Origin: Diplocarpon mali
Lineage: Eukaryota; Ascomycota; Leotiomycetes; Helotiales; Drepanopezizaceae
Assembly: GCA_024741835.1 (NCBI GenBank)
Contig: JAENRP010000034.1
Location: 62,633-126,632 of the forward strand
Direction of reading: 5' to 3'
Length of the DNA stretch: 64,000 bases
Position 1 is the stretch's first letter. The number at the start of each line of letters is the position of its first letter. The notes under the pieces are model-generated. The model worked only from the letters and a program-made list of their open reading frames with translations. It ran no database searches and was not told the origin of the DNA. Shown piece by piece: positions 1 to 64,000 of this stretch. The position numbers and the translations under genes are program-made.

Positions 1-2417
1 CGGACGGTGGGTCTCTTTCCCCTCCATGGGCGGCCATTGGCGCGCTTGTTCGGAGATTTCCCATTGGGGACGGGAAGCTCGGAAAAGGGGGGTCCTGCAT
101 CTGGACCTCTTGAGCGGGAGCTGCATGACGCTGCGCATTTGCGAAGAGAGAGATTAGGCGAGAATGGAGGAACTCCGAGGCTGAGGATGGCTTGTGCCGG
201 GATGGAGGACGATGTGTTGCATCAGGCGGTGCGAGGGGGGAGCTTCGTGCCGCGAGCCAGGCCTGGGCCCATGATTCATGGCACGCGCATCTGCAGTCAT
301 GATGCTGCGGAGACAACACGCCAGCCTTTCGACTTATCGGGCTCCCGAGATCAGTCATCATCAAATCTCCTCGACCACGTAAGATGCGCAAGGTCAAAAC
401 ACCAACTACCAGCCTCTCCAGAGACATCACCTGCTTGTTGGACTGTGTCGGAGCCCTAGTCACCTGCTCCTCATGTGACTAGACATTTACTCGAGCGGCT
501 TGGCATGGTTTTGGCACTAGCTACTGTATTTACTTCGCGCTCTTGCGGAATAGCTTCGAGAGACAAGCTTTACAGCCACGAATATAATCAACGTATTCGA
601 GAAGCTCCATCGTTGTGCACAATCACCTAATGTGATACTAACAGGCTGTGTTTGGACCCCGAGGACCAGCGACACAGGGATGGGTGGTTCGTGAGCTGGA
701 GAGATGCAGAGTCTGGGTGCATTGCGCTCGTGTATACCGGGTTGGAAAAAGAGCCAAATACCGGGGTTGTATCGGGGCCTGCTTGGTTGAAAGGGTCAGG
801 AGAAGCGTATTCCTAAAACAAAAGAACCATGCGTGTAATTCGAATCTTACTCATCAATCAAGTGGTACGCTGTCGTTGGGACAACGGATAGCAGAGAACA
901 AGCTTCCCCTGTACTTCCCAACTCCTACTTTCAACCTTCCAAGACCAGGCAGACGGAGCAAGAAATTCTGTGTTTCCAAGAGTGTAAGAAGTCTAGCCTC
1001 GCTAGGGAGTCCTAACTCCCCGAGGCACCCCCCCCTTTCTCTATCTCTTTCCCAGGCTCTCGATCTATCCTACTCACGCAATCGATTCGTTCTGAGGAAT
1101 TACTGCTTCTCCCTTGCGCAGCTGGCTAAATCGTGAAGCCGCGTCTTTGCATGGTAGCACATATCAATATGACATAATGACAGCATTCTCCGGGCATCGC
1201 TCTGCAGTATAGAACCAGTCCCAACTACACGGGTTGCACATACACCCTCAGAACACACGCCTCTCACATCGCTTGTCGTACGAACACGGTGCGAAATAAA
1301 CGAAATGCAAATGCACCTTCGAAATACATGCCCCAACACTGCTCTGCAGTACTATCTCGGCACTAGCCACCAACAACGACAATGATAATCACAATAGACG
1401 GCGTTTCTAGGCCTTGAACTTCCTCCCCATACAGGTCTCACCCTTTTGCTTCAAGTCTCCTACGCTGGGCTGATTTCCATCACCCCTTTTGTGAAAATAC
1501 TGCTAGGCTTGGAAATTGCCCTAATAAGGCTCCGGAGATGATACTTGAACTCGTAGCACCTGATTAGGGGTCTTACAAAAGCATACCTAATGCTGGGGAT
1601 TGAGATCTGATGTTCAAGCCAGTCTTAAAAACATACATGCACACACGCGCACTCGCTAACACACTGAGTTTATCTCCGCACACGTGATATCTTCTCCCGT
1701 CTGCTCAGCTCTCCTCTGAAGGCATGAGGTGGCTCCATACGAGGTTCGAGGAGCTGATTTGGGGGAAATGAAAATCTGCCAGGATTTGCACTGCAAATAG
1801 GCTGGTTCCAGATCCGATTGACATTCTGTCGGGCAATCCAGGGCATGTGAGGCGGCTATGTACGAGGCTTCCAATGATTCCCTACTCGGCAGATGCAAAG
1901 CCGAGTAGATTTTGCATTGGAAACAGGCTGACAAGAGGCCGGAAGCAGGCTCGGTGGGTACTCGAAGGCCATTCGGGCTCTAGATCTTGAGGGCTATCAG
2001 CAGTTCGGTAAGAGGCTTGGAGATCCGACGTTTGAAATGCGCGATTTTGCCAGGATTTTGCGCTGGACGCAGCTTCAAATGACGTTCGAACGATATTCGA
2101 GCTTCGGGTCCTGGAAACATCTTTCGCCTCTTCCACTCCTTTAAGCTCTCAGCCTCTTTAAAAACTGTTCAACTACTCCGGACTAACGTACCGACGTAAA
2201 GTGTAAGGTGCAAAGCTAAGCGCAATCTCCCGAATTTGACATACAAGTTCCCTTTTCTAAACATTAGGAAAAATGCGTTTGGCACTAGAACAACCGAGTT
2301 TTGGATGAAATACTACAGAATCTTCAGAATCTATTATACTTTCTTGTGCTGAAGTAACATGATTAAAGGAGGATAACTACGTATCCACCATTAGAAGTAT
2401 GTAGATGCATAAGAGTA
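1..2417. other. No gene recognised
   Basis: Moderate-GC DNA with only short open frames, most lacking an ATG or overlapping one another. I see no family motif, no exon series and no RNA gene. The open frame from base 7 to 459 starts with GTG and has no recognisable domain. Confidence 0.5.
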
Positions 2418-3330
2418 ATGCTCCAAGTATATTCAGAGAACATTCTATGTTGCAAGAATACATGTGACCTAGAGGTACAGAAGTTGCACGGCTATTGCGA
2501 CTCCGACTGGGCAGGCGATAAAGGAAGTAGAGTATCTCACTCCAGAGCTGTCTTGATCCTCAACAACGGCATAATTACTGCCTCATCCAAACAACAAACC
2601 ATCATTGCTCTCTCCATAGAAGCTGAATACGTGGCCATGTGTAAATTTGCATAAGAAGCCTCGTGGGTCAGATAAGTAATTAAGGAAATAGGTTACAATT
2701 GCAATGATGCTAAGAAGGTAGAGATGATCTGTGATAATCAAGGGGCTCTCCACCTTATAGAGAATCCTGAATATCACTAACGAACTAAGCCTATCGACAT
2801 AAAATTCCACTATATACGGCAATAACTTAGGAAAGGCCATTTGGATCTCTAGTATATCAACACCAGAGAGAACGCCACAGATGGCTTCACAAAGAGCCTA
2901 AATAGCTCGAACCACGCCGCCTTTGTCAAATTGCTGAATATGCAAGTTCTGCACCTCAAATAAGGGGTGATTTCATACTCAAGGGTGGAGCGCGCTAGCC
3001 AACTCAACTCCAGCTCTAACTTCTGCAGATTGATTTTTGGAGGAAACTGTGTGTTAAAACAAAAATTGATGACGTCACATATATGCTGGCGAGAACCTTC
3101 AAAGGTCTCCCCAAAGGGGTGTGTTGCAAGAATACATATCATATATGTGTCATATGACTTAGTGGCAGTGTCAAGGAGGCACTTACCTTAAATAGCTCTT
3201 AGTTAGAGAGCTCTCTCTTAAACCTCAAGACAACCAACAATCGTCGTTTGCAACTCCTACTTTCTCGTGCACTCTTCTAGTTTACAATTGTGTCTACTAT
3301 CAGAGCATATCCTCACTACATTCTATTCAT
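2418..3330 (+). mobile_element. Decayed Ty1/Copia retrotransposon, RNase H end and probable 3' LTR
   Basis: A reading frame from about 2470 translates to the Copia-type RNase H: GYCDSDWAGD, then SSKQQTIIALSIEAEY, and after stops DNQGALHLIENPEY, KPIDIKFHYIR, ENATDGFTKSL. These are the standard RNase H blocks of Ty1/Copia pol, in the right order. The frame is broken by stops near 2654, 2671, 2780 and 2826, so it is a pseudogene. A purine-rich stretch (aaataagggg, about 2958-2967) follows the domain, as a polypurine tract should, so 2968 to about 3310 is plausibly the 3' LTR. I could not find its second copy, so the LTR limits are a guess. No upstream gag, integrase or RT remains. It is less AT-rich than the elements at 35-57 kb. 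Confidence 0.8.
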
Positions 3331-6300
3331 CATCAAGTTATTTAGTTTACTTCTTACGTGGAGAAGTTAGGAGATTTATCCAGATGGCACTTTAAGAGTA
3401 GATAATATTAAAAAGCTAACGGCTTTCAAAGTACTGCGCCTCATCGAAGGAGGGGTGAAACGTACATTCTGCTGCACAGCAATTTTAAATGAATACTACA
3501 TTTTTCAAGCTATTGTTGCTGTTGACAGAAGGCTGGGTCTTTTCAAGTGATAAGTTGAATTTTCCCTATTGATTTTTCAAATTCTGCCACTTGGCTTGAA
3601 ATTGAAACGGTGTACTGTGATTGAGCTCGCAGTATCTAGAGCCGCTCTTGATTTGAAAGTTGTTGAATTTGACATAGCAGAAATCGACGCTGAATTCACT
3701 TTTGAGCACGCTGAGTTTGACGCAATCAAGTTCGACACTGCATTCCGGCTGGACTGGCTCCCTCTTTCATCCCGCTTCACAGCCTTGGTAATCGCCCTCG
3801 ATTTGCGAAATTGTACCTTCATTATTGTCAATGGTGTATTCGGTACTGAAACATGCTATTCGATAGCAGCAGATTCGGCACGGCTATATTCGGAGGTAGT
3901 TTCGACTTTCAAGTTTTCCAAAGCCGCATTCTCGCTTGATCTAGCCGATACTGAGATCGGATGTTTGACGGCAGGGAACGCTCGACGGGACCTGCATCGA
4001 GGCGGGTTTCATCTGTCTTAGCAAGATATTCGATTTGAGGAGATTTGATCCTTCGGTATTCGATATCATCGAGCTCGGTCAGGCCGGGCAAGATTGCATT
4101 CTTATTCGGTAGCTCTGCCTGTGAAATTCGATGTTCAGAGGCAAGAATTTGGTATTGGTGAGTTCGGTCAGGTCGTTCTCGCACTGGCTGTGCAAAGGAA
4201 CATTCTCGATTGGTGTAGATGCTTCTGCAATCCGATGCTCGGAAGCACGGAATCCAAAAGTAACATTGTACTCGAAAGGTGGCAAGTTCGGCAGGGGCCG
4301 AGTATGACGTTACTTGAGGTTCGAAAAGAGGAGATTCGGTCTGACGAGGCTAGTCTCGCACTTATCGTCGGTCGGGTTGAAATCGATCTCATATTCAAGC
4401 TCAGTATCTGCGCTTCTGGGGCTGACTTGAATCGACAAGAGCGATAGATTCGACAGGTACAAATTCGCCAGGAGCTTCGATCAGCCTACAGCCAATCTGG
4501 GCAGAGGTGACAAGCTTGAATAGGCGCCGCCGGGGAGTCGATCTTGCCCTTTGGTCTTGACAGAAGCCAAGGCAACTAACTGTAGGAGGCGATCTTTGAA
4601 AAGTAACGCGTTACTCTCTGAAAGCTCGACCTCTGACAGACATAGTAGAATTTCGAACATGAGCGTTAATAAAGCGAAAGTAAAGTGCCCCTCGTAATAT
4701 GAATTCGTCTTTCTTATTTACTAAGAATGGGGCTAGAACCAATACCGGCTTCGATCAAGTTCTATGACGCGGATCACGCCCTCAGCTGCCGGCTTGACCT
4801 TGACTTATTCTCTTCTTATATTGGAATTAGTTTATCTTGATTCCGGATTTTCTGGCAGTTAAAGAGGCATCTTAGCGAGATGAGCACGTCGGCTAAGTAA
4901 AGTGGAACATACATTTTATATCCATGATCCCCACATGCAATATCAAGAGCAAGCATACGAGTAGGTTTTGTGATGCTAATTAAGACCTTTATTAGGCAGT
5001 TAGCGCGAACGCATTCTTGCCTGAGACCAAAATCTTGATATGCTCGCTTGTTCGAGCAGCCCGTCGGTAGAGCTCTTACTACTGATGTAGAAGAGGTTCG
5101 AGGAGGTAGATGTTGGAGAGGTCGAGGTTCGAAGGGTTTGAGGTTCAAAGTTACAAAAGGGGAGACATTCCCCAGGTTCGGGATTCGAGATTCAAGGTCG
5201 CAAAAGCTCTTGAAAGGATGTAGAAGCTGAGCAGGCAAAATTGGTTTCAAAAGCCGCCAATGGATCAAGCTCTCTACTAGGAGTAGTAAATAGCCGTCTG
5301 ATAGTGAGTTTAAAAGGGATCAAGAACATACTCATTGATTATAAAAACTGATTCAGTAGGCCTGCATGGTCGACACCCTGAATTCGGAACATTCGGCGCG
5401 CAAATCTGACTTTGGACTCTAGAGCTGTAGAATTGTAGAACTGACGCAAACCCTCACTATACGGCAAGCCCACTGTTACTGGCAGTAAAGGGCCGCCTGA
5501 TGATAAGCTTAGAGAGGATTTAACATATAAAAATTGACTGCAGAATCGGATTCAAGCCCGAACCGTCACCAACACGTACTCTGAAGCTTAACATTTCGAT
5601 CGATTTTCTGTATTCCAAGGATGCGCAACTCGAGCCTTGACGTAGGAGAGGTACAAAGAGTATAGATCGATCGCCAAAGGCCGCAAAAACACACATTGAA
5701 CGAGGTCGCAAACGAACGGTACTCGAGTACTAGAAACCAACCACGCGACGCGAAAGACGCGTCAAGAGGATGCAAAGAGCAGGTCAGATTGATCGGTGCT
5801 AAACTCTTGATCTTCATATACCAACCACGCTCATGACTTCCTTGCGCAGATCACCAGAGACGAGAGGTGATTTACGAGCTGGGAAAATCAAGAGTTGGAC
5901 CGTATTCCGGTCTGTATTTCGGTCTGTATCACCAGCTGGTCTTGGGTGCGAATTAGTAGAGCTGTTTTGGCTTATCACGTGACCGTACATCGTCGCTACT
6001 ATTTCAAGACTCGCTGTAGTAATTAATCACCAAATATTGCCGTTTTTTACTAGACCTAGATATTGAGATGGGATTTCTTCACAAACCAACAAGTGCGCCG
6101 GTTTACGCGTCAGGACCGCGTATATATAATAATAATGCACCTGGGAGTTAGTGAGATGATCTGGTTTTCGGGTATGGTAACACGGAGACTAGAGCTCGAG
6201 CTGGATATGATTGTTGTAAGTTGTCAACATGCCGCTCACATCCTGGCTGAGCCTCAAACACCTGCGGAACCTTCAGCGTCATTCTATCGGTCCCTCACAA

Positions 6301-8778
6301 CAGGCACACAAATCATCACCAGCGTACATAGGTGTATGTGTATGTACATCTTGTTAACGGTAAAAGGGGTGAAAGGGAGTCAGCTAAGGTAGGTATGCCC
6401 TGGGGGTAACAATGGAATCAAGACCTCGAGTCTTTTCTGAGCGAGAGGCACGTCCAGTCCTTCGCGTCTGATATCTAAGCAGTGAGTATTGAACTTCTGG
6501 CCCCGGGTTCTCTCCCTGTTCAAGGGAGCCTGGTGAAGAGATTCAAGAGAAGTTGAGGTGACGCCTGCGCCCCATGCTAATGCCAACTTGCCCATGTTGG
6601 CTTCTTTGAAACCTGATCTTGCTAAAGGTTGGGATGTCTAATGTAGATGAAGATTTCCATTGAAGGTCTATTTGAGTCTTCCGAGATAAAGGACATGACT
6701 GAAATGTACGTGTTGTAGAGCATGACAGCAATAGCCACTGCATACGGCTCGCCTGTCTCCATGACCACTGTCAGCTTGGAAGGCCATGATAGTAAGAATC
6801 TCCCAAAAGACTTGTGTGGCAAGCCAGAGAGCATCGTGGTCTTTCACGCTCCAGACGCTGACTATGGATTGGCGATTTACCGACTCGCTTCGCGTGCGAA
6901 AACCTCCAGACTCCGGGTTGACCAAATGGGAAACATCAACATCACGTGCGCGAGCTCGTGCGCACGCGGATCACGGGGGAGGGGTGTGGGCCTGCTCTCT
7001 GTATCCGGAGGGATGCGACGGATGTAAGGAGGCAAGTTGGTGAGAACCGGGTGCAGGATGTGGGTGCGCGGGGTGCGTGGCAGAGGGTTCGGGCGCTGAG
7101 TTGATCTAGGGGAATGAAGGCGATTCATCAGTGGCTTTGCCAGGATGAGCTGGGAATAGGACGAAGTCAGGATGGGTTGCGAGGATGAGTTTGAGGCGAG
7201 GGTTGATAGAGGAGCAGAGGAGCACGGGGGTAGAGGGTTGAGGGTTGAGGGAAGCGGCGCGGGAGGACGTGGAAGGGAGAGAGAAGTGATGGCTCTGCCC
7301 GCTAGAGATGATTTCGGAGTCATCTGCATTCGGGGCTTTTATGGGACGGGGTTTGCGACGATGAGACCGAGGAGTTGGCATGAGAAGGGGATAGTGGGAA
7401 GAATCGGATGAAATTATGCGCGGAGAGAAAGCGAGTCTTGCCAGGGACAAGATTTCCAGTCGTATGTACTTATCTCTGGCCCGCCACGCACATGATGCAA
7501 ACGATACGAGATCACGTGCATCCGTCCAGGACGGAACTTGTTAGACCCCAGGCACTCGGTGGAAGTGGACCATAACGGGTGCTCTTCACCTTGAGCGCAT
7601 GCTCCGGGCGAGAATGAGGCAGATCGTGGATCGTAGATCTCGAGTCCCCAGGTAGTCAAGCAAGAGCTCATTGACCGCAGGGACAAACAAGCACCGAGGT
7701 CCCGAGCGGTACGGGACGGGTTGCGCGTGTGGGATGCGTGGTGGAGAGTGCCCTTTTCCCCGAGGATTGGATCTCCAGGCCAGCCTCTCTTCCACGCTTT
7801 AAATAGAAGAATAGATGGCGAGTAGAGGACAGAATCCACGCTTGAAATAGAAGAACGAATGGCGAATAGGAGACAGAATCTTGAAACGAGCGCCTCCCAC
7901 ACGCGAAGTGGTCACGGTGGCCGGAAAGATGCAGCGTGGGTATACATAGGATTCACGTGGAATATGCATACTTGTATATTACAAATACTCTTATGCCCGA
8001 AGTAAGGATGTCCCGGGGGAAGTCTATATTTGGCTCTCGGCGCGCGGCACTCGGCGCGCGGCTCTCGGCTCTCGGCTGATCAGATGAAGTCCTGGCCCAA
8101 GTCCAGCCTCTGCTGGCTGCGAGAGGAGATTCCTACGAAGCGCGATGCCCTCCCTCGGTATGTATGGCTTGCACAGCAGACAGTGAGACCGGTTGCGACT
8201 GATCATGTTCCCCAACAACAATCCCCTGGTGGCTGCGTCGACGAATATCCGGCAACGATGGGTTTCGGGGCTGGCTTTCTACGCTCGCCGTCTACGCCAG
8301 TACGGCAGCGCAGCTTTCGAACCGCAGATTGCCACGGTCCTTGAACCCCGCACGGCGTCGAGTCGACCAACCGCTCCTACTCGTCCTCACGAACCCTGAG
8401 CCGAAACATCATCGATATTCTCAACCCGCAAGACCCTTCCTCTCTACTTCCCAACTCCTCGCGACGGTCTTCCGTTGAAGCTTGGTGGTGGTGCTAGTCA
8501 CGTGTCGCTCCAGACCGAGAGTTGCGTTGTCGTCAGAGGCTAGGATCCCGTAGAGATCCACTCCCAATCTAACGCCCCTCGCGAGGCAAATATATGCAAG
8601 CACTCCCTTTCTGGGTCGGCCACGGTTGATCATCATTCCCAGCCGATCGTACCAGGGGATTCGAGCATCTTTTGAGGTGGAAGTGATTCAAAATAAGAAC
8701 GCGAACAACCGGATAGGTAGAGAGTCGTCGCATGCGTTTTCTAAACCGCAGTATATTAGAGTACATAACTATGTAAGA
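3331..8778. other. Gene-poor stretch, nothing recognised
   Basis: Many short frames on both strands but none with a recognisable domain or splice pattern. Between about 3560 and 5250 the sequence is unusually rich in TTCGA/TCGAA-like hexamers in loose repetition, which may be a decayed repeat. I cannot identify a unit length. Confidence 0.4.
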
Positions 8779-8995
8779 CATATATGTACATAAACATATA
8801 TGTGGATATATGTATACATACATACACATATATACACATACATACACATACATACATACACATATACATACATACACATACACATACATACACATATATA
8901 CACATACATACATACACATACACATACGTACACATACATACATACACGTATATACATACCTTCATACCTTCACTTACATCGACATATTTTGATAT
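8779..8995. repeat. CATA/TACA microsatellite
   Basis: About 215 bp built of CATA, CACATA and TATA units on the + strand. It opens artificial frames of alternating Tyr/Ile/His/Thr (+) or Tyr/Val/Cys/Met (-). These frames should not be taken for genes. Confidence 0.95.
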
Positions 8996-9964
8996 ACACA
9001 TACATCTATAAACGTGTGATTTACCGCCCATCGAGAGGACAACCTACTCCGGCCAGTTCCCAAGTTTTGAAGCATCTGCCTCCAGGTTTGGAGTAGATGA
9101 TTCGCATCGCTTGCCTTTCCAATTGGTCAGAACTCCTACTCTGAGGTAGATCTCGGCCCTGGTCCCGATCCACCGCCGGCGAGAATCCCATCACTCGACA
9201 CCATGGAAACGGGAGTTATCCCCATCGGTATTCCTCACTTGCCAAGATTCCCAACCCGGATTGTTTGGTTCCCGCAGGAAGAGAGGGGAAGAAAGCTGCG
9301 GAGATCCGAAACATCGCAGCTGGAGGCTGGAACCCCCATTCCATTCCCTTGCGGACACAGGACTCCACCGCAGTATGGCTGTACCAAGTCCCTCGAAGTA
9401 TGGTCGGTGACGCAGGTTACGGCCAGGCAAGCCGTCGCAGTCGGTATATGACGTTGATCAATCGTATGTACCAGGTGTGGCATCCCACAGTGGTAATAGT
9501 CGGACCAGACACTCATTCTCATTTCTACATACGTTGCTCGATATTCCTCTGACAATAACGCAGCCACTCGACGGGAACAGATCAGACTACAAGTAGGACG
9601 CTCCTACGGCGGTGTATCATGTGACTTGCCAGCCACCCCCGTCATGCCAGGGGGATCCTTGGCGGTCAGTAGTCGGTGGGTACCACCTCAATCCGGCAGG
9701 CTTCCACCCCCTGACTTAGCGCCTCCGAGTTTTACAAAGAAACCCCGAATTCGTTTCCACATCTACTTCTTCCAACCCTCACCCTCACCCACGCTCATTC
9801 AACCCAACCCGCCTCGTCGCCGTGAACGTATTACGTCTGTCTCTGTACATCCGAATAACAGATGACGACGTCGGCGTCAACCACGTCAACGTCAACGTGC
9901 CCGTGATTACTTCTCCCTCCCCCACGCTCATTTGTCTGGTCCATCTCACTCGTTCGACGGCACC
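8996..9964. other. Intergenic region upstream of the protease gene
   Basis: No supported gene. The 100 bp before the ATG at 9965 are C/T-rich, as is usual for a fungal 5' leader. No TATA box or defined binding site stands out. Confidence 0.4.
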
Positions 9965-12202
9965 ATGATTTCCTTTCTTTCAACCGTCACCATCGCCGCT
10001 TCGCTTACTTCTCTCGGCTACGGATCCGCGATCCCCGACTCTCTCAGTCCCCCATCTCTTCGACGCGACGTTGGGATCTTGAGGCTCCCAGTCCACGCGA
10101 CCCGGCATAGCAGGAAGCGACAAAGTCCGGATCAGGTCGAGAATTACATGACCGGCACGCGATATGTCGTAGATTGTACGTGCCCTTTCTACGCCGCGCT
10201 CATCCGGCGAAGATGAGAGAAGAAGAAGAGACGTTCAAAAGGGAAGAGAGAAGCTAGCTGACACCGATATCTCAGTTGCAATCGGAACTCCGCCTCAACT
10301 CATTTCCCTCACTCTTGACACTGGGTCTTCCGAGACTTGGGTCAACCCTACGTGCTCTTCTGCTCGGGGGGATTTGGATATCAATCTCTGCAATAGACTC
10401 CCACGCTACGCTGCTAATGCTTCCTCGACTGCGGTTGATCTCGGCGCTACTAATGACCTGATATATGGAAAGGGAACATGTCGCCTCAGGTACTATTCGG
10501 ACAACGTCGACATCGGAGGTATGCTTCTTCTCGCACTGCCGCCGTCTGCTGAGCTGACCATACCCTTGCAGGCACAATTATCAAGGGGCAACAGTTCGGT
10601 GTCTCCAGCATAAGCAGTTCGCTGCCCACTGGCTTCATTGGTGTCGGAACTGGAATTGAACTGACCGGCTACCCCGCCATACTCGATTCCATGGCCACCC
10701 AGGGCCTCATCAACAGCCGCGCTTTCAGTCTTGACTTGAGAAGTTTTGAGTCACCTGACGGTACCATCATCTTTGGCGGCATCGACACGGGAAGGTACCG
10801 GGGGCCCTTGGAGAAGCTGCCCATCATCCCCGTCCAGGAGTCCCCGGACAAATACCCCCGCTACTGGGTCCACGTGACCTCGATCGGCATCACCAAGCCC
10901 GGAGAAGCGAAGAAGCTATATCCTCCAACTTCTACCGACCCTAAAGGTCAGCCTGCCTTCCTGGATAGCGGTGGAACCGTCACTCGCCTTCCAACCGCCC
11001 TCGTTGCTGCTATCGTTGCCGATTTTCCAGGTGCTGTTGAGGACGGAAACACGGGCATCTACGCGGTCGACTGTGCTGTTGCTGATATGAACGGTACCGT
11101 TGACTTTGGGTTTGGCAACACGGTTATCAATGTCCCATACCAGGAGTTCATGTGGCACATTTCGGGTTTCTGTTACCTCGGTCTTGCCGCTGATGATAAG
11201 ATGTCAATCCTGGGAGCCTCATTCTTGAGAGCTGCTTTTCTTGTGGTCGATCAAGACAACCGGAACATTCATCTCGCCAACTCAGCGAACTGCGGAACTA
11301 ATCTGGTCGCTATTGGTAAAGGTGTCGATGCCGTTCCTTCGCTGACGGGTGACTGTGCTGCGGCCTTGCCGACTTCACCTACCACTTCCAACTCCACGTC
11401 GCGTACAGCTTCTGGTAGTCGCCCCACCCCGACACCGACAGAAGTATTGGGAGCGGCGCATATCCAGGCAAACCACAGCTCTATCTATTCAACTATCCAC
11501 ACGACGGTCTTCTCGACCCTGTACGTCACGAAGACGCAAAATTACATGACCAGCACTGCGTACTCGACTGCGTACGCCACTTCCGCTGGTGTGATCACTC
11601 AAAAAGTTGTCGCATACACCACGATTTGCCCACTCACCGAAAAAGCTACCCCGACGTCTTCGGCTCATCACCAGTACCAGACTAACGAAATTACGAAGAC
11701 CTTCTTCTCTACGATGACCTACACGATTTCCACGTGCCCGGGAGCTGTTACATACTGTCCATATAATCAAACAGCAATCACCACGATGCCGGTCTCAACC
11801 TCGGTGCACACCGAACGCTACATGGTCGCTACGATTGGAGGGATCCGAGTGGCACCCTACGAGCTGATTGCCAACCCAGCTCCTGTCGCACCCGCCATTC
11901 CAATCGTATACCCAGTGCCCCGGCAAAGCTTGCCGGGCAAGCCGGTGATGCACACGCCAGTCCCTTACAAACCATCGATTCCAGCTGCCGCACTCGAGCC
12001 CGTCTTTTACAGCACTGTCCCAGCCTTCTCCGCCACGCCGATGAGGACTCTTCTGGCCGACTCTTCCGCGTATGGTACTGGTCGCCCGACCGGCAGTATT
12101 CCATACAGCACCAGTCCGCCTTTTAGGAGTGCGGCCGTGATGACGAGAGGAAATCTCTGGGCCGTTGCGGCCGCTGCATTGGGATTACTTGTGATGGCTT
12201 AG
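9965..12202 (+). CDS. GPI-anchored aspartyl protease (pepsin/yapsin type)
   Basis: Three exons: 9965-10175, 10276-10518, 10572-12202 (694 aa). Introns of 100 and 53 nt have GTACGT and GTATGC donors and CAG acceptors. A secretion signal (residues 1 to about 22) precedes a short propeptide ending at a dibasic Kex2-like site, SRKR (about 53-56). The pepsin fold starts at FAIGTPPQ (71-78). The two catalytic aspartates are in DTGSS (Asp85) and LDSGG (Asp283), so both lobes are intact. After about residue 410 comes a Ser/Thr/Pro/Tyr-rich stalk with cell-wall-protein-like TVxSTxxxT and STCPGAVTYC motifs. The last ~17 residues are hydrophobic (AVAAAALGLLVMA), as in a GPI-anchor signal. Known for the family: cleavage of secreted or wall proteins at the cell surface; the substrate cannot be inferred. 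The start is supported because the signal peptide begins exactly there. The stalk is longer than in many yapsins. Confidence 0.9.
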
Positions 12203-13351
12203 AATACCAGCACCGAGCCGGTGCATCCTATGGGAAGGAGAGATGTAATGAGCGAATCTTCTCCTGGAACTCTCTTGTATGCGGCACTGGCTCATGGGCT
12301 CGTACGGACAGTGAAGGAGATGGGATACCCTGTATATGGGGGCTTCGAATATTTGCGAGGAGGTGGGAGCACGTCACTGGGTGGTGAATGTTTGAAGTTC
12401 GCGTCATCAGAGGACTATTAATTGTACGTAAGCTTTATTAGCCTAGTTAAATTTATTACTCTTACGGATGCGAAGCGGTATGAGGCTTGAGAACCGGGTG
12501 TGCGTGCTTCATGTGGTGCCTGGTTGCGAGAGACGGGTTGAGTACAAGGTGATGGTCGATGGCTGGGGAAATGTCCCTCTGCCACGCACCACGCACCCCG
12601 TCTCTTGCTGTGCGAGGACGGAGAACGGTATACTCGGAAGGGTTTGCTTGTCCGTTGATTGTTGGGGAGGGGGTTCCCTCCCTCTCTCCCCAAAATCTCC
12701 TCCAAGAGGATGCCAACCGACTTAGTAGGAGAGAATAGGTCTCCCGGGCAGAGAAGGCCACGCAGAGGCGGCGGAAGGGGGATTCTTCACGGCAGGTTTG
12801 ACATCAGGATGGAGCTGAGCTGCTGGCCAGGTTATCTTCCCCACCCCCCGAGAATGGTCGCACTGATTGATGCATTCGCCAGAGCGCCTCTCGCCGCACG
12901 TAGCGCAAGATGCCCGAGTCCCACGAGGAACTCGAGTCGGCTGGACTGCCCGCTCAGGCCGTTCGCGCCCTCGGGTCCGAACAGCACGGGCGGAGGTCGA
13001 TTCGAAGAGCTGGACTGCACTCGGATCGCGCATGGCGGCGGGGGCGGTTGCGAGTCGCTCGTCTCGAGCGGGATCGTTGCTCTGCCGGGTTGGCGTGGAA
13101 ACCGAACGGCCTACGACGAGGTCGAGGAGAGGCTGCTTTGGCTGGTGAACTGAATGCGTGGCCGGATCTGCGGGTGCTGGGGCGGATGGATGAGGATGCG
13201 ATGGAGGGGATCTCTTGTCTGTAGATAGCCTTGGAATGTACTCTGCATGATACGGTGTCCGAGACTGTGTGTAATTCCTCTGCTGCTGTCGGTGTGCGGC
13301 GTACGTAAATAGATGGCCACTGGCGAGATGGGCACGATGCCCTCGCTTGCC

Positions 13352-13356
13352 NNNNN
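13352..13356. other. Assembly gap (5 N)
   Basis: Five consecutive undetermined bases. The true size of the gap is unknown. Confidence 0.99.
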
Positions 13357-13456
13357 AGCTGGGACGAGACGCGCGGTTGGAGGGCTGGATGGCCCTGGTC
13401 GGAGAAGGGGAATCGAGTTGCGACTCAACACATGGCCACATTGCAGAGAACCACGG

Positions 13457-13497
13457 GAGCATCTCGAGCATCTCGAGCATCTCGAACATCTCGAACC
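13457..13497. repeat. 9-bp tandem repeat (CATCTCGAG/A)
   Basis: Four to five head-to-tail copies of a 9-mer, with the last copies changed at one base. It gives the repeated EML or EHL peptides seen in spurious frames. Confidence 0.9.
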
Positions 13498-13735
13498 CTT
13501 TCCAGAGCCTCCATGCCGCTCGGTCGGAAACACTGCGATGCATCTCTCTGTCCGTGGTTCTGGGCCCCTGCGCCGCTTGCGCCTCACGCTAAGGCTACCC
13601 CTTAAAGGGGAAAACCCCGCCCACCTGGAAAAACAAACAACGAGACTCCCCTCCATCTCCGTTCCATCCTCACAACCACACCTCAACTTGACAGCTTCAT
13701 CATCGTCACCTCCGGTTCATTCCTCTCCGCCCGAG

Positions 13736-14464
13736 ATGAACAACAATAACACCAACAAAAACAACCAGCACCACCCCACCATGGAACCACCCTCTACCCA
13801 AACCACCCCCGCGGCTCCCCGCACCCAGGTGCTGCGCAGCGCCGTCGTGATCCTCAGCTTCCTCCTCTTCGTCGGCACCGTCGCCCTCTTCACCTTCCTC
13901 GCGCTCGACATCCTCACCATCCCCTACCTCACGCCCGTCGCGCACTTCCTCGCGCTGCTGGTCTCGCCCTTTGTCCCGCTCTTCTTCCCGGCCTTCGTCG
14001 GCGTCTTCCTCAAGGTCCTCGCCCGGCCGCGCTCCTCCTGGCCCAAGCGAACCACCTGGCTGCTCATCACCGGCTCGTGGGTGTTCCAGCACCTGCAGCG
14101 CGCCGTCGTGGACGCCTTCACCCTCTGGGGCGGCGGCGACGTGTGCGGCCTGCGGGAGTGCCGGGGGGAGTGGGCAGAGTGGGCGCTGGTGCTGGTGGTG
14201 GTGTGCGCGCACTGTGCCGGCCTGCGGTGGGATGCCGGCTACGTGGACCGGTGGCTTGATCGCTTGATCGCGCAGGAGGCGGAGAAGAGGGCCAAGGAGG
14301 CCGAGGAGAAGATTGCAAGGGGGGAGGTGCCCGCGGACCTGGATCTGGAGAAGGCGGACTTTGAAGGGCTCGTTGGCGCCGACGGGGAGAAGAGGGCCTG
14401 GATTGAACGGGGTCTGGAGGAGATCTTGGTAGCAGAGGTTCTTGTGGAGGCTGAGAGGGTCTAG
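13736..14464 (+). CDS. Hypothetical integral membrane protein
   Basis: Single exon, 242 aa. The ATG at 13736 was chosen because the upstream part of the same open frame crosses the N gap and is low-complexity. The N-terminus is Asn/Gln/Pro-rich (1-35) and probably cytosolic or disordered. Hydrophobic segments follow at about 38-62 (VVILSFLLFVGTVALFTFLA), 69-98 and 103-120, with another near 150-165. The C-terminal 65 residues are charged and helical (EAEKRAKEAEEKIARGE). I do not recognise the family. Codon use is strongly G/C-ending, like the neighbouring genes. It is convergent with the permease gene on the other strand, about 1 kb away. Confidence 0.7.
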   Translation: MNNNNTNKNNQHHPTMEPPSTQTTPAAPRTQVLRSAVVILSFLLFVGTVALFTFLALDILTIPYLTPVAHFLALLVSPFVPLFFPAFVGVFLKVLARPRSSWPKRTTWLLITGSWVFQHLQRAVVDAFTLWGGGDVCGLRECRGEWAEWALVLVVVCAHCAGLRWDAGYVDRWLDRLIAQEAEKRAKEAEEKIARGEVPADLDLEKADFEGLVGADGEKRAWIERGLEEILVAEVLVEAERV

Positions 14465-15463
14465 GTTTGGCTGGTGAGGTATGGGGAGGGGAAACGTGGC
14501 ACGCATACAGACGACTAGATTTCAGCACACGCACACCTTCTCCGCAGGGGAGAGTTTGGCTTGCAGCGACGGCGCACACTTGCTTGTAAACTAGAATGGG
14601 CACCTACCTAGATGTGTTCGAGAGGGATCCGAATGAACACTTGGGTATATCTATCGAGATGCGGGCGATTGCAACCACCGCCCGAGGATCTCATGTCCCG
14701 CCGCAGTCGATCATTTCCCGGTCATGCTCACCAAAACTTCTTTGGGATCTCCGTCCAGTCGTCGACGCCATCAACAAAGAATCAGGAGAGAGGAGTGAGG
14801 GGGGGTGATGAGGAGGGGAGATACGTCGGGGCGGTGGTTTGTGATCTCCCATGACCATGATGGATTCGTGGCTCGCAATGATGTACTGTGCTGAGATGTG
14901 AGACCGAAGGATCCAAGATTCCTTCTCGAGATATTTACAAGCATACTCGCCGGCGGTCCCCCTCCCTGCATCTCCTAGCCTGATGCCTACGGTGTCGTAG
15001 TCGTAGGAGTAGACCTCGGAGTCGATCAACAACACACCCCCTCCACCCCTCTCCACCCCTCCTCTGCCGGCAACAGGTCCGCTCCGCACCTGCTCTGCCA
15101 CTCCCTACCCAGACCAACGTCTACTCTTCTCCTCTCTCTCTCCCTCTCTCTCCCTCTTTCCATTCCCATCACCCGTCACCCGGGTGCGTTGACGCGGCTG
15201 GAGTCGCGTTTCTCAACCGGAAGGGATTCGGGAATGGGCTGGCAGGCTCGTGGGGGTTGGCGGGGTTGGCGGGGTTTCCGAGGTCGAGGAGTGAGCTGGG
15301 GGTACTTGTCTTCCAAATATGAGTGGATAGCCCTGACCTGGAGATAAGCGTTCGGATAGTGGCAGTTGAGAAGAAGAAGATGAAGAAATCGCCAAGTCAA
15401 CCCCTAAGCCCTGCACCTGGAACCACGACGAGAGCCAGGACTACCAAGTCCGGTGAGTGAAGA
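14465..15463. other. Convergent intergenic region
   Basis: Lies between the 3' ends of the membrane-protein gene (+) and the permease gene (-). It contains a CT-rich tract at about 15124-15161. No gene seen. Confidence 0.5.
15124..15161. repeat. CT-rich tract
   Basis: About 38 bp of nearly pure pyrimidine (CT/CCT units) on the + strand. No gene context. Confidence 0.8.
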
Positions 15464-17290
15464 CTACAACCCCTCATCCCACTCTCCGTGGGGAGTACCG
15501 AGGTCTTCCTCCTCGTCCAAGAGCCCACCACTACTCTCTCCGTCCAGGTTTTCCCTCGTCTTCGGGCCCGTGTACGTCCTCCTCGCGCCCGCCCACCACC
15601 ACCCCAGGCTAAAGCACGCGATGCATGCCGCGACCGCAACGGCGTAGTTCATGTTCGCCGCGGTGACCGGCCTCGTGGTGGGGAACAGCAAGACGGCGCT
15701 GATGAAGAATACCCACGCCACGCTCACGAGGTTCACCGGTCTCTGCCAGCGGCCCAGCGTGTACGGGCCCGGGATGAAGGGGACGCGCGAGGCGAAGAGG
15801 TTGCGGGCGAGGATGACGATGGCGTAGGAGAGGTCGAGAGCCGGGGCGGTGACGTTGAAGATGGCGACGATGGTGGCGGTGCTGCCGACGCCGATCAGGT
15901 TCAGCAGGCTGGAGGCGCAGACGACGAGCCAGACGGCGTTGAGGGGGGTACGGGTGCGGGGGTTGATGCAGGCGAAGAAGCTGGAGAAGGGGAGGGCACC
16001 GTCGCGGGAGAATGCGTAGGCCACTTGTGGAGAGCGTGTTAGCTGTGCTCGTAGCAAGGGGGGAAGCGATGGGTACACCGAAAGGGGCGAGGGCGCGAGG
16101 GAAGACGTACTGCGTGCGTCTGCCAGCATGGCCGAGCAGCCGGTGAAGAACTGCACCAGGACGACGAAGAACCACATCGCAGTCCCGCCCGTCTGGCCGC
16201 CAGCATTGAGGAAGATCTGGGCGGCTGGAAGCCCCGTTGGGGTGCCGAGCATCTCGTCGAGATCCGGGATGCAGAAGCAGAAAGTGATGGTCAACATCCA
16301 GCCCACGATGCCAGAGATTGCGACAGCATGGCGGATCGCGGTCGGACCACGAGCAGCAGCGTCGAGCGTCTCCTCGGCCAAGTGGGATGTGCCGTCGTAG
16401 TCGGTCATGGTCCATGCCACGGACAGGAAGCTGAGGAGAAACGAGAAGCCTGCCCCCCAGCCTGAGCCGTTCGTGAAGTGGCCGAAGACCCAGGCGAAGG
16501 ATTGCTTGTTGGGCGTGAGGATCAGCAGGGCGATGCAGATAGCTGTCGAGGCCAGGATGTTGACAGGTGCGAACCAGATGACGATCGAGTGTAGGGCGTG
16601 GGTGGTGAGGGAGCACACGATGCCGAAAATGAGGAGGAGGGCGATGGATAGAAGGACGATTTGAAGCGCGGTTCTGCTGAAGAGTGAGTCCCTGCGTTCT
16701 CGCGTGCTCTTCTTCATGGGAGGCTCACGGGGAGTAGGCGTATGCTTCTCCGTCAAAGGCAGAGTTCATGCTTGCTGCTGCCAAGATCATCTGAGAGACT
16801 GTGTAGGCGACGCTGGCCACTCCAGCTGTCTGACCGAGTAGATTACACCAGCCGATGATCCAGGACCAGATTGCCGCATGCTCGGGCGGTACGACGTTCT
16901 TGGTCACGAAGTACATACCACCTGCTGTTGGGTAGGCAGAGACGAGCTCGGCAACTGTCCAGGTTGTATTTAGCGGAGCCTCAACCAGAGCGACAGGAGA
17001 AGATCTACCGGATGAGGAGATGCACGAAGCCATCAGAGACCCGACGAACCAGGCCCATACTGAAGAAGCCGGTCCTCCCAGACTCAACGGACTGCCAAAG
17101 GTGGCCGGCACCGATCCCAGAACCCCCAGGACGGAGATGGCATAAGACAACGTCGACCATTTCGTGAAGTGGCGAGTCAGATCCTGTGGTGACCTGTAAG
17201 CCGGAGGAGCCTCGATTCTTTGCAGAAACACACCTGAGTGTATCCAATCTGGTTCAACAGTCTCTCATCTTCGTCTCCCAGTGGAGCCAT
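15464..17290 (-). CDS. APC-superfamily permease (GABA/choline/amino-acid transporter type)
   Basis: Five exons on the minus strand: 17290-17234, 17183-17009, 16954-16729, 16676-16111, 16023-15464 (527 aa). Introns are 50, 54, 52 and 87 nt. The joins restore family blocks: IGYTQ/DLTRHFTKWS, CISSS/VAELVSAYPTAGGMYF, and LADAR/MAYAFSRDGALPF. The blocks TAGGMYFVTKNVVPPE, GWCNLLGQTAGVASVAYT and WTMTDYDGTSHLAEE are typical of the fungal Uga4/Hnm1-like branch of the APC superfamily. About 12 membrane helices are expected and length is normal. Role: plasma- or vacuole-membrane uptake of GABA, choline or amino acids; the substrate cannot be read from sequence. The intron 3 acceptor is a tandem CAGCAG, so two isoforms differing by one Arg are possible. 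The ATG directly follows a run of 11 C (coding strand). Confidence 0.88.
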
Positions 17291-17301
17291 GGGGGGGGGG
17301 G
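17291..17301. repeat. G11 homopolymer abutting a start codon
   Basis: Eleven G on the + strand, read as C11 immediately 5' of the permease ATG on the minus strand. It lies in the 5' leader, so length changes would not shift the frame. Confidence 0.9.
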
Positions 17302-18332
17302 CGTACTTGTCTGTCCTCCCTCTCTCAGTCCCGAGACTGGCGAGGCCCAAGGAACAGCCGACTCTCCCTCTATAGACGACAGCATTGTAAGCAACAGCCC
17401 CCGGTATTGCAACAGAGGCCATGGGGAAGAATGATGGACAAGATTATGTACGCACGTATACAGTAGACCTCGTCGTGCCCCTCCGGAGAGCGAATTCTTG
17501 ACGCTCTCCCCCCCGTCAGCTTCGCTACCTCGACCTGGATAGCACGAGCTCGTCAGTTGAAAATCGAGGCCTTCTTTTCCCTTTGCTCTGCCTCTCCCTC
17601 CCGAAGCCTGACGGTGGGAGTCTGGTCTGAGAAGGAAATGGTCGACGCGGGCCCGAGTATGAGAGGTCGGAAGTCGGAGGTCGGGATTGAAGCGCCGTCT
17701 GACTTGTTTGCCGAAGAGCAGTCAAGGGGGAAGAAGAGATACAATGGATGCAGTGCATTGGCCGACGCAGCAAGTGTAGCGGCGTAGTGGTGCACACGTG
17801 ACGTTCTATACTTCCCACGCAGCGCAGGGGGCAGAGAATGGGTTGTGCGGCGTGACTGGGGGCTTTTTGACATGCCGAGATCAGAGCAGATCAGATCAGA
17901 GCAGAGCAGAGCAGAGCAGAGCAGAGCAGAGCAGATGCCACGCCGTGTAAACAGGTTCCCAGAAAGCAGCAGATGTCCTTGGGAGAAAGCCTCCAGTGCT
18001 CTCTGAAGCTCGGGCTCCAACGTTGATCGGTCGCGTTGCAAGCGAATGTTGACAACACACAACCCTGGGCTCACCGCCGTCACGTGTATATCCCCCGACT
18101 AGATCTCACCTGTCAACCATGGGCCCTATAACATGACTCTCGATAGGACACCGTGATGCGTCCCCAGCTCGAACAAGGCACAAAGCGCTGCGAGTACTTT
18201 TCCAGTCGGGTTCACGCCCTACCTACCTGAGGATGTTCCACTGTTCGTGCCTCAGACTGCGATGCCGGCCTTGTCAAATGAAGAACGGTATAATTAGCAG
18301 AGTCTGTTCTTCTGCTTCAAAACAATTTAAAA
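17302..18332. other. Intergenic region, permease promoter side
   Basis: Upstream of the permease (-) and of the tRNA-Pro gene (+). Contains the GCAGA repeat listed separately. No coding region recognised. Confidence 0.45.
17882..17935. repeat. GCAGA tandem repeat
   Basis: About ten pentamers AGAGC/GCAGA, the first few altered to GATCA. Simple-sequence repeat. Confidence 0.95.
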
Positions 18333-18368
18333 GGTGCATTGGTCTAGCGGTATGATTCTCGCTTAGGG

Positions 18369-18386
18369 TACACTCTAATCAATGAT
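18369..18386 (+). other. Canonical tRNA intron (18 nt)
   Basis: Inserted one base 3' of the anticodon, where eukaryotic nuclear tRNA introns lie. Removal gives the 7-base loop TTAGGGT between CTCGC and GCGAG. The boundary can slide by a base because of flanking T. Confidence 0.85.
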
Positions 18387-18408
18387 TGCGAGAGGTCCCC
18401 GGTTCAAT

Positions 18409-18461
18409 GTACGTTCTCGCATCGCTCCCTATCGCTCGGATCTGTACTGATATTATCCCAG
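18409..18461 (+). other. 53-nt GT...AG insertion in the T-loop of tRNA-Pro
   Basis: Starts GTACGT, contains TACTGAT (a CTRAY-type branch site) 11 nt before the end, and ends CCCAG. All three match spliceosomal introns in this window; GTACGT is also the donor of protease intron 1 and permease intron 4. The length matches too (44-111 nt for most introns here). Removal leaves T-loop TTCAATC, a standard 7-base loop, between CCCGG and CCGGG. It interrupts the end of the B-box (GGTTCAAT then GTA instead of a CC ending). Intron nature is inferred; an inactive insertion is the alternative. Confidence 0.7.
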
Positions 18462-18503
18462 CCCGGGATGCGCCCAGGATAAGTTATAAACTATGATTAC
18501 CAC

Positions 18504-18514
18504 TTTTGTTTTTT
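18504..18514 (+). terminator. Possible Pol III terminator (T4 and T6 runs)
   Basis: TTTT at 18504-18507 and TTTTTT at 18509-18514, 29-39 bp after the tRNA 3' end. These are the first T4 or longer runs downstream of the mature tRNA. Confidence 0.5.
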
Positions 18515-20598
18515 AGACTTTCTGGAAACTGTATCGGAACGCACCCGATGATATTCCTCATCAAATTCCGTTATCGTTGCATCTTTTTCTGGTTCATGGT
18601 TGGAGCTAAGAGCGGTTTGCTAAGGCCGAGAGTCCTATGTCCGGCTCGCTTGTTCTTAGCCCTAAGTACCAGAGCAGTGACTCTTGCGGTGATTAATCAT
18701 CCAGCGGCTAGGTTGAATTATGAATGTATGGCTCTTGTCTTCCATCTTGATCTACGAAGGTTCCAATTTCATTTCGTTCTATTCAAGTGTTGTCATCCTT
18801 TACCTTGTTAACAATTATTGTCGCTGCTTTTACACGGCATACTTTCACTGCGATTTTGCAAAACCAATGCGTCGTGTCTCATCTCAAGTCCGTACTTACT
18901 ACTACACCGGCTGTATTCTATCAAGTCTGTTCAGACAAACGCCAGGGTAGTGCCCAATCCCGCGTTCTATTTTAAATCCAAGTCCCATGCCCTGGCCATT
19001 ATCATTTCTTCTCTACCTTCGCGGCATGCGACCCGTGATGGCGTAGTCACAACGCCCCTCTTATACAACTGCAGAACTGGTTCTCGGTTTCTTCTCACGC
19101 GAGCCGGCAGCCGCGAGCTTAACCTCTGGGTGTATGCTGCGCGGAATCGATGGTGTGATCTCGTGGGCTGGTCTAGGTCACCAACTGACTAGTGGTATCG
19201 CAATGCCAGCCTTCCATGGCAACGCTTTGCTATCGCCTTTGCCTTGGAAGCACTATGTCTCTGTGCTTGTGTCTAGGAGTTGGGCGCTGCGTTTTTCGAA
19301 AATTTAACTTGGGTGCTGATACCCTATCCAAACATGACCTCAGCTTCCTGTATATAGTTTTCTTCTTTCTGAGACAAATCAGTGACTAGGGCCACTGGTT
19401 GACAGAACAGAAGCCGAAGCATCGAGCGCCTGGATCTTCTATCCAAGCAACACACCGAGTCACTATACAAGACTCTATTGACCAACGGTTTAAACTAAAA
19501 ACAACCCGATTCTGGGTCGTCCATGGTAAAGTCCTAAACACAACTCCCAATTTATTATCACTCATCAACACCAGAAGCATATGCCCTCTTTTATTGCTCA
19601 TTTGAGTTTTGATATCATTCCTAAAGAATCTACCTTCTCCCGGCAAGATGACATGGACAGCATCGTCGCACTTCTTGCCATCCCTGTTCGTAAAACCACA
19701 TAGCGGGGACTCGCGAACCAGAACACGGCCATTTGAGCATATTCTCGGGGCAGCCGGGATGCACTCGTGCGGAGCGGTGTCTCTGAGGCTCCAGTGGGGA
19801 GCTTGGTAAGTAATGGCAATCCGGTGGCATGTAATATGATCAAGCGTCGACTTTGAGAATCGTGCCATCCAGGAAGTGGTTGATGGTCGAGCATAGGCGT
19901 GTACTATCTCGCGCGCTTGAGGAAGCTTGGTTCTGAGGTTCGAGGTGTGGCCTAGCTGGCGTTCTCCAGAGGATGGAGCGTGTTCGCTTTGCACTCTGCG
20001 CAGGTAGCAGCACAATATTGCCGTTGGAATTGTGTTCGAGGATTACGAGCCCGGGTCTGGAACTGACAGCTAGACGACAAAGGAGAAGCCCAATAGAGGG
20101 AAACGGCTATTCTTGGCTATGCAGAGATATCCGGTGCGAGGGGGGTGATGCACAAAGCTTAGGGACTGAGCACACGCACGCGCAGTCTTAAATTCTCAGC
20201 GTGCATTACCAGCGCAAAGCAGCGAATACAGGCGACTACAGCAAGATGTGGCATGAGATGATAGGAAAGAAAGTGATTCAAGGGAGCTGGGCTCACTGAC
20301 TGAACCATGGATTTGGATCCTCTCACTCAACTTGGCTACTTGGGGATGGGAGTCCGGCAGTCTGGAAGAGGATCATGGTGGAGAGAATTGTATCTCTGTT
20401 GCTGCCAGCCTCAACATGCATCTACTATATGGTTACGAAATTGAGATATACCGAACTCCAAGCGCCATACTAGAAACATGAACCCATAAACCCTGCGCTT
20501 TCCCCCAGTCGCACCCAAATTGCCTGGATCGATGTCCCTCTACTCGGTGCCTTTCACGAAGCGCCTTCTTTAGCTTCGTATGCATCACGCTCCCAAAA
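18515..20598. other. Gene-poor stretch
   Basis: Moderately AT-rich. The longest open frame (minus strand, 19386-20015) lacks an upstream ATG and any recognised motif; see rejected items. Nothing else supported. Confidence 0.4.
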
Positions 20599-21444
20599 CT
20601 ACACCTCCTCTCCCTCACTAACAACTCTTACCGATCCTCCTGTCCCTTTCTCCTTGACCTCCCTCCTCACAGCCTTCCTCCGCTCCACCTCTCCCACAAG
20701 CCCCTTGAAGTAAACCTCGGCCTGCACCGTAGCACTGTACGCCACGGGCGTCCAACTCCACACATTCCTCCTCTCGCTATCGGCACCCGCAGCAAGCAGT
20801 GTCCTCAACACCAACAAATGCCCATTACTGCTCGCGAAATGGAGCGCCGTGTTACCATCCAGGTCCGCCCCTTCCAACAGGGCCTCCGGTCCGGACGGGG
20901 AGAACGTGAGCAGGATCTGTACGACGGTATCGTGACCCTCTTTGCTTGCCAGCATCAGCGCGTCTCGACCCCTGCTATCCCCGCGCTTGATACAGCCCGG
21001 ACATGCGGCGCATAGCAGATGCACGATCTCCGTGTGGCCGTTCGCGGAGGCGAGATGGAGCGGGGTTTGGTACTCTTCGTTGAGGGGGAGGGAGGAGAGC
21101 GCAGGGAGGTCCTTGGGGTTGGTGGTGGGCGGTGTGTTGGCGGGGCGGTAGAGAGAAAGGAGGAGTGAAACGATGCTGGTGTGGCCGAGAGAGGAGGCGA
21201 GATGTAGGTTGGTATTTGAGAGGCCGGTGGGTGTCGAGTCGGGGTTTTGGAGGAGTGAGGGGTGAGTTTTTAGAATGCGCCGGACGAGGAGGGTGTCGGC
21301 GGAGTGGATTGCGCGACGAAGGCGGAGGGAGGGGTCGATCCTGTGGTGTTGTTAGAAGAGTAGAGAGACGTTGGAGCGGGCTGGAAGCTGAGCGGGGAGA
21401 TATTGGATTCATCGGGGTTAGAAGATGTTAAAGTGAGCTTACAT
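20599..21444 (-). CDS. Ankyrin-repeat protein
   Basis: Main exon 21340-20599 on the minus strand, preceded by a 102-nt intron (21442-21341; GTAAGC donor, CACAG acceptor). The 2-nt AT at 21444-21443 completes the start codon, giving 247 aa beginning MIDPSLRLRRAIHSADTLLV. Ankyrin units follow in order: about 30-62 (TNLHLASSLGHTSIVSLLL), 78-111 (YQTPLHLASANGHTEIVHLL), 114-146 (GRDALMLASKEGHDTVVQIL) and 150-182 (GNTALHFASSNGHLLVLRTLLAAGAD). A conserved tail, WSWTPVAYSATVQAEVYFKGL, then runs to the charged C-terminus. I know this layout from small fungal ankyrin proteins of unknown function. Role: protein-protein scaffold, partner unknown. The main uncertainty is the 5' end: no other in-frame ATG exists before the second repeat, so the split ATG is the best start. 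An additional upstream exon with another start remains possible. Confidence 0.75.
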
Positions 21445-22375
21445 CGTGCAAGCATATCTTTCGCTACCTAGTCGCTCGACAGCGCGATCTATGCAGATCC
21501 AGTCCCTCGAGTGCAGAAATCAGCAAAGGTTATGCCGTCGCTAGATTGGGCTCGAATGAAGCTCGAGCAAGTGTTTCGTAGCCTTGCAGCCTTACCGTAA
21601 ATCCTCGCTTCAGGCCGCTAGGTCAAGTAAACACACGAGCCCCCAACGGTCCCTGTATCTATGCCCCCGGTCTCGCGGATCTGCTATACCGCTTAAACAC
21701 GTGCTTTTGACGCTCGAGCAAGAATATGCTACTTGTACTAAGTAGTCGAGTAAAAACGAATTAGTGCGGATTGGGGGACTGGCCAGCACAAAACTAGTCC
21801 GCACGGCCACGGCTGCTTCCTAGAATTGAGATATAATACCCGCTCCGCTGCATATCTTTAGCTAAAGACTGCTTCTATCATCCAGTAAGTGTTTAGGCTT
21901 TTGAGCTTTAATTTATATAAAACCTACAGTAAGAAGCACAAAGCAGTACGATTTATGTTACCCACAAGACACATTGTAGAGTTCGGGTCGTAGATCTACG
22001 CTGCAGTCATCTTTTGCCAGCCTATTGATGTCGACGAGTATCTTCCGCATTGTAATTTAGATTCTATTTCGCTAAAGCTTGGCTAGTCTAGTTCTCCTAT
22101 CTAACAATATTTTCTTGCTATCGGTGTAAATGCTACGCTTTCAAATCTGAGACCGACATCTTCAATTCCGAATCGGGTATGGGACTCCTTGCTCCATGTC
22201 ACCTTGTGGACAAATTGAAACTACTGGCAGCTAGATATGTACTCAATAATGCAATATCCAAAGAGATGTATAATCGATCTTGACTTTCGAAGATTCTTCA
22301 TCAATTCAAAAGTCTCGCATGCCCAGAGCTCGCTTTGGTATTGCCTAAGCTGCTTGCCGTTGACGTCGGCTTATA
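21445..22375. other. Intergenic region
   Basis: Becomes AT-rich beyond about 21.8 kb. No coding region recognised. It could hold the 5' leader of the ankyrin gene. Confidence 0.4.
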
Positions 22376-23231
22376 TCAATACACAGTGACATTCGCAGAG
22401 CCACCTACAACAAATTTGGTACAATCATCAGCCGCACCACGCTGAGCAACCGGCATAAGAACAGGCTGGTGGTTGGCAGCCGCAACCACAGTGCAAACGC
22501 GGTAATTGCCAGCCGGAAGACCACCAGTGACTGTCGCCTTCAAAAGGCCTTTCCCGTTACCCGCATCGTTGATACCCTTGAAGAATGCGAACTTCGTTGC
22601 ATCGAGTGGCTCCTTGGGGTTCAGGCTGCTACCGAGGTCTTGGACGGTGACGTGGACGTGTCCCACAACTTTGCCTCCTTTAAGCTCTTGTGGCGCCGCG
22701 TAGTATGTATTGTTTGGGTTGGTAAAAACTCCAGTCACTAAGTTGGCGACATGGACTGTTATATTGAAGTCGGTGTCGGGCCGGATAGGTTTTCCGTTGG
22801 TCTCGGGGAAGATGATGATGGCGGATACCATCTTACTCTTAGCAGGAAGATCTCCCATTGCTATGCTGGTTAGCCTGTGGGACCTGGTGGGAGGTAGAGG
22901 GCTCAGAGGAGGACTTACGGATACCGTTACACGATCCTCCTACCACTTGGACACCGTTAGTCACTGTCTTTCCAGAGCATATATTGATGAAGTTATTCTT
23001 AGATGTCTGGGATGCTGATTGTCCAGCCTTCAGAACTCCATTGACACTCCCATCTTGCTGTGACCCAGTCTGAGTTAGGTTGGCCAAGAGCGTTAATCCG
23101 TCTACAGTCTCAGTGGCTGTGCCATTCTGACCACAGTCCTGCCCATAGTGGCCATCTGGGTTCTGGCTATAGGTTTCGGCAGAGATAATGGATGTGAGCG
23201 CTACGGCGCTGATAAGTTGCGTAATGCGCAT
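22376..23231 (-). CDS. Conserved secreted fungal protein, function unknown
   Basis: Two exons on the minus strand: 23231-22919 and 22860-22376 (265 aa), with a 58-nt intron (GTAAGT ... TAG). The join restores CNGI/PMGDLPAK. A signal peptide spans residues 1 to about 19 (MRITQLISAVALTSIISAE). The mature part has Cys in GQDCGQNG, NICSGKT and GSCNGIP, then a beta-rich domain: SAIIIFPETNG, DFNITVHVANLVTGVFTNP, GGKVVGHVHVTVQDLG, FAFFKGINDAGNGKG and LPAGNYRVCTVV. Near the C-terminus are ANHQPVLMPVAQRGAADDCTKF. I recognise this as a family widespread in asco- and basidiomycetes, without assigned function and often misnamed ribosomal protein S17 in databases (recalled, not checked). Extracellular location is inferred from the signal peptide. 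Confidence 0.85.
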
Positions 23232-23418
23232 TATGGTAAAATCTCAAGGGGGTAGGCAAAAGATTAAAGGTATGCAGAGAATTGATAGATATCGTCTGTC
23301 GAGGTGAGAAAGTGGGATATTAGATTCACGATCAACGTAATCTGCTTGACCAACAAGATGAAGATGAAAGATAGGTAATTGGTAATTGGAGTAGAGTCTT
23401 CTAGCTATTTAATCATTC

Positions 23419-23526
23419 TGTCGCAGGCAAAATAAACAGCATATTAACGTCGATTCCAGCAATGATTTTCAGTGGTTTTGCAAGGCTTGAATATACTTTC
23501 GTATGGTGTTTATTACGCCTGCGACA
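23419..23526. mobile_element. 108-bp MITE-like element with terminal inverted repeats
   Basis: The left end TGTCGCAGGC (23419-23428) and right end GCCTGCGACA (23517-23526) are exact inverted copies. The similarity continues inward with few mismatches (AATAAACA and CATA blocks), about 25 bp in all. No coding capacity. I see no convincing target-site duplication, so the transposon superfamily is unknown. Confidence 0.6.
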
Positions 23527-26500
23527 AAATTGCCTTTTGCAAGACAATATTTTAGAGTTTAATCCTGAAAAGCTCCTTAGCTAGTACTGGAACCTTTGCC
23601 CTTTCAGAATGGCTTTGCTCAGTTAGCTGTGTAGAAAGAAGCCACTCATGATTTGCTGTTAATGAATGATCCATAATTCTATTATCAAATGCCTCGGGTG
23701 ACTCTTACTCTTTTTCTAGAGTCGCTGTTTTTTCCTTTCTTGTTCAGGGGGTGTTGGTCGGCAGGTTTTGGGCCTTGTTGTACGCGAAATACCATGTGTT
23801 TCACTTGTATCACTTGTTTCACCTTTCTGATTCAACCAGAAAAGCTTTTCCAGAAAAGGCTGGAAATGCTTTTCCCACATATAAGCTTTTCTCGGAAAGC
23901 AAATAGTTCGATTATTTACAGCGCTATAATTTATTTATAAATGAACACAAAACCTGCGTATCAGGTATAGTGTTCAGTATATGAGTACGTGTTTCCTAGC
24001 AGCCTTCGCAGCTCTATGGTTTCCTATTGTTTAATCACATAATCCTGTATTCATTCAATATCATGTGGTGAGGTAGTGAGATCGCAGGATGATTGGACCG
24101 ATTATCTGCCTATTCCGAGACCTGCATTTGATGAATTCGTGACTCGTAGCATATATATATAATGTGCTGGTAGTACTTGGCTTTCACCTAAGATCTATTA
24201 TCATTATCATCGTTCTTGAACTGTGTTTTTTTTTCGCAGAAAATCTAAATGAAACTCAAGGACTATTTGCGCTGAGGGATCTTCATTATCTAATATTGAA
24301 AAGGCCCACTGCTCGGACTTTCCAAGTAGGAATCTTCTTAGCTGATTACCTTATCCTCATGCCGTATCCTTCCCCCTACGACCATAGGTATAGAAGTAAT
24401 TTGCCAAAAATCGAGCTACCGCACTTCATGTCCAGCACTAGCTACGAAATTGTCGATACCTTAGTTACAGTCACAACTTGTTGTTAGCAAGCGGACGAAG
24501 CACGTTCATTTAGCTCCATTCCCGTAGCTATACGAAAATTACAATAGTAAATGGGTGCGATAGCATAAGTCTTACTTGCCTTCCAAGAAACCCTTTTCTG
24601 AATTTAAGTTTTCTGGAAACCCCTTTTTGAGTGGATTGGGACAAGCAGACCACATGACGTGGCATAGACTTATTCAGAAGGGAGCACTAATTTAGGGGAG
24701 GTAACTTAATGCGTGTAGCAAGATAATGCCAAGGTAGTCTTTAATGTAGACCCCTGGGATCGAAATATGGATTTGAAGAGCAAGAGGTCAGACAAGACCA
24801 GCTAGCAATTACTATATAAGGAATGGAAATGCAGCCGTCGCAGTATGTAGATGAACCTGACAGTGAGCCACGTTTGTCGCAGTGCTTGTGTTCGCAAGCC
24901 AGCTGTCATTCGAAGTGGTCAGGCAATGATCAAAGGGGAGTGACAGGCTGCACTGATTAGACTTGTTGTCCGATCTAGTCTTGGAGTTTAAAAAGTTGCC
25001 AACTTTCCTACGATGTTGCATGTTTAGGAAACCTCCTTATCAGTTAGTCAACTAGGAAAGGTACATAAGGGGTAAAGTTCTTCTAGTATAGCATTAACCT
25101 TAATTAGCAAGTGTAAAAAGCTGGTTGAAAACGTAATGGGGAAGCTTCTTTGTGATGTTGAAATAGCGATGGTTTATAAACGTTCTTTCCCTTTTAATAT
25201 ACTATATTAGTTCTAAAGTATACAGCATAAGCAAGAAACGCTATATTCGGATTTATATTTAAGGAGAAACTAGCTTGAAAACTCCTTATACTTTCACTAC
25301 TAAGCGTATCATACCCCGATTCCTTAAGTAAGAGTGTAACCTATACCTTAGTTAATAATTATTCCCTCTAAGTCTTAAGCGAGTGCGCTATTAGAGAGTG
25401 CCCTGATAAATTGAATCGCTTTGGTTTTTCTGTTTTGAGATAAGCCCTTTCTGCTAATAGCGGCTATTTATTATGTTATGTTAAGCGTCTTACTAGTTGT
25501 AGCAGCTTTCGATTATCACCCTTCTTATCGACTTTATATAAAATTATTGAAATAAATCTTTTTCTTTCTCCTCTTCCTCCTCCTTCTTATATACAATGAC
25601 CTGCCTCTTCCCCCTTTATATCCTTTATTAAGCCTTTTATATATTTATAATCATATATTTGAAAAATCCTAGAATGCGTAGGTAGAGGTCGAAATAAAGG
25701 ACATTTGTAAAGTGGTAGTATAGGAGAGACAAATATTTTTCACTTTGTTATTATTAAATTTCCCAGCTTTATTCGACTTAGGATCTGATTATTTCATAAT
25801 CGAAAGGACTCCATCTTAGCTCTGCAGACTTTTAAAAAGTCTCCAGGATCGTAGGATACACCGCGAACAGGTGTTAACTTGTCGTCTCCCTTTTGAGTTA
25901 TGATGTTTCTGTGCGAAATCCTTCAAAAGTTGGGTTTGCCAATAGCACAGGACCCTAATTGCAGCCGGCATTCTGCTAATATACTTAGTATATGCCCGAA
26001 ATAATGTACAAGTGCTGTCTGTGCGTAATTCTACCGGTTTCCATTAACAGGGCTCATATACAGGGGGTATAGCCAATGATTTATCTATGACGATTCGCCG
26101 CTTTTTGCACTGAAAATCAACGCTTTCAATATGGATTCAGCAGGAGGAGGCCATACAAAATATTAAGGAAATTGTAAAAGCAGCATTGCCAAGTATCTAG
26201 TGTGCACGGCCTAGAATTGTACATTATTTACCCATGATACTAAGTAGTAGGACCCTGTATGTTTCAAATAAATGGGGCAATCCTCTTCAAAATCTGGCCT
26301 AAATTAAAGTCAAAGCGTGGGAATGAAGGCTTGCTCTGTATTGCTAATTTTTTTACTTCGTAGAGAACAAGAGTTAAATCTCACTAATGTACGATTCAGT
26401 ACAAGGGTGATTTGAATACTTTAGAAACAATCAACAGTATTGGAAATGGGAGTCCTATTTATGAAAGTATTGCTCTAATTCTACAGGAACTGGAGGATAA

Positions 26501-28925
26501 AGCTCACGTTGAGATGGTTTTAGTCTTTAATCAAGGCCTAGTCTTTAAATTCGCCAGTCGGTTTTTGGGACTTGCGCTTTCAAACACCATTAGTGTCTCA
26601 GGGCCTGAGGTATAGCTCTGCACTCTGAGTAGTTATTGCCTCTTAGTGGAGATGGATAGGTAACTCTTGATCCTTGGTATATGCCAAATCAAAAAGATAG
26701 AGAGTATTCTCTTGTATTATCTGATGTTAATGGAACTGTATTTAAGATGACCTAATCCTTATTACGAATTTACTGCTCAATGTAGTTCATTCTTGCATAA
26801 ATATTTACTGACGCCTAGGTAAGAAGCTGTAGCGATTTTTTAAATGTAAAGTGTGGGGTAAGTATGCGAAATAGGAGTCTATTACTGAAAGGTACTGGCG
26901 CATGTCACAGCACCGCAAGCGTGTACATAGTTGGTCTGTCACAAGCTTCGTAAAAGCTGATATTGGTAGATATATTGAATTTGTATAATTGTAACTCGCT
27001 TAAGTAAGGGCGGATGATGGTTTTTGTCCTCTTAAATAGGCCCTTCTATAGGTCCTGCTAAACAAGTATATAGAGAAAATTTGGCCAGATGCTATGCTAG
27101 ACAAAGGAAAGATGTTTCTTGGCTTGTTTTAAATCATCTCATTACTATTATAGGACGTATTATTAGGAGGGAGTGTCTTCTTGAACACTTGGTACAAGGG
27201 AATACTTACAAGGGGTTTCTTTGGGGCATGATTGGTCAACCTTGATTTACATTTCTTGATCGTGATTTGTCCAAGTTGCTGCTTTTAAAATATGCCTTTT
27301 ACCAGTTTAATTAATATCCCAATGTTTTCTTTAGTTGCTCAACCAGCGGGTGTCTGAATGTTGCTGCCGTCTCTGCTTGTTCTCCTTCCACTTATGACGC
27401 TTCAAACGTATGTTGCCTCAACTACTTCTATGCTATCTGCAAGTCGAATGATCAAAAGGACGCAAAAGTCTAGCGAGTGCTTGGCCAGAAAGTGCTTGAC
27501 CAGATTTGGGCGCTGGGTAGGTGTTCCCTGATAAAACAGCCCTTGTTACCGAGTTTGTCCAGATTTACCCAGCTGTATAATTTAGTATAAAAATCACAAT
27601 TAAAGTATAATTAGAATCCAGAATTTCTGTTTATTTTCAGTATGAATTCAATGCAGTATCTGACATAACTTAGATAATTTACAAATGTTTACCTCACGCG
27701 TAGAGCTCTGAACCTAGTACCAACATTACATTCTGAGACAATTTCAGTACAATTTGGATAGTTTGCGAATGCTCTCTCCGTACGCGTAGGGCTCCAACCA
27801 TAGCCATCACATCGCGTTCTAGTACAAATTCAGTCTAAATTGAATGACTTGCAAATACTCTCTCTATATAAATCTATAGCAGTAATAGGAGGCGGGTGGA
27901 TGAGAGGGAGGGTTATAGCAGAGCGATCTGCGATTCTACTTCGTACTTGATCTATTGGCTACATGACCGGAGAATATACTCTCCTTTAGATAGCCGGATA
28001 CCTATCCGGCATCTAAATATCCTGTATATCAGAGGACGCTCACGCTCAACTCTACGCTTGACAATCACTATTGAGAAATGAATCGATGCGGACATGTATT
28101 TTGTCTGCTCGATCCCCTGGTCCCAGATTGACGAGTGGTTTAACTTCTTTCTCACGAGTTCTGTCCTTCTCTTGATGAGGACAATCCATTCGCTGCCGAA
28201 GAGGAACGCGTATATCAGCCGGGATCAAGTAAGCTGGAAATCTGCTGGCTCTTGCTTGCTCTCTCAGGCACCCAGTCACACCTAGTATTACTGCGGCAAA
28301 GAGTTGACTTGAGGGTGCAGATTTCATGCCGAGAAGTGCTGCGCGACTGCAAGGGCCCATGGGAGATCTTGTGATCTTCGCCCTCAACGTCTTTAGCCCT
28401 AAACATCCTTGGTGGTCTTGTTGATTGGCAGGACTTGGCTTCCAAGCGATGCTGAAGAATTCGATACGCCCCTATGCGGCGGAAATAATGAATTTTCTCA
28501 GAAGAACAACAACAATCGCAAACATCAAGGTAGGCTTCCGCTGATCAATATATGGTGAGAGGGTAACTGAGGTAGAAGCGATAGATTGATCTCTTAAGTC
28601 ATATGAAGAGATGTAGAAAACTTATTGTTCACGTGCCCTTCTCTGCCCCACGATTAGCGTGTCCAACAAGAGCTAAATTTCTTTTCTCTAGAATCCCACG
28701 ACGAGCGAGTTTCTTCTGTGAACCTTCCTCTCTCATTTACTTCATCATCGTGCCGCACTTCGAAAGCCGGACTCTCTTTTAATTGAATCAATACCAGGCC
28801 AGTACGCCTCGCCATTGATTCCCAGCTCCATCAGTTACCTCAACTATTGGTCATACAGAAAACCTCCCCTCTTGTACCCCCACCTTCACTTTCCACCTCG
28901 CACAAGCTCTCCGTAAGCACCCTAG
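23527..28925. other. AT-rich gene-poor region
   Basis: Low GC, stop-dense in all frames, only short frames without motifs. It resembles RIP-mutated repeat relics, but I could not recognise a transposon protein in it. The last about 300 bp before 28926 are the C/T-rich leader of EMG1. Confidence 0.45.
27640..27865. repeat. Degenerate tandem repeat, unit about 84 bp, about 2.4 copies
   Basis: Corresponding blocks (GATAATTTACAAATG / GATAGTTTGCGAATG / GAATGACTTGCAAATA; ACGCGTAG; TTCAGT) recur at 27673, 27757 and 27842. Copies differ mainly by transitions. Confidence 0.6.
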
Positions 28926-30036
28926 ATGGCTCTTACCAGCGGCAGCAGTGAGAGAAGATCGTCCCCAGATTCACGGTCGGTGAAGCGTCAAAGTAAGCAA
29001 CTCTTTATCCTGTCCCGTCGCGGGTGCTGCTGCATATATTCATTCACCTACTGCTCTTCCCGCGCGACGTTGTTGGCCTCTGCGGTTTCCGAAGTTCAAG
29101 TCAAGTACCATCTCTGCGACACCACTCCTATCTGAAGATTCTGTACAACACCCAAGTCCACAATTGCACAGATACTCTACTTTCGTGTCAAAAAAATATC
29201 TCGCGCAGCAGCTAATCGTTTTCCGAATGGCAGGAACTCAATCGCTTCCGCCGCCCGCTCTCCCGCAGCTCGTCGCAGAGCAGCACGTCCCAATCCCTTC
29301 GACCGACAAGGATAGCAAGCGACTGATCGTTGTCCTCTCGAATGCCAGCCTCGAGACATACAAGGCGACTTTCGGCGGTAACCGCCCAGGTGCGCAGCGC
29401 GACGAGAAGTATTCGCTGCTGAACAGTGACGAGCACATTGGAGTCATGCGCAAGATGAATCGCGACATCAGCGATGCCCGACCTGACATTACACATCAGG
29501 TTCGATTGACCGAGACCTGTGATCCAACATCACACTGGTTGTTAGCTAACTCGTCACAGTGTCTCCTCACCCTCCTCGACTCGCCCATCAACAAGGCCGG
29601 CAAGCTGCAGATCTACATCCATACCGCCAAAGGTGTACTCATCGAGGTCAGTCCGACCGTCCGTCTCCCGCGTACCTTCAAGCGCTTTGCCGGTCTCATG
29701 GTCCAACTGCTGCACCGTCTCTCTATCCGATCAACGAACTCGCAGGAGAAGCTATTGAAAGTCATCGCCAACCCCATATCCGACCACCTCCCCCCGAACT
29801 GCCGCAAGGTCACGCTGAGTTTTGACTCCGAGCTGGTACGAGTTCGGGACTATGTCGAGAAGCTAGGTAGCAATGAGAGCATCTGTGTGTTTGTCGGTGC
29901 CATGGCCAAGGGTAACGACGACTTCGCCGACCAATTCGTGGATGAGAAGATCTCCATCAGCAACTACAGTCTCTCCGCAAGCGTGGCATGCAGCAAGTTC
30001 TGCCACGCCGCCGAGGATGTGTGGGACATTGTCTAG
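28926..30036 (+). CDS. EMG1: EMG1/NEP1, 18S rRNA (pseudouridine-N1)-methyltransferase
   Basis: Three exons: 28926-28992, 29234-29499, 29560-30036 (269 aa; yeast protein about 252). The 60-nt second intron is a multiple of 3 without stops, so the unspliced frame stays open; removal restores [23 protein letters not shown]. Diagnostic blocks: [70 protein letters not shown] and [24 protein letters not shown]. It is a SPOUT-class methyltransferase acting in the nucleolus on a hypermodified pseudouridine of 18S rRNA, and it is needed for small-subunit assembly. All conserved blocks are intact. Exon 1 (22 codons, Ser/Arg-rich) is the least certain part; it rests on ATG, GTAAGC donor and phase match across a rather long 241-nt intron. 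Confidence 0.93.
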
Positions 30037-31541
30037 TCAGCCTCGTCGTGCACACGCCCATACGGAGGTGTGGATCGTTCCGGTCAAATCATTTGACTAT
30101 GCGGTTGAGGGCTGCGGTCGACTCCCGGAATGGGCGGGAGGCAGCGAGGGATATTGGTCGATATACCAAGGTGAAAGCGGTACCTGCGGCACAGCAACGA
30201 TCCTAACATCGTCGTACGTGCTTCGGGTCGCCGGGCTTGGGTGTCTGTGTGTTCAGTCGTTCTTTTTACAACCAAAAGATCGGGCGTTCAACATCAGATC
30301 CAAGACGCTCTGTCGTCTTCGTAGACCACTTCAACTTGGCTCTACCTCTCATATGTCTTGAATCTAGCAGCTTAGTAGCTGTTGGAACTCCCCAATGCCT
30401 TGGAACCGCCGGTATCTCCGGAGCGTCTGGCATTTTGGGTTTGCAATGAATCGAGCGAGCTCGTTCATTTTACAGCTCCCGCGATGCCCAGTATCAAAGC
30501 TAGCTTAGAAAATCCAGCCAGGCCAGAAGCGTAATCATGGGCTCGCTGCCCGGCCGGCATCCAATCGCTTCTGCATTCGCCTTGAACTCTCTCTACGTGG
30601 GAAAAACTATCATATACCCTCGTCACTCGTGTGGGCATCACTTGCGTGTACAACATCGCGTTGCAGCTCCGTCACGTCTCATCGTCATCCCATTTAACAA
30701 TCCTCGTTCTTTGCAATCCACCGTTGGGCAACGAGCGGCACAAAAATGCAGACTGGCCGCCCCACGTCGTTGGGTCGTCTCACGTCTGACGCATCCCGAC
30801 CCCCGTACTCTTCGTGCCTCTCGGACTGCCACGTCTGCAGCAGAGACTAATGAGCCGAAGTGGCTGCTCTCCCGACAAGTGGCGGGCTGCATGAATTCCC
30901 CACCGACTGGGGCGTCCAAGGCCGGCAGTGGCCGCCAGAGCGGAACCCTCTCTTTAAGCGAGCGTGATACCGCCAGATCCAACCGAAGGGTCGGGGTGAC
31001 GACAAGGCGAAGAGGGAGAGCAAATAGAGGGAGGGGCGGGGCTCACTGTTGATTCTGTCGATGAGTGCGATGGCACGACTCGCAGATGCAGAGTTCCTGG
31101 AAATATACTGCACTCATGCACTGTTGACAGTCGCTCGAGCCGCGCCGGTGCACTGCTATTGACTGCAGTTGAGGACTGGAACGGAGGCCAGCTGCAATGT
31201 CAATTCGCTGCGGGCCGTCGATTCTCGACTCGCCTTGTGTTGGCAGCTGCACTGTACTCGTACTCGTATACAAATAAGGTAAGACGATCCTCGGTTCGAC
31301 ATGTCTATTGTTGCCTATTGTTGCCCTTCTATCCATTGTTGCTTCTTCTGCCGCGCCAGGATCTTCATCCCTCAGCCCTCGCGAGAGATCTTGTATTTCT
31401 CCTTTCAACTCTCTCCGCCTCTGTCTTGACCGTTTCCGGCACGATCGATTCCTATTCTATCTCGTCCTGTCCCATAGCACACCATCTCATCTCATCTCAT
31501 CCCACTCCATCCCTCTTCTTTCGGTCGACAAACACGCAATC
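30037..31541. other. Intergenic region between EMG1 and the VOC-domain gene
   Basis: No supported gene. The last about 230 bp are CT-rich and form the likely 5' leader of the next gene; open frames continuing into it lack the gene's start context. Confidence 0.5.
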
Positions 31542-33191
31542 ATGGCCACCGAACCTCCCCTGATCCAAGTCTCGCATCTCCCCTCCGCCGCCTCCTTCTA
31601 CGGCTCCCTCACCCAGCCCCTGGGCCTGCAATTCCTGTCCGCCACCCCGACGGTCCCGGCATGCTTACACTTTGGCTACATCTTGTCTACGCCCTCCGGC
31701 CCACGCAAGATCACCGTCTTTACCGTCTCCCAAGCCGCACCCCCACGCCTCTCGCATATCACCCTATCGGCGCCCTCCCCCAAAGCTGTGTTTGACTTTC
31801 ATGGCCAGAGTGTCTTGTTGGGTGTTGATTCACGGGGGGGAAACACGTTTGAGAAAGTCGGCGAGGAGCAGCGGGCCCTGACGCGGGACTTTGACGGAAA
31901 TGTCATCGAGGCCGTCTATGGTCCTCTCCCGGGGTCAGGCGTCGGTGGCGGCCTGGGCAAAGAGAGCAAGCGAGTCCTCGAGTGGCAGCAAGATGTCGCG
32001 AGGAGCATCTCGGGCAGCAACGTGGGACTCGCTGTCCCGCCGCCATTCCGGAGAGCGGAAACATTCCCGTCGCCGTCGGATCTTGGACGGGAACGGGAAC
32101 GGGAACGGGAACGACCCATCAGGATTGTACGGCGGGAGACCATCACCACGGAGCATTACGGCCCCCAGAGTTCTCTCCCCCCTCGGGAAAGCGTCGCTGA
32201 AAGCGGTGGTATCAGTAAAAAAGCAGTGCTCGGGACCCTCCTGGGTGCTGCAGCAGGCGCGGCTTTCGCTTACGCGATGACGAGAGCCGAATCTCCCCCC
32301 TTAACCACCGGTCGCCGAGCTAGCGTGCCGCAGTACACACACGAGCCCGTTGTCATGGAAGACCACGAGCCGGTCGCTGAAGCCAGGACTGTCCCCGCCA
32401 AAAGTCACGTCTCTGAGCGGGAGGTTACGCCCAGGTGCATGCAGTACTCCATCGCAGCACCGCCAATGCCGGCCCCGAGTCGGGTCAGAGAGCTGGCGAT
32501 GATCGAGGAAAGGAGTCACGTGAGTGCGAAGAGTCACCAGAGCGGCCGGAGCAAAGCGGCCGGCGAGGCGAAGTGTGAGCGGGCGTTGACGGTTTTGTCG
32601 GTCCCGAGAGAGGGGAGCCCGGGCAGTCACGTGTCGCACCGGTCTCGCCGGTCCGGCTCGGGATCTGGCGATAACCCCGTCACGGGATCTGCGACGGGAT
32701 CCGAGCGCGAGCGACGGAGGGATGCCGAGAAAGAGAGAGCACGCGAGATGGGGGCCGAGAGGGGGAGCGAGTACGTGTCTGCGCCCTCTCACCACTCGGC
32801 CTCGACCGTCAAACCCGCCCCGCCCGCCGTCCCGCAACCCCCGTCCGCAGTTGGATCCCGGGCGTCGGCGGTGCGGCCCGAGAAGGAGAAGGAGAAGTCC
32901 AAGCCGAAGCCGAAGTCGAAGTCCTCGTCTGGCTCGAAACACTCGCACCGCTCCTCACGCCGGAGTTCCGTCTCGGCGCGCCACATCCCACTGCCGCAGA
33001 GCGTGGTGGATGGGAGCGGGTTTGCGAGCGGCGGCGAGGGGGAGGGGGAGGGGGAGGGGGGGGGCTATGCGGCGAGTGTGGCGCCGAGTGACAGCGTGAG
33101 TAGCGTGGGCATCAAGCGTGAGAGGGAGCGCCTGGCTGAGCGGATGCAGTTTAGGGAGAGGGCACGCGGGGTTCTGTGGGGGCATTCGTGA
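31542..33191 (+). CDS. VOC/glyoxalase-like domain protein with hydrophobic segment and disordered tail
   Basis: Single exon, 549 aa, from ATG at 31542 (context aatcATGGCC); the same frame is open upstream but there it is untranslated-leader-like. Residues 1 to about 130 resemble the vicinal-oxygen-chelate fold used by fungal glyoxalase-type proteins: LIQVSHLPSAASFYGSLTQPLGL, LHFGYIL, RLSHITLSAPSPKAVFDFH, and the strand DFDGNVIEAVYG. Metal-binding residues are not obvious, so enzyme activity is doubtful. A central RERERER/RRET stretch is followed at about 225-250 by a Gly/Ala-rich hydrophobic segment (KKAVLGTLLGAAAGAAFAYA), possibly a membrane anchor. The remaining 300 residues are Ser/Arg/Lys/Pro-rich and probably unstructured, with Lys/Pro and Gly/Glu repeats. 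I recall similar architecture in other Pezizomycotina proteins of unknown role. Confidence 0.8.
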   Translation: MATEPPLIQVSHLPSAASFYGSLTQPLGLQFLSATPTVPACLHFGYILSTPSGPRKITVFTVSQAAPPRLSHITLSAPSPKAVFDFHGQSVLLGVDSRGGNTFEKVGEEQRALTRDFDGNVIEAVYGPLPGSGVGGGLGKESKRVLEWQQDVARSISGSNVGLAVPPPFRRAETFPSPSDLGRERERERERPIRIVRRETITTEHYGPQSSLPPRESVAESGGISKKAVLGTLLGAAAGAAFAYAMTRAESPPLTTGRRASVPQYTHEPVVMEDHEPVAEARTVPAKSHVSEREVTPRCMQYSIAAPPMPAPSRVRELAMIEERSHVSAKSHQSGRSKAAGEAKCERALTVLSVPREGSPGSHVSHRSRRSGSGSGDNPVTGSATGSERERRRDAEKERAREMGAERGSEYVSAPSHHSASTVKPAPPAVPQPPSAVGSRASAVRPEKEKEKSKPKPKSKSSSGSKHSHRSSRRSSVSARHIPLPQSVVDGSGFASGGEGEGEGEGGGYAASVAPSDSVSSVGIKRERERLAERMQFRERARGVLWGHS

Positions 33192-34816
33192 GGGGAGGAG
33201 ACGGGGATGGGGATGGGGATGGATGGTTCAGATGGGACACAGGACTCGGGTACGTTGCGATGCGCTCGCGCTGCCTCGGGGGATCAGGACTGGCCGTGCG
33301 CGTTGGAATGGGAAGGTTATATATGCATGGCTTGCCGTTTGGTATTTCATTTTTCCTTTCCGTTCTTTCTTTGAACCTCTCTACTCCCTTCCTTCCCCGC
33401 CGTCCGGTACATGTTTTAAATACAAGCGTCCTAGAATATCAGAGGTATTGCGGATTGCATAGACGAGCGTATTTGTATATAACTACACCGAAACCCATAA
33501 ATTCAGATATCGCCATAACTATAGCCGCAAATACCAAACACTCCCCCGTCCGCACGTACACGAGCACGAACATCTCATAATCAACTTCTAGTCTTCTAAG
33601 GAAACATGCAGATTCGCATACATAGTCACTCAACTCGCCTTACTTCACCTCAACAAGCACCTCTCACGTCACACGTCACTTTTCTTATCCTTGGGGACCC
33701 CGTCAGGACCCCGTTAGGAACATAGATGCTAGCTCTCCAAAGGCTATGTTCCTCCATTTGAGCAACAGGATTATCTCGCTGACATGTATTACCCAAGGGG
33801 AAGTGCTATGAGCAGATCTTCGGCTCGTGGGATGCTATATACAAGCCATATTTCACGTTGTAAACATCACAATCGCGCTGGACTTGGCTTGTAGCAGTTA
33901 TCGCAGTGCTATTGGTTTGTAAAGCGTAGGTTTCGCCGTGCTTTTCACTGTCTGAAATGCTTGATTCCAGTTGAGAGAGCTCTTGCATGGTGAAATTCTC
34001 TAGTTTGTTTAGTTGGTAAACACACCGATGCCTCAAGCGTGACGAGCCAGCTGTTTTATGATCAGTTCTTGGTTGAATTTGCTGCATTCCGCGCTCTCTA
34101 GCATATTTGTGCTGCTCAGCCAGCATCTTTCCAGGTAGCCCTACATATCTACATAAGACAGCCTTTGAGAGACTGCGGAAATCTTCTTGCAATGCCGTTC
34201 ATGATAGTACAGGGGGGACCTTTAACACATCACGACCATTTCTGAGGAACGTTTCAATGTCGATATTGATGATTAATCGTAGGGACGAATTATTGAAAGG
34301 TTTGTGCTTGAACAGAACTTGACAACAAATCCAGCAATTTTTAAACAAAGTAATTGTCCTCTAGGTCTAAGGACGACTGGGTCTAAGGATTGGTGTCAGG
34401 GCTTGTATAAGACGGACGAACCTAGGTTCTCCTCTGGATCACTCGTGGACATACATGCAGTAAATACAAGGAGTTACTGCAGTACAGCGGTTCTCTATTA
34501 TCCCACGTCATCAAGGGAGCCTGGGATTTTGAGCCTCAACACCTTGTGATTCTTGCAAGCCCCAAAGATGATTGTTATAGAATAGTGCTTGGTATTTCTT
34601 CTGCGTCTCCCTATTCAGTGGCTACTGAGTTCTTTGTATCATTCTTATGTTAAAATTGACTTGCAAGAAAAAAGGGTTCATTCCAGAAAAACTTCGGGCG
34701 AAAGATGCCGGCTGTACCACAGTATCATCTATGATGTTCGGTTGAGCGCGCTCCGCCCCCCTGGCTTCGCTGGCCCCTGCCGAGCATGAATGACATCATG
34801 CATTACCAAGCTGCCG
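33192..34816. other. Intergenic region left of the retrotransposon nest
   Basis: 3' flank of the VOC-domain gene, with a short GGGGAT repeat at 33203-33228. An open frame on the minus strand (34192-33806) begins with TTG and matches nothing I know. GC falls toward the right. Confidence 0.4.
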
Positions 34817-34821
34817 GTTCC

Positions 34822-34956
34822 AAACACCTTCCTGAATGGAAAGGGTGGTATTAGTCAGCACTTAGGGTGCCTCAGGCACCTAGATGTACTATAAATATCT
34901 TCCTTTAGAGGTTACTCCTCTGAGTCTAATATAACTCCTTATTATACCAGTTATTT
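34822..34956 (+). repeat. 5' LTR of Gypsy element
   Basis: 135 bp; equivalent to 57519-57653 with only C/T and G/A differences, for example TTTAGAGG versus CTCGGAGG. Contains a small hairpin around GGTTACTCC. Confidence 0.9.
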
Positions 34957-35789
34957 AGTAAAGCAGCGGCAAACGCCCGTCTTTATTTCGTTTATATGTT
35001 TCTATTAAGGCTATTTGCACCCTTATTCTGGTTCCTTTAACTTAACGCTATTATCGTTTACTATTAGAATTAATTGAAGAGAGAAGTCTTTATCTGCTAG
35101 CTACTAGTTTAATAGCTATTATACTATACTACTAAACTACCCTCCTAGTTATATACTACGCTAATAGAACTACTGCTTCTATTCCTAAAAGCGAACTTGC
35201 GTTAGCTATTAAAAGAACCTAAACCTTTAGTACGCAGGTATAAACCCTTTATTTAATGCGTTGCTATTATATAAGGCTCCCTTCTTTAATAATTTCATTT
35301 TTCGCATTATATAGGGAATTAGCAAAACGCGTCTTTATATAATATCACTTCTAGAATAGGTAAGACAATACTAGTCTATGCTTGCCTTAGATTATATTAC
35401 TATCTTTAATAGATAAGCTGGCCCTTTAATAGAACTTACCCTTTGATAATAGTCTACTATTAAAAGGAGAAATTATCTCTAATATAGCTACTTTGCTAGC
35501 TAACGTCTTTAGAGATAATTATATACCACCTTTAATTTTAAAGCCTTATATCTATATGCTGGATATATAAATAGCTATTAATGCTATAATAAATCACCTA
35601 CTAAACCCCTTTATAAGTCAGCGGTCGCTATTATCGTCCTTATCGTTGACCTAGTTATTAACTAATATAAGTGAGTTGTTAAGCTTAGAACTTTATTAAG
35701 TACTTTCAATTAAAGCAACTTCTATTGCACTAACTTTAGCTTATCTAAGATAACTCGAGTTTGATATTATAGCTCCTAATAATCCTATT

Positions 35790-37247
35790 GTTCTATTAAT
35801 AGGTGCTATACTCCTTAAGTATAAGTTGTTAGGCCGATTTACTAGTACTAAGGGAAATGCCTCCTAATGGCTTAATCGCCTATAGTACAATTTTAAGAGT
35901 GCTAGCTATATATCACCTAACTTAAAGATATTCTTTAAAGCTATTGATATCTTATTTAAAGGTCAGGCAGTAGAGTGGCTAGATTCTAGTGCTAAGTTTC
36001 GTACTATTATTAATAAGAAGGAGAATGCTACTGCTAATTATATTGCCAACTTTAAGTAAGTATTAAAGGCTAAGTACCCTACTAAAGTGGCTGACTATAT
36101 TAAAAATAATATCCAGTTTAATATTAAGAACCTTGCTTAAAAGCAGGATAAATCACTTACGGCGTACTACTAAAGGACTACTCACTTGCTTTGTTATATA
36201 TATAGTAAGGATGCTGGCCGATTGACGACTAGTTTAGTACTTAATTCTATTAAGTAGGTCGTTTTAAATAGCATTATCGCTGCCTTTATTGAAGGCATCT
36301 ATAATAATAAGTTACGTATAGCTGCCCTCTTTAAGTTAGCATTATTATCTAGCGTATTATAAAAGGCCTTAGATATTGTTAAGGACGCTTAAAACATATT
36401 GAATATAACTTGTAAGATGGAATAATATTACTAAGAGAAACTCGAGACTGAGCAATTGTAATAACTATACTATAAGTAATATAGTATATCTGCTTCTGTA
36501 GTCCTATTACTGCTAAATGCTAGGAAGCCAATAGTTCCAGTCAATCAGAAGTTATTACTATATATACTAAGACCAACGTCCTCTCTAGTCGAGTTGCATA
36601 GGAATATGCTATTATACTCCACTACTACCAACTGAAATAGCAGTTAGAATAGTAATTAAAATGGTCGAGGTGCCTTATAAGAGACTAATACTATATAGAA
36701 CATTTAGCTTATAAGAACTAATCCTAATTAGAGGGCCTGTTAGAATAGAAAGGCTTATATAGTACCACCCTAATTGCAGTTATTATACTTAGTCATTAAT
36801 GGTTTTTAGATATACGACTCTAAGAAGGACGGGGTACTATATATATGCTATAGTGACTTCGGTTATAAAGCAATTGAATGTGCTAGTAATAAGCTCGCTG
36901 CTTAAGAGAAGGCCTACTTGCAGTAGGCCATATAGGGTAGTAATGTAGGATCGTACCTTGCGAATATCATAGGCTTTAGTATATACTACTAGAACTTATT
37001 ACTAAAAGATAATAGCATTTTAAAGGAGTTATTGTTTATATCTTTGAACTAAGTGAAAGAGCCTATAGGCAATTAAGTATCATTCGATAACTATATAAAG
37101 ACGCTAGCCTTTAATAACTGCTTTTTAGGAAAATTGTCGCTAGACTCTAAGATAGCCGGCCGCCTTAGAAAGCGATTACGCATATTAATTAAAGAGCTGA
37201 TTAACTTTAGTAATAACAAATCAAAGATAAGACCAGCGTTTAAGCCG
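35790..37247 (+). pseudogene. Gypsy gag, RIP-disrupted
   Basis: Conceptual translation through stops shows LLGRFTSTKGNAS, FKAIDILFKGQAVEWLD, ATANYIANFK, AYY and SASVVLLLLNARKP, consistent with a Gypsy capsid. A Cys-rich CYSDFGYKAIEC at about 36837-36872 resembles a damaged zinc knuckle. Interrupted at 37253 by the small LTR element and continued from 38633. Confidence 0.65.
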
Positions 37248-37252
37248 ACTAG

Positions 37253-37559
37253 TATAACGACACAGAACCGCCGAAGTGCGATATCGAGTATAGGAGCAAG
37301 AAGTGGTGCAAAAGGCGTATTCTATAGGTCTAATACAAAGGAAATAAAGAAGTTAGAGAGCCCTCCCTATAGGAGAGCCCTTCTCCCTTATATACATTAG
37401 TAGCTTAAGGCTCTTTACCTGTTTATGTAATATTATATAAGAATATCCTTTTGCACCTTCGGGGTCGATTCGAAATAACCCTATATCGAATCGAGATTGT
37501 AAAACCTTAAAATGCTATACTCCTAGGTAATTGCACTAAGTGGAGGTGCAGCTGTTACA
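37253..37559 (-). repeat. Left LTR of the non-autonomous element
   Basis: 307 bp, ends GTTACA; pairs with 38321-38627. The copies differ by a dozen or so sites, nearly all transitions. Confidence 0.9.
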
Positions 37560-38099
37560 CTACCCCCCCCCTTTGAGAACGCTTGTCTATAAGCGTTAGT
37601 AGGTTGTGATGAGTTTCGTATAGTAATGTACTTAGCGCGTTATTATGCGAACGGTACCGTTCTATATTTAGTTTAGCGCAAGTCGCGTTATGCACTTAAA
37701 TTTGTTTTTCCTCCCGTAGGATCTTCCTTCTTTAGTATAACAACTATATATAATCGCATAGGTCCCTTACTCCTACTATTATAGCGTAGGGCTAATGCAT
37801 AGTAGTAGAAACAATTACTACTACTACTACTAACTACTATAAGTAAGTTTGCCCTAGTCTAGGGTCGAATCGCATCTAATACGCGTAGTGCCAATTCCCT
37901 TGCTATTAGGTGCCCTCGCGGTAGCCCACTGCGTTTATTATTGCTAGTACGTGCGGCGCCTTATGCGCAATATCGCGCACGAGTGCGAGTTCGAGTCGGA
38001 ACGTAGTAAAAAGTGCTACTAGTGCTAGGAGCAGAAGGCAGAGTGCATCCTCGTAAGTACCTCGAATCGACTCTAGAGTTTTGTTTGCGCTAATACTTA

Positions 38100-38326
38100 T
38101 TTATAGCTTCCCTCCTATATCAGGGAGGAGTTCGCGGCGCTATCCGCGGCCCTTGAGGAGTGGCGGGGGGAGGCTGCCTAGCAGCAAGAGGAGGATAACG
38201 GTAGCGACGACGATAACGCGCAGGCGGTTTCGGCGGGGAACTGCGAGATGCTCCGTCAGGAGGCGGTCCGGCGCGCCCGGATTCTTATCAGCCTCCGCGC
38301 TGGTGAACTTCTTCGTTTAATGTAAT
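38100..38326 (+). other. GC-rich coding-like cargo inside the non-autonomous element
   Basis: One + strand frame (from about 38112) reads EEFAALSAALEEWRGEAA, one TAG at 38179, then QQEEDNGSDDDNAQAVSAGN and EAVRRARILISLRAGELL. It stops at the TAA formed by the first LTR bases. The composition (acidic then basic, helical) is protein-like. I do not recognise the source. Confidence 0.45.
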
Positions 38327-38627
38327 GATACAGAACCGCCGAAGTGCGATATCGAGTATAGGAGCAAGAAGTAGTGCAAAAGGCATATTCTATAGGTCTA
38401 ATACAAAGGAAACGAAGAAGTTAGAGAGCCCTCCCTATAGGAGAGCCCTTCTCCCTTATATACATCAGCAGCTCAAGGCTCTTTGCCCGTTTATATGATA
38501 TTATATAAGAATATCCTTTTGCACCTTTAGGGTCGATTCGAAATAACCCTATATCAAATCGAGATTGTAAAACCTTAAAACGCCGTACTCCTAGGTAATT
38601 GCACTAAGTGGAGGTGCAGCCGTTACA
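38321..38627 (-). repeat. Right LTR of the non-autonomous element
   Basis: 307 bp, starts TGTAATG and ends GTTACA, followed by ACTAG. Confidence 0.9.
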
Positions 38628-38632
38628 ACTAG

Positions 38633-41054
38633 CAAGGCCTCTTATAAACCTATTAAAAAGAGGGCCAGTAAACCAGCGAATAGAAAGGCTACTAATGATA
38701 AGAAGACCTAGGATATAGAAAAGGTAGCTTGAAAAAAGGGAAAGCGTACTATTTACTATCTTAAGGAAATCGTAGCATATAAGGGAATAGGCCCTATAGA
38801 CTATTAAGAACTGGTAAATAGAATCAAGGTACTACTTAGCCTAACCGAATTCTTCTAAGTGTCGCCCGAAGGTAGTAAGGAGTTCCGGCGCCTATTAATA
38901 CGAAAGAACTATAAGAAATCGAAGCTTAAGCTAAGGAAATCAATTCACTTCTCTATAAAGGCAAAGGTCTTAGATAACGCCTAGAACGTACTATTAAAAC
39001 TATCTACTACCGTTCCCTTACTATCAATTAAGAAGAAGGCCTTTTAAATTAACTGCTTTATCAAAATGCTAAGTAAGGATAGAAGTCCAATTGAAGTAGC
39101 TCTACCAACCTATTTAATATAAGTTAACTAAGGCTCTAATATAAATATTATATCCTATACCTTAATAAAGAAGCTTAAGCTTAAGTTTATTCTATTATTA
39201 GAAAGAGGCTTTAGCAGACTGATTATAAATACCGCCGATGGTAGTAAGGCCGAACTTATATACTAAGTCGAATTCGAGGTTAGAATATATAAAATATAAT
39301 ATAAGGATAAGGCATTTATATAACCTTTCAATAACAATCTATACCTACTACTTAAGTTACTATAGCTATAGAAGGTTAATAGCTCTATTAATATTCGTAA
39401 GTTATAAACTATAATAGGCGACTAAGCGTACGGTAAGAAAAAGGTAATTATTAAAGGTCTTAAATTCGTACTATTAAAATACTATAAATTATTCCTTTAC
39501 CTATCTGGTATACTAGACCTAGTTCTTATAACTCTAAAGAAACTACCTATCGAGAAGTCTAGAAAGCAGAATGAGAAGAGCAGTTTAAGCGAAAGCGAAA
39601 GCGATAAAATAGATTCCTTTACCGATTTGGAAAACTAAGTGGAAATAGTCGACTTAAGATTATTATTAAAAGTATTAATAGCATATAATTAATTAAGCTA
39701 AGACAATCGACTTATATACTAGATAGAAGTAAGGAACGCTCTAGTTAATACCTTTGAAAACTAACGTTTAATACATTATAAGAATCAATTAAAGAGAAAT
39801 ACAATTATAAGGATTCAGTTGCCTTATAATTAATTAAGAAGAACCGCAAGGAAGTAGTCGAGCAATAGGTTCGCAGTTTACTAGGCTTAAGCGCTAGATT
39901 AACTGGGATAAGTGCAGATTTTAGCATTATAATAGACTTAAGGGAGTTGTTATACTAAAGGGAGTTAGATAGTAGGACTAAGCTGGAAATACTATACTTA
40001 ACCTATCGATGCCTATGCTAATAAACTCTATTAGATGAATTAGATTCGACTATTAATAAGTGGTTTCAAACGATCGGAACTAAAATTGGCAATCTAATAG
40101 ACGAATAATAGAGATAACTAAAGAGGCTATTATATATATATTAGGACCTAGATGCAAAGGAATTGCAAAACCTACCTCTAATTGATCTATATACTTATAG
40201 AATCCGCTTAAAGGAAGGTACTAAACTATACTCAATAGCTTAATAGAAACGATAGCCAGCTGCAAAGGAATATTAGCTCTAAAGACATATTAATAAGGGA
40301 CTAAGCTATAGCTTTTATAAGCGTATAATAGTAGCAAATGGATAGCTCTCTAATTGGAATGCATAGGCTATTATCATTAATAAGGTAGAGGACCTATAAC
40401 TATAGGATAAGCTTAGAATTACCTTTAACTATTGTAATATAATTAAGCAAATGCTTAGATACTATATAGAGCTATTATTAAAGCTATATAATTACTTAGG
40501 CTATTTAGTATATAAACTATTCCTTAAATTCGATCTAAAGAATGCGTATTAGTATATGCTAGTTCACTTAGCCGACCGCTACTACTTTGCGTTTATAATA
40601 TCAGGCATCGGCCAGCTTTAGCAAACCAGAATACTATAAGGATTAATGACTTTTAGCTATAGTATAATTAAACTAATATATATTATATTAGGCCAAATAC
40701 TACTATCGGAACTAGGCTAAGGCGACTTTACTAGTCGACTATTAGTAATTATTGCTTTAGATAAGGACTCCCTTCCTATATGCGGCTTTTATATTAACGA
40801 TATCTTTAAGGGTTATTAGGATTTCGAAGAAGGCTACTGATTTATAGTAGATAAATTGTTTCTAAGGGTAGTATAGGCGCGAATGCGGCTTTCCTTTAAG
40901 AAGATAGAGCTGTTTATAAAAGAAGTTATTGCGCTAGGTATCACTTATAAGTCTAGAGGTCTGATTTTAACAAAACTGAAGCGATTGAATAAGATTCGAA
41001 TATAGCTAGTCCCTAAATCTGCCACTTAAGTTCGTAAGTTCGTCGGTGCTATTA
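38633..41054 (+). pseudogene. Gypsy pol, protease and reverse transcriptase part
   Basis: Through many in-frame TAG/TAA, translation gives FLKFDLKNAY, MLVHLADRYYFAF and FYINDIFKG (RT catalytic block, D changed to N), then ITYKSRGLILTK and KFVGAISIC. These match the Ty3/Gypsy RT order. Protease-like NIISYTLIKKLKLK and GDAYGKKKVIIKGLKF-like segments precede it. The frame is cut at 41055 by insertion of the antisense Copia and resumes at 54852. Confidence 0.75.
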
Positions 41055-41059
41055 GTATT

Positions 41060-41257
41060 TGTGGTACAGTCGGCTGGAGGGCCTTCATTAGGTCGCTTAG
41101 GAGGCTCGCAGAAGTAGGAGAAGATGATTGATTATATTATTATCTAGTATATATATGGTAAGGAGACTTCGGAAAGAAAAGGGAGAGTCTATGACTTAAT
41201 AGGAGTTATATAAAGGGTCTTTAGAATAAGTGGAGACTCTGCCTATTCTATATAATA
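41060..41257 (-). repeat. LTR of Copia A (left, 3' LTR)
   Basis: 198 bp; matches 48459-48543 joined to 54734-54846, with transition differences only. Confidence 0.9.
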
Positions 41258-42600
41258 TACCCCTTAGTTAGGCAATGCTCTTAGAATCGCTTAGCTATAT
41301 AGATAAAATAAAAGAAAGAATAGCAGTTATAAGGAAAAGAGGCTCTATCTTATATGCCGCTCCTTTAAAGGTTATTCCTTTTAGAATGAGAAGGGTCGCT
41401 ATAGGCAATAAGCGCGCTTAGGAATCTTCGCAATTCTACGCTAGTACTCTATTAGGCTTCCTATAGAGTATTTCTATCGCAGAGGTTCTCCTTCCCTTCT
41501 TTTAAAAATAACCCTCCTTTATTATTTAAAAATATCGTCTTTATACTAATAATTTTTAAATATAAAAGGAACTCTTGCTTATTATAGCCTTAGCTGCCTT
41601 TGTAAAGTAAGACCCTTAGAGTCCTTATACCCTGCGTTATACTAACTTTGCGCTAGGTCGCTAGCGCTCCTTTAGGAGCTATAACCTTAGTACGATTGTC
41701 TTAGCGCCTATTAAGTAATAAGCCGCTGCTGCTATCGCCCTTGCTACCGCTGCCGCCTCTGCTGCTGCTGCTGCCACTTAAGAGCCTCGCCCTTGCTGCG
41801 CGCTATATACCTAAGCCTATAATAGAGCGCAATAATGCGTACGTATATTATATTATATATAAGAGCATTAGCAATCTCGATTATTAGTACTTTAATAGCA
41901 CCTTTAGTACGTATTATATTTGTTATATAGTACTAAGTAATAGCTGCTAATAGGCTAGCGGACCTCTCCTTGCCTTTTAAGAGGCTATTATATTAGCCTG
42001 CGCCTGCGGCGCCTTTAAAGAGGAGGTAGTACTACTACTTAATATAGTAAAGGGTGCGCTCTAAAGCTTCTATAGTACATTTATCAAGTCTTATTAAGTT
42101 CTAGGCTGATTTTAAAAGATAGGAGCGATTGGACCCTAGTACTAGGAGGGCCTGCTACTCCTGTGAGTAGTAGTATCGCTACCTCCTTTATTCTTAGTAT
42201 ACCATTCCTATTCGCTCCTAGTCCCTTTGGCTTAGACCCGTTCGCCCCTATTACTACTACCGCTCCTATCCCCTCTGCCTCTGCTATCGCAGCCGCTGCT
42301 ATAATCTTCCTATTTATCTCCTTAGCCCCTACTATTACCGCGCCTATTTTTGCTACCGCCCTTACCGCCCTTGCTTTTATCGCCCTTGCCGCACCCTTTG
42401 CCTTCGCCCTTACTATCGCTAGTATATTTGCTAATAGGCCTTTGGCTAAGGGAGTGCTAGTAGGCCTCTTTTAAGAGGAGATCTATATAAAGCTCTTAGC
42501 TATAATATCTTAGCTCCTGGCCCTAACTAGGAGAATCTAAGAGAGGGTCGCACCTTATAATAGTAGCTTAGGAATATTACCTATTCTATATTTTTAAAAA
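41258..42600 (-). other. Extra 1.3-kb segment between RNase H and 3' LTR of Copia A
   Basis: Lies downstream of RNase H, where most Copia elements have little sequence. At 42160-42480 it is less AT-rich and strongly triplet-structured. The minus strand reads Gly/Lys/Ser/Arg-rich (SKGEGKGCGKGDKSKGG) and the plus strand is open for 103 codons of Ala/Pro/Ile/Phe. A basic RNA-binding tail is possible; function unknown. Confidence 0.4.
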
Positions 42601-42879
42601 AGGAGAAGCTTTTATAGTGCACTTTATAAAAGAAAATAAATAAATATAACTATAAAAGAGTAAGAGCTTATAAGTATAAGTCTCTTAATAATAAGTAATT
42701 ACTTACTAGCAAGTATAAGTTGCCGAACGATTATTTAAAAGCTCTAAAGGTTTAATAAATGAATAAAGCTTTTAAACTTCTAGCGGTCTAAGTTCTTAGT
42801 AAGCCTATCTACGTATATCTCTTTAGTAAGGAGGTAGATTATTTAAAAGCTTCCTTTCTAATACTCTTAGCAGATCTAT

Positions 42880-45800
42880 ATATTACTAATTTCGATATAT
42901 TAAAGGCTTATCTTAATCTTCTTATTCTTTATAATAATTAGCCAAATCGTTTATTAATTATTATAATATATATTCCATTTAAAGAGGAAGTCTATGCGAA
43001 TCTCCTTAAAGAGGCGTTTTATAGCTATTATCTCCTTTGCAGTAGAAACTATACTATAGAGTTCTACTTTAGTAAAGGAGAGTGTAATAGTTGCTTAGCG
43101 ATTTGCTTTTTAAATAATCAGTCCTTTAAATAGGAAGAAGATATATCCTTAAGAGGATCTGCAGGTCTCTTAATTATCTTTAAAAGAAGCATTTAAAGAC
43201 GCGACCAATTAGTATTCCTTAGCTTTAAAGCTATAGGCAATTCCTAAGAAGCGCGTACTATATAAGTATTAAAGCGTTTAATCCGCAGCTAAGAGGTACT
43301 TAGAGCTTAGATTAGTTAAGAAGAAAGATAGTTAGGAGGCTGCGAACGCAATATCTAGGTGTATTATAATTGCTATATAAAGAATAGAGCCTATTTTCTC
43401 TTAATACTCCTTTACCTTTTTTAAAGAAGCTTGCCTTAAGTTCTTAATAAACTCCTTCTTTAGTAGTAGAGTATTAGGCACTCTCCTTATATTAGCTCTG
43501 AACTTTTGAGCGATCTTCTTAATATAGGTATTATAAATTAAGGAGATCCTCTTTGCCTTTCTATTTTAAATAATCCTTACTTTAAGGAACTAGGAGATAT
43601 CTCTTATAATAGTAAGCTCGTATGCCCTCTTTAGGTCTTTAATTAAACGAATCGCCTAATCTAAGTTAAAGGCCTTATATAACACTTAAATATTGTCGAT
43701 ATAAAACGCTATAAAGACTATATAATCCTTTATTATAAAAATATAAGGCTTCTCGCTTAATAGCTTAAGTTAAAGGCCCTTAAGCGTTCTTGCGAAGTTC
43801 TTATACTATAGTACTAAAGAGTCTTTTAGCCTATAGAGCGCGTGGTCCAGTTCTACTACTATACTAAGGCGCTTAAAGCCATTTAATAGGAAGCATATGA
43901 CTGGAGTACTCCTTAGGTCTTTAAAAGCGTTGATAAACGCGTTAATAATATCGAACTACTTTACTTCTATATTAAAGTACGCGGCAAGCGCTATTAGTAT
44001 TTTAAAAGACCTTGCTGCAAGCATAGCTATATAGGTTGAGAAAATTAAAGCTTTATCTTAAAGATCCTCTTATATAACTAGCTATAATCGGCACTTTAGA
44101 AGCTCGCTAGAGCTATTGACCTTATAGGTAAAAACCCATTTTAATAGTATCGGCAAGGGCTTTAAGTAGTCCTTTTATACGATTTTCTAGCAACTCTGAG
44201 ATTTCAAATTCCTAATCTCCTAGCGCTCTCCTTCCTTAAATTATTTATTAAAAGGGTGCTTCTTTAGGTTTAGCCATCCTTTCGAAGGCTTTGGCAAAGA
44301 GCCTTAGTACTATAGGCAATTAAGAGATTGCGCTCTATCCTTTACCTAACTATTAACTATAGCTTTAACGATTATATAAACTATTAAATAGTCCTTCTTA
44401 TCTTCCCTTATCTATTTGTTCGCTTAAAAGGTTGATATAAACTCTTATATATATAAAGAGTAAGGTAAATTAATATTACTTTAAGAGAATATATGCTTTA
44501 AAGTAGTAGTATATACTTTTAAAATCTCTTATTGCTTAACGCTTAAGCGTCTTATCCTCTTTTACTTAAGAAGAGGGAGTTCCTTTTTATGCTTCTCTTT
44601 ATAGGTCTCCTCTTCTATTTTTATTATTACTAGAGGTTCCTTTAAGAGTCTAGGTAGCTTTATCTCTTAAGCCTATAGTCTTTGAGCTAGTATTACAACT
44701 TAAGGTATTATATTATTAAGGCCTATTCCTTTTATTAGATTGCTTCTTATAAGACTATTAGAGCTCCTCTTAGATCTTAGTAATAGTGCTTCTAGCCTTT
44801 TACTAGAGTTTATTAAAGCCTGCCTTTATAATTAAAGACTCTATCTTAAAGCCCTTAAGCCATCTTTATTCTTATATAAAATAGCAGCTAAAGATCTGCC
44901 GATCGCCTTATAGAACTTATTTCTAAAGACTCCCTTAGAGTCGTCTATAGTTCCTTCTTTAGTAGGGCCTTTATAAGGAATCATTACCCTTAAGCTTTAG
45001 TTGCTATTTGCCTTCTTAAAGACTAGCGAAGTAGCTTCTAATTCGCTTGCTTCTACCCTTGAGTTTTTAAGCGGGTCTCTTAGAGAATTTGGATTTAAAT
45101 TAAGGCCTTCTATATCATTAGTTAGAGGCTATAGAGCAGCATCGGTCTATAATATAAGCTCTTCTTATATAGTAGCTTCTTTTGCAGTAATTGCGTTTAG
45201 CCCTGCAATAAGCTCCGATTCCTTGAAAATGCCTTCGAACTTAGCGTCTTAAGCTCCCTCTCCCTCTTTAATCAATTAGAGGGTTATCTTAAGTTCTTAG
45301 TATAATATAGGGTTTGCACGCTTAGCTTCTGGACTATAGAAGAGAGACTTATCGAATTCGATATTATAAGTCGTTATTACTTGCTAGAGTATAGGAACCC
45401 AGATTCTATAAATATTAGAGGTAATATATTTAATTAAGTAACCTAAGTGCCCTTATAGTTCAATTTTAAAGGTTCGGCAGTCCCTCCCTACCTCCCTCTC
45501 TTTAATTAAAGGGTATATGCAAGCGCTATACATATAAACGCAATTCTAGTTAGGCTTTAAGCTTACTATTATCTGCTTAATAAGCAGCAGCTTATAGAAT
45601 CGAAAATACTACTTAAACTAACTATAAAAAGCCTTACTTAATAAGATCATCTTCTTCCTAATAAGTAGGGAGATATTATAAAGGTATATAGCAGCCTTTA
45701 TAACCTTTGGCCAAAGGCTTGCTAAAAGCCTGGTATAGATCCTTATTTTAATAGAGCGTTTAATCAACTCCCTTCCTACTTACTCCGCGCCTCTATTAGG

Positions 45801-48254
45801 TTGGTATATATAAGTGGGAGTAAGCTCTAAATCGATTCCCTCCTCTTTTACCTATCTCTAATACTTTATAAGAGAGTCTTCTCTTAAGGAGATTATTAAA
45901 GTATTATTATCTTGCCTAATTTTGCAAATAGAAAGCCTATATTAGCGTTTTACTTATACTTCAAAGGCCTAGAGGACCTTTATAATTATATCTCTGCCCT
46001 TTAATCTTAGTAAGAACGTCTAGAGTATACTGCTATACTTATCCTTAATTAAAAGAACCTATAAGCAACTATTATATAAGTTGTTTAAAAAGTTAAAGAG
46101 ATCTTAAGAGATCTTAAAGAAGGGCCTTAGAGATCGGTTTTCAAAGGTAGTATAAGAAATAACTTGCCTAGCAGACGCTACTATGCATATAGGGCACTTT
46201 AGCCTCTGTATTCCCCTGATCTTTACTCCCCTAGCGCACTTAACTAGCACTTAAAGAGCCTTTGCACCTAAGTAGCTAGCGCAAAGGTGCTAAGTGTACG
46301 CGTTATCATCCTATACCTTAGTAGGTATATAGCTAAACTAGAACCTATTATAAAGCGTCGTCTTAGCTATAAGGAACGCTATTAAAGTAGAGAAGTCATA
46401 TTAAAGCATATTTAGGAGATCTAAATAGTTAATAAGCTTATATTTAAAGAAAATGAGATTATAGCAACGCTTTAACTAAGCTCGCTTTATAAAATCTCTA
46501 ATGCTCTTAAAGCGCAAAGTAAGGTCTACTCTAGAGTATTAAAAGCCCTTATCCGCAAGGAGCCTTTTTAAGATAATATTAGTAGTAAACTCCTTTATAA
46601 TAGTAATATTGCAAAGCGTTATCCTTATAAGAGAGCTATTATGCTATAAAAGAGAGTCTGCTATATATCTATTACCTCTCCTAATGATTAAGAGCCTTGA
46701 GGTACCTACTTTAATATATTACTATAGGTTGCTAAAAGGCTTAAAGGTGCCTGCGATAAGTAAATCCTTTAAATTAATAATATAAGTGGCTATGCAATTG
46801 TTAAAGAGTATACTTAAGGAAAGCAGGTAGCGTTCTAGCTTAAAGAGGTAGTAAATATTAAACGATTCTTTAAAAGCGTTAAAGGCAAAGGGATTTATTA
46901 CTATAAAGACTAGTAAGTTCTCCCTTTTGCCTAAACTATCCTCCTTAAAGGCTAAAGCCTTTCCTTTAAATTTGTCGATCGCTATTACTGCAATATTATT
47001 CTCCTTAAGCTATGCTTAAAGACCCTTGAACTAGTCTCCTGCGTTTAACGCCTTTTGTATTCGTAGGACTTCCTCTTATAAAGGGAGAACCTTTATATTT
47101 TCCTTGCGCCTATCTATAGCATATAATAGTTTCTAATAGTCCTAAGGCTTCTAATAGTGATTTTTAGAGCCTTTATAAGGGCACTTAGGCCTAATCTCCC
47201 TTTTAAAGCTTATGAAGCGATTTTGGGAGCTGCTCGCTAGAGCCTGCAAAGGGGTTTCGGCATCTAGGAGAGACTCTTAAGTAGTAAAAACTGCTAGCCC
47301 TTTATTATCGATTGCTCTATTAGATTTAATACCTACTAGGGCGCAGCTTAGCTGCATTAGGTTATGCTTATATAAGGTTCCTATCTACTTATTAGTGATA
47401 ATTTCCTCCTTTAAGCAAGTCGCCTAACTCAGATTAATCTTTACTATAATTAAGTTTAAAAAGTCAGTAACTCCTAATCTCCCTTTGATTTTAAGGAGAT
47501 TATATTATTTTATTAAGCGGTATACCTCTTACTACTCCTAGATCTACTGCTAAGTATTAGTTCTTTTAGTTTTGCCTTAGCGTAGTATATCGCAGTATTA
47601 AAGCCTTATTTAAGACTGAATAGCCTTATTAGAAGGCGTAATATCACGCTTTAAAATAAATACTAGGCCTTAGAGTAAGAGTTGCTAGTTTACCAAATTA
47701 GTATATAGGTCGTTAATAGTAGTTCCACTTATAAGAGTATCTCTATTAAGTATTAAGAAGGAGAGCTTCTTAGCTTGGATTTATAATTAAGCTATTGCGG
47801 AAGCTAGGAGCATTCTATTAACAGTCTTAAAGACCTATTCTAAGAGTAATTCGTAGTATTTGCATTAGGTCTTCTAAGTCTCCTTGCGTATATGGTACTC
47901 CTTTATTAGGATTTTATATTTATCCTTAATATCCTTATAAAAAGCCTATAGAGGAGGAGCCTTTAACAGGTCTCCTAAGGGAAAGCGGGCGTAAATCTGT
48001 TTAAATAGAGTCGCTATATACTCTTTATATAACCTTGCGTATGCTATACAAAGGTTAGCCGTTTCCAATTCCTTAAGCTCCTATATAAAGGGAGCTTGAG
48101 GCTTAGTCTTTATAATTGACTTAAATAGGAGTCTTAGATTAGTAAAAATGGTAATATTATAAAACTTAGCGAAGAATATATATTTACTAAACCACTTTAC
48201 TTAAGAGGCAAAGGTATTAAGGCAAGGCTTAAAGATACTCGAAGAGTTAGACAT
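42880..48254 (-). pseudogene. Copia A gag-pol, RIP-disrupted
   Basis: Minus strand. Gag starts with an intact ATG at 48254 (MSNSSSIFKPCLNTFASW). Integrase blocks lie at about 45.5-46.5 kb, including TYIYQPNRGAE and YLYNISPL. RT is at about 43.5-44.5 kb with FYIDNI (YVDD motif, D to N) and YNTYIKKIAQKF. RNase H is at about 42.9-43.4 kb with HLDIAFAAS, YLYSTRFLGIAY and ATITLSFTKVEL. Stops fall where CAG/CAA or TGG would be. Not functional. Confidence 0.75.
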
Positions 48255-48458
48255 ATTAAATAAAGTCTAATGAAAAGGTTAGGTATATAAATGAAGTTTG
48301 CAAATAAGGTTCGATTAGAAAATAGAGATTTGTTAATTAAAAATAAAGGTCCTTTAAGTCGTTATAAATACTCGAAAAGTCGGTTAGGAGCTTAAAGGGC
48401 CCTTTAGCCGGTTGCATACAAAGAGAAAGTATATTAAAGTGCTCATAGGGCTTATAAC

Positions 48459-48543
48459 TATAGTGCAATCGGCTGAAGGGCCTTCATTAGGTCGCTTAAA
48501 AGGCTTGCAGAAGTAAGAGAAGATAATTGATTATATTATTATT
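48459..48543 (-). repeat. Copia A right LTR, first part (85 bp)
   Basis: Matches 41060-41144. Broken by the insertion of Copia B at TTATT. Confidence 0.88.
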
Positions 48544-48738
48544 TGTTGAGATGGGTGATATAGCCATCACTCCGATGTATTATTATGTGACCCTACTGCT
48601 TAGTTAGTAGGATATTGATACGTATATAGCTATAGGGAAGAAAGGGGTAACCTTCCTTCTCTAACTCTTATTAATATATCGACTATCGACCTTTAGAAGT
48701 TTCTTATACCTATTGCGCCGACTTACTTAAGCTTAATA
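48544..48738 (+). repeat. 5' LTR of Copia B
   Basis: 195 bp; equals 54534-54728 apart from transitions. Confidence 0.92.
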
Positions 48739-49124
48739 GGTTATAAGCCTTAGATAGACCGATAATAGATTATTAACTTCCCTTAGAAAGCACTTGCGCT
48801 GCAACTATTAGTAGGAAGTTGAATAAGACTTATAGTAAGAGGCGAGCAATCGGCGAATAAGAGGTGTGATTCCCTATTTAGCCAACCTGTATTGCAAGAG
48901 GTATGATTCCTTGCTCTATAACCCTTTGGTACTGCAAGAGGTATAATTCCTTGCTTTATTATATTTCGTAAGAGGTATGATTCCCTGCGTTATAGCCTAA
49001 AAACCCTTTTTAATAAGAGGACTTCCTCCCTATTTAATACTTCTATAATACCTGCTATTTAATCATTTTAACTTTTCGATAGGAGGAGTGCCCTTAACTA
49101 TTTAATTTATTTGATTTTAAATGC

Positions 49125-50050
49125 AATTCTATTCGAAATAGTAATAGCATCCGATTCCGATCGAAATACTAAGCCTAGAGACCTCCAACTCTCTTAAAAG
49201 AACTGGCAATAATAGTTCGACGATTTAGAGCTTTACTTTAAAAGCAAAGGCATCGAAATAGCGATTCAAAAGACACTTGTTAAATACGCAAAAATAGCCC
49301 TTTATACTCCCTCTACCGATTCGTCTACTTCTACTTTAATAGCTAATACAATTGCTAAAGATTTGCCAGATATATTAAATAAGCTTAGCTTAAGAGCTTT
49401 AGTAGATAATAACTAAGAATCCTAAAGGCAGATTTTAAATATAGAAAAGGAGAAGGAGTATAGGCTGGCCTTAGCTAAATGCAAGCTTAAGATCAATAGA
49501 GGTTTAAGCAATAAAGACTAAGATTTTATTTAAGTTTATAATAATGCGAAGATAAGATAGGATACTTTAAAGGCAAAATACTCTTAGACAACTGCTCTCA
49601 ATACTTAGTATCTACTATAGCAGATCACTTTATTTTAATATAGAAAAGATAAAGATAGTAAGGATATAGATATAAATATAAACTCTGCTTAGTCTATATT
49701 GCGTAAAGCGAGGAGGAAAGTAAGAGCCGCAGATCCTAGGATGGCTATAACTTTTAAAGAAACTCAGCTTTTTAATTTCCTACTTAATGGCCTCCCTCTT
49801 AAGTTCGCTATTGCAAAACAATCTCTTTTCGTCCAACCCAACCTTAAGATCTATAAGAAGATCGACCTCCTTCGAACTATTAAGCAAGACCTTAAAGGAT
49901 ACTCTAAATCGGCAAATGCCGCGTTATAAGGCAATAATAAGCCCGAGAAGAGGAAGGAGCGTAGGACGAGCCCTTGAGCTTATCGGAGATGCTACTTCTA
50001 TAATAGTACTTATAATATTACTAATTGTAAAGTTAAAAGGCAACTGATTA
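49125..50050 (+). pseudogene. Copia B gag
   Basis: Translation through stops gives a Copia capsid-like protein: DLELYFKSKGIEIAIQKTLVKYAKIALYT early on, then TFKETQLFNFLLNGLPLKF and LLRTIKQDL. The last 76 codons (49699-49929) are still open. Confidence 0.6.
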
Positions 50051-50269
50051 ATATAGTCGCCAGCTTTAATATTAAGAAGCAATTGAAGCAGAAGTTAAGA
50101 AGCAAATTGCCCTTATCCTACTAAAGGCCGCAATTACTAAGGAAAGGCAAAGGAAAAGGCTATTTAGCTAGAACTTTAGCAGATACCTCTAATAATAATA
50201 GTAGGTTATTTGAACCTAAATCCACTTCTAATGATTTAGATAATAATTATAATAAAGATGCTTACGTTT

Positions 50270-53200
50270 TAAAAGCCGATCTTTATAAGATCTTTAAATC
50301 CGACTGGTATAGTAATACTAGTTATATAGCATATATAACTGATAAATCCTACTTATTTAAAGGCCCGCTTACTAAAATAAAAAGGCGCTCTATTAAGGTT
50401 GGTAGTAGAAGGTTATATGCGGACTTGATAGGTATAGTAGAGATGAATATTGCTAGCGTTTCTTTCCTTTTGCAAAATGTTCTCCTTATGCCTAGTTTAA
50501 GTATTAATCTCTTATCTAATTGTAAGATCTATATAAAATTGAATTATATTAGAGTTTTTAATAATCAATTTATATAGTTTATAAATAATAATTATAAAGT
50601 GATCTTTAAGGCTAAAATCAAAGATGGACTTTACATTATCTTAAAGGTGATATTATAGAAATTGACTCCTAGGCTGGACCTATAAGTGAATTCCTTTAAG
50701 GAAAGTGCACTTTCTGCCTTAATATAATTGAGCGAGGATAAGGAGAATAGATGGACTCTTAAGCTAGGATTGCAAGTAAAATTCGCAAAAATGACTCTTA
50801 AGCCAGGACTATAAGTGGATTGTAAGGTGTCCTTAAAGATGACTCTTAAGCTGGGATTATAAGTGAATTTGGCAGAAATAACTCCTAGGCTAGGACTGCA
50901 AGTGGATTCTGTAAATTCGCTAATAATAACTCTTTAGCTAGGATCGCAAGTGAAATTCGCAGAAATGACTCTTAGGCCAGGACTGCGAGTGAAATTCGCG
51001 AATTCGTTAGAAACGACTCCTAAGCTGGGACTGCGAGTGGATCTTGCTATTTCTAGGAAATCGACTCCTAAGCCGGGACCGCAAGTGGATCTCGCGGTTT
51101 TACTAAAAACAACTCCTAAGCCAGGCTCGCAATTGGAAAACGGCAAAACCTCAAACTGCTATTACTAGTCCTTTCTAGCCGCTAATAACGAAGTATCGAC
51201 TAATAATAGGCTATTAAAGCTATTAAAAGCCGAAAGCCTATTAAGGTATTAGCTAATACATAGAAGATTCGCGCATCTAAGGCTAAAGAAATTGAGAGGC
51301 CTATATAAGGTCTCGACCCTAAAATAGAAGATCTAAGTACTAAAGGATCGCCTAGTATGCCGAATTTATAAGCTAATAAAACTTCGAAATCGGATGCGAA
51401 TTAAGCTTAGTCTATAGAAAGATTCGATACTAGCGCTAATATCTATTAATACTGCTAGACTATTTATAACCTTAATTAGAGGAAATAATTGGTTTTCTTA
51501 AATAGTAGATAACTCCACTCAGCAGACATAGACTATTTGCGCTAGGACTAAATCTAAGCTTATAGAAAAGCTAGAAACTTAGAAAGTAATAGAGGAACGC
51601 CAGACCTAGTTAAAGCTAATAGCTATTAAGTCTAATAACGCATTAGAGATTAGGGCAAAGCTTAATAAATAAGTAAAATAAGGAGTTTATTATAAACTAA
51701 CTATAATATACGAAGGTTCCTACTAGAATAGTATCGCTAAGCGAAGTATCTAATAAGTAGAGACTAACTGTCGCACTCTATTATAAGATGCTGACCTACT
51801 ACTGGAATTCTAGGACCTTGCGGTTAAGGCAGATATATACTTGCGAAATAGAATAGGTAGTAGACTAATAGTTAATAGTACTCGAATATTACTATATAAG
51901 GCATATTTCAGATAGAAACTAAGCCTAGACTATATCTGCGTCTTTAAAAGCATCTGCTACTCTTATATTAGCCCAAAGTCTTAGCCTGCGGGTATAAAGA
52001 GTAAGAAGCTAATAGACTAAGGTAGAGAGTATATATTTGTTAGGTATATTAAATAGATAATAAAGCAATAGATAATATATGCGCTAGATCTAGGGTAAGT
52101 AATTATATTTTTAGTAGTTGAGTTTGACGAATCTTAAAATAGGAGGGAGCTGTCCTTAAAGCTCCGTATACCTAGAGATTCGCAAGGTATACCACTTAAT
52201 AGTAATACTATTAAGCTAAACTAATAACCCCTTTCTCTTAGCTTAAGCATATTAAGCGCACCTGCTAATCGATGACTAGCTGGTTGTCCAAAGGCCGAAC
52301 AGACTATTCTTATCGTCCGCGAACTGCCTAAAGTATAGAATAACTTCGATATCATCGTCCCTTTAATTAAAGCGCCTATAGTAAAGGATGTTCCTGAAAC
52401 AGGTATAAGTAATAATAAGCCTCTACTATTAGAAAGCGGTTCCTTAAATAATAAGCCTATAGAACCTATAGCTAAACCTACGTCCTTGAAGAGGAATAGA
52501 GACTTAGAATTAAAAGATACCTTAGACAAACGCGAGTCTAAGCGTATTTGGGCTATAATAGCGCATAGGATCTATAAGCTTAAACTTCAATAGAGCTTTA
52601 ATAAAGATAATGTGTTCCTAACCGCTAAGAGGATAATGAAAATCTCTCTTTTAAAGATGTATAATAAAGCTGTTAACGACTTAGAGAATAGAGTAGTATA
52701 GAGTAAGGCAATCTATAAGGAGATAAGCTCTTTTACTACAAATGGCATATAGATAGAGGAACTGATACTAAAGGACGTGAACCTAGTATTAATAAAGTGG
52801 GTCTTTATAATTAAGATATATGCAAATGGAACCCTAAAGCGTTATAAGGTAAGGCTTATAGCTAGGGGCTTCTTTTAATAGTATGGAGAAGACTACTTTG
52901 ATACATTCGCGCCAATAGTTCGCATAGATACCCTTTGCATATTTATAGTAATAGTAGCCGCTAAGGACCTTAAATACAGATAGTATAATATTAAAAATAC
53001 ATTTACTAAAGCAATTATAAAGGAATGGATTTTTCTCTCCCGACTTAATAGTATTTCTATACGCGCTAGCCACTCTTTTTATATACTTTGCAGTATCTAT
53101 AGGCTTAAATAATCAGCCTGTGATTAGAACCTTTTATATAGCTCTACTCTAGTGGAAATAGGATTCATTTAAAGCTTAGCTAACCCTTATCTATTTACTT

Positions 53201-54215
53201 ATGCTAAGCGTAGAATCAAGTTGCTATTATATATTGATAATATTGCTATAGCTGCGAAAACAACTACTCAATTGGATTAGTTCTTTATAACGATTTAGAA
53301 ACGTTTTAATACTAAGGATCTAAGGGGAATTTATAAGATCCTTAGCATCTGCATTATAAGGAACCGCTCTACTTAAGAACTCTAATTGGATTAAAAGCAG
53401 TATATTAAGAAGATCCTAGACTGAATAGGACTTTCTACTTATGCTTCTAACTTTAAGCCAAAGCGTACTCCAATCGAAGGAAAGTATAATAAGTTAGAGC
53501 CTGCTAATAAAAATAAGTAGAAAGGAGATCTAAAGAAGTACTAATAGGACATTAGAGCGATTATATATACTATAGTATATATAAGACCAGATATCGCCTT
53601 TATTATTAAGCAACTTAGTTAGAACTTAAAGGATCCGACGATTTGATATAAGAATGCAGTCAAGCGACTTAGAAGGTACCTTCGATTGATAATCATATAG
53701 AAGGTGAGATACGGACTAATGAAATATATAAGCGCAAAGCTTAAGGTATATACCAATTCCAATTAGGCAAATATAAAAGGTCAGAAAAGTATATTTAGAA
53801 GCGTAGCAGTACTATATAGCAGACCTATATCGTAGGGAAGTAGGAAGTAGAAATCAATGGCTACCGCAAGCACTAAGGCCGAATATATATTAATATTATC
53901 AAATTGTAAGTAAGGATTATAAATCGCTTAAGTTTTAAAAGATATAGGTTTCGCTAAGTATATTAGATAAGATAAGAACTATATTAATCTTTAAGCAGAT
54001 AATATAAAGGCGATTGCACTTGCAAAGAATCCACACTTATATAAGCGATCGAAATATATTGATATTGCCTACTACTTTATCCGCGACCTTATTGCAAAGA
54101 ATAAGTTATCGATTACTTATATCCTAACCGATCGAATAGTAGCAGATGGATTTACAAAGCCATTAGAGATAGTTATAAAGTTCAAAGCGTTTAAAGATAT
54201 ACTAGGGTTATAGAA
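50270..54215 (+). pseudogene. Copia B pol
   Basis: Protease region about 50270-50640 (TDKSYLFKGPLTKIKRRSIK, SLSINLLSNCKIY). A repeat region follows, then the GAG-pre-integrase block LIHRRFAHLRLKKLRG at about 51255. RT includes WVFIIKIYANGTLKRYKVRL, FDTFAPIVRIDTL and LLYIDNIAIAAKT (YVDD, D to N). RNase H has STKAEYILILSNCK and NPHLYKRSKYIDIAYYFIRD, ending ADGFTKPLE. More than 30 RIP-type stops. Confidence 0.8.
50664..51137 (+). repeat. Ten-copy degenerate repeat inside Copia B pol
   Basis: Core GACTCCTAAGCCGGGACTGC (then AAGTGGAT) recurs about every 39-48 bp. In one frame it encodes a peptide unit TPKPGLQVDxA, for example MTLRPGLRVKFA, TTPKLGLRVDLA and STPKPGPQVDLA. It lies between protease and GAG-pre-integrase. 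Confidence 0.8.
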
Positions 54216-54244
54216 GATAGTAGGGGCTTAGCAGGCTTAAGGAC

Positions 54245-54399
54245 GACTCCTAGGCCCGCCTTATGAGTTAGGTTATATAGTCTTATAAAAGAAAGTTTTT
54301 AGATCGACTCCTAGGCCTAGACCGCGAGTTAAGTCATATAGTCTTATAAAGGAATATCTTTTAGGAAATTTGACTTCTAGTCCTGCCTTACGAGTAGGA
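54245..54399 (+). repeat. Three further copies of the Copia B repeat core near the 3' LTR
   Basis: GACTCCTAGGCCCGCCTTATG, at 54245, and related copies at about 54305 and 54372, spaced about 60-66 bp, with YSLIKE-encoding spacers. Same TPRPxLRV theme as the internal array. Confidence 0.65.
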
Positions 54400-54533
54400 T
54401 TGGTAATTTTAATAGAGGTTGCTATTAATTGATTGTTTTTAATTTAAAGAGATACTTAAGAGTTGGATTAGCGCAAAAGGATAATTATTATTTTCCTAAC
54501 TGCAGGTCAATTGGAGTAAGGTCTGAGTAGGGG

Positions 54534-54728
54534 TATTAAGATAGGTAATATAGCTATTACTCTGATGTATTATCATATGACCTTACTGCTTAATTAGTAG
54601 GATATTAATACGTATATAGCTATAGGGAAGAAAGGGGTAACCTTCCTTCCCTAACTCTTATTAATATATCGACTATCGACCTTTAGAAGTTTCCTATACC
54701 TACTGCGCCGACTCACTTAAGCTTAATA
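54534..54728 (+). repeat. 3' LTR of Copia B
   Basis: 195 bp, followed directly by the TTATT duplication and the rest of the Copia A LTR. Confidence 0.92.
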
Positions 54729-54733
54729 TTATT

Positions 54734-54846
54734 TAGTATATATATAGTAAGGAGACTTCGGAAAGAAAAGGGAGAGTCTATAACTCAGCAGGAGTCACGT
54801 AGAGGGTCTCCAGAATAAGTGGAGACTCCGCCCATTCTGCACGACA
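54734..54846 (-). repeat. Copia A right LTR, second part (113 bp)
   Basis: Matches 41145-41257 and ends CACGACA, followed by target duplication GTATT. Confidence 0.88.
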
Positions 54847-54851
54847 GTATT

Positions 54852-57250
54852 ATATAATAGTTTATAAAGAACTTCGCAAAGATTAAGCTACTACTATTAA
54901 GACTGATTAGCAATGTGGATTAGCGCTAAAGGAAGGCTGAATAAGTGTCTTTTAAGATACTATATTAGAAGTGCTTAGATATCCTTAATATATATAGATA
55001 GGATAGCAGAAGGTCTACTATTTACTTTTACTCTAACGCAAGCAAATAAGGAGCGGGTTATTGCATTACCTAGTAATAAGAAGGCATTAAGGTAGCAATC
55101 CTATATAATGCTTTCACATTCTTAAAGTTATAGTATAACTATAGGACGTATAAACGCGAGTTATATACGATTATGGAATTTAGCTGCAAGTTCGATTATA
55201 TATTTCGAGGACTAATTATAGTAATTGTCTTTACTAATTATTAGCTATTAACCTACTTCCTAAAGTCATCTAGCATTAAGGGCATCTACGCAAGGTAGGC
55301 CTTCGAATTGCGCTAGCTGAATATTAAGATATAATAGATTTTAAGTTCTAGGAATAAGATAGCCGATGCCCTTTTTAGAACTATCTTTCTTAATTTAAGT
55401 AGAGAATCCGATTACCTTAACAACTTTAGCTACCTTAACCTATCTAGTATTAAATTAAAATAGGTTTAGAAGGATAGGAAAAATAGGTATAAGGAACTAG
55501 TTAGGCAAGTCGGCGAACTACTTTATAATAAAGAATTGCGCTATATAATACTAAGGGAGTCCTTAACCGTCTTACTAAAGATTTCGTCCTTTATAGCCAA
55601 ACTACGCTAAGCTGACCCTATATATATTAAATGGTTAAAATCCAAGCACTTTCCAACTATATTGCGATCTTTTGCATTAGAGACCGCCTAACGAAGTTTC
55701 CTACCATAGGCTAAGTACTGCGTATACAAGTGGTATTTAGATATTGCTAACTTTCTAATCTTATTCGAGTATCCAGATTAATATTCTATAAAAACTCAAA
55801 GAGCTGCCTTCTATAGAAAGCTAGACTAGTATAGTACTAATCCCTAAGGCGTCTTATACGTTTAGATCTAAAGTGCTAAAAAACGCTATATCCTATTAAG
55901 CAAAGTATCAACTGTCCTAATAGCTGCTTATAATAATAGCGGTCACTTCTAGGCTATTATCACTATACGCAAGATAATCGAGGTCTATTAGCCTAATATA
56001 GCAAAAGATATAAGGGATTATATCCTTAATTATTTGTATTATACTTAATATAGTACCGCTTGATATACTTAAATACTTACTAAGGTTATAGTCTTAAGTA
56101 TTATAGAACTACTTAGCGCCGACTGGATTAGGCCCTTCCTTAACTTTTACTAACCGGATAAGGTTTATTAGATACTACTAGTTATCGATTACTTTTCTTA
56201 TTATATGTAGGCCAAGGCGTTTGATACTAATAATTTAGCTGCAGTTATCTCTTTCCTATCTAATATATTTAATATATATAGTATTTCAATCGGCATTTAT
56301 ATAGATCCTAGACCTCACTTTAATATAGATATTATTAATTAGGCAAATAAATAAAGCGCTATCTAAACTATATTGCCCTTTAAGGCTAAGAAGGCAATTG
56401 GGATAATTGAGAAGGTAGTGGATATATTTTAGCAGGTTCTAAAGAAGGTATGCCCCGCACCTTAGCTATAGCTTAAATGGCTTAATTAAGCGCTCTATAA
56501 CTTTAATAACTATTATATCGCCTACCTAAGCTATAGTCCATTTGAAATTTTGCTTAAGTTCGATAGATCTAATATAGTTAGCCAGCAGTTTCTAATACTC
56601 TATTGATAATTATTAGTAGTATTTATTAGCGGACCAAACCTTAAAATAAAGGACGCTTTACCAGATTATAATAATTATACTAATCTTATAGTCGATTATA
56701 TAATTAAGAGATAGGAGATCCGAGAAATTGTTAATATAAGATCTGATCTTACTTGCTAGCGTATAAAAGAACGCTACGACTTAAGAGTGCATCTAGATAA
56801 AACCCTAATCCTAGGACAGTTAGTTATGCTATTTAATAAAAGGCAATTAGGTAAGAAACTACGTCCTATATAGCGTAGCCCTTTTATTATTATCGATTAT
56901 ACTAATAAGATAGGAAAATCGTATACTCTCTACTAAATCGATGGTACTAATATATAAGGTCATTTTTATAATAATTATTTAAAAGCATTTCAGCTGCGAG
57001 AAGGTTACCTAATTACCTTAAATAAATAGGAGCTTCTTATATTTTAAAATATTCGACTAGGCAACGCTGCCTTTAAATTGCCGAAAGCAGTACAATTGAT
57101 CGCTAGTGCCTACTGAGTATAAGATCTCCTAAAACTCGGATTTCGGGTAGTTTTCCTATACTATTCATATAGCTTTATAAGATAATTATTACTAACCAAT
57201 TGCAATATATGAACTTTTCTCTATTATTCTCTACTAAAGGACTGCTAGTT
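54852..57250 (+). pseudogene. Gypsy pol, RNase H and integrase part
   Basis: Continuation of the Gypsy pol broken at 41054. Shows IADALFRTIFLNL (RNase H to integrase linker) and then the integrase core: SADWIRPFLNFYQPDKVY, LLVIDYFSYYMQAKAF, ISIGIYIDPRPHF, FKAKKAIGIIEKVVDIF. The C-terminal part PFIIIDYTNKIGKSYTL ends before GTNI. Many TAG/TAA stops. Confidence 0.75.
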
Positions 57251-57518
57251 AGCACTAATAGCAAAATCTTAAAGCACTACCATTTATAAGGCTTTGCTTA
57301 AATGGAATTTAAATATATATTATAAGCAGTCCTTAACTTATTTTATAAACTAGGTTGCGTATAGACCAGAGGTCTAGTATCTATAACCTATTATAAGATA
57401 TGAGTTATAATCGGTCTATTGCTCTTTACTTATTTCTATATATTAGCTGCTTTTCTACTAGCTAGTATAGTATTTAGCACTAGATCACTCAAGGGGCTTC
57501 GTGCGTACTAAAGGGAGT

Positions 57519-57653
57519 AAACACCTTCTTAAATGGAAAGGGTGGTATTAGTCAGCACTTAAGGTGCCTCAGGCACTTAGATATACTATAAATATCTTCC
57601 CTCGGAGGTTACTCCTCCGAGTCCAATACAACTCCCTGTTACACCAGTTATTT
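57519..57653 (+). repeat. 3' LTR of Gypsy element
   Basis: 135 bp, followed by the GTTCC target duplication. Confidence 0.9.
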
Positions 57654-57758
57654 GTTCCCGCATCGGATGTAGTTCAGCCTGCTAGTCTCAATCGAGCTAG
57701 ATCTGGTACACCGTGACGCTACCACAATATTGCAGTAATAATTTAAACCTCCTGCCTT

Positions 57759-57870
57759 TTCCCCAAACGGCATCCGTCTCGACGCCCGTTGAGCCTAGAA
57801 CATATTATTGAGTTCCTCTCGGCCGATGAGCTACTCATCGTCACCATGTCAATCTACCGTAAGCGGCGTT
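57759..57870 (+). pseudogene. Possible relic of a TypA/BipA-like translational GTPase C-terminus
   Basis: One + frame reads PLSLEHIIEFLSADELLIVT followed by MSIYRKRR. The pattern LE..xEF..DEL..VT..SI..RKR resembles the conserved C-terminal block of the TypA/BipA GTPase family. It is about 25 codons, with no ATG and no neighbouring exon. It lies 100 bp right of the Gypsy insertion. Could be chance. Confidence 0.25.
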
Positions 57871-58248
57871 GCGCGAGCGTGACCGTGGCCGTGACCCCAG
57901 CGTGGCGTGGTCTACTCTCCTCTCCTCTCCTCTGCTCAGACCGGCGCGATGGAGACCAGCAGAGCAGAGCAGAGCATGCCATACCACAGCTATCTGGCCG
58001 TGCCATAGGCCTCTACTTTCCGATTCTTTGTTTTATCTTCTTTTTCCCATCACGACTGAATGGAGACGGTTTGACCGCTGACGGCTGATGACTGGTGACT
58101 GCCATGGAGACGATAGAGTAGAACGTCGAGGCCTGGTCTTAAAGACGACTACTAGCTCTGGTCCACTACGAACAGTGGCTGCGATTTGAAGGGCAGGATC
58201 TGAAGGGCAGGCTCTGCGTGCGGTCGGCACGGACTCAATCGCATTACG
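57871..58248. other. Intergenic region upstream of the histidine kinase
   Basis: GC rises again. Contains short CTCCT and AGAGC repeats. No gene recognised. Confidence 0.4.
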
Positions 58249-61200
58249 ATGGCTTCAACCTGCAACGCAATCGAGAGGAGGCCTTCGAGCTCGCATCCCG
58301 GCATGGACCTCCAACTCGCAGTTCTGCGGCATCTGCCGACCCCGATACTGGTCTTGTCGCCACAACGAACTGTTGTTTTTGCAAATCGCGCTGGGCAGCG
58401 ACTACTGGCTTCGCGGAATCCCGTACAATCGTCTGCGGAGGGGATATTGGGATTTTCGCCGGCAGATTTGGGAATCAGGTTGCTATATAATCGCGTATGG
58501 GCCACGGTACTGGATCGGCTCGAGTCGGCGCAGGCGCAGGCTGAAGGGGAAGCAGGAATCGTGCACGAAGTGGATGCAATGGTCTTGAATTCCACGATGA
58601 GCTACGGAGTAATACATTTCCGGATCCTGATCTCATTCGTAATGGCGGAGGATACGCAAAATTTCATGCTGTCGTTCGAGCGTTCTGCGCATGTTGAGAG
58701 GAGAGTCCTACCCCATAGCAGCAACAAAGGGAACGACGCTCGAATTATGCCGGCCGTGGCAGCGAAAGGCTCCGCTGAGGTAGCGAGTAGTATCTCTAGG
58801 ATCAAGAAGGCAGTGTTCGATAGTCACGCAACTGCTGGTTTTATTCTGACAGTCGATGAAAATCAATACCTCGCGAACTCCAAAGCTCAGAGCGTTTTCG
58901 GCGACATCATGTTGGGCGGTGCTCAAGGGTGTGATGGAACCGGCCTACGAACTCGAATGGAAGTATGGGACGAGAATTTCTCGAGGAAATTGGGCCCGAC
59001 CGAATTTCCCGGTATTAAATTGGTACGAGCCAAGGTACCATTCACGGGCTATCGGTGTGGCTTCATCAATGCCGGGACCGGTGCCAAAATCGTATGCAGC
59101 GTCGATGGAGAGTGCCTCTACGACGATGACACCGGAGAGTTTCTTGGTGGCATATTTTGGAGCAGAGATATCCAAGAGTATTCAGACTTTCTGGTTGATC
59201 GGCAACAGCGACGTCTTGAAAGCCACGAAACAATTTGTAATCTCATGCCACACTTGGTTTGGACAATAAGTATCGACGGGACGTGTGACTGGTTTTCGGA
59301 AAGAGTAAGTGCGATGAAAGTTGATATCTAGTGCTTTAGCTAATGAAGTAGTGGTATGAATTTACGGGTCTCACCAAGGAAGAGTCGGTTGGTGATAAGT
59401 ACATGCGAGCAATTCATCCGGATGACTTGCCGAGACTGCTCGGTGCCTGGGACCGCCATCGAGTCACAGGTGAGGACTACGACGTAGAGATACGATATCG
59501 TCGATATGACGGTGTTTACAGATGGATGCACGCTCGTGCTTGCCCACTGCAAAATGACGATGGCAAGATATTGAAATGGTACGGGACGACCACCGATGTT
59601 CACGATCTCGTTATGGCGAGAATCGAAGCCGCGAGAAACAAGCTGCAGATGCTTACCGTATTGGCACATGCGGAAGTCAACCTGTTCGCAATCGATAAGA
59701 ACAGGGTCATCACGATGGCCGAAGGTGGTATGCACTGGGACTCCGAAGCGGACATCTACGATGTTGGTAAGAAGGCCACATTGATCGGCCTAGATGCCAT
59801 TGAGGTCGCGCGGCAGACTCAGGCAGGAGGCGTTCCAGGTAGCATAACCGCGCAAATTTGCTGCAGTCGCTAACCACCGCAGGCTATGAACAGAATGTTC
59901 TCGATGTACTATCAGGAAAAGTTGGCGTCGCCCAGTCAGAGGATGCGATTGGCAAAAAGTATTTCCGGACTCGTATAGTCGCCGATCTAGAACACAATGC
60001 TGCTGATGGTGGCATGAATCCTGAGATCAAGGGACTTCTGGGATTGACTATAGACGTGACCGATATGAGAGCCCGAACCGCTCTGGAGTTGGATAACAAA
60101 AAGTTGGTGTTGGAAGAACAAGCGGCCAAGGAATCAAACCAGATGAAGAGCCAATTTCTGGCCAATGTAAGTCCAGAAACCCCAAGCTGAGAGGCATCGC
60201 TAACCCAAAAAGATGTCGCACGAAATGAGAACACCTACCGCAGTGAGTAATTATTCTTCTTAAGGGTGTCTTCCCAGTCGAGCACCCCAAATCTTTTAGA
60301 ACGTAGCATTTGTCCAAGCTAGCCCTACCTTAAATAGCACTAACGATCTCCAGGGCGTCATTGGGATGGTCGAGCTTCTGAGCGACGATGACACCTTGAC
60401 GGCCGAACAGCGAGACTACGTCTGCAGCATTCATCTCTCGGCCAAAGCGCTTCTTACGATTGTCAATGACATTCTTGATTTTTCCAAAATCGAAAGCGGA
60501 CGGCTCGACATCGAAAAGGTGCCATTCCACCTGTCCTCGATTGTTGGCGAGCTCTGTAAGCTACTTGGAATGTTCGCCAATCAGAAAAGACTCGAATTCG
60601 TGTACGAGAATTCTATAGATGAAGACCTAGAAGTTTTGGGCGACCCGGGACGTATTAGACAGGTCTTGTCAAACCTCTTGACCAATGCTCTCAAATTCAC
60701 CAGGAAAGGGGCGGTCAAGCTGACTGTAACATCAACACTGATTGAGTCTGAGTCCGCAGAGGACACGATGAAGGTGCAGTTCCTGATTGAGGATACGGGT
60801 ATTGGGATCGAAAAGAAGGTTCTTGACAAGTTGTTCATGCCTTTTAGCCAAGGCGATCCATCGACTGCGCGGTTGTATGGCGGAACTGGTCTTGGACTGA
60901 CAATTTCAAGAAATGTAGGATGCCCATCGTATTGTTCCGGCTAACGCTGACAACTTGCAGCTTGCGATCCTAATGCAAGGATCAATAGATCTTGAATCGA
61001 CCCCTGGCTTGGGCAGCAAAGCAACATTTACTGTCCCGTTTGAAATATTCTCCTGGCACCGCAATCTACGACAAGAAATCAGAACACCATCACCAAAGAT
61101 GGGCTTACGGTTTGCACCTCAAATAAGATCGCCCTCCTGGGCAGCACCATTCAGCCACCGCTCTGACAACCAGGACCTTCTCAATCGTCAAATTTCATGC

Positions 61201-61958
61201 AGCGTGACCTCGACATCTAGTTATCAACCACCGTCCATTCCGTCTTCATCGCGGGAAGGTTCGATGGACAACACTTTTAAACCACCACTCGCCCACCTCA
61301 CACCCGAACAACGAAGCCGCATCCATATTCTTGTTGTAGAGGACAAGTACGCTCGTTGCTATCTCGCTCTCACCCCTTCCGTCTGTCCTCTCTCTTCGCA
61401 TAGCTAACACGTCGCAGCCCTATTAATCAAACTATTGCCATAAAGAATATTCGCAAACTAGGCTTTCCGGTAACAGCCGTCTGGAATGGCCGCGAAGCCC
61501 TCTCCTACCTCCTATCGCCGTCGACGTCGCAGCCACGGCCTTCAATCATTCTAATGGACGTGCAGATGCCCGTGATGGACGGCTACGAAGCCACACGTAT
61601 CCTGCGTACGGGACAGGAATATGCACGGGAGAGGGACGAAGGAGTCGGCCTTGCGGATGAGGGACACAGTAACCCGGATTCGGAGGGTGCAGAGAGGAAG
61701 AAGAGAGTCCTCGTAGGAAGGAGTGAGGGGGGGGAGGAAAGAAGAGGGGTGGTGGAGAAAGCTATCCCCGGGCGCGGCAGAGGATACTTGCGCGATACTC
61801 CCGTAATTGCTATGACGGCCTCCGCAATTCAGGGCGACAGGGAGAAATGCTACAACGCCGGGATGGATGATTATTTGGCTAAACCGGTTGAGAAGGCGTT
61901 GCTGGAGGAGATGCTTGTCAAGTGGGCGGGTAAGAAGAGGGAGCTGGATGTGATATAG
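58249..61958 (+). CDS. Hybrid histidine kinase with PAS domain(s)
   Basis: Seven exons: 58249-59304, 59352-59838, 59883-60166, 60213-60242, 60354-60914, 60961-61346, 61418-61958 (1114 aa). The six introns have GT...AG ends and all phases match. The 30-bp exon 4 supplies MSHEMRTPTA, the H-box (phospho-acceptor His612). PAS-like regions: about 19-110 (VLRHLPTPILVLSPQRTVVFAN) and a clear PAS/PAC at about 335-455 (WYEFTGLTKEESVG, YRWMHARACP, KWYGTTTDVHD). Kinase core: N-box NLLTNALKF (Asn730), DTGIGI, F-box PFSQGDPST, GGTGLGLTIS. Receiver: ILVVED, phospho-acceptor Asp982 in LMDVQMPVMDG, TAS (Thr1068), Lys1090. All catalytic residues are present. About 58 extra residues lie in the receiver after the Asp helix. 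Expected role: cytosolic phosphorelay sensor feeding Ypd1-type phosphotransfer; signal unknown. An alternative start at Met19 (58303) is possible. Confidence 0.9.
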
Positions 61959-62964
61959 TCGGACTAGAATATATACCCCGGAGGATATGTGGCCTGTGTG
62001 GGGACGATAAATATGTAATGTATGTGTGAAGCGAGCGACTCGTATAAGTCCAGCGCATTTGGGGCAATATCGGAGAGCTTGACGGGAAATGGAAAGTGGT
62101 CCGGCGGACGAGATGGATTTCCGTGGTAGAAATATGTAGACGATACATAACCGTGCGGGCTCTTGGATATCGAAACAAGTATGCTGATATGTGCCATCCG
62201 TGTGCAAGTGAAGAACCGGAATGAAGATGATTCCTAGAATGTCCTCTGTTCAGGCCTAGGGTGTTGAATACGTGCATGATCTGTAGTAATAGATAGATAG
62301 GTACCCAGGTCTTGCATTCATTCAGTTTGTGCTGAGGTTTTATTCCGGAGGAACAAGGTACGCAAGCGGGTCGTACCAAACCAGCTTGCGGTAATCTGGA
62401 GAAAAGCCCACAGAAAAAGCGGAAGAGGCCATCTCAGAACCAACCGCCTTGTACACCAGAATGCCTACCGATCCTGCTCTCTCCTCTTGTAAGCCAGAAC
62501 CCATCCAGGCGAGGCGGCTTGTTCTAGCTAAATTCTAGGTCGAGGGACGGTAGGTAAGCACGTGACCTTTCTCCGGTACTCGATCATTGAGCGGAGTGGG
62601 GCATAAAGACAGTAAAACTCGGCGAGAAGGTCGGGCAAAAGAGAGGGGGTAAACTATAAATGCTGAGAGTTCTGAAACTCTTCTTGCTAAGAACAAATCT
62701 CGCTACCGGAAACCCCCTGTAGATATAATCGTGGTGCAAGTGCAGAGTCTAGTTGAAACGACGGACAAGGTCCTAAAAGTAGGCGAAGAGATCAAATGGG
62801 AAAATGAGAAGTGCAGCAATATTGCGGCTGCTAAATAATTGTGGCCAGCAGATAATATATCTACTGACCTGCTGAGATATGTGTGTGCCTGAAGGGGTAT
62901 GGAAGCGAAGACGGAACAACTGACAAAACACGAGACTCTCCATTAGTCGAATTCTCGGGGATTG
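61959..62964. other. Intergenic region
   Basis: 3' flank of the kinase gene. Open frames here are not supported by any motif. Confidence 0.5.
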
Positions 62965-63061
62965 AGCCCGAGGCGGGGCTCGAACCCGCGACCCTGAGGT
63001 TATCTGAAAGCTGCGAGGTGCTTTTAAGAGCCACATACTCTACCGATTGAGCTACCCGGGC
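62965..63061 (-). tRNA. tRNA-Lys (CTT)
   Basis: Minus strand: acceptor GCCCGGG / CTCGGGC (one G-U), D-arm TAGCTCAATCGGTAGAGT, anticodon loop CTCTTAA with anticodon CTT at 63028-63026, and T-arm GCGGG TTCGAGC CCCGC. A 24-nt intron (63024-63001) sits after position 37. The mature molecule is 73 nt. The anticodon stem has one T-T mismatch in the middle. A T4 run on the minus strand (62928-62925) could terminate transcription. Confidence 0.93.
63001..63024 (-). other. Canonical intron of tRNA-Lys (24 nt)
   Basis: Located one base 3' of the anticodon. Removal gives loop CTCTTAA with stem TGTGG/CCTCA. Confidence 0.85.
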
Positions 63062-63600
63062 AATGAAAGATATCTTTCCGGAACTTCATTAAGATATATA
63101 TATCACTATTATCAAAATCGTTGTTTGTGGTGGACCCTCGTGTGAAGCGAGGTGAAGCGAGCTCGGCTCGGTAAGCAACCAATAGGGGCGGGAGATGAGC
63201 TTTTTCCAGGATTGGGGGTTTGATCTCTTGGGGTAGAGCTTTGGAGGCTTTGGAGGGAGTGACTATTGGTTGACTTTGATCTACGAAATTGATGCGGGAA
63301 TGGAATCTAAGATTTTGGAGTTTCGTAATTACCCTTCCCAGCAGTGACTTTCTTGGCAGCATCCACGCGCGTCCAACGTGCTTTAGTACCAAGGCTCAAT
63401 CAACTGCCATGCGATAGGGCGGACAAGAAAAATTACGTCACCAAAAGCTTTTGAATGCACGCTAAATATACATAGAACACAAGATATAAACCCAGCCCTA
63501 AAAAGCCTACCAGTACGGCGGCCTGAGCCCAGCAAAATTCGACGCCATCGAATTATCACCACCATCATCCCTTTTCCTCTGCCCTGTCAGCTAAATCATG
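63062..63600. other. Intergenic region between tRNA-Lys and the COPII gene
   Basis: No supported gene. Confidence 0.5.
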
Positions 63601-64000
63601 TCAGTATGGAGAAGTCGCAGACAACGACCGGTGGGGATCTACCTCCAGCTGCACATGGCGATGGATGTGCACCAGCCAGTCGACGTAACTCTGCGCCTCG
63701 TTGTTCCGGTCCTCCACGAGCAGTCTCGCGAACTCGTATTCTGCACCGTCTAATCCTTGTCGGGCAAGCTGTATTGTTAAGGCTTTGGAGCCTCGCAGCG
63801 TCTTGAGATATTCAACAATGTTGCGTACTTGAGCGTTGAGATGTGTTTCGAGGACGGGTAGAGAGGAGCTATACGGGTCGAGTTCTCTGAGGCTGCCTTT
63901 GCTTTCGCCAAACAAGTCAACGAGAAGGTTGGGTGACGTTTGAGCGTGCAGCCACAGGTAGCAATTCTGTCCATTGTCGACAAGATACACACCACCTTCT
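63601..64000 (-). CDS. Sec24-family COPII coat subunit, C-terminal end (partial)
   Basis: Open frame on the minus strand from the right edge to TGA at 63601; at least 132 codons are visible and the 5' part lies outside the window. The translation matches the gelsolin-like/C-terminal end of Sec24 proteins: GGVYLVDNGQNCYLWL, SPNLLVDLFG, LPVLETHLNAQVRNIVEYL, LARQGLDGAEYEFARLLVED, NNEAQSYVDWLVHIHRHVQLE. Sec24 proteins bind cargo and form the inner COPII coat with Sec23 on ER exit sites. The ETHLNAQVRNI and LARQGLDG wording seems closer to the Lst1/Sfb3 branch than to Sec24 itself; that is from memory. No intron is visible in this part. Confidence 0.88.
   Translation of the reverse strand, partial: EGGVYLVDNGQNCYLWLHAQTSPNLLVDLFGESKGSLRELDPYSSSLPVLETHLNAQVRNIVEYLKTLRGSKALTIQLARQGLDGAEYEFARLLVEDRNNEAQSYVDWLVHIHRHVQLEVDPHRSLSATSPY

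Follow-up and report, generated by a model that had tools for sequence, protein, structure and literature searches.

Probable spliceosomal introns outside the anticodon loop in tRNA genes of Diplocarpon mali

A tRNA-Pro(AGG) gene in the 64,000-nucleotide stretch of DNA analysed here (the window) carries, in addition to an ordinary anticodon-loop intron, a 53-nt insert in its T-loop that is very probably a U2-type spliceosomal intron in a functional tRNA gene, judging from its sequence and from its counterparts in the same genome. Extra GT..AG introns outside the canonical 37/38 site were found in 21 of 76 tRNA-like loci, covering 13 isoacceptors, in what was an incomplete survey. Four observations underlie this reading: the anatomy of the genes, the signals that their introns share, the existence of intron-free paralogues and the absence of a strict BHB motif.

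Direct reading of the window bore out the anatomy that the first-pass annotation had proposed for positions 18333-18475. The acceptor stem pairs at 7/7 positions with one G-U and the T-stem at 5/5; the 5′ acceptor strand is GGTGCAT, the anticodon stem CTCGC/GCGAG and the anticodon AGG. Excision of the insert leaves a perfect 7-base T-loop (TTCAATC), and the single 53-nt register that gives CCCGG-TTCAATC-CCGGG is the one bounded by GT and AG. The mRNA-intron-like signals claimed for the insert (a GTACGT donor, a CTGAT branch-like site and a CCCAG end) are likewise present. The features of the locus are as follows.

18289..18294, + strand: TATA-like element TATAAT, 44 bases upstream of the gene.
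18333..18475, + strand: tRNA-Pro(AGG) gene of Pol III type with two introns, recognised from cloverleaf pairing, three paralogous loci and the ARAGORN call after excision.
18369..18386, + strand: ordinary anticodon-loop intron (37/38) of 18 nt, given as i(37,18) by ARAGORN on the spliced gene; the expected substrate of the tRNA splicing endonuclease.
18398..18408, + strand: 5′ T-stem CCCGG (18398-18402) and T-loop bases TTCAAT (18403-18408), from the sequence; judged by the consensus, these bases include the start of the Pol III B-box, which the intron cuts.
18409..18461, + strand: ectopic second intron in the T-loop, 53 nt, GT..AG, with a GTACGT donor, CTGAT and a CAG end, at a site common to 4/4 related Pro loci.
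18447..18451, + strand: putative branch-point motif CTGAT, with its A at 18450, 11 nt before the intron end.
18462..18475, + strand: last T-loop base C, 3′ T-stem CCGGG, 3′ acceptor strand ATGCGCC and discriminator C, from the sequence.
18504..18514, + strand: T runs resembling a Pol III terminator, TTTTGTTTTTT.

By eye, the A-box of this gene is whole and the B-box is interrupted after GGTTCAAT. Run with intron options, ARAGORN recognised tRNA-Pro(agg) once the insert had been taken out but made no call at the locus as it stands; in its bacterial setting it called no tRNA in the whole window. The folding energy gives no support, because the spliced tRNA was not more stable than its shuffles (z -0.86).

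The first-pass annotation had likened the insert to the mRNA introns around it. The four introns of the neighbouring permease gene (15464-17422, − strand), whose boundaries were inferred from the D. coronariae protein P0121 and the D. rosae protein P0122, are about 50 to 87 nt long and built like the extra introns, which upholds the likeness on a small sample; one of them combines GTACGT, CTAAC and an AAG end, like the intron of the Ala tRNA. A 54-nt GT..CTAAA..AG stretch of the same gene, coding in P0121 and absent from P0122, is probably an in-frame intron that was misannotated. Across its exon blocks, the permease differs from the protein of Diplocarpon coronariae (of which Marssonina coronaria is an older name) at two of 588 residues, and the EMG1 protein of the window is 92 percent identical to that of Diplocarpon rosae. 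These likenesses place the genome in D. coronariae or a very close relative (Leotiomycetes, Helotiales, Drepanopezizaceae). Positions 36001-56000 of the window are AT-rich (GC 0.33-0.37 vs 0.44-0.60 in most of the rest) with few long ORFs; the ORF at 50125-50577 looks retroelement-like by eye, and the block perhaps consists of decayed transposons.

The genome (49.4 Mb in 676 contigs) was searched with the Rfam family, with A-box and isotype patterns, with a T-arm plus T-run pattern and with exon searches. The 76 loci comprise 49 from Rfam and further sets of four (three Asp, one Val), five (four Gly, one Ala), three (Phe), two (Gly) and seven (two Glu, two Leu, two Gln, one Tyr), together with one Met, one Tyr and four Pro loci. 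Four of the 49 Rfam loci lie below the cut-off, and three of these (Lys C77, Ala C75 and Tyr C36) are among the 21 with an extra intron; one of the 49 has, on inspection, a mitochondrial look. Many candidates were lost in the RF00005 search: 63 of 2443 were scored, and no Gly, Phe or Asp gene was among those parsed, a shortfall that the pattern and exon searches made up in part. Matches to the T-arm plus T-run pattern were sorted by eye for tRNA-like T-arms and fetched in part. Among the A-box-pattern matches listed (about 100 of 144), most belong to an A-box-like repeat family with GGTCGAACGGTATTATCGCCCTTTAAGA that occurs on many contigs. In this incomplete survey, tRNA-His was found neither by Rfam nor by the pattern or exon searches, and the paper on the draft genome of Marssonina coronaria, in the part consulted, reports 136 tRNA genes, compared with the 76 loci located here; an intact copy could therefore have been missed.

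The extra introns occupy 15 distinct sites by our own count from the junctions, with sites and tRNA positions in our own numbering, made by eye from the same junctions. They are distributed as follows.

Pro, four genes: T-loop.
Gly(GCC), four genes: one at about 8/9, three in the D-arm.
Gly(CCC), one gene: 9/10.
Elongator Met, two genes: variable region in one, T-loop in the other.
Tyr, two genes: T-stem.
Asp, one gene: border of T-stem and acceptor.
Ser(TGA), one gene: 9/10.
Lys(TTT), one gene: 8/9.
Ala(AGC), Leu(CAG), Leu(TAG) and two Gln(CTG) genes: D-arm.

No extra intron was present in Pro(TGG) C87, Pro(CGG) C202, three Phe genes, two Glu(CTC) genes, Ala(CGC), Val(TAC) and two of the three Asp genes. 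According to ARAGORN, 20 of the 21 genes have an anticodon-loop intron as well, the exception being Ser(TGA); among the 43 tRNA genes parsed, 32 carry an anticodon-loop intron, apparently an unusually high number for an ascomycete. In the two Gln(CTG) genes (C50, L115, and C123, L116), the extra introns lie one base apart, through either intron sliding or two separate gains. Before excision, ARAGORN assigned the right anticodon to 4 of the 21 genes; after excision, it called a tRNA in 21/21 and the right anticodon in 19/21. Its calls tolerate some displacement of the excised segment, with 16-17 of the 21 still called at a shift of 3 nt and 4-6 at a shift of 8 nt.

What kind of intron are these inserts? 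All 21 begin with GT and end with AG, and they measure 48-65 nt (median 52). The donor fits GTRNGY in 18 of them (ten GTAAGT, three GTACGT, two GTAAGC, two GTGAGT and one GTATGT), the remaining donors being GTAAGA (two) and GTACTT (one). In 20/21, a CTRAY motif places its A 9-13 nt before the end of the intron; shuffling the intron cores produced this in 0.56 introns on average and in no more than 4 in any of 2000 trials. The sole intron without it, that of Met C27, has TTGAC. Ordinary 37/38 introns served as a negative control. Among the 29 that were cleanly delimited (Lys L035, Lys L036 and Met L046 were dropped as misparsed), which are 9-47 nt long, GT..AG ends occurred in 0/29 and the branch motif at the right position in 1/29. 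The use of the same base in four Pro loci and of the same splice signals in 21 tRNA genes places the insert beyond chance. The proposal of a spliceosomal-type intron inside a Pol III tRNA gene is strongly supported, and 20 further tRNA genes show the same.

Could the tRNA splicing endonuclease remove these introns instead, at BHB-type junctions where GT..AG ends occur by chance? Removal of this type is known from archaea and Cyanidioschyzon and perhaps occurs in nucleomorphs, where extra introns lie in the D- and T-arms beside a 37/38 intron (PMC4090602, sections consulted), and the intron of Ala C75 would allow a BHB-like central helix of 4 bp. On the other hand, a strict BHB motif was found in 0/21 extra introns, the one full central helix in 21 is near the shuffled rate of 2.3 percent, and removal at a BHB leaves unexplained both the GT..AG ends in 21/21 and the branch motifs at a fixed distance in 20/21. 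We consider such processing highly improbable and retain the spliceosomal reading. Self-splicing introns were also considered and rejected: the window holds no Rfam match at the gathering score to a group I or II intron, its sole match being a Lys(CTT) tRNA (62965-63061, − strand) whose only intron is an ordinary one at 37/38. A length of 48-65 nt is, moreover, too short for group I or II introns. As for other small RNAs of this genome, the U6 snRNA gene (C67:136807-136959, L118) has an intron of a known kind after GCATGGC, with GTGAGT...CTAAT...CAG (GTGAGT...CTAATGATATCCAG). The search for 5S rRNA, considered as another possible Pol III host, gave 22 matches at E up to 0.1, and the 20 over the cut-off span 119-120 bases, so that an insert would not fit.

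For some of the genes, the positions of the splice sites can be fixed without appeal to GT-AG, because intron-bearing and intron-free twins occur in the same genome. For 5/21 introns (both Met genes, Asp, Lys and Ala), the 16-mer across the predicted junction is found unbroken in another locus, and junction 16-mers for excisions shifted by 1, 2 or 3 nt were never found in another locus. The two elongator Met genes each lack the intron of the other. Similarly, Gly(GCC) C60 is intact at the intron site of C71, C53 and C407, and the reverse holds, over fewer bases. The exact 16-base junction is absent elsewhere for the other 16/21, the four Gly-GCC genes included; for Pro, Tyr, Gly-CCC, Leu, Gln and Ser, the product was derived from the cloverleaf and from related tRNAs, and the junction was chosen with GT-AG in mind.

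The Pro loci also bear on the age of the window intron, which had been suggested to be perhaps recently mobile. Three Pro(AGG) loci and one Pro(TGG) locus are interrupted at one and the same T-loop base by GT..AG inserts of 53-56 nt whose sequences differ; their exons are near-identical. When the genome was searched with a 156-base query containing the insert, the matches beyond the window were confined to the 5′ part of the tRNA in the other three Pro loci. Since four paralogues share the site with dissimilar introns and the insert has no copies elsewhere, the window intron does not appear to be a recent mobile element, and that suggestion went unsupported. A recently mobile repeat or introner-like family was rejected on the same grounds; the copy search covered the window insert, and the other 20 introns were compared only between paralogues sharing a site. 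In most pairs of paralogues, the introns at a shared site resemble each other no more than shuffled sequences do. The share of shuffles reaching the observed likeness was smallest for Pro C190/C210 (0.02), the two Gln genes (0.035) and Pro C84/C190 (0.075). Because the exons have remained near-identical while the introns have diverged to about shuffle level, both the spliced product and the splice signals are under selection.

This pattern also bears on a rival view, in which the insertion lies in a tRNA gene that is dead and other genes supply mature tRNA-Pro. Degenerate tRNA copies do exist in this genome (Gly C2 and Tyr C52), and so do insert-free Pro(TGG) and Pro(CGG) genes. However, instead of several intact tRNA-Pro(AGG) genes, we found the insert in 3/3 Pro(AGG) loci, and near-identical exons combined with kept splice signals, in introns otherwise about as different as shuffles, point to selection on the spliced product and not to random decay. 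A dead gene is, therefore, extremely unlikely, and a functional gene with a spliceosomal intron is the reading that we keep. In the two degenerate loci, Tyr C52:149270-149462 (L121) and Gly(GCC) C2:258791-258879 (L068), the insert is apparently kept with weakened splice signals, and these may be tRNA genes dying together with their intron; both are among the 76 loci and were left out of the intron counts.

Which polymerase would transcribe these genes? Since some introns cut the internal promoter boxes, transcription by Pol III is not certain. By eye, the A-box is split in three Gly(GCC) genes and in Ala C75, and the central C of the B-box is lost through the intron in Met C27. These broken boxes, and the fact that GT..AG introns usually lie in Pol II transcripts, are what one would expect if the tRNAs were made by Pol II within longer capped transcripts, of which the inserts were ordinary mRNA-like introns. 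Against this, a run of four or more T lies within 60 nt, or within the shorter stretch covered, downstream of 19/21 extra-intron genes, compared with 19 percent of random 60-nt stretches of the window, and the count is 15/16 when the five genes found through the T-run pattern are left out. TTTT is absent from the 1112 nt of introns, where 2.8 to 4.3 are expected, a weak signal (P about 0.05). A TATA element 20-60 bases upstream is present in 11/20 genes with an ectopic intron (3.9 in shuffles; Met C27 was not counted), as it is in 34/50 others (9.4 in shuffles), and this upstream element could account for the tolerance of introns that interrupt the A- or B-box. The sections of PMC8527467 consulted describe ectopic spliceosomal introns in the rDNA of lichen fungi, one of which yeast spliceosomes removed from a Pol I transcript; the spliceosome thus does not strictly require a substrate made by Pol II. 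We regard transcription by Pol II as improbable and continue with Pol III genes. Near two Ala(AGC) genes, a second T-arm-like or B-box-like sequence was seen in the trailer (C75:25735-25778 and C75:130410-130449, − strand), and similar letters follow the Lys-like locus L053.

How much of the tRNA supply would then pass through the spliceosome? Counted as lower bounds, the insert-bearing loci amount to 3/3 for Pro(AGG), 2/2 for elongator Met, 1/1 for Lys(TTT), 3/3 for Tyr (one of them degenerate) and 4/5 for Gly(GCC), the fifth being degenerate and without an intact 5′ exon. In the word-based searches of this incomplete survey, no intron-free intact gene was found for any of these five tRNAs, and the tRNA supply should therefore depend on the spliceosome. 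This suggests that the fungus cannot make several needed tRNAs without the mRNA-splicing machinery; if the locus counts hold, several codons would be unreadable by the cell unless the inserts are removed. It is plausible, and somewhat more probable than the opposite, that the spliceosome is obligatory for tRNA processing in this lineage, with several isoacceptors encoded only by Pol III genes whose transcripts require the spliceosome as well as the tRNA endonuclease, and that the 15 sites, some of them occupied in one paralogue and empty in its twin, record spliceosomal introns gained in three steps: reverse splicing into a tRNA, reverse transcription of that RNA and gene conversion. Retrotransposons, whose enzymes prime on tRNAs, might perhaps have aided this gain.

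Under this model, the pre-tRNA made by Pol III would contain two unlike introns. The spliceosome would remove the T-loop intron by way of the 5′ splice site, the branch point and the 3′ splice site, and it would probably act first, ahead of end trimming and the endonuclease, because the 3′ exon is only 14 nt long, the T-arm cannot form beforehand and the endonuclease measures from the tRNA body (PMC4090602, 2014, sections consulted). The second splicing step would have to find this 14-nt 3′ exon plus the trailer. After end trimming, the endonuclease and ligase would take out the 37/38 intron, and the same scheme would apply to at least 21 tRNA genes.

In the textbook, tRNA splicing and mRNA splicing are separate, and here one pre-tRNA appears to need both. 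The first-pass annotation knew of no described fungal tRNA of this kind. Likewise, none of the matches listed from the full text of open-access PMC papers, a collection that leaves most subscription papers and all preprints outside, reported spliceosomal introns in nuclear tRNA genes. The rule that spliceosomal introns reside in Pol II transcripts would thus be broken on a class of RNA without an earlier report in the literature searched. Several questions become testable: how the spliceosome finds a 3′ exon of roughly 14 nt in an uncapped Pol III transcript, in which order two splicing systems act on one small RNA and, because intron-bearing and intron-free tRNA twins lie in one genome, how new spliceosomal introns originate. 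There is also a practical consequence. ARAGORN on unspliced sequence misses or misnames 17/21 of these genes, and the tRNAscan-SE 2.0 paper, in the part consulted, presents the search for noncanonical introns as belonging to the archaeal mode; the tRNA counts of such fungi may, therefore, be wrong. In the consulted parts of the D. rosae and M. coronaria genome papers, tRNA genes are mentioned only as tRNAscan results.

How do these introns compare with known systems? The canonical 37/38 introns, which co-occur in 20/21 of the extra-intron genes, differ from them in position, in length (9-47 nt) and in having GT..AG ends in 0/29. Fungal introners and introner-like elements are known to have produced many spliceosomal introns in one genome; in contrast, no repeated intron family was seen here, and the window insert has no copies outside the tRNA-Pro loci. 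U6 is a Pol III product, and mRNA-type introns of fungal U6 snRNA have reportedly been described by Tani and Ohshima in 1989 and by Canzler in 2016. The U6 intron is the precedent already known for an mRNA-type intron in an RNA made by Pol III. As in the extra introns, GT..AG ends and a branch point occur in the introns of fungal U6 snRNA and U3 snoRNA, which also lie in small structured RNAs, and the U6 gene of this fungus has one of its own. Here, on the other hand, the host is a tRNA, 21 genes are affected and 20 of them also hold an anticodon-loop intron removed by another enzyme. According to the sections of PMC5832005 (2017) consulted, no small structured RNAs other than U3 and U6 are known to be interrupted often.

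The ectopic introns in the rDNA of lichen fungi are, like those described here, spliceosomal and located outside mRNA in ascomycetes, but their host is an rRNA transcribed by Pol I, whereas here it is a tRNA transcribed, in all likelihood, by Pol III (PMC8527467, sections consulted). In archaea, nucleomorphs and Cyanidioschyzon, as far as the source sections consulted describe them, extra introns lie in the D-arm, the variable region and the T-arm beside a 37/38 intron, as they do here. Those of archaea and Cyanidioschyzon rely on a BHB motif and the tRNA endonuclease, and those of the Guillardia nucleomorph measure 3-24 nt, whereas the introns of this fungus measure 48-65 nt and have GT..AG ends, a branch point and no strict BHB. 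The kind of intron is a known one, and it is the host that appears to be new.
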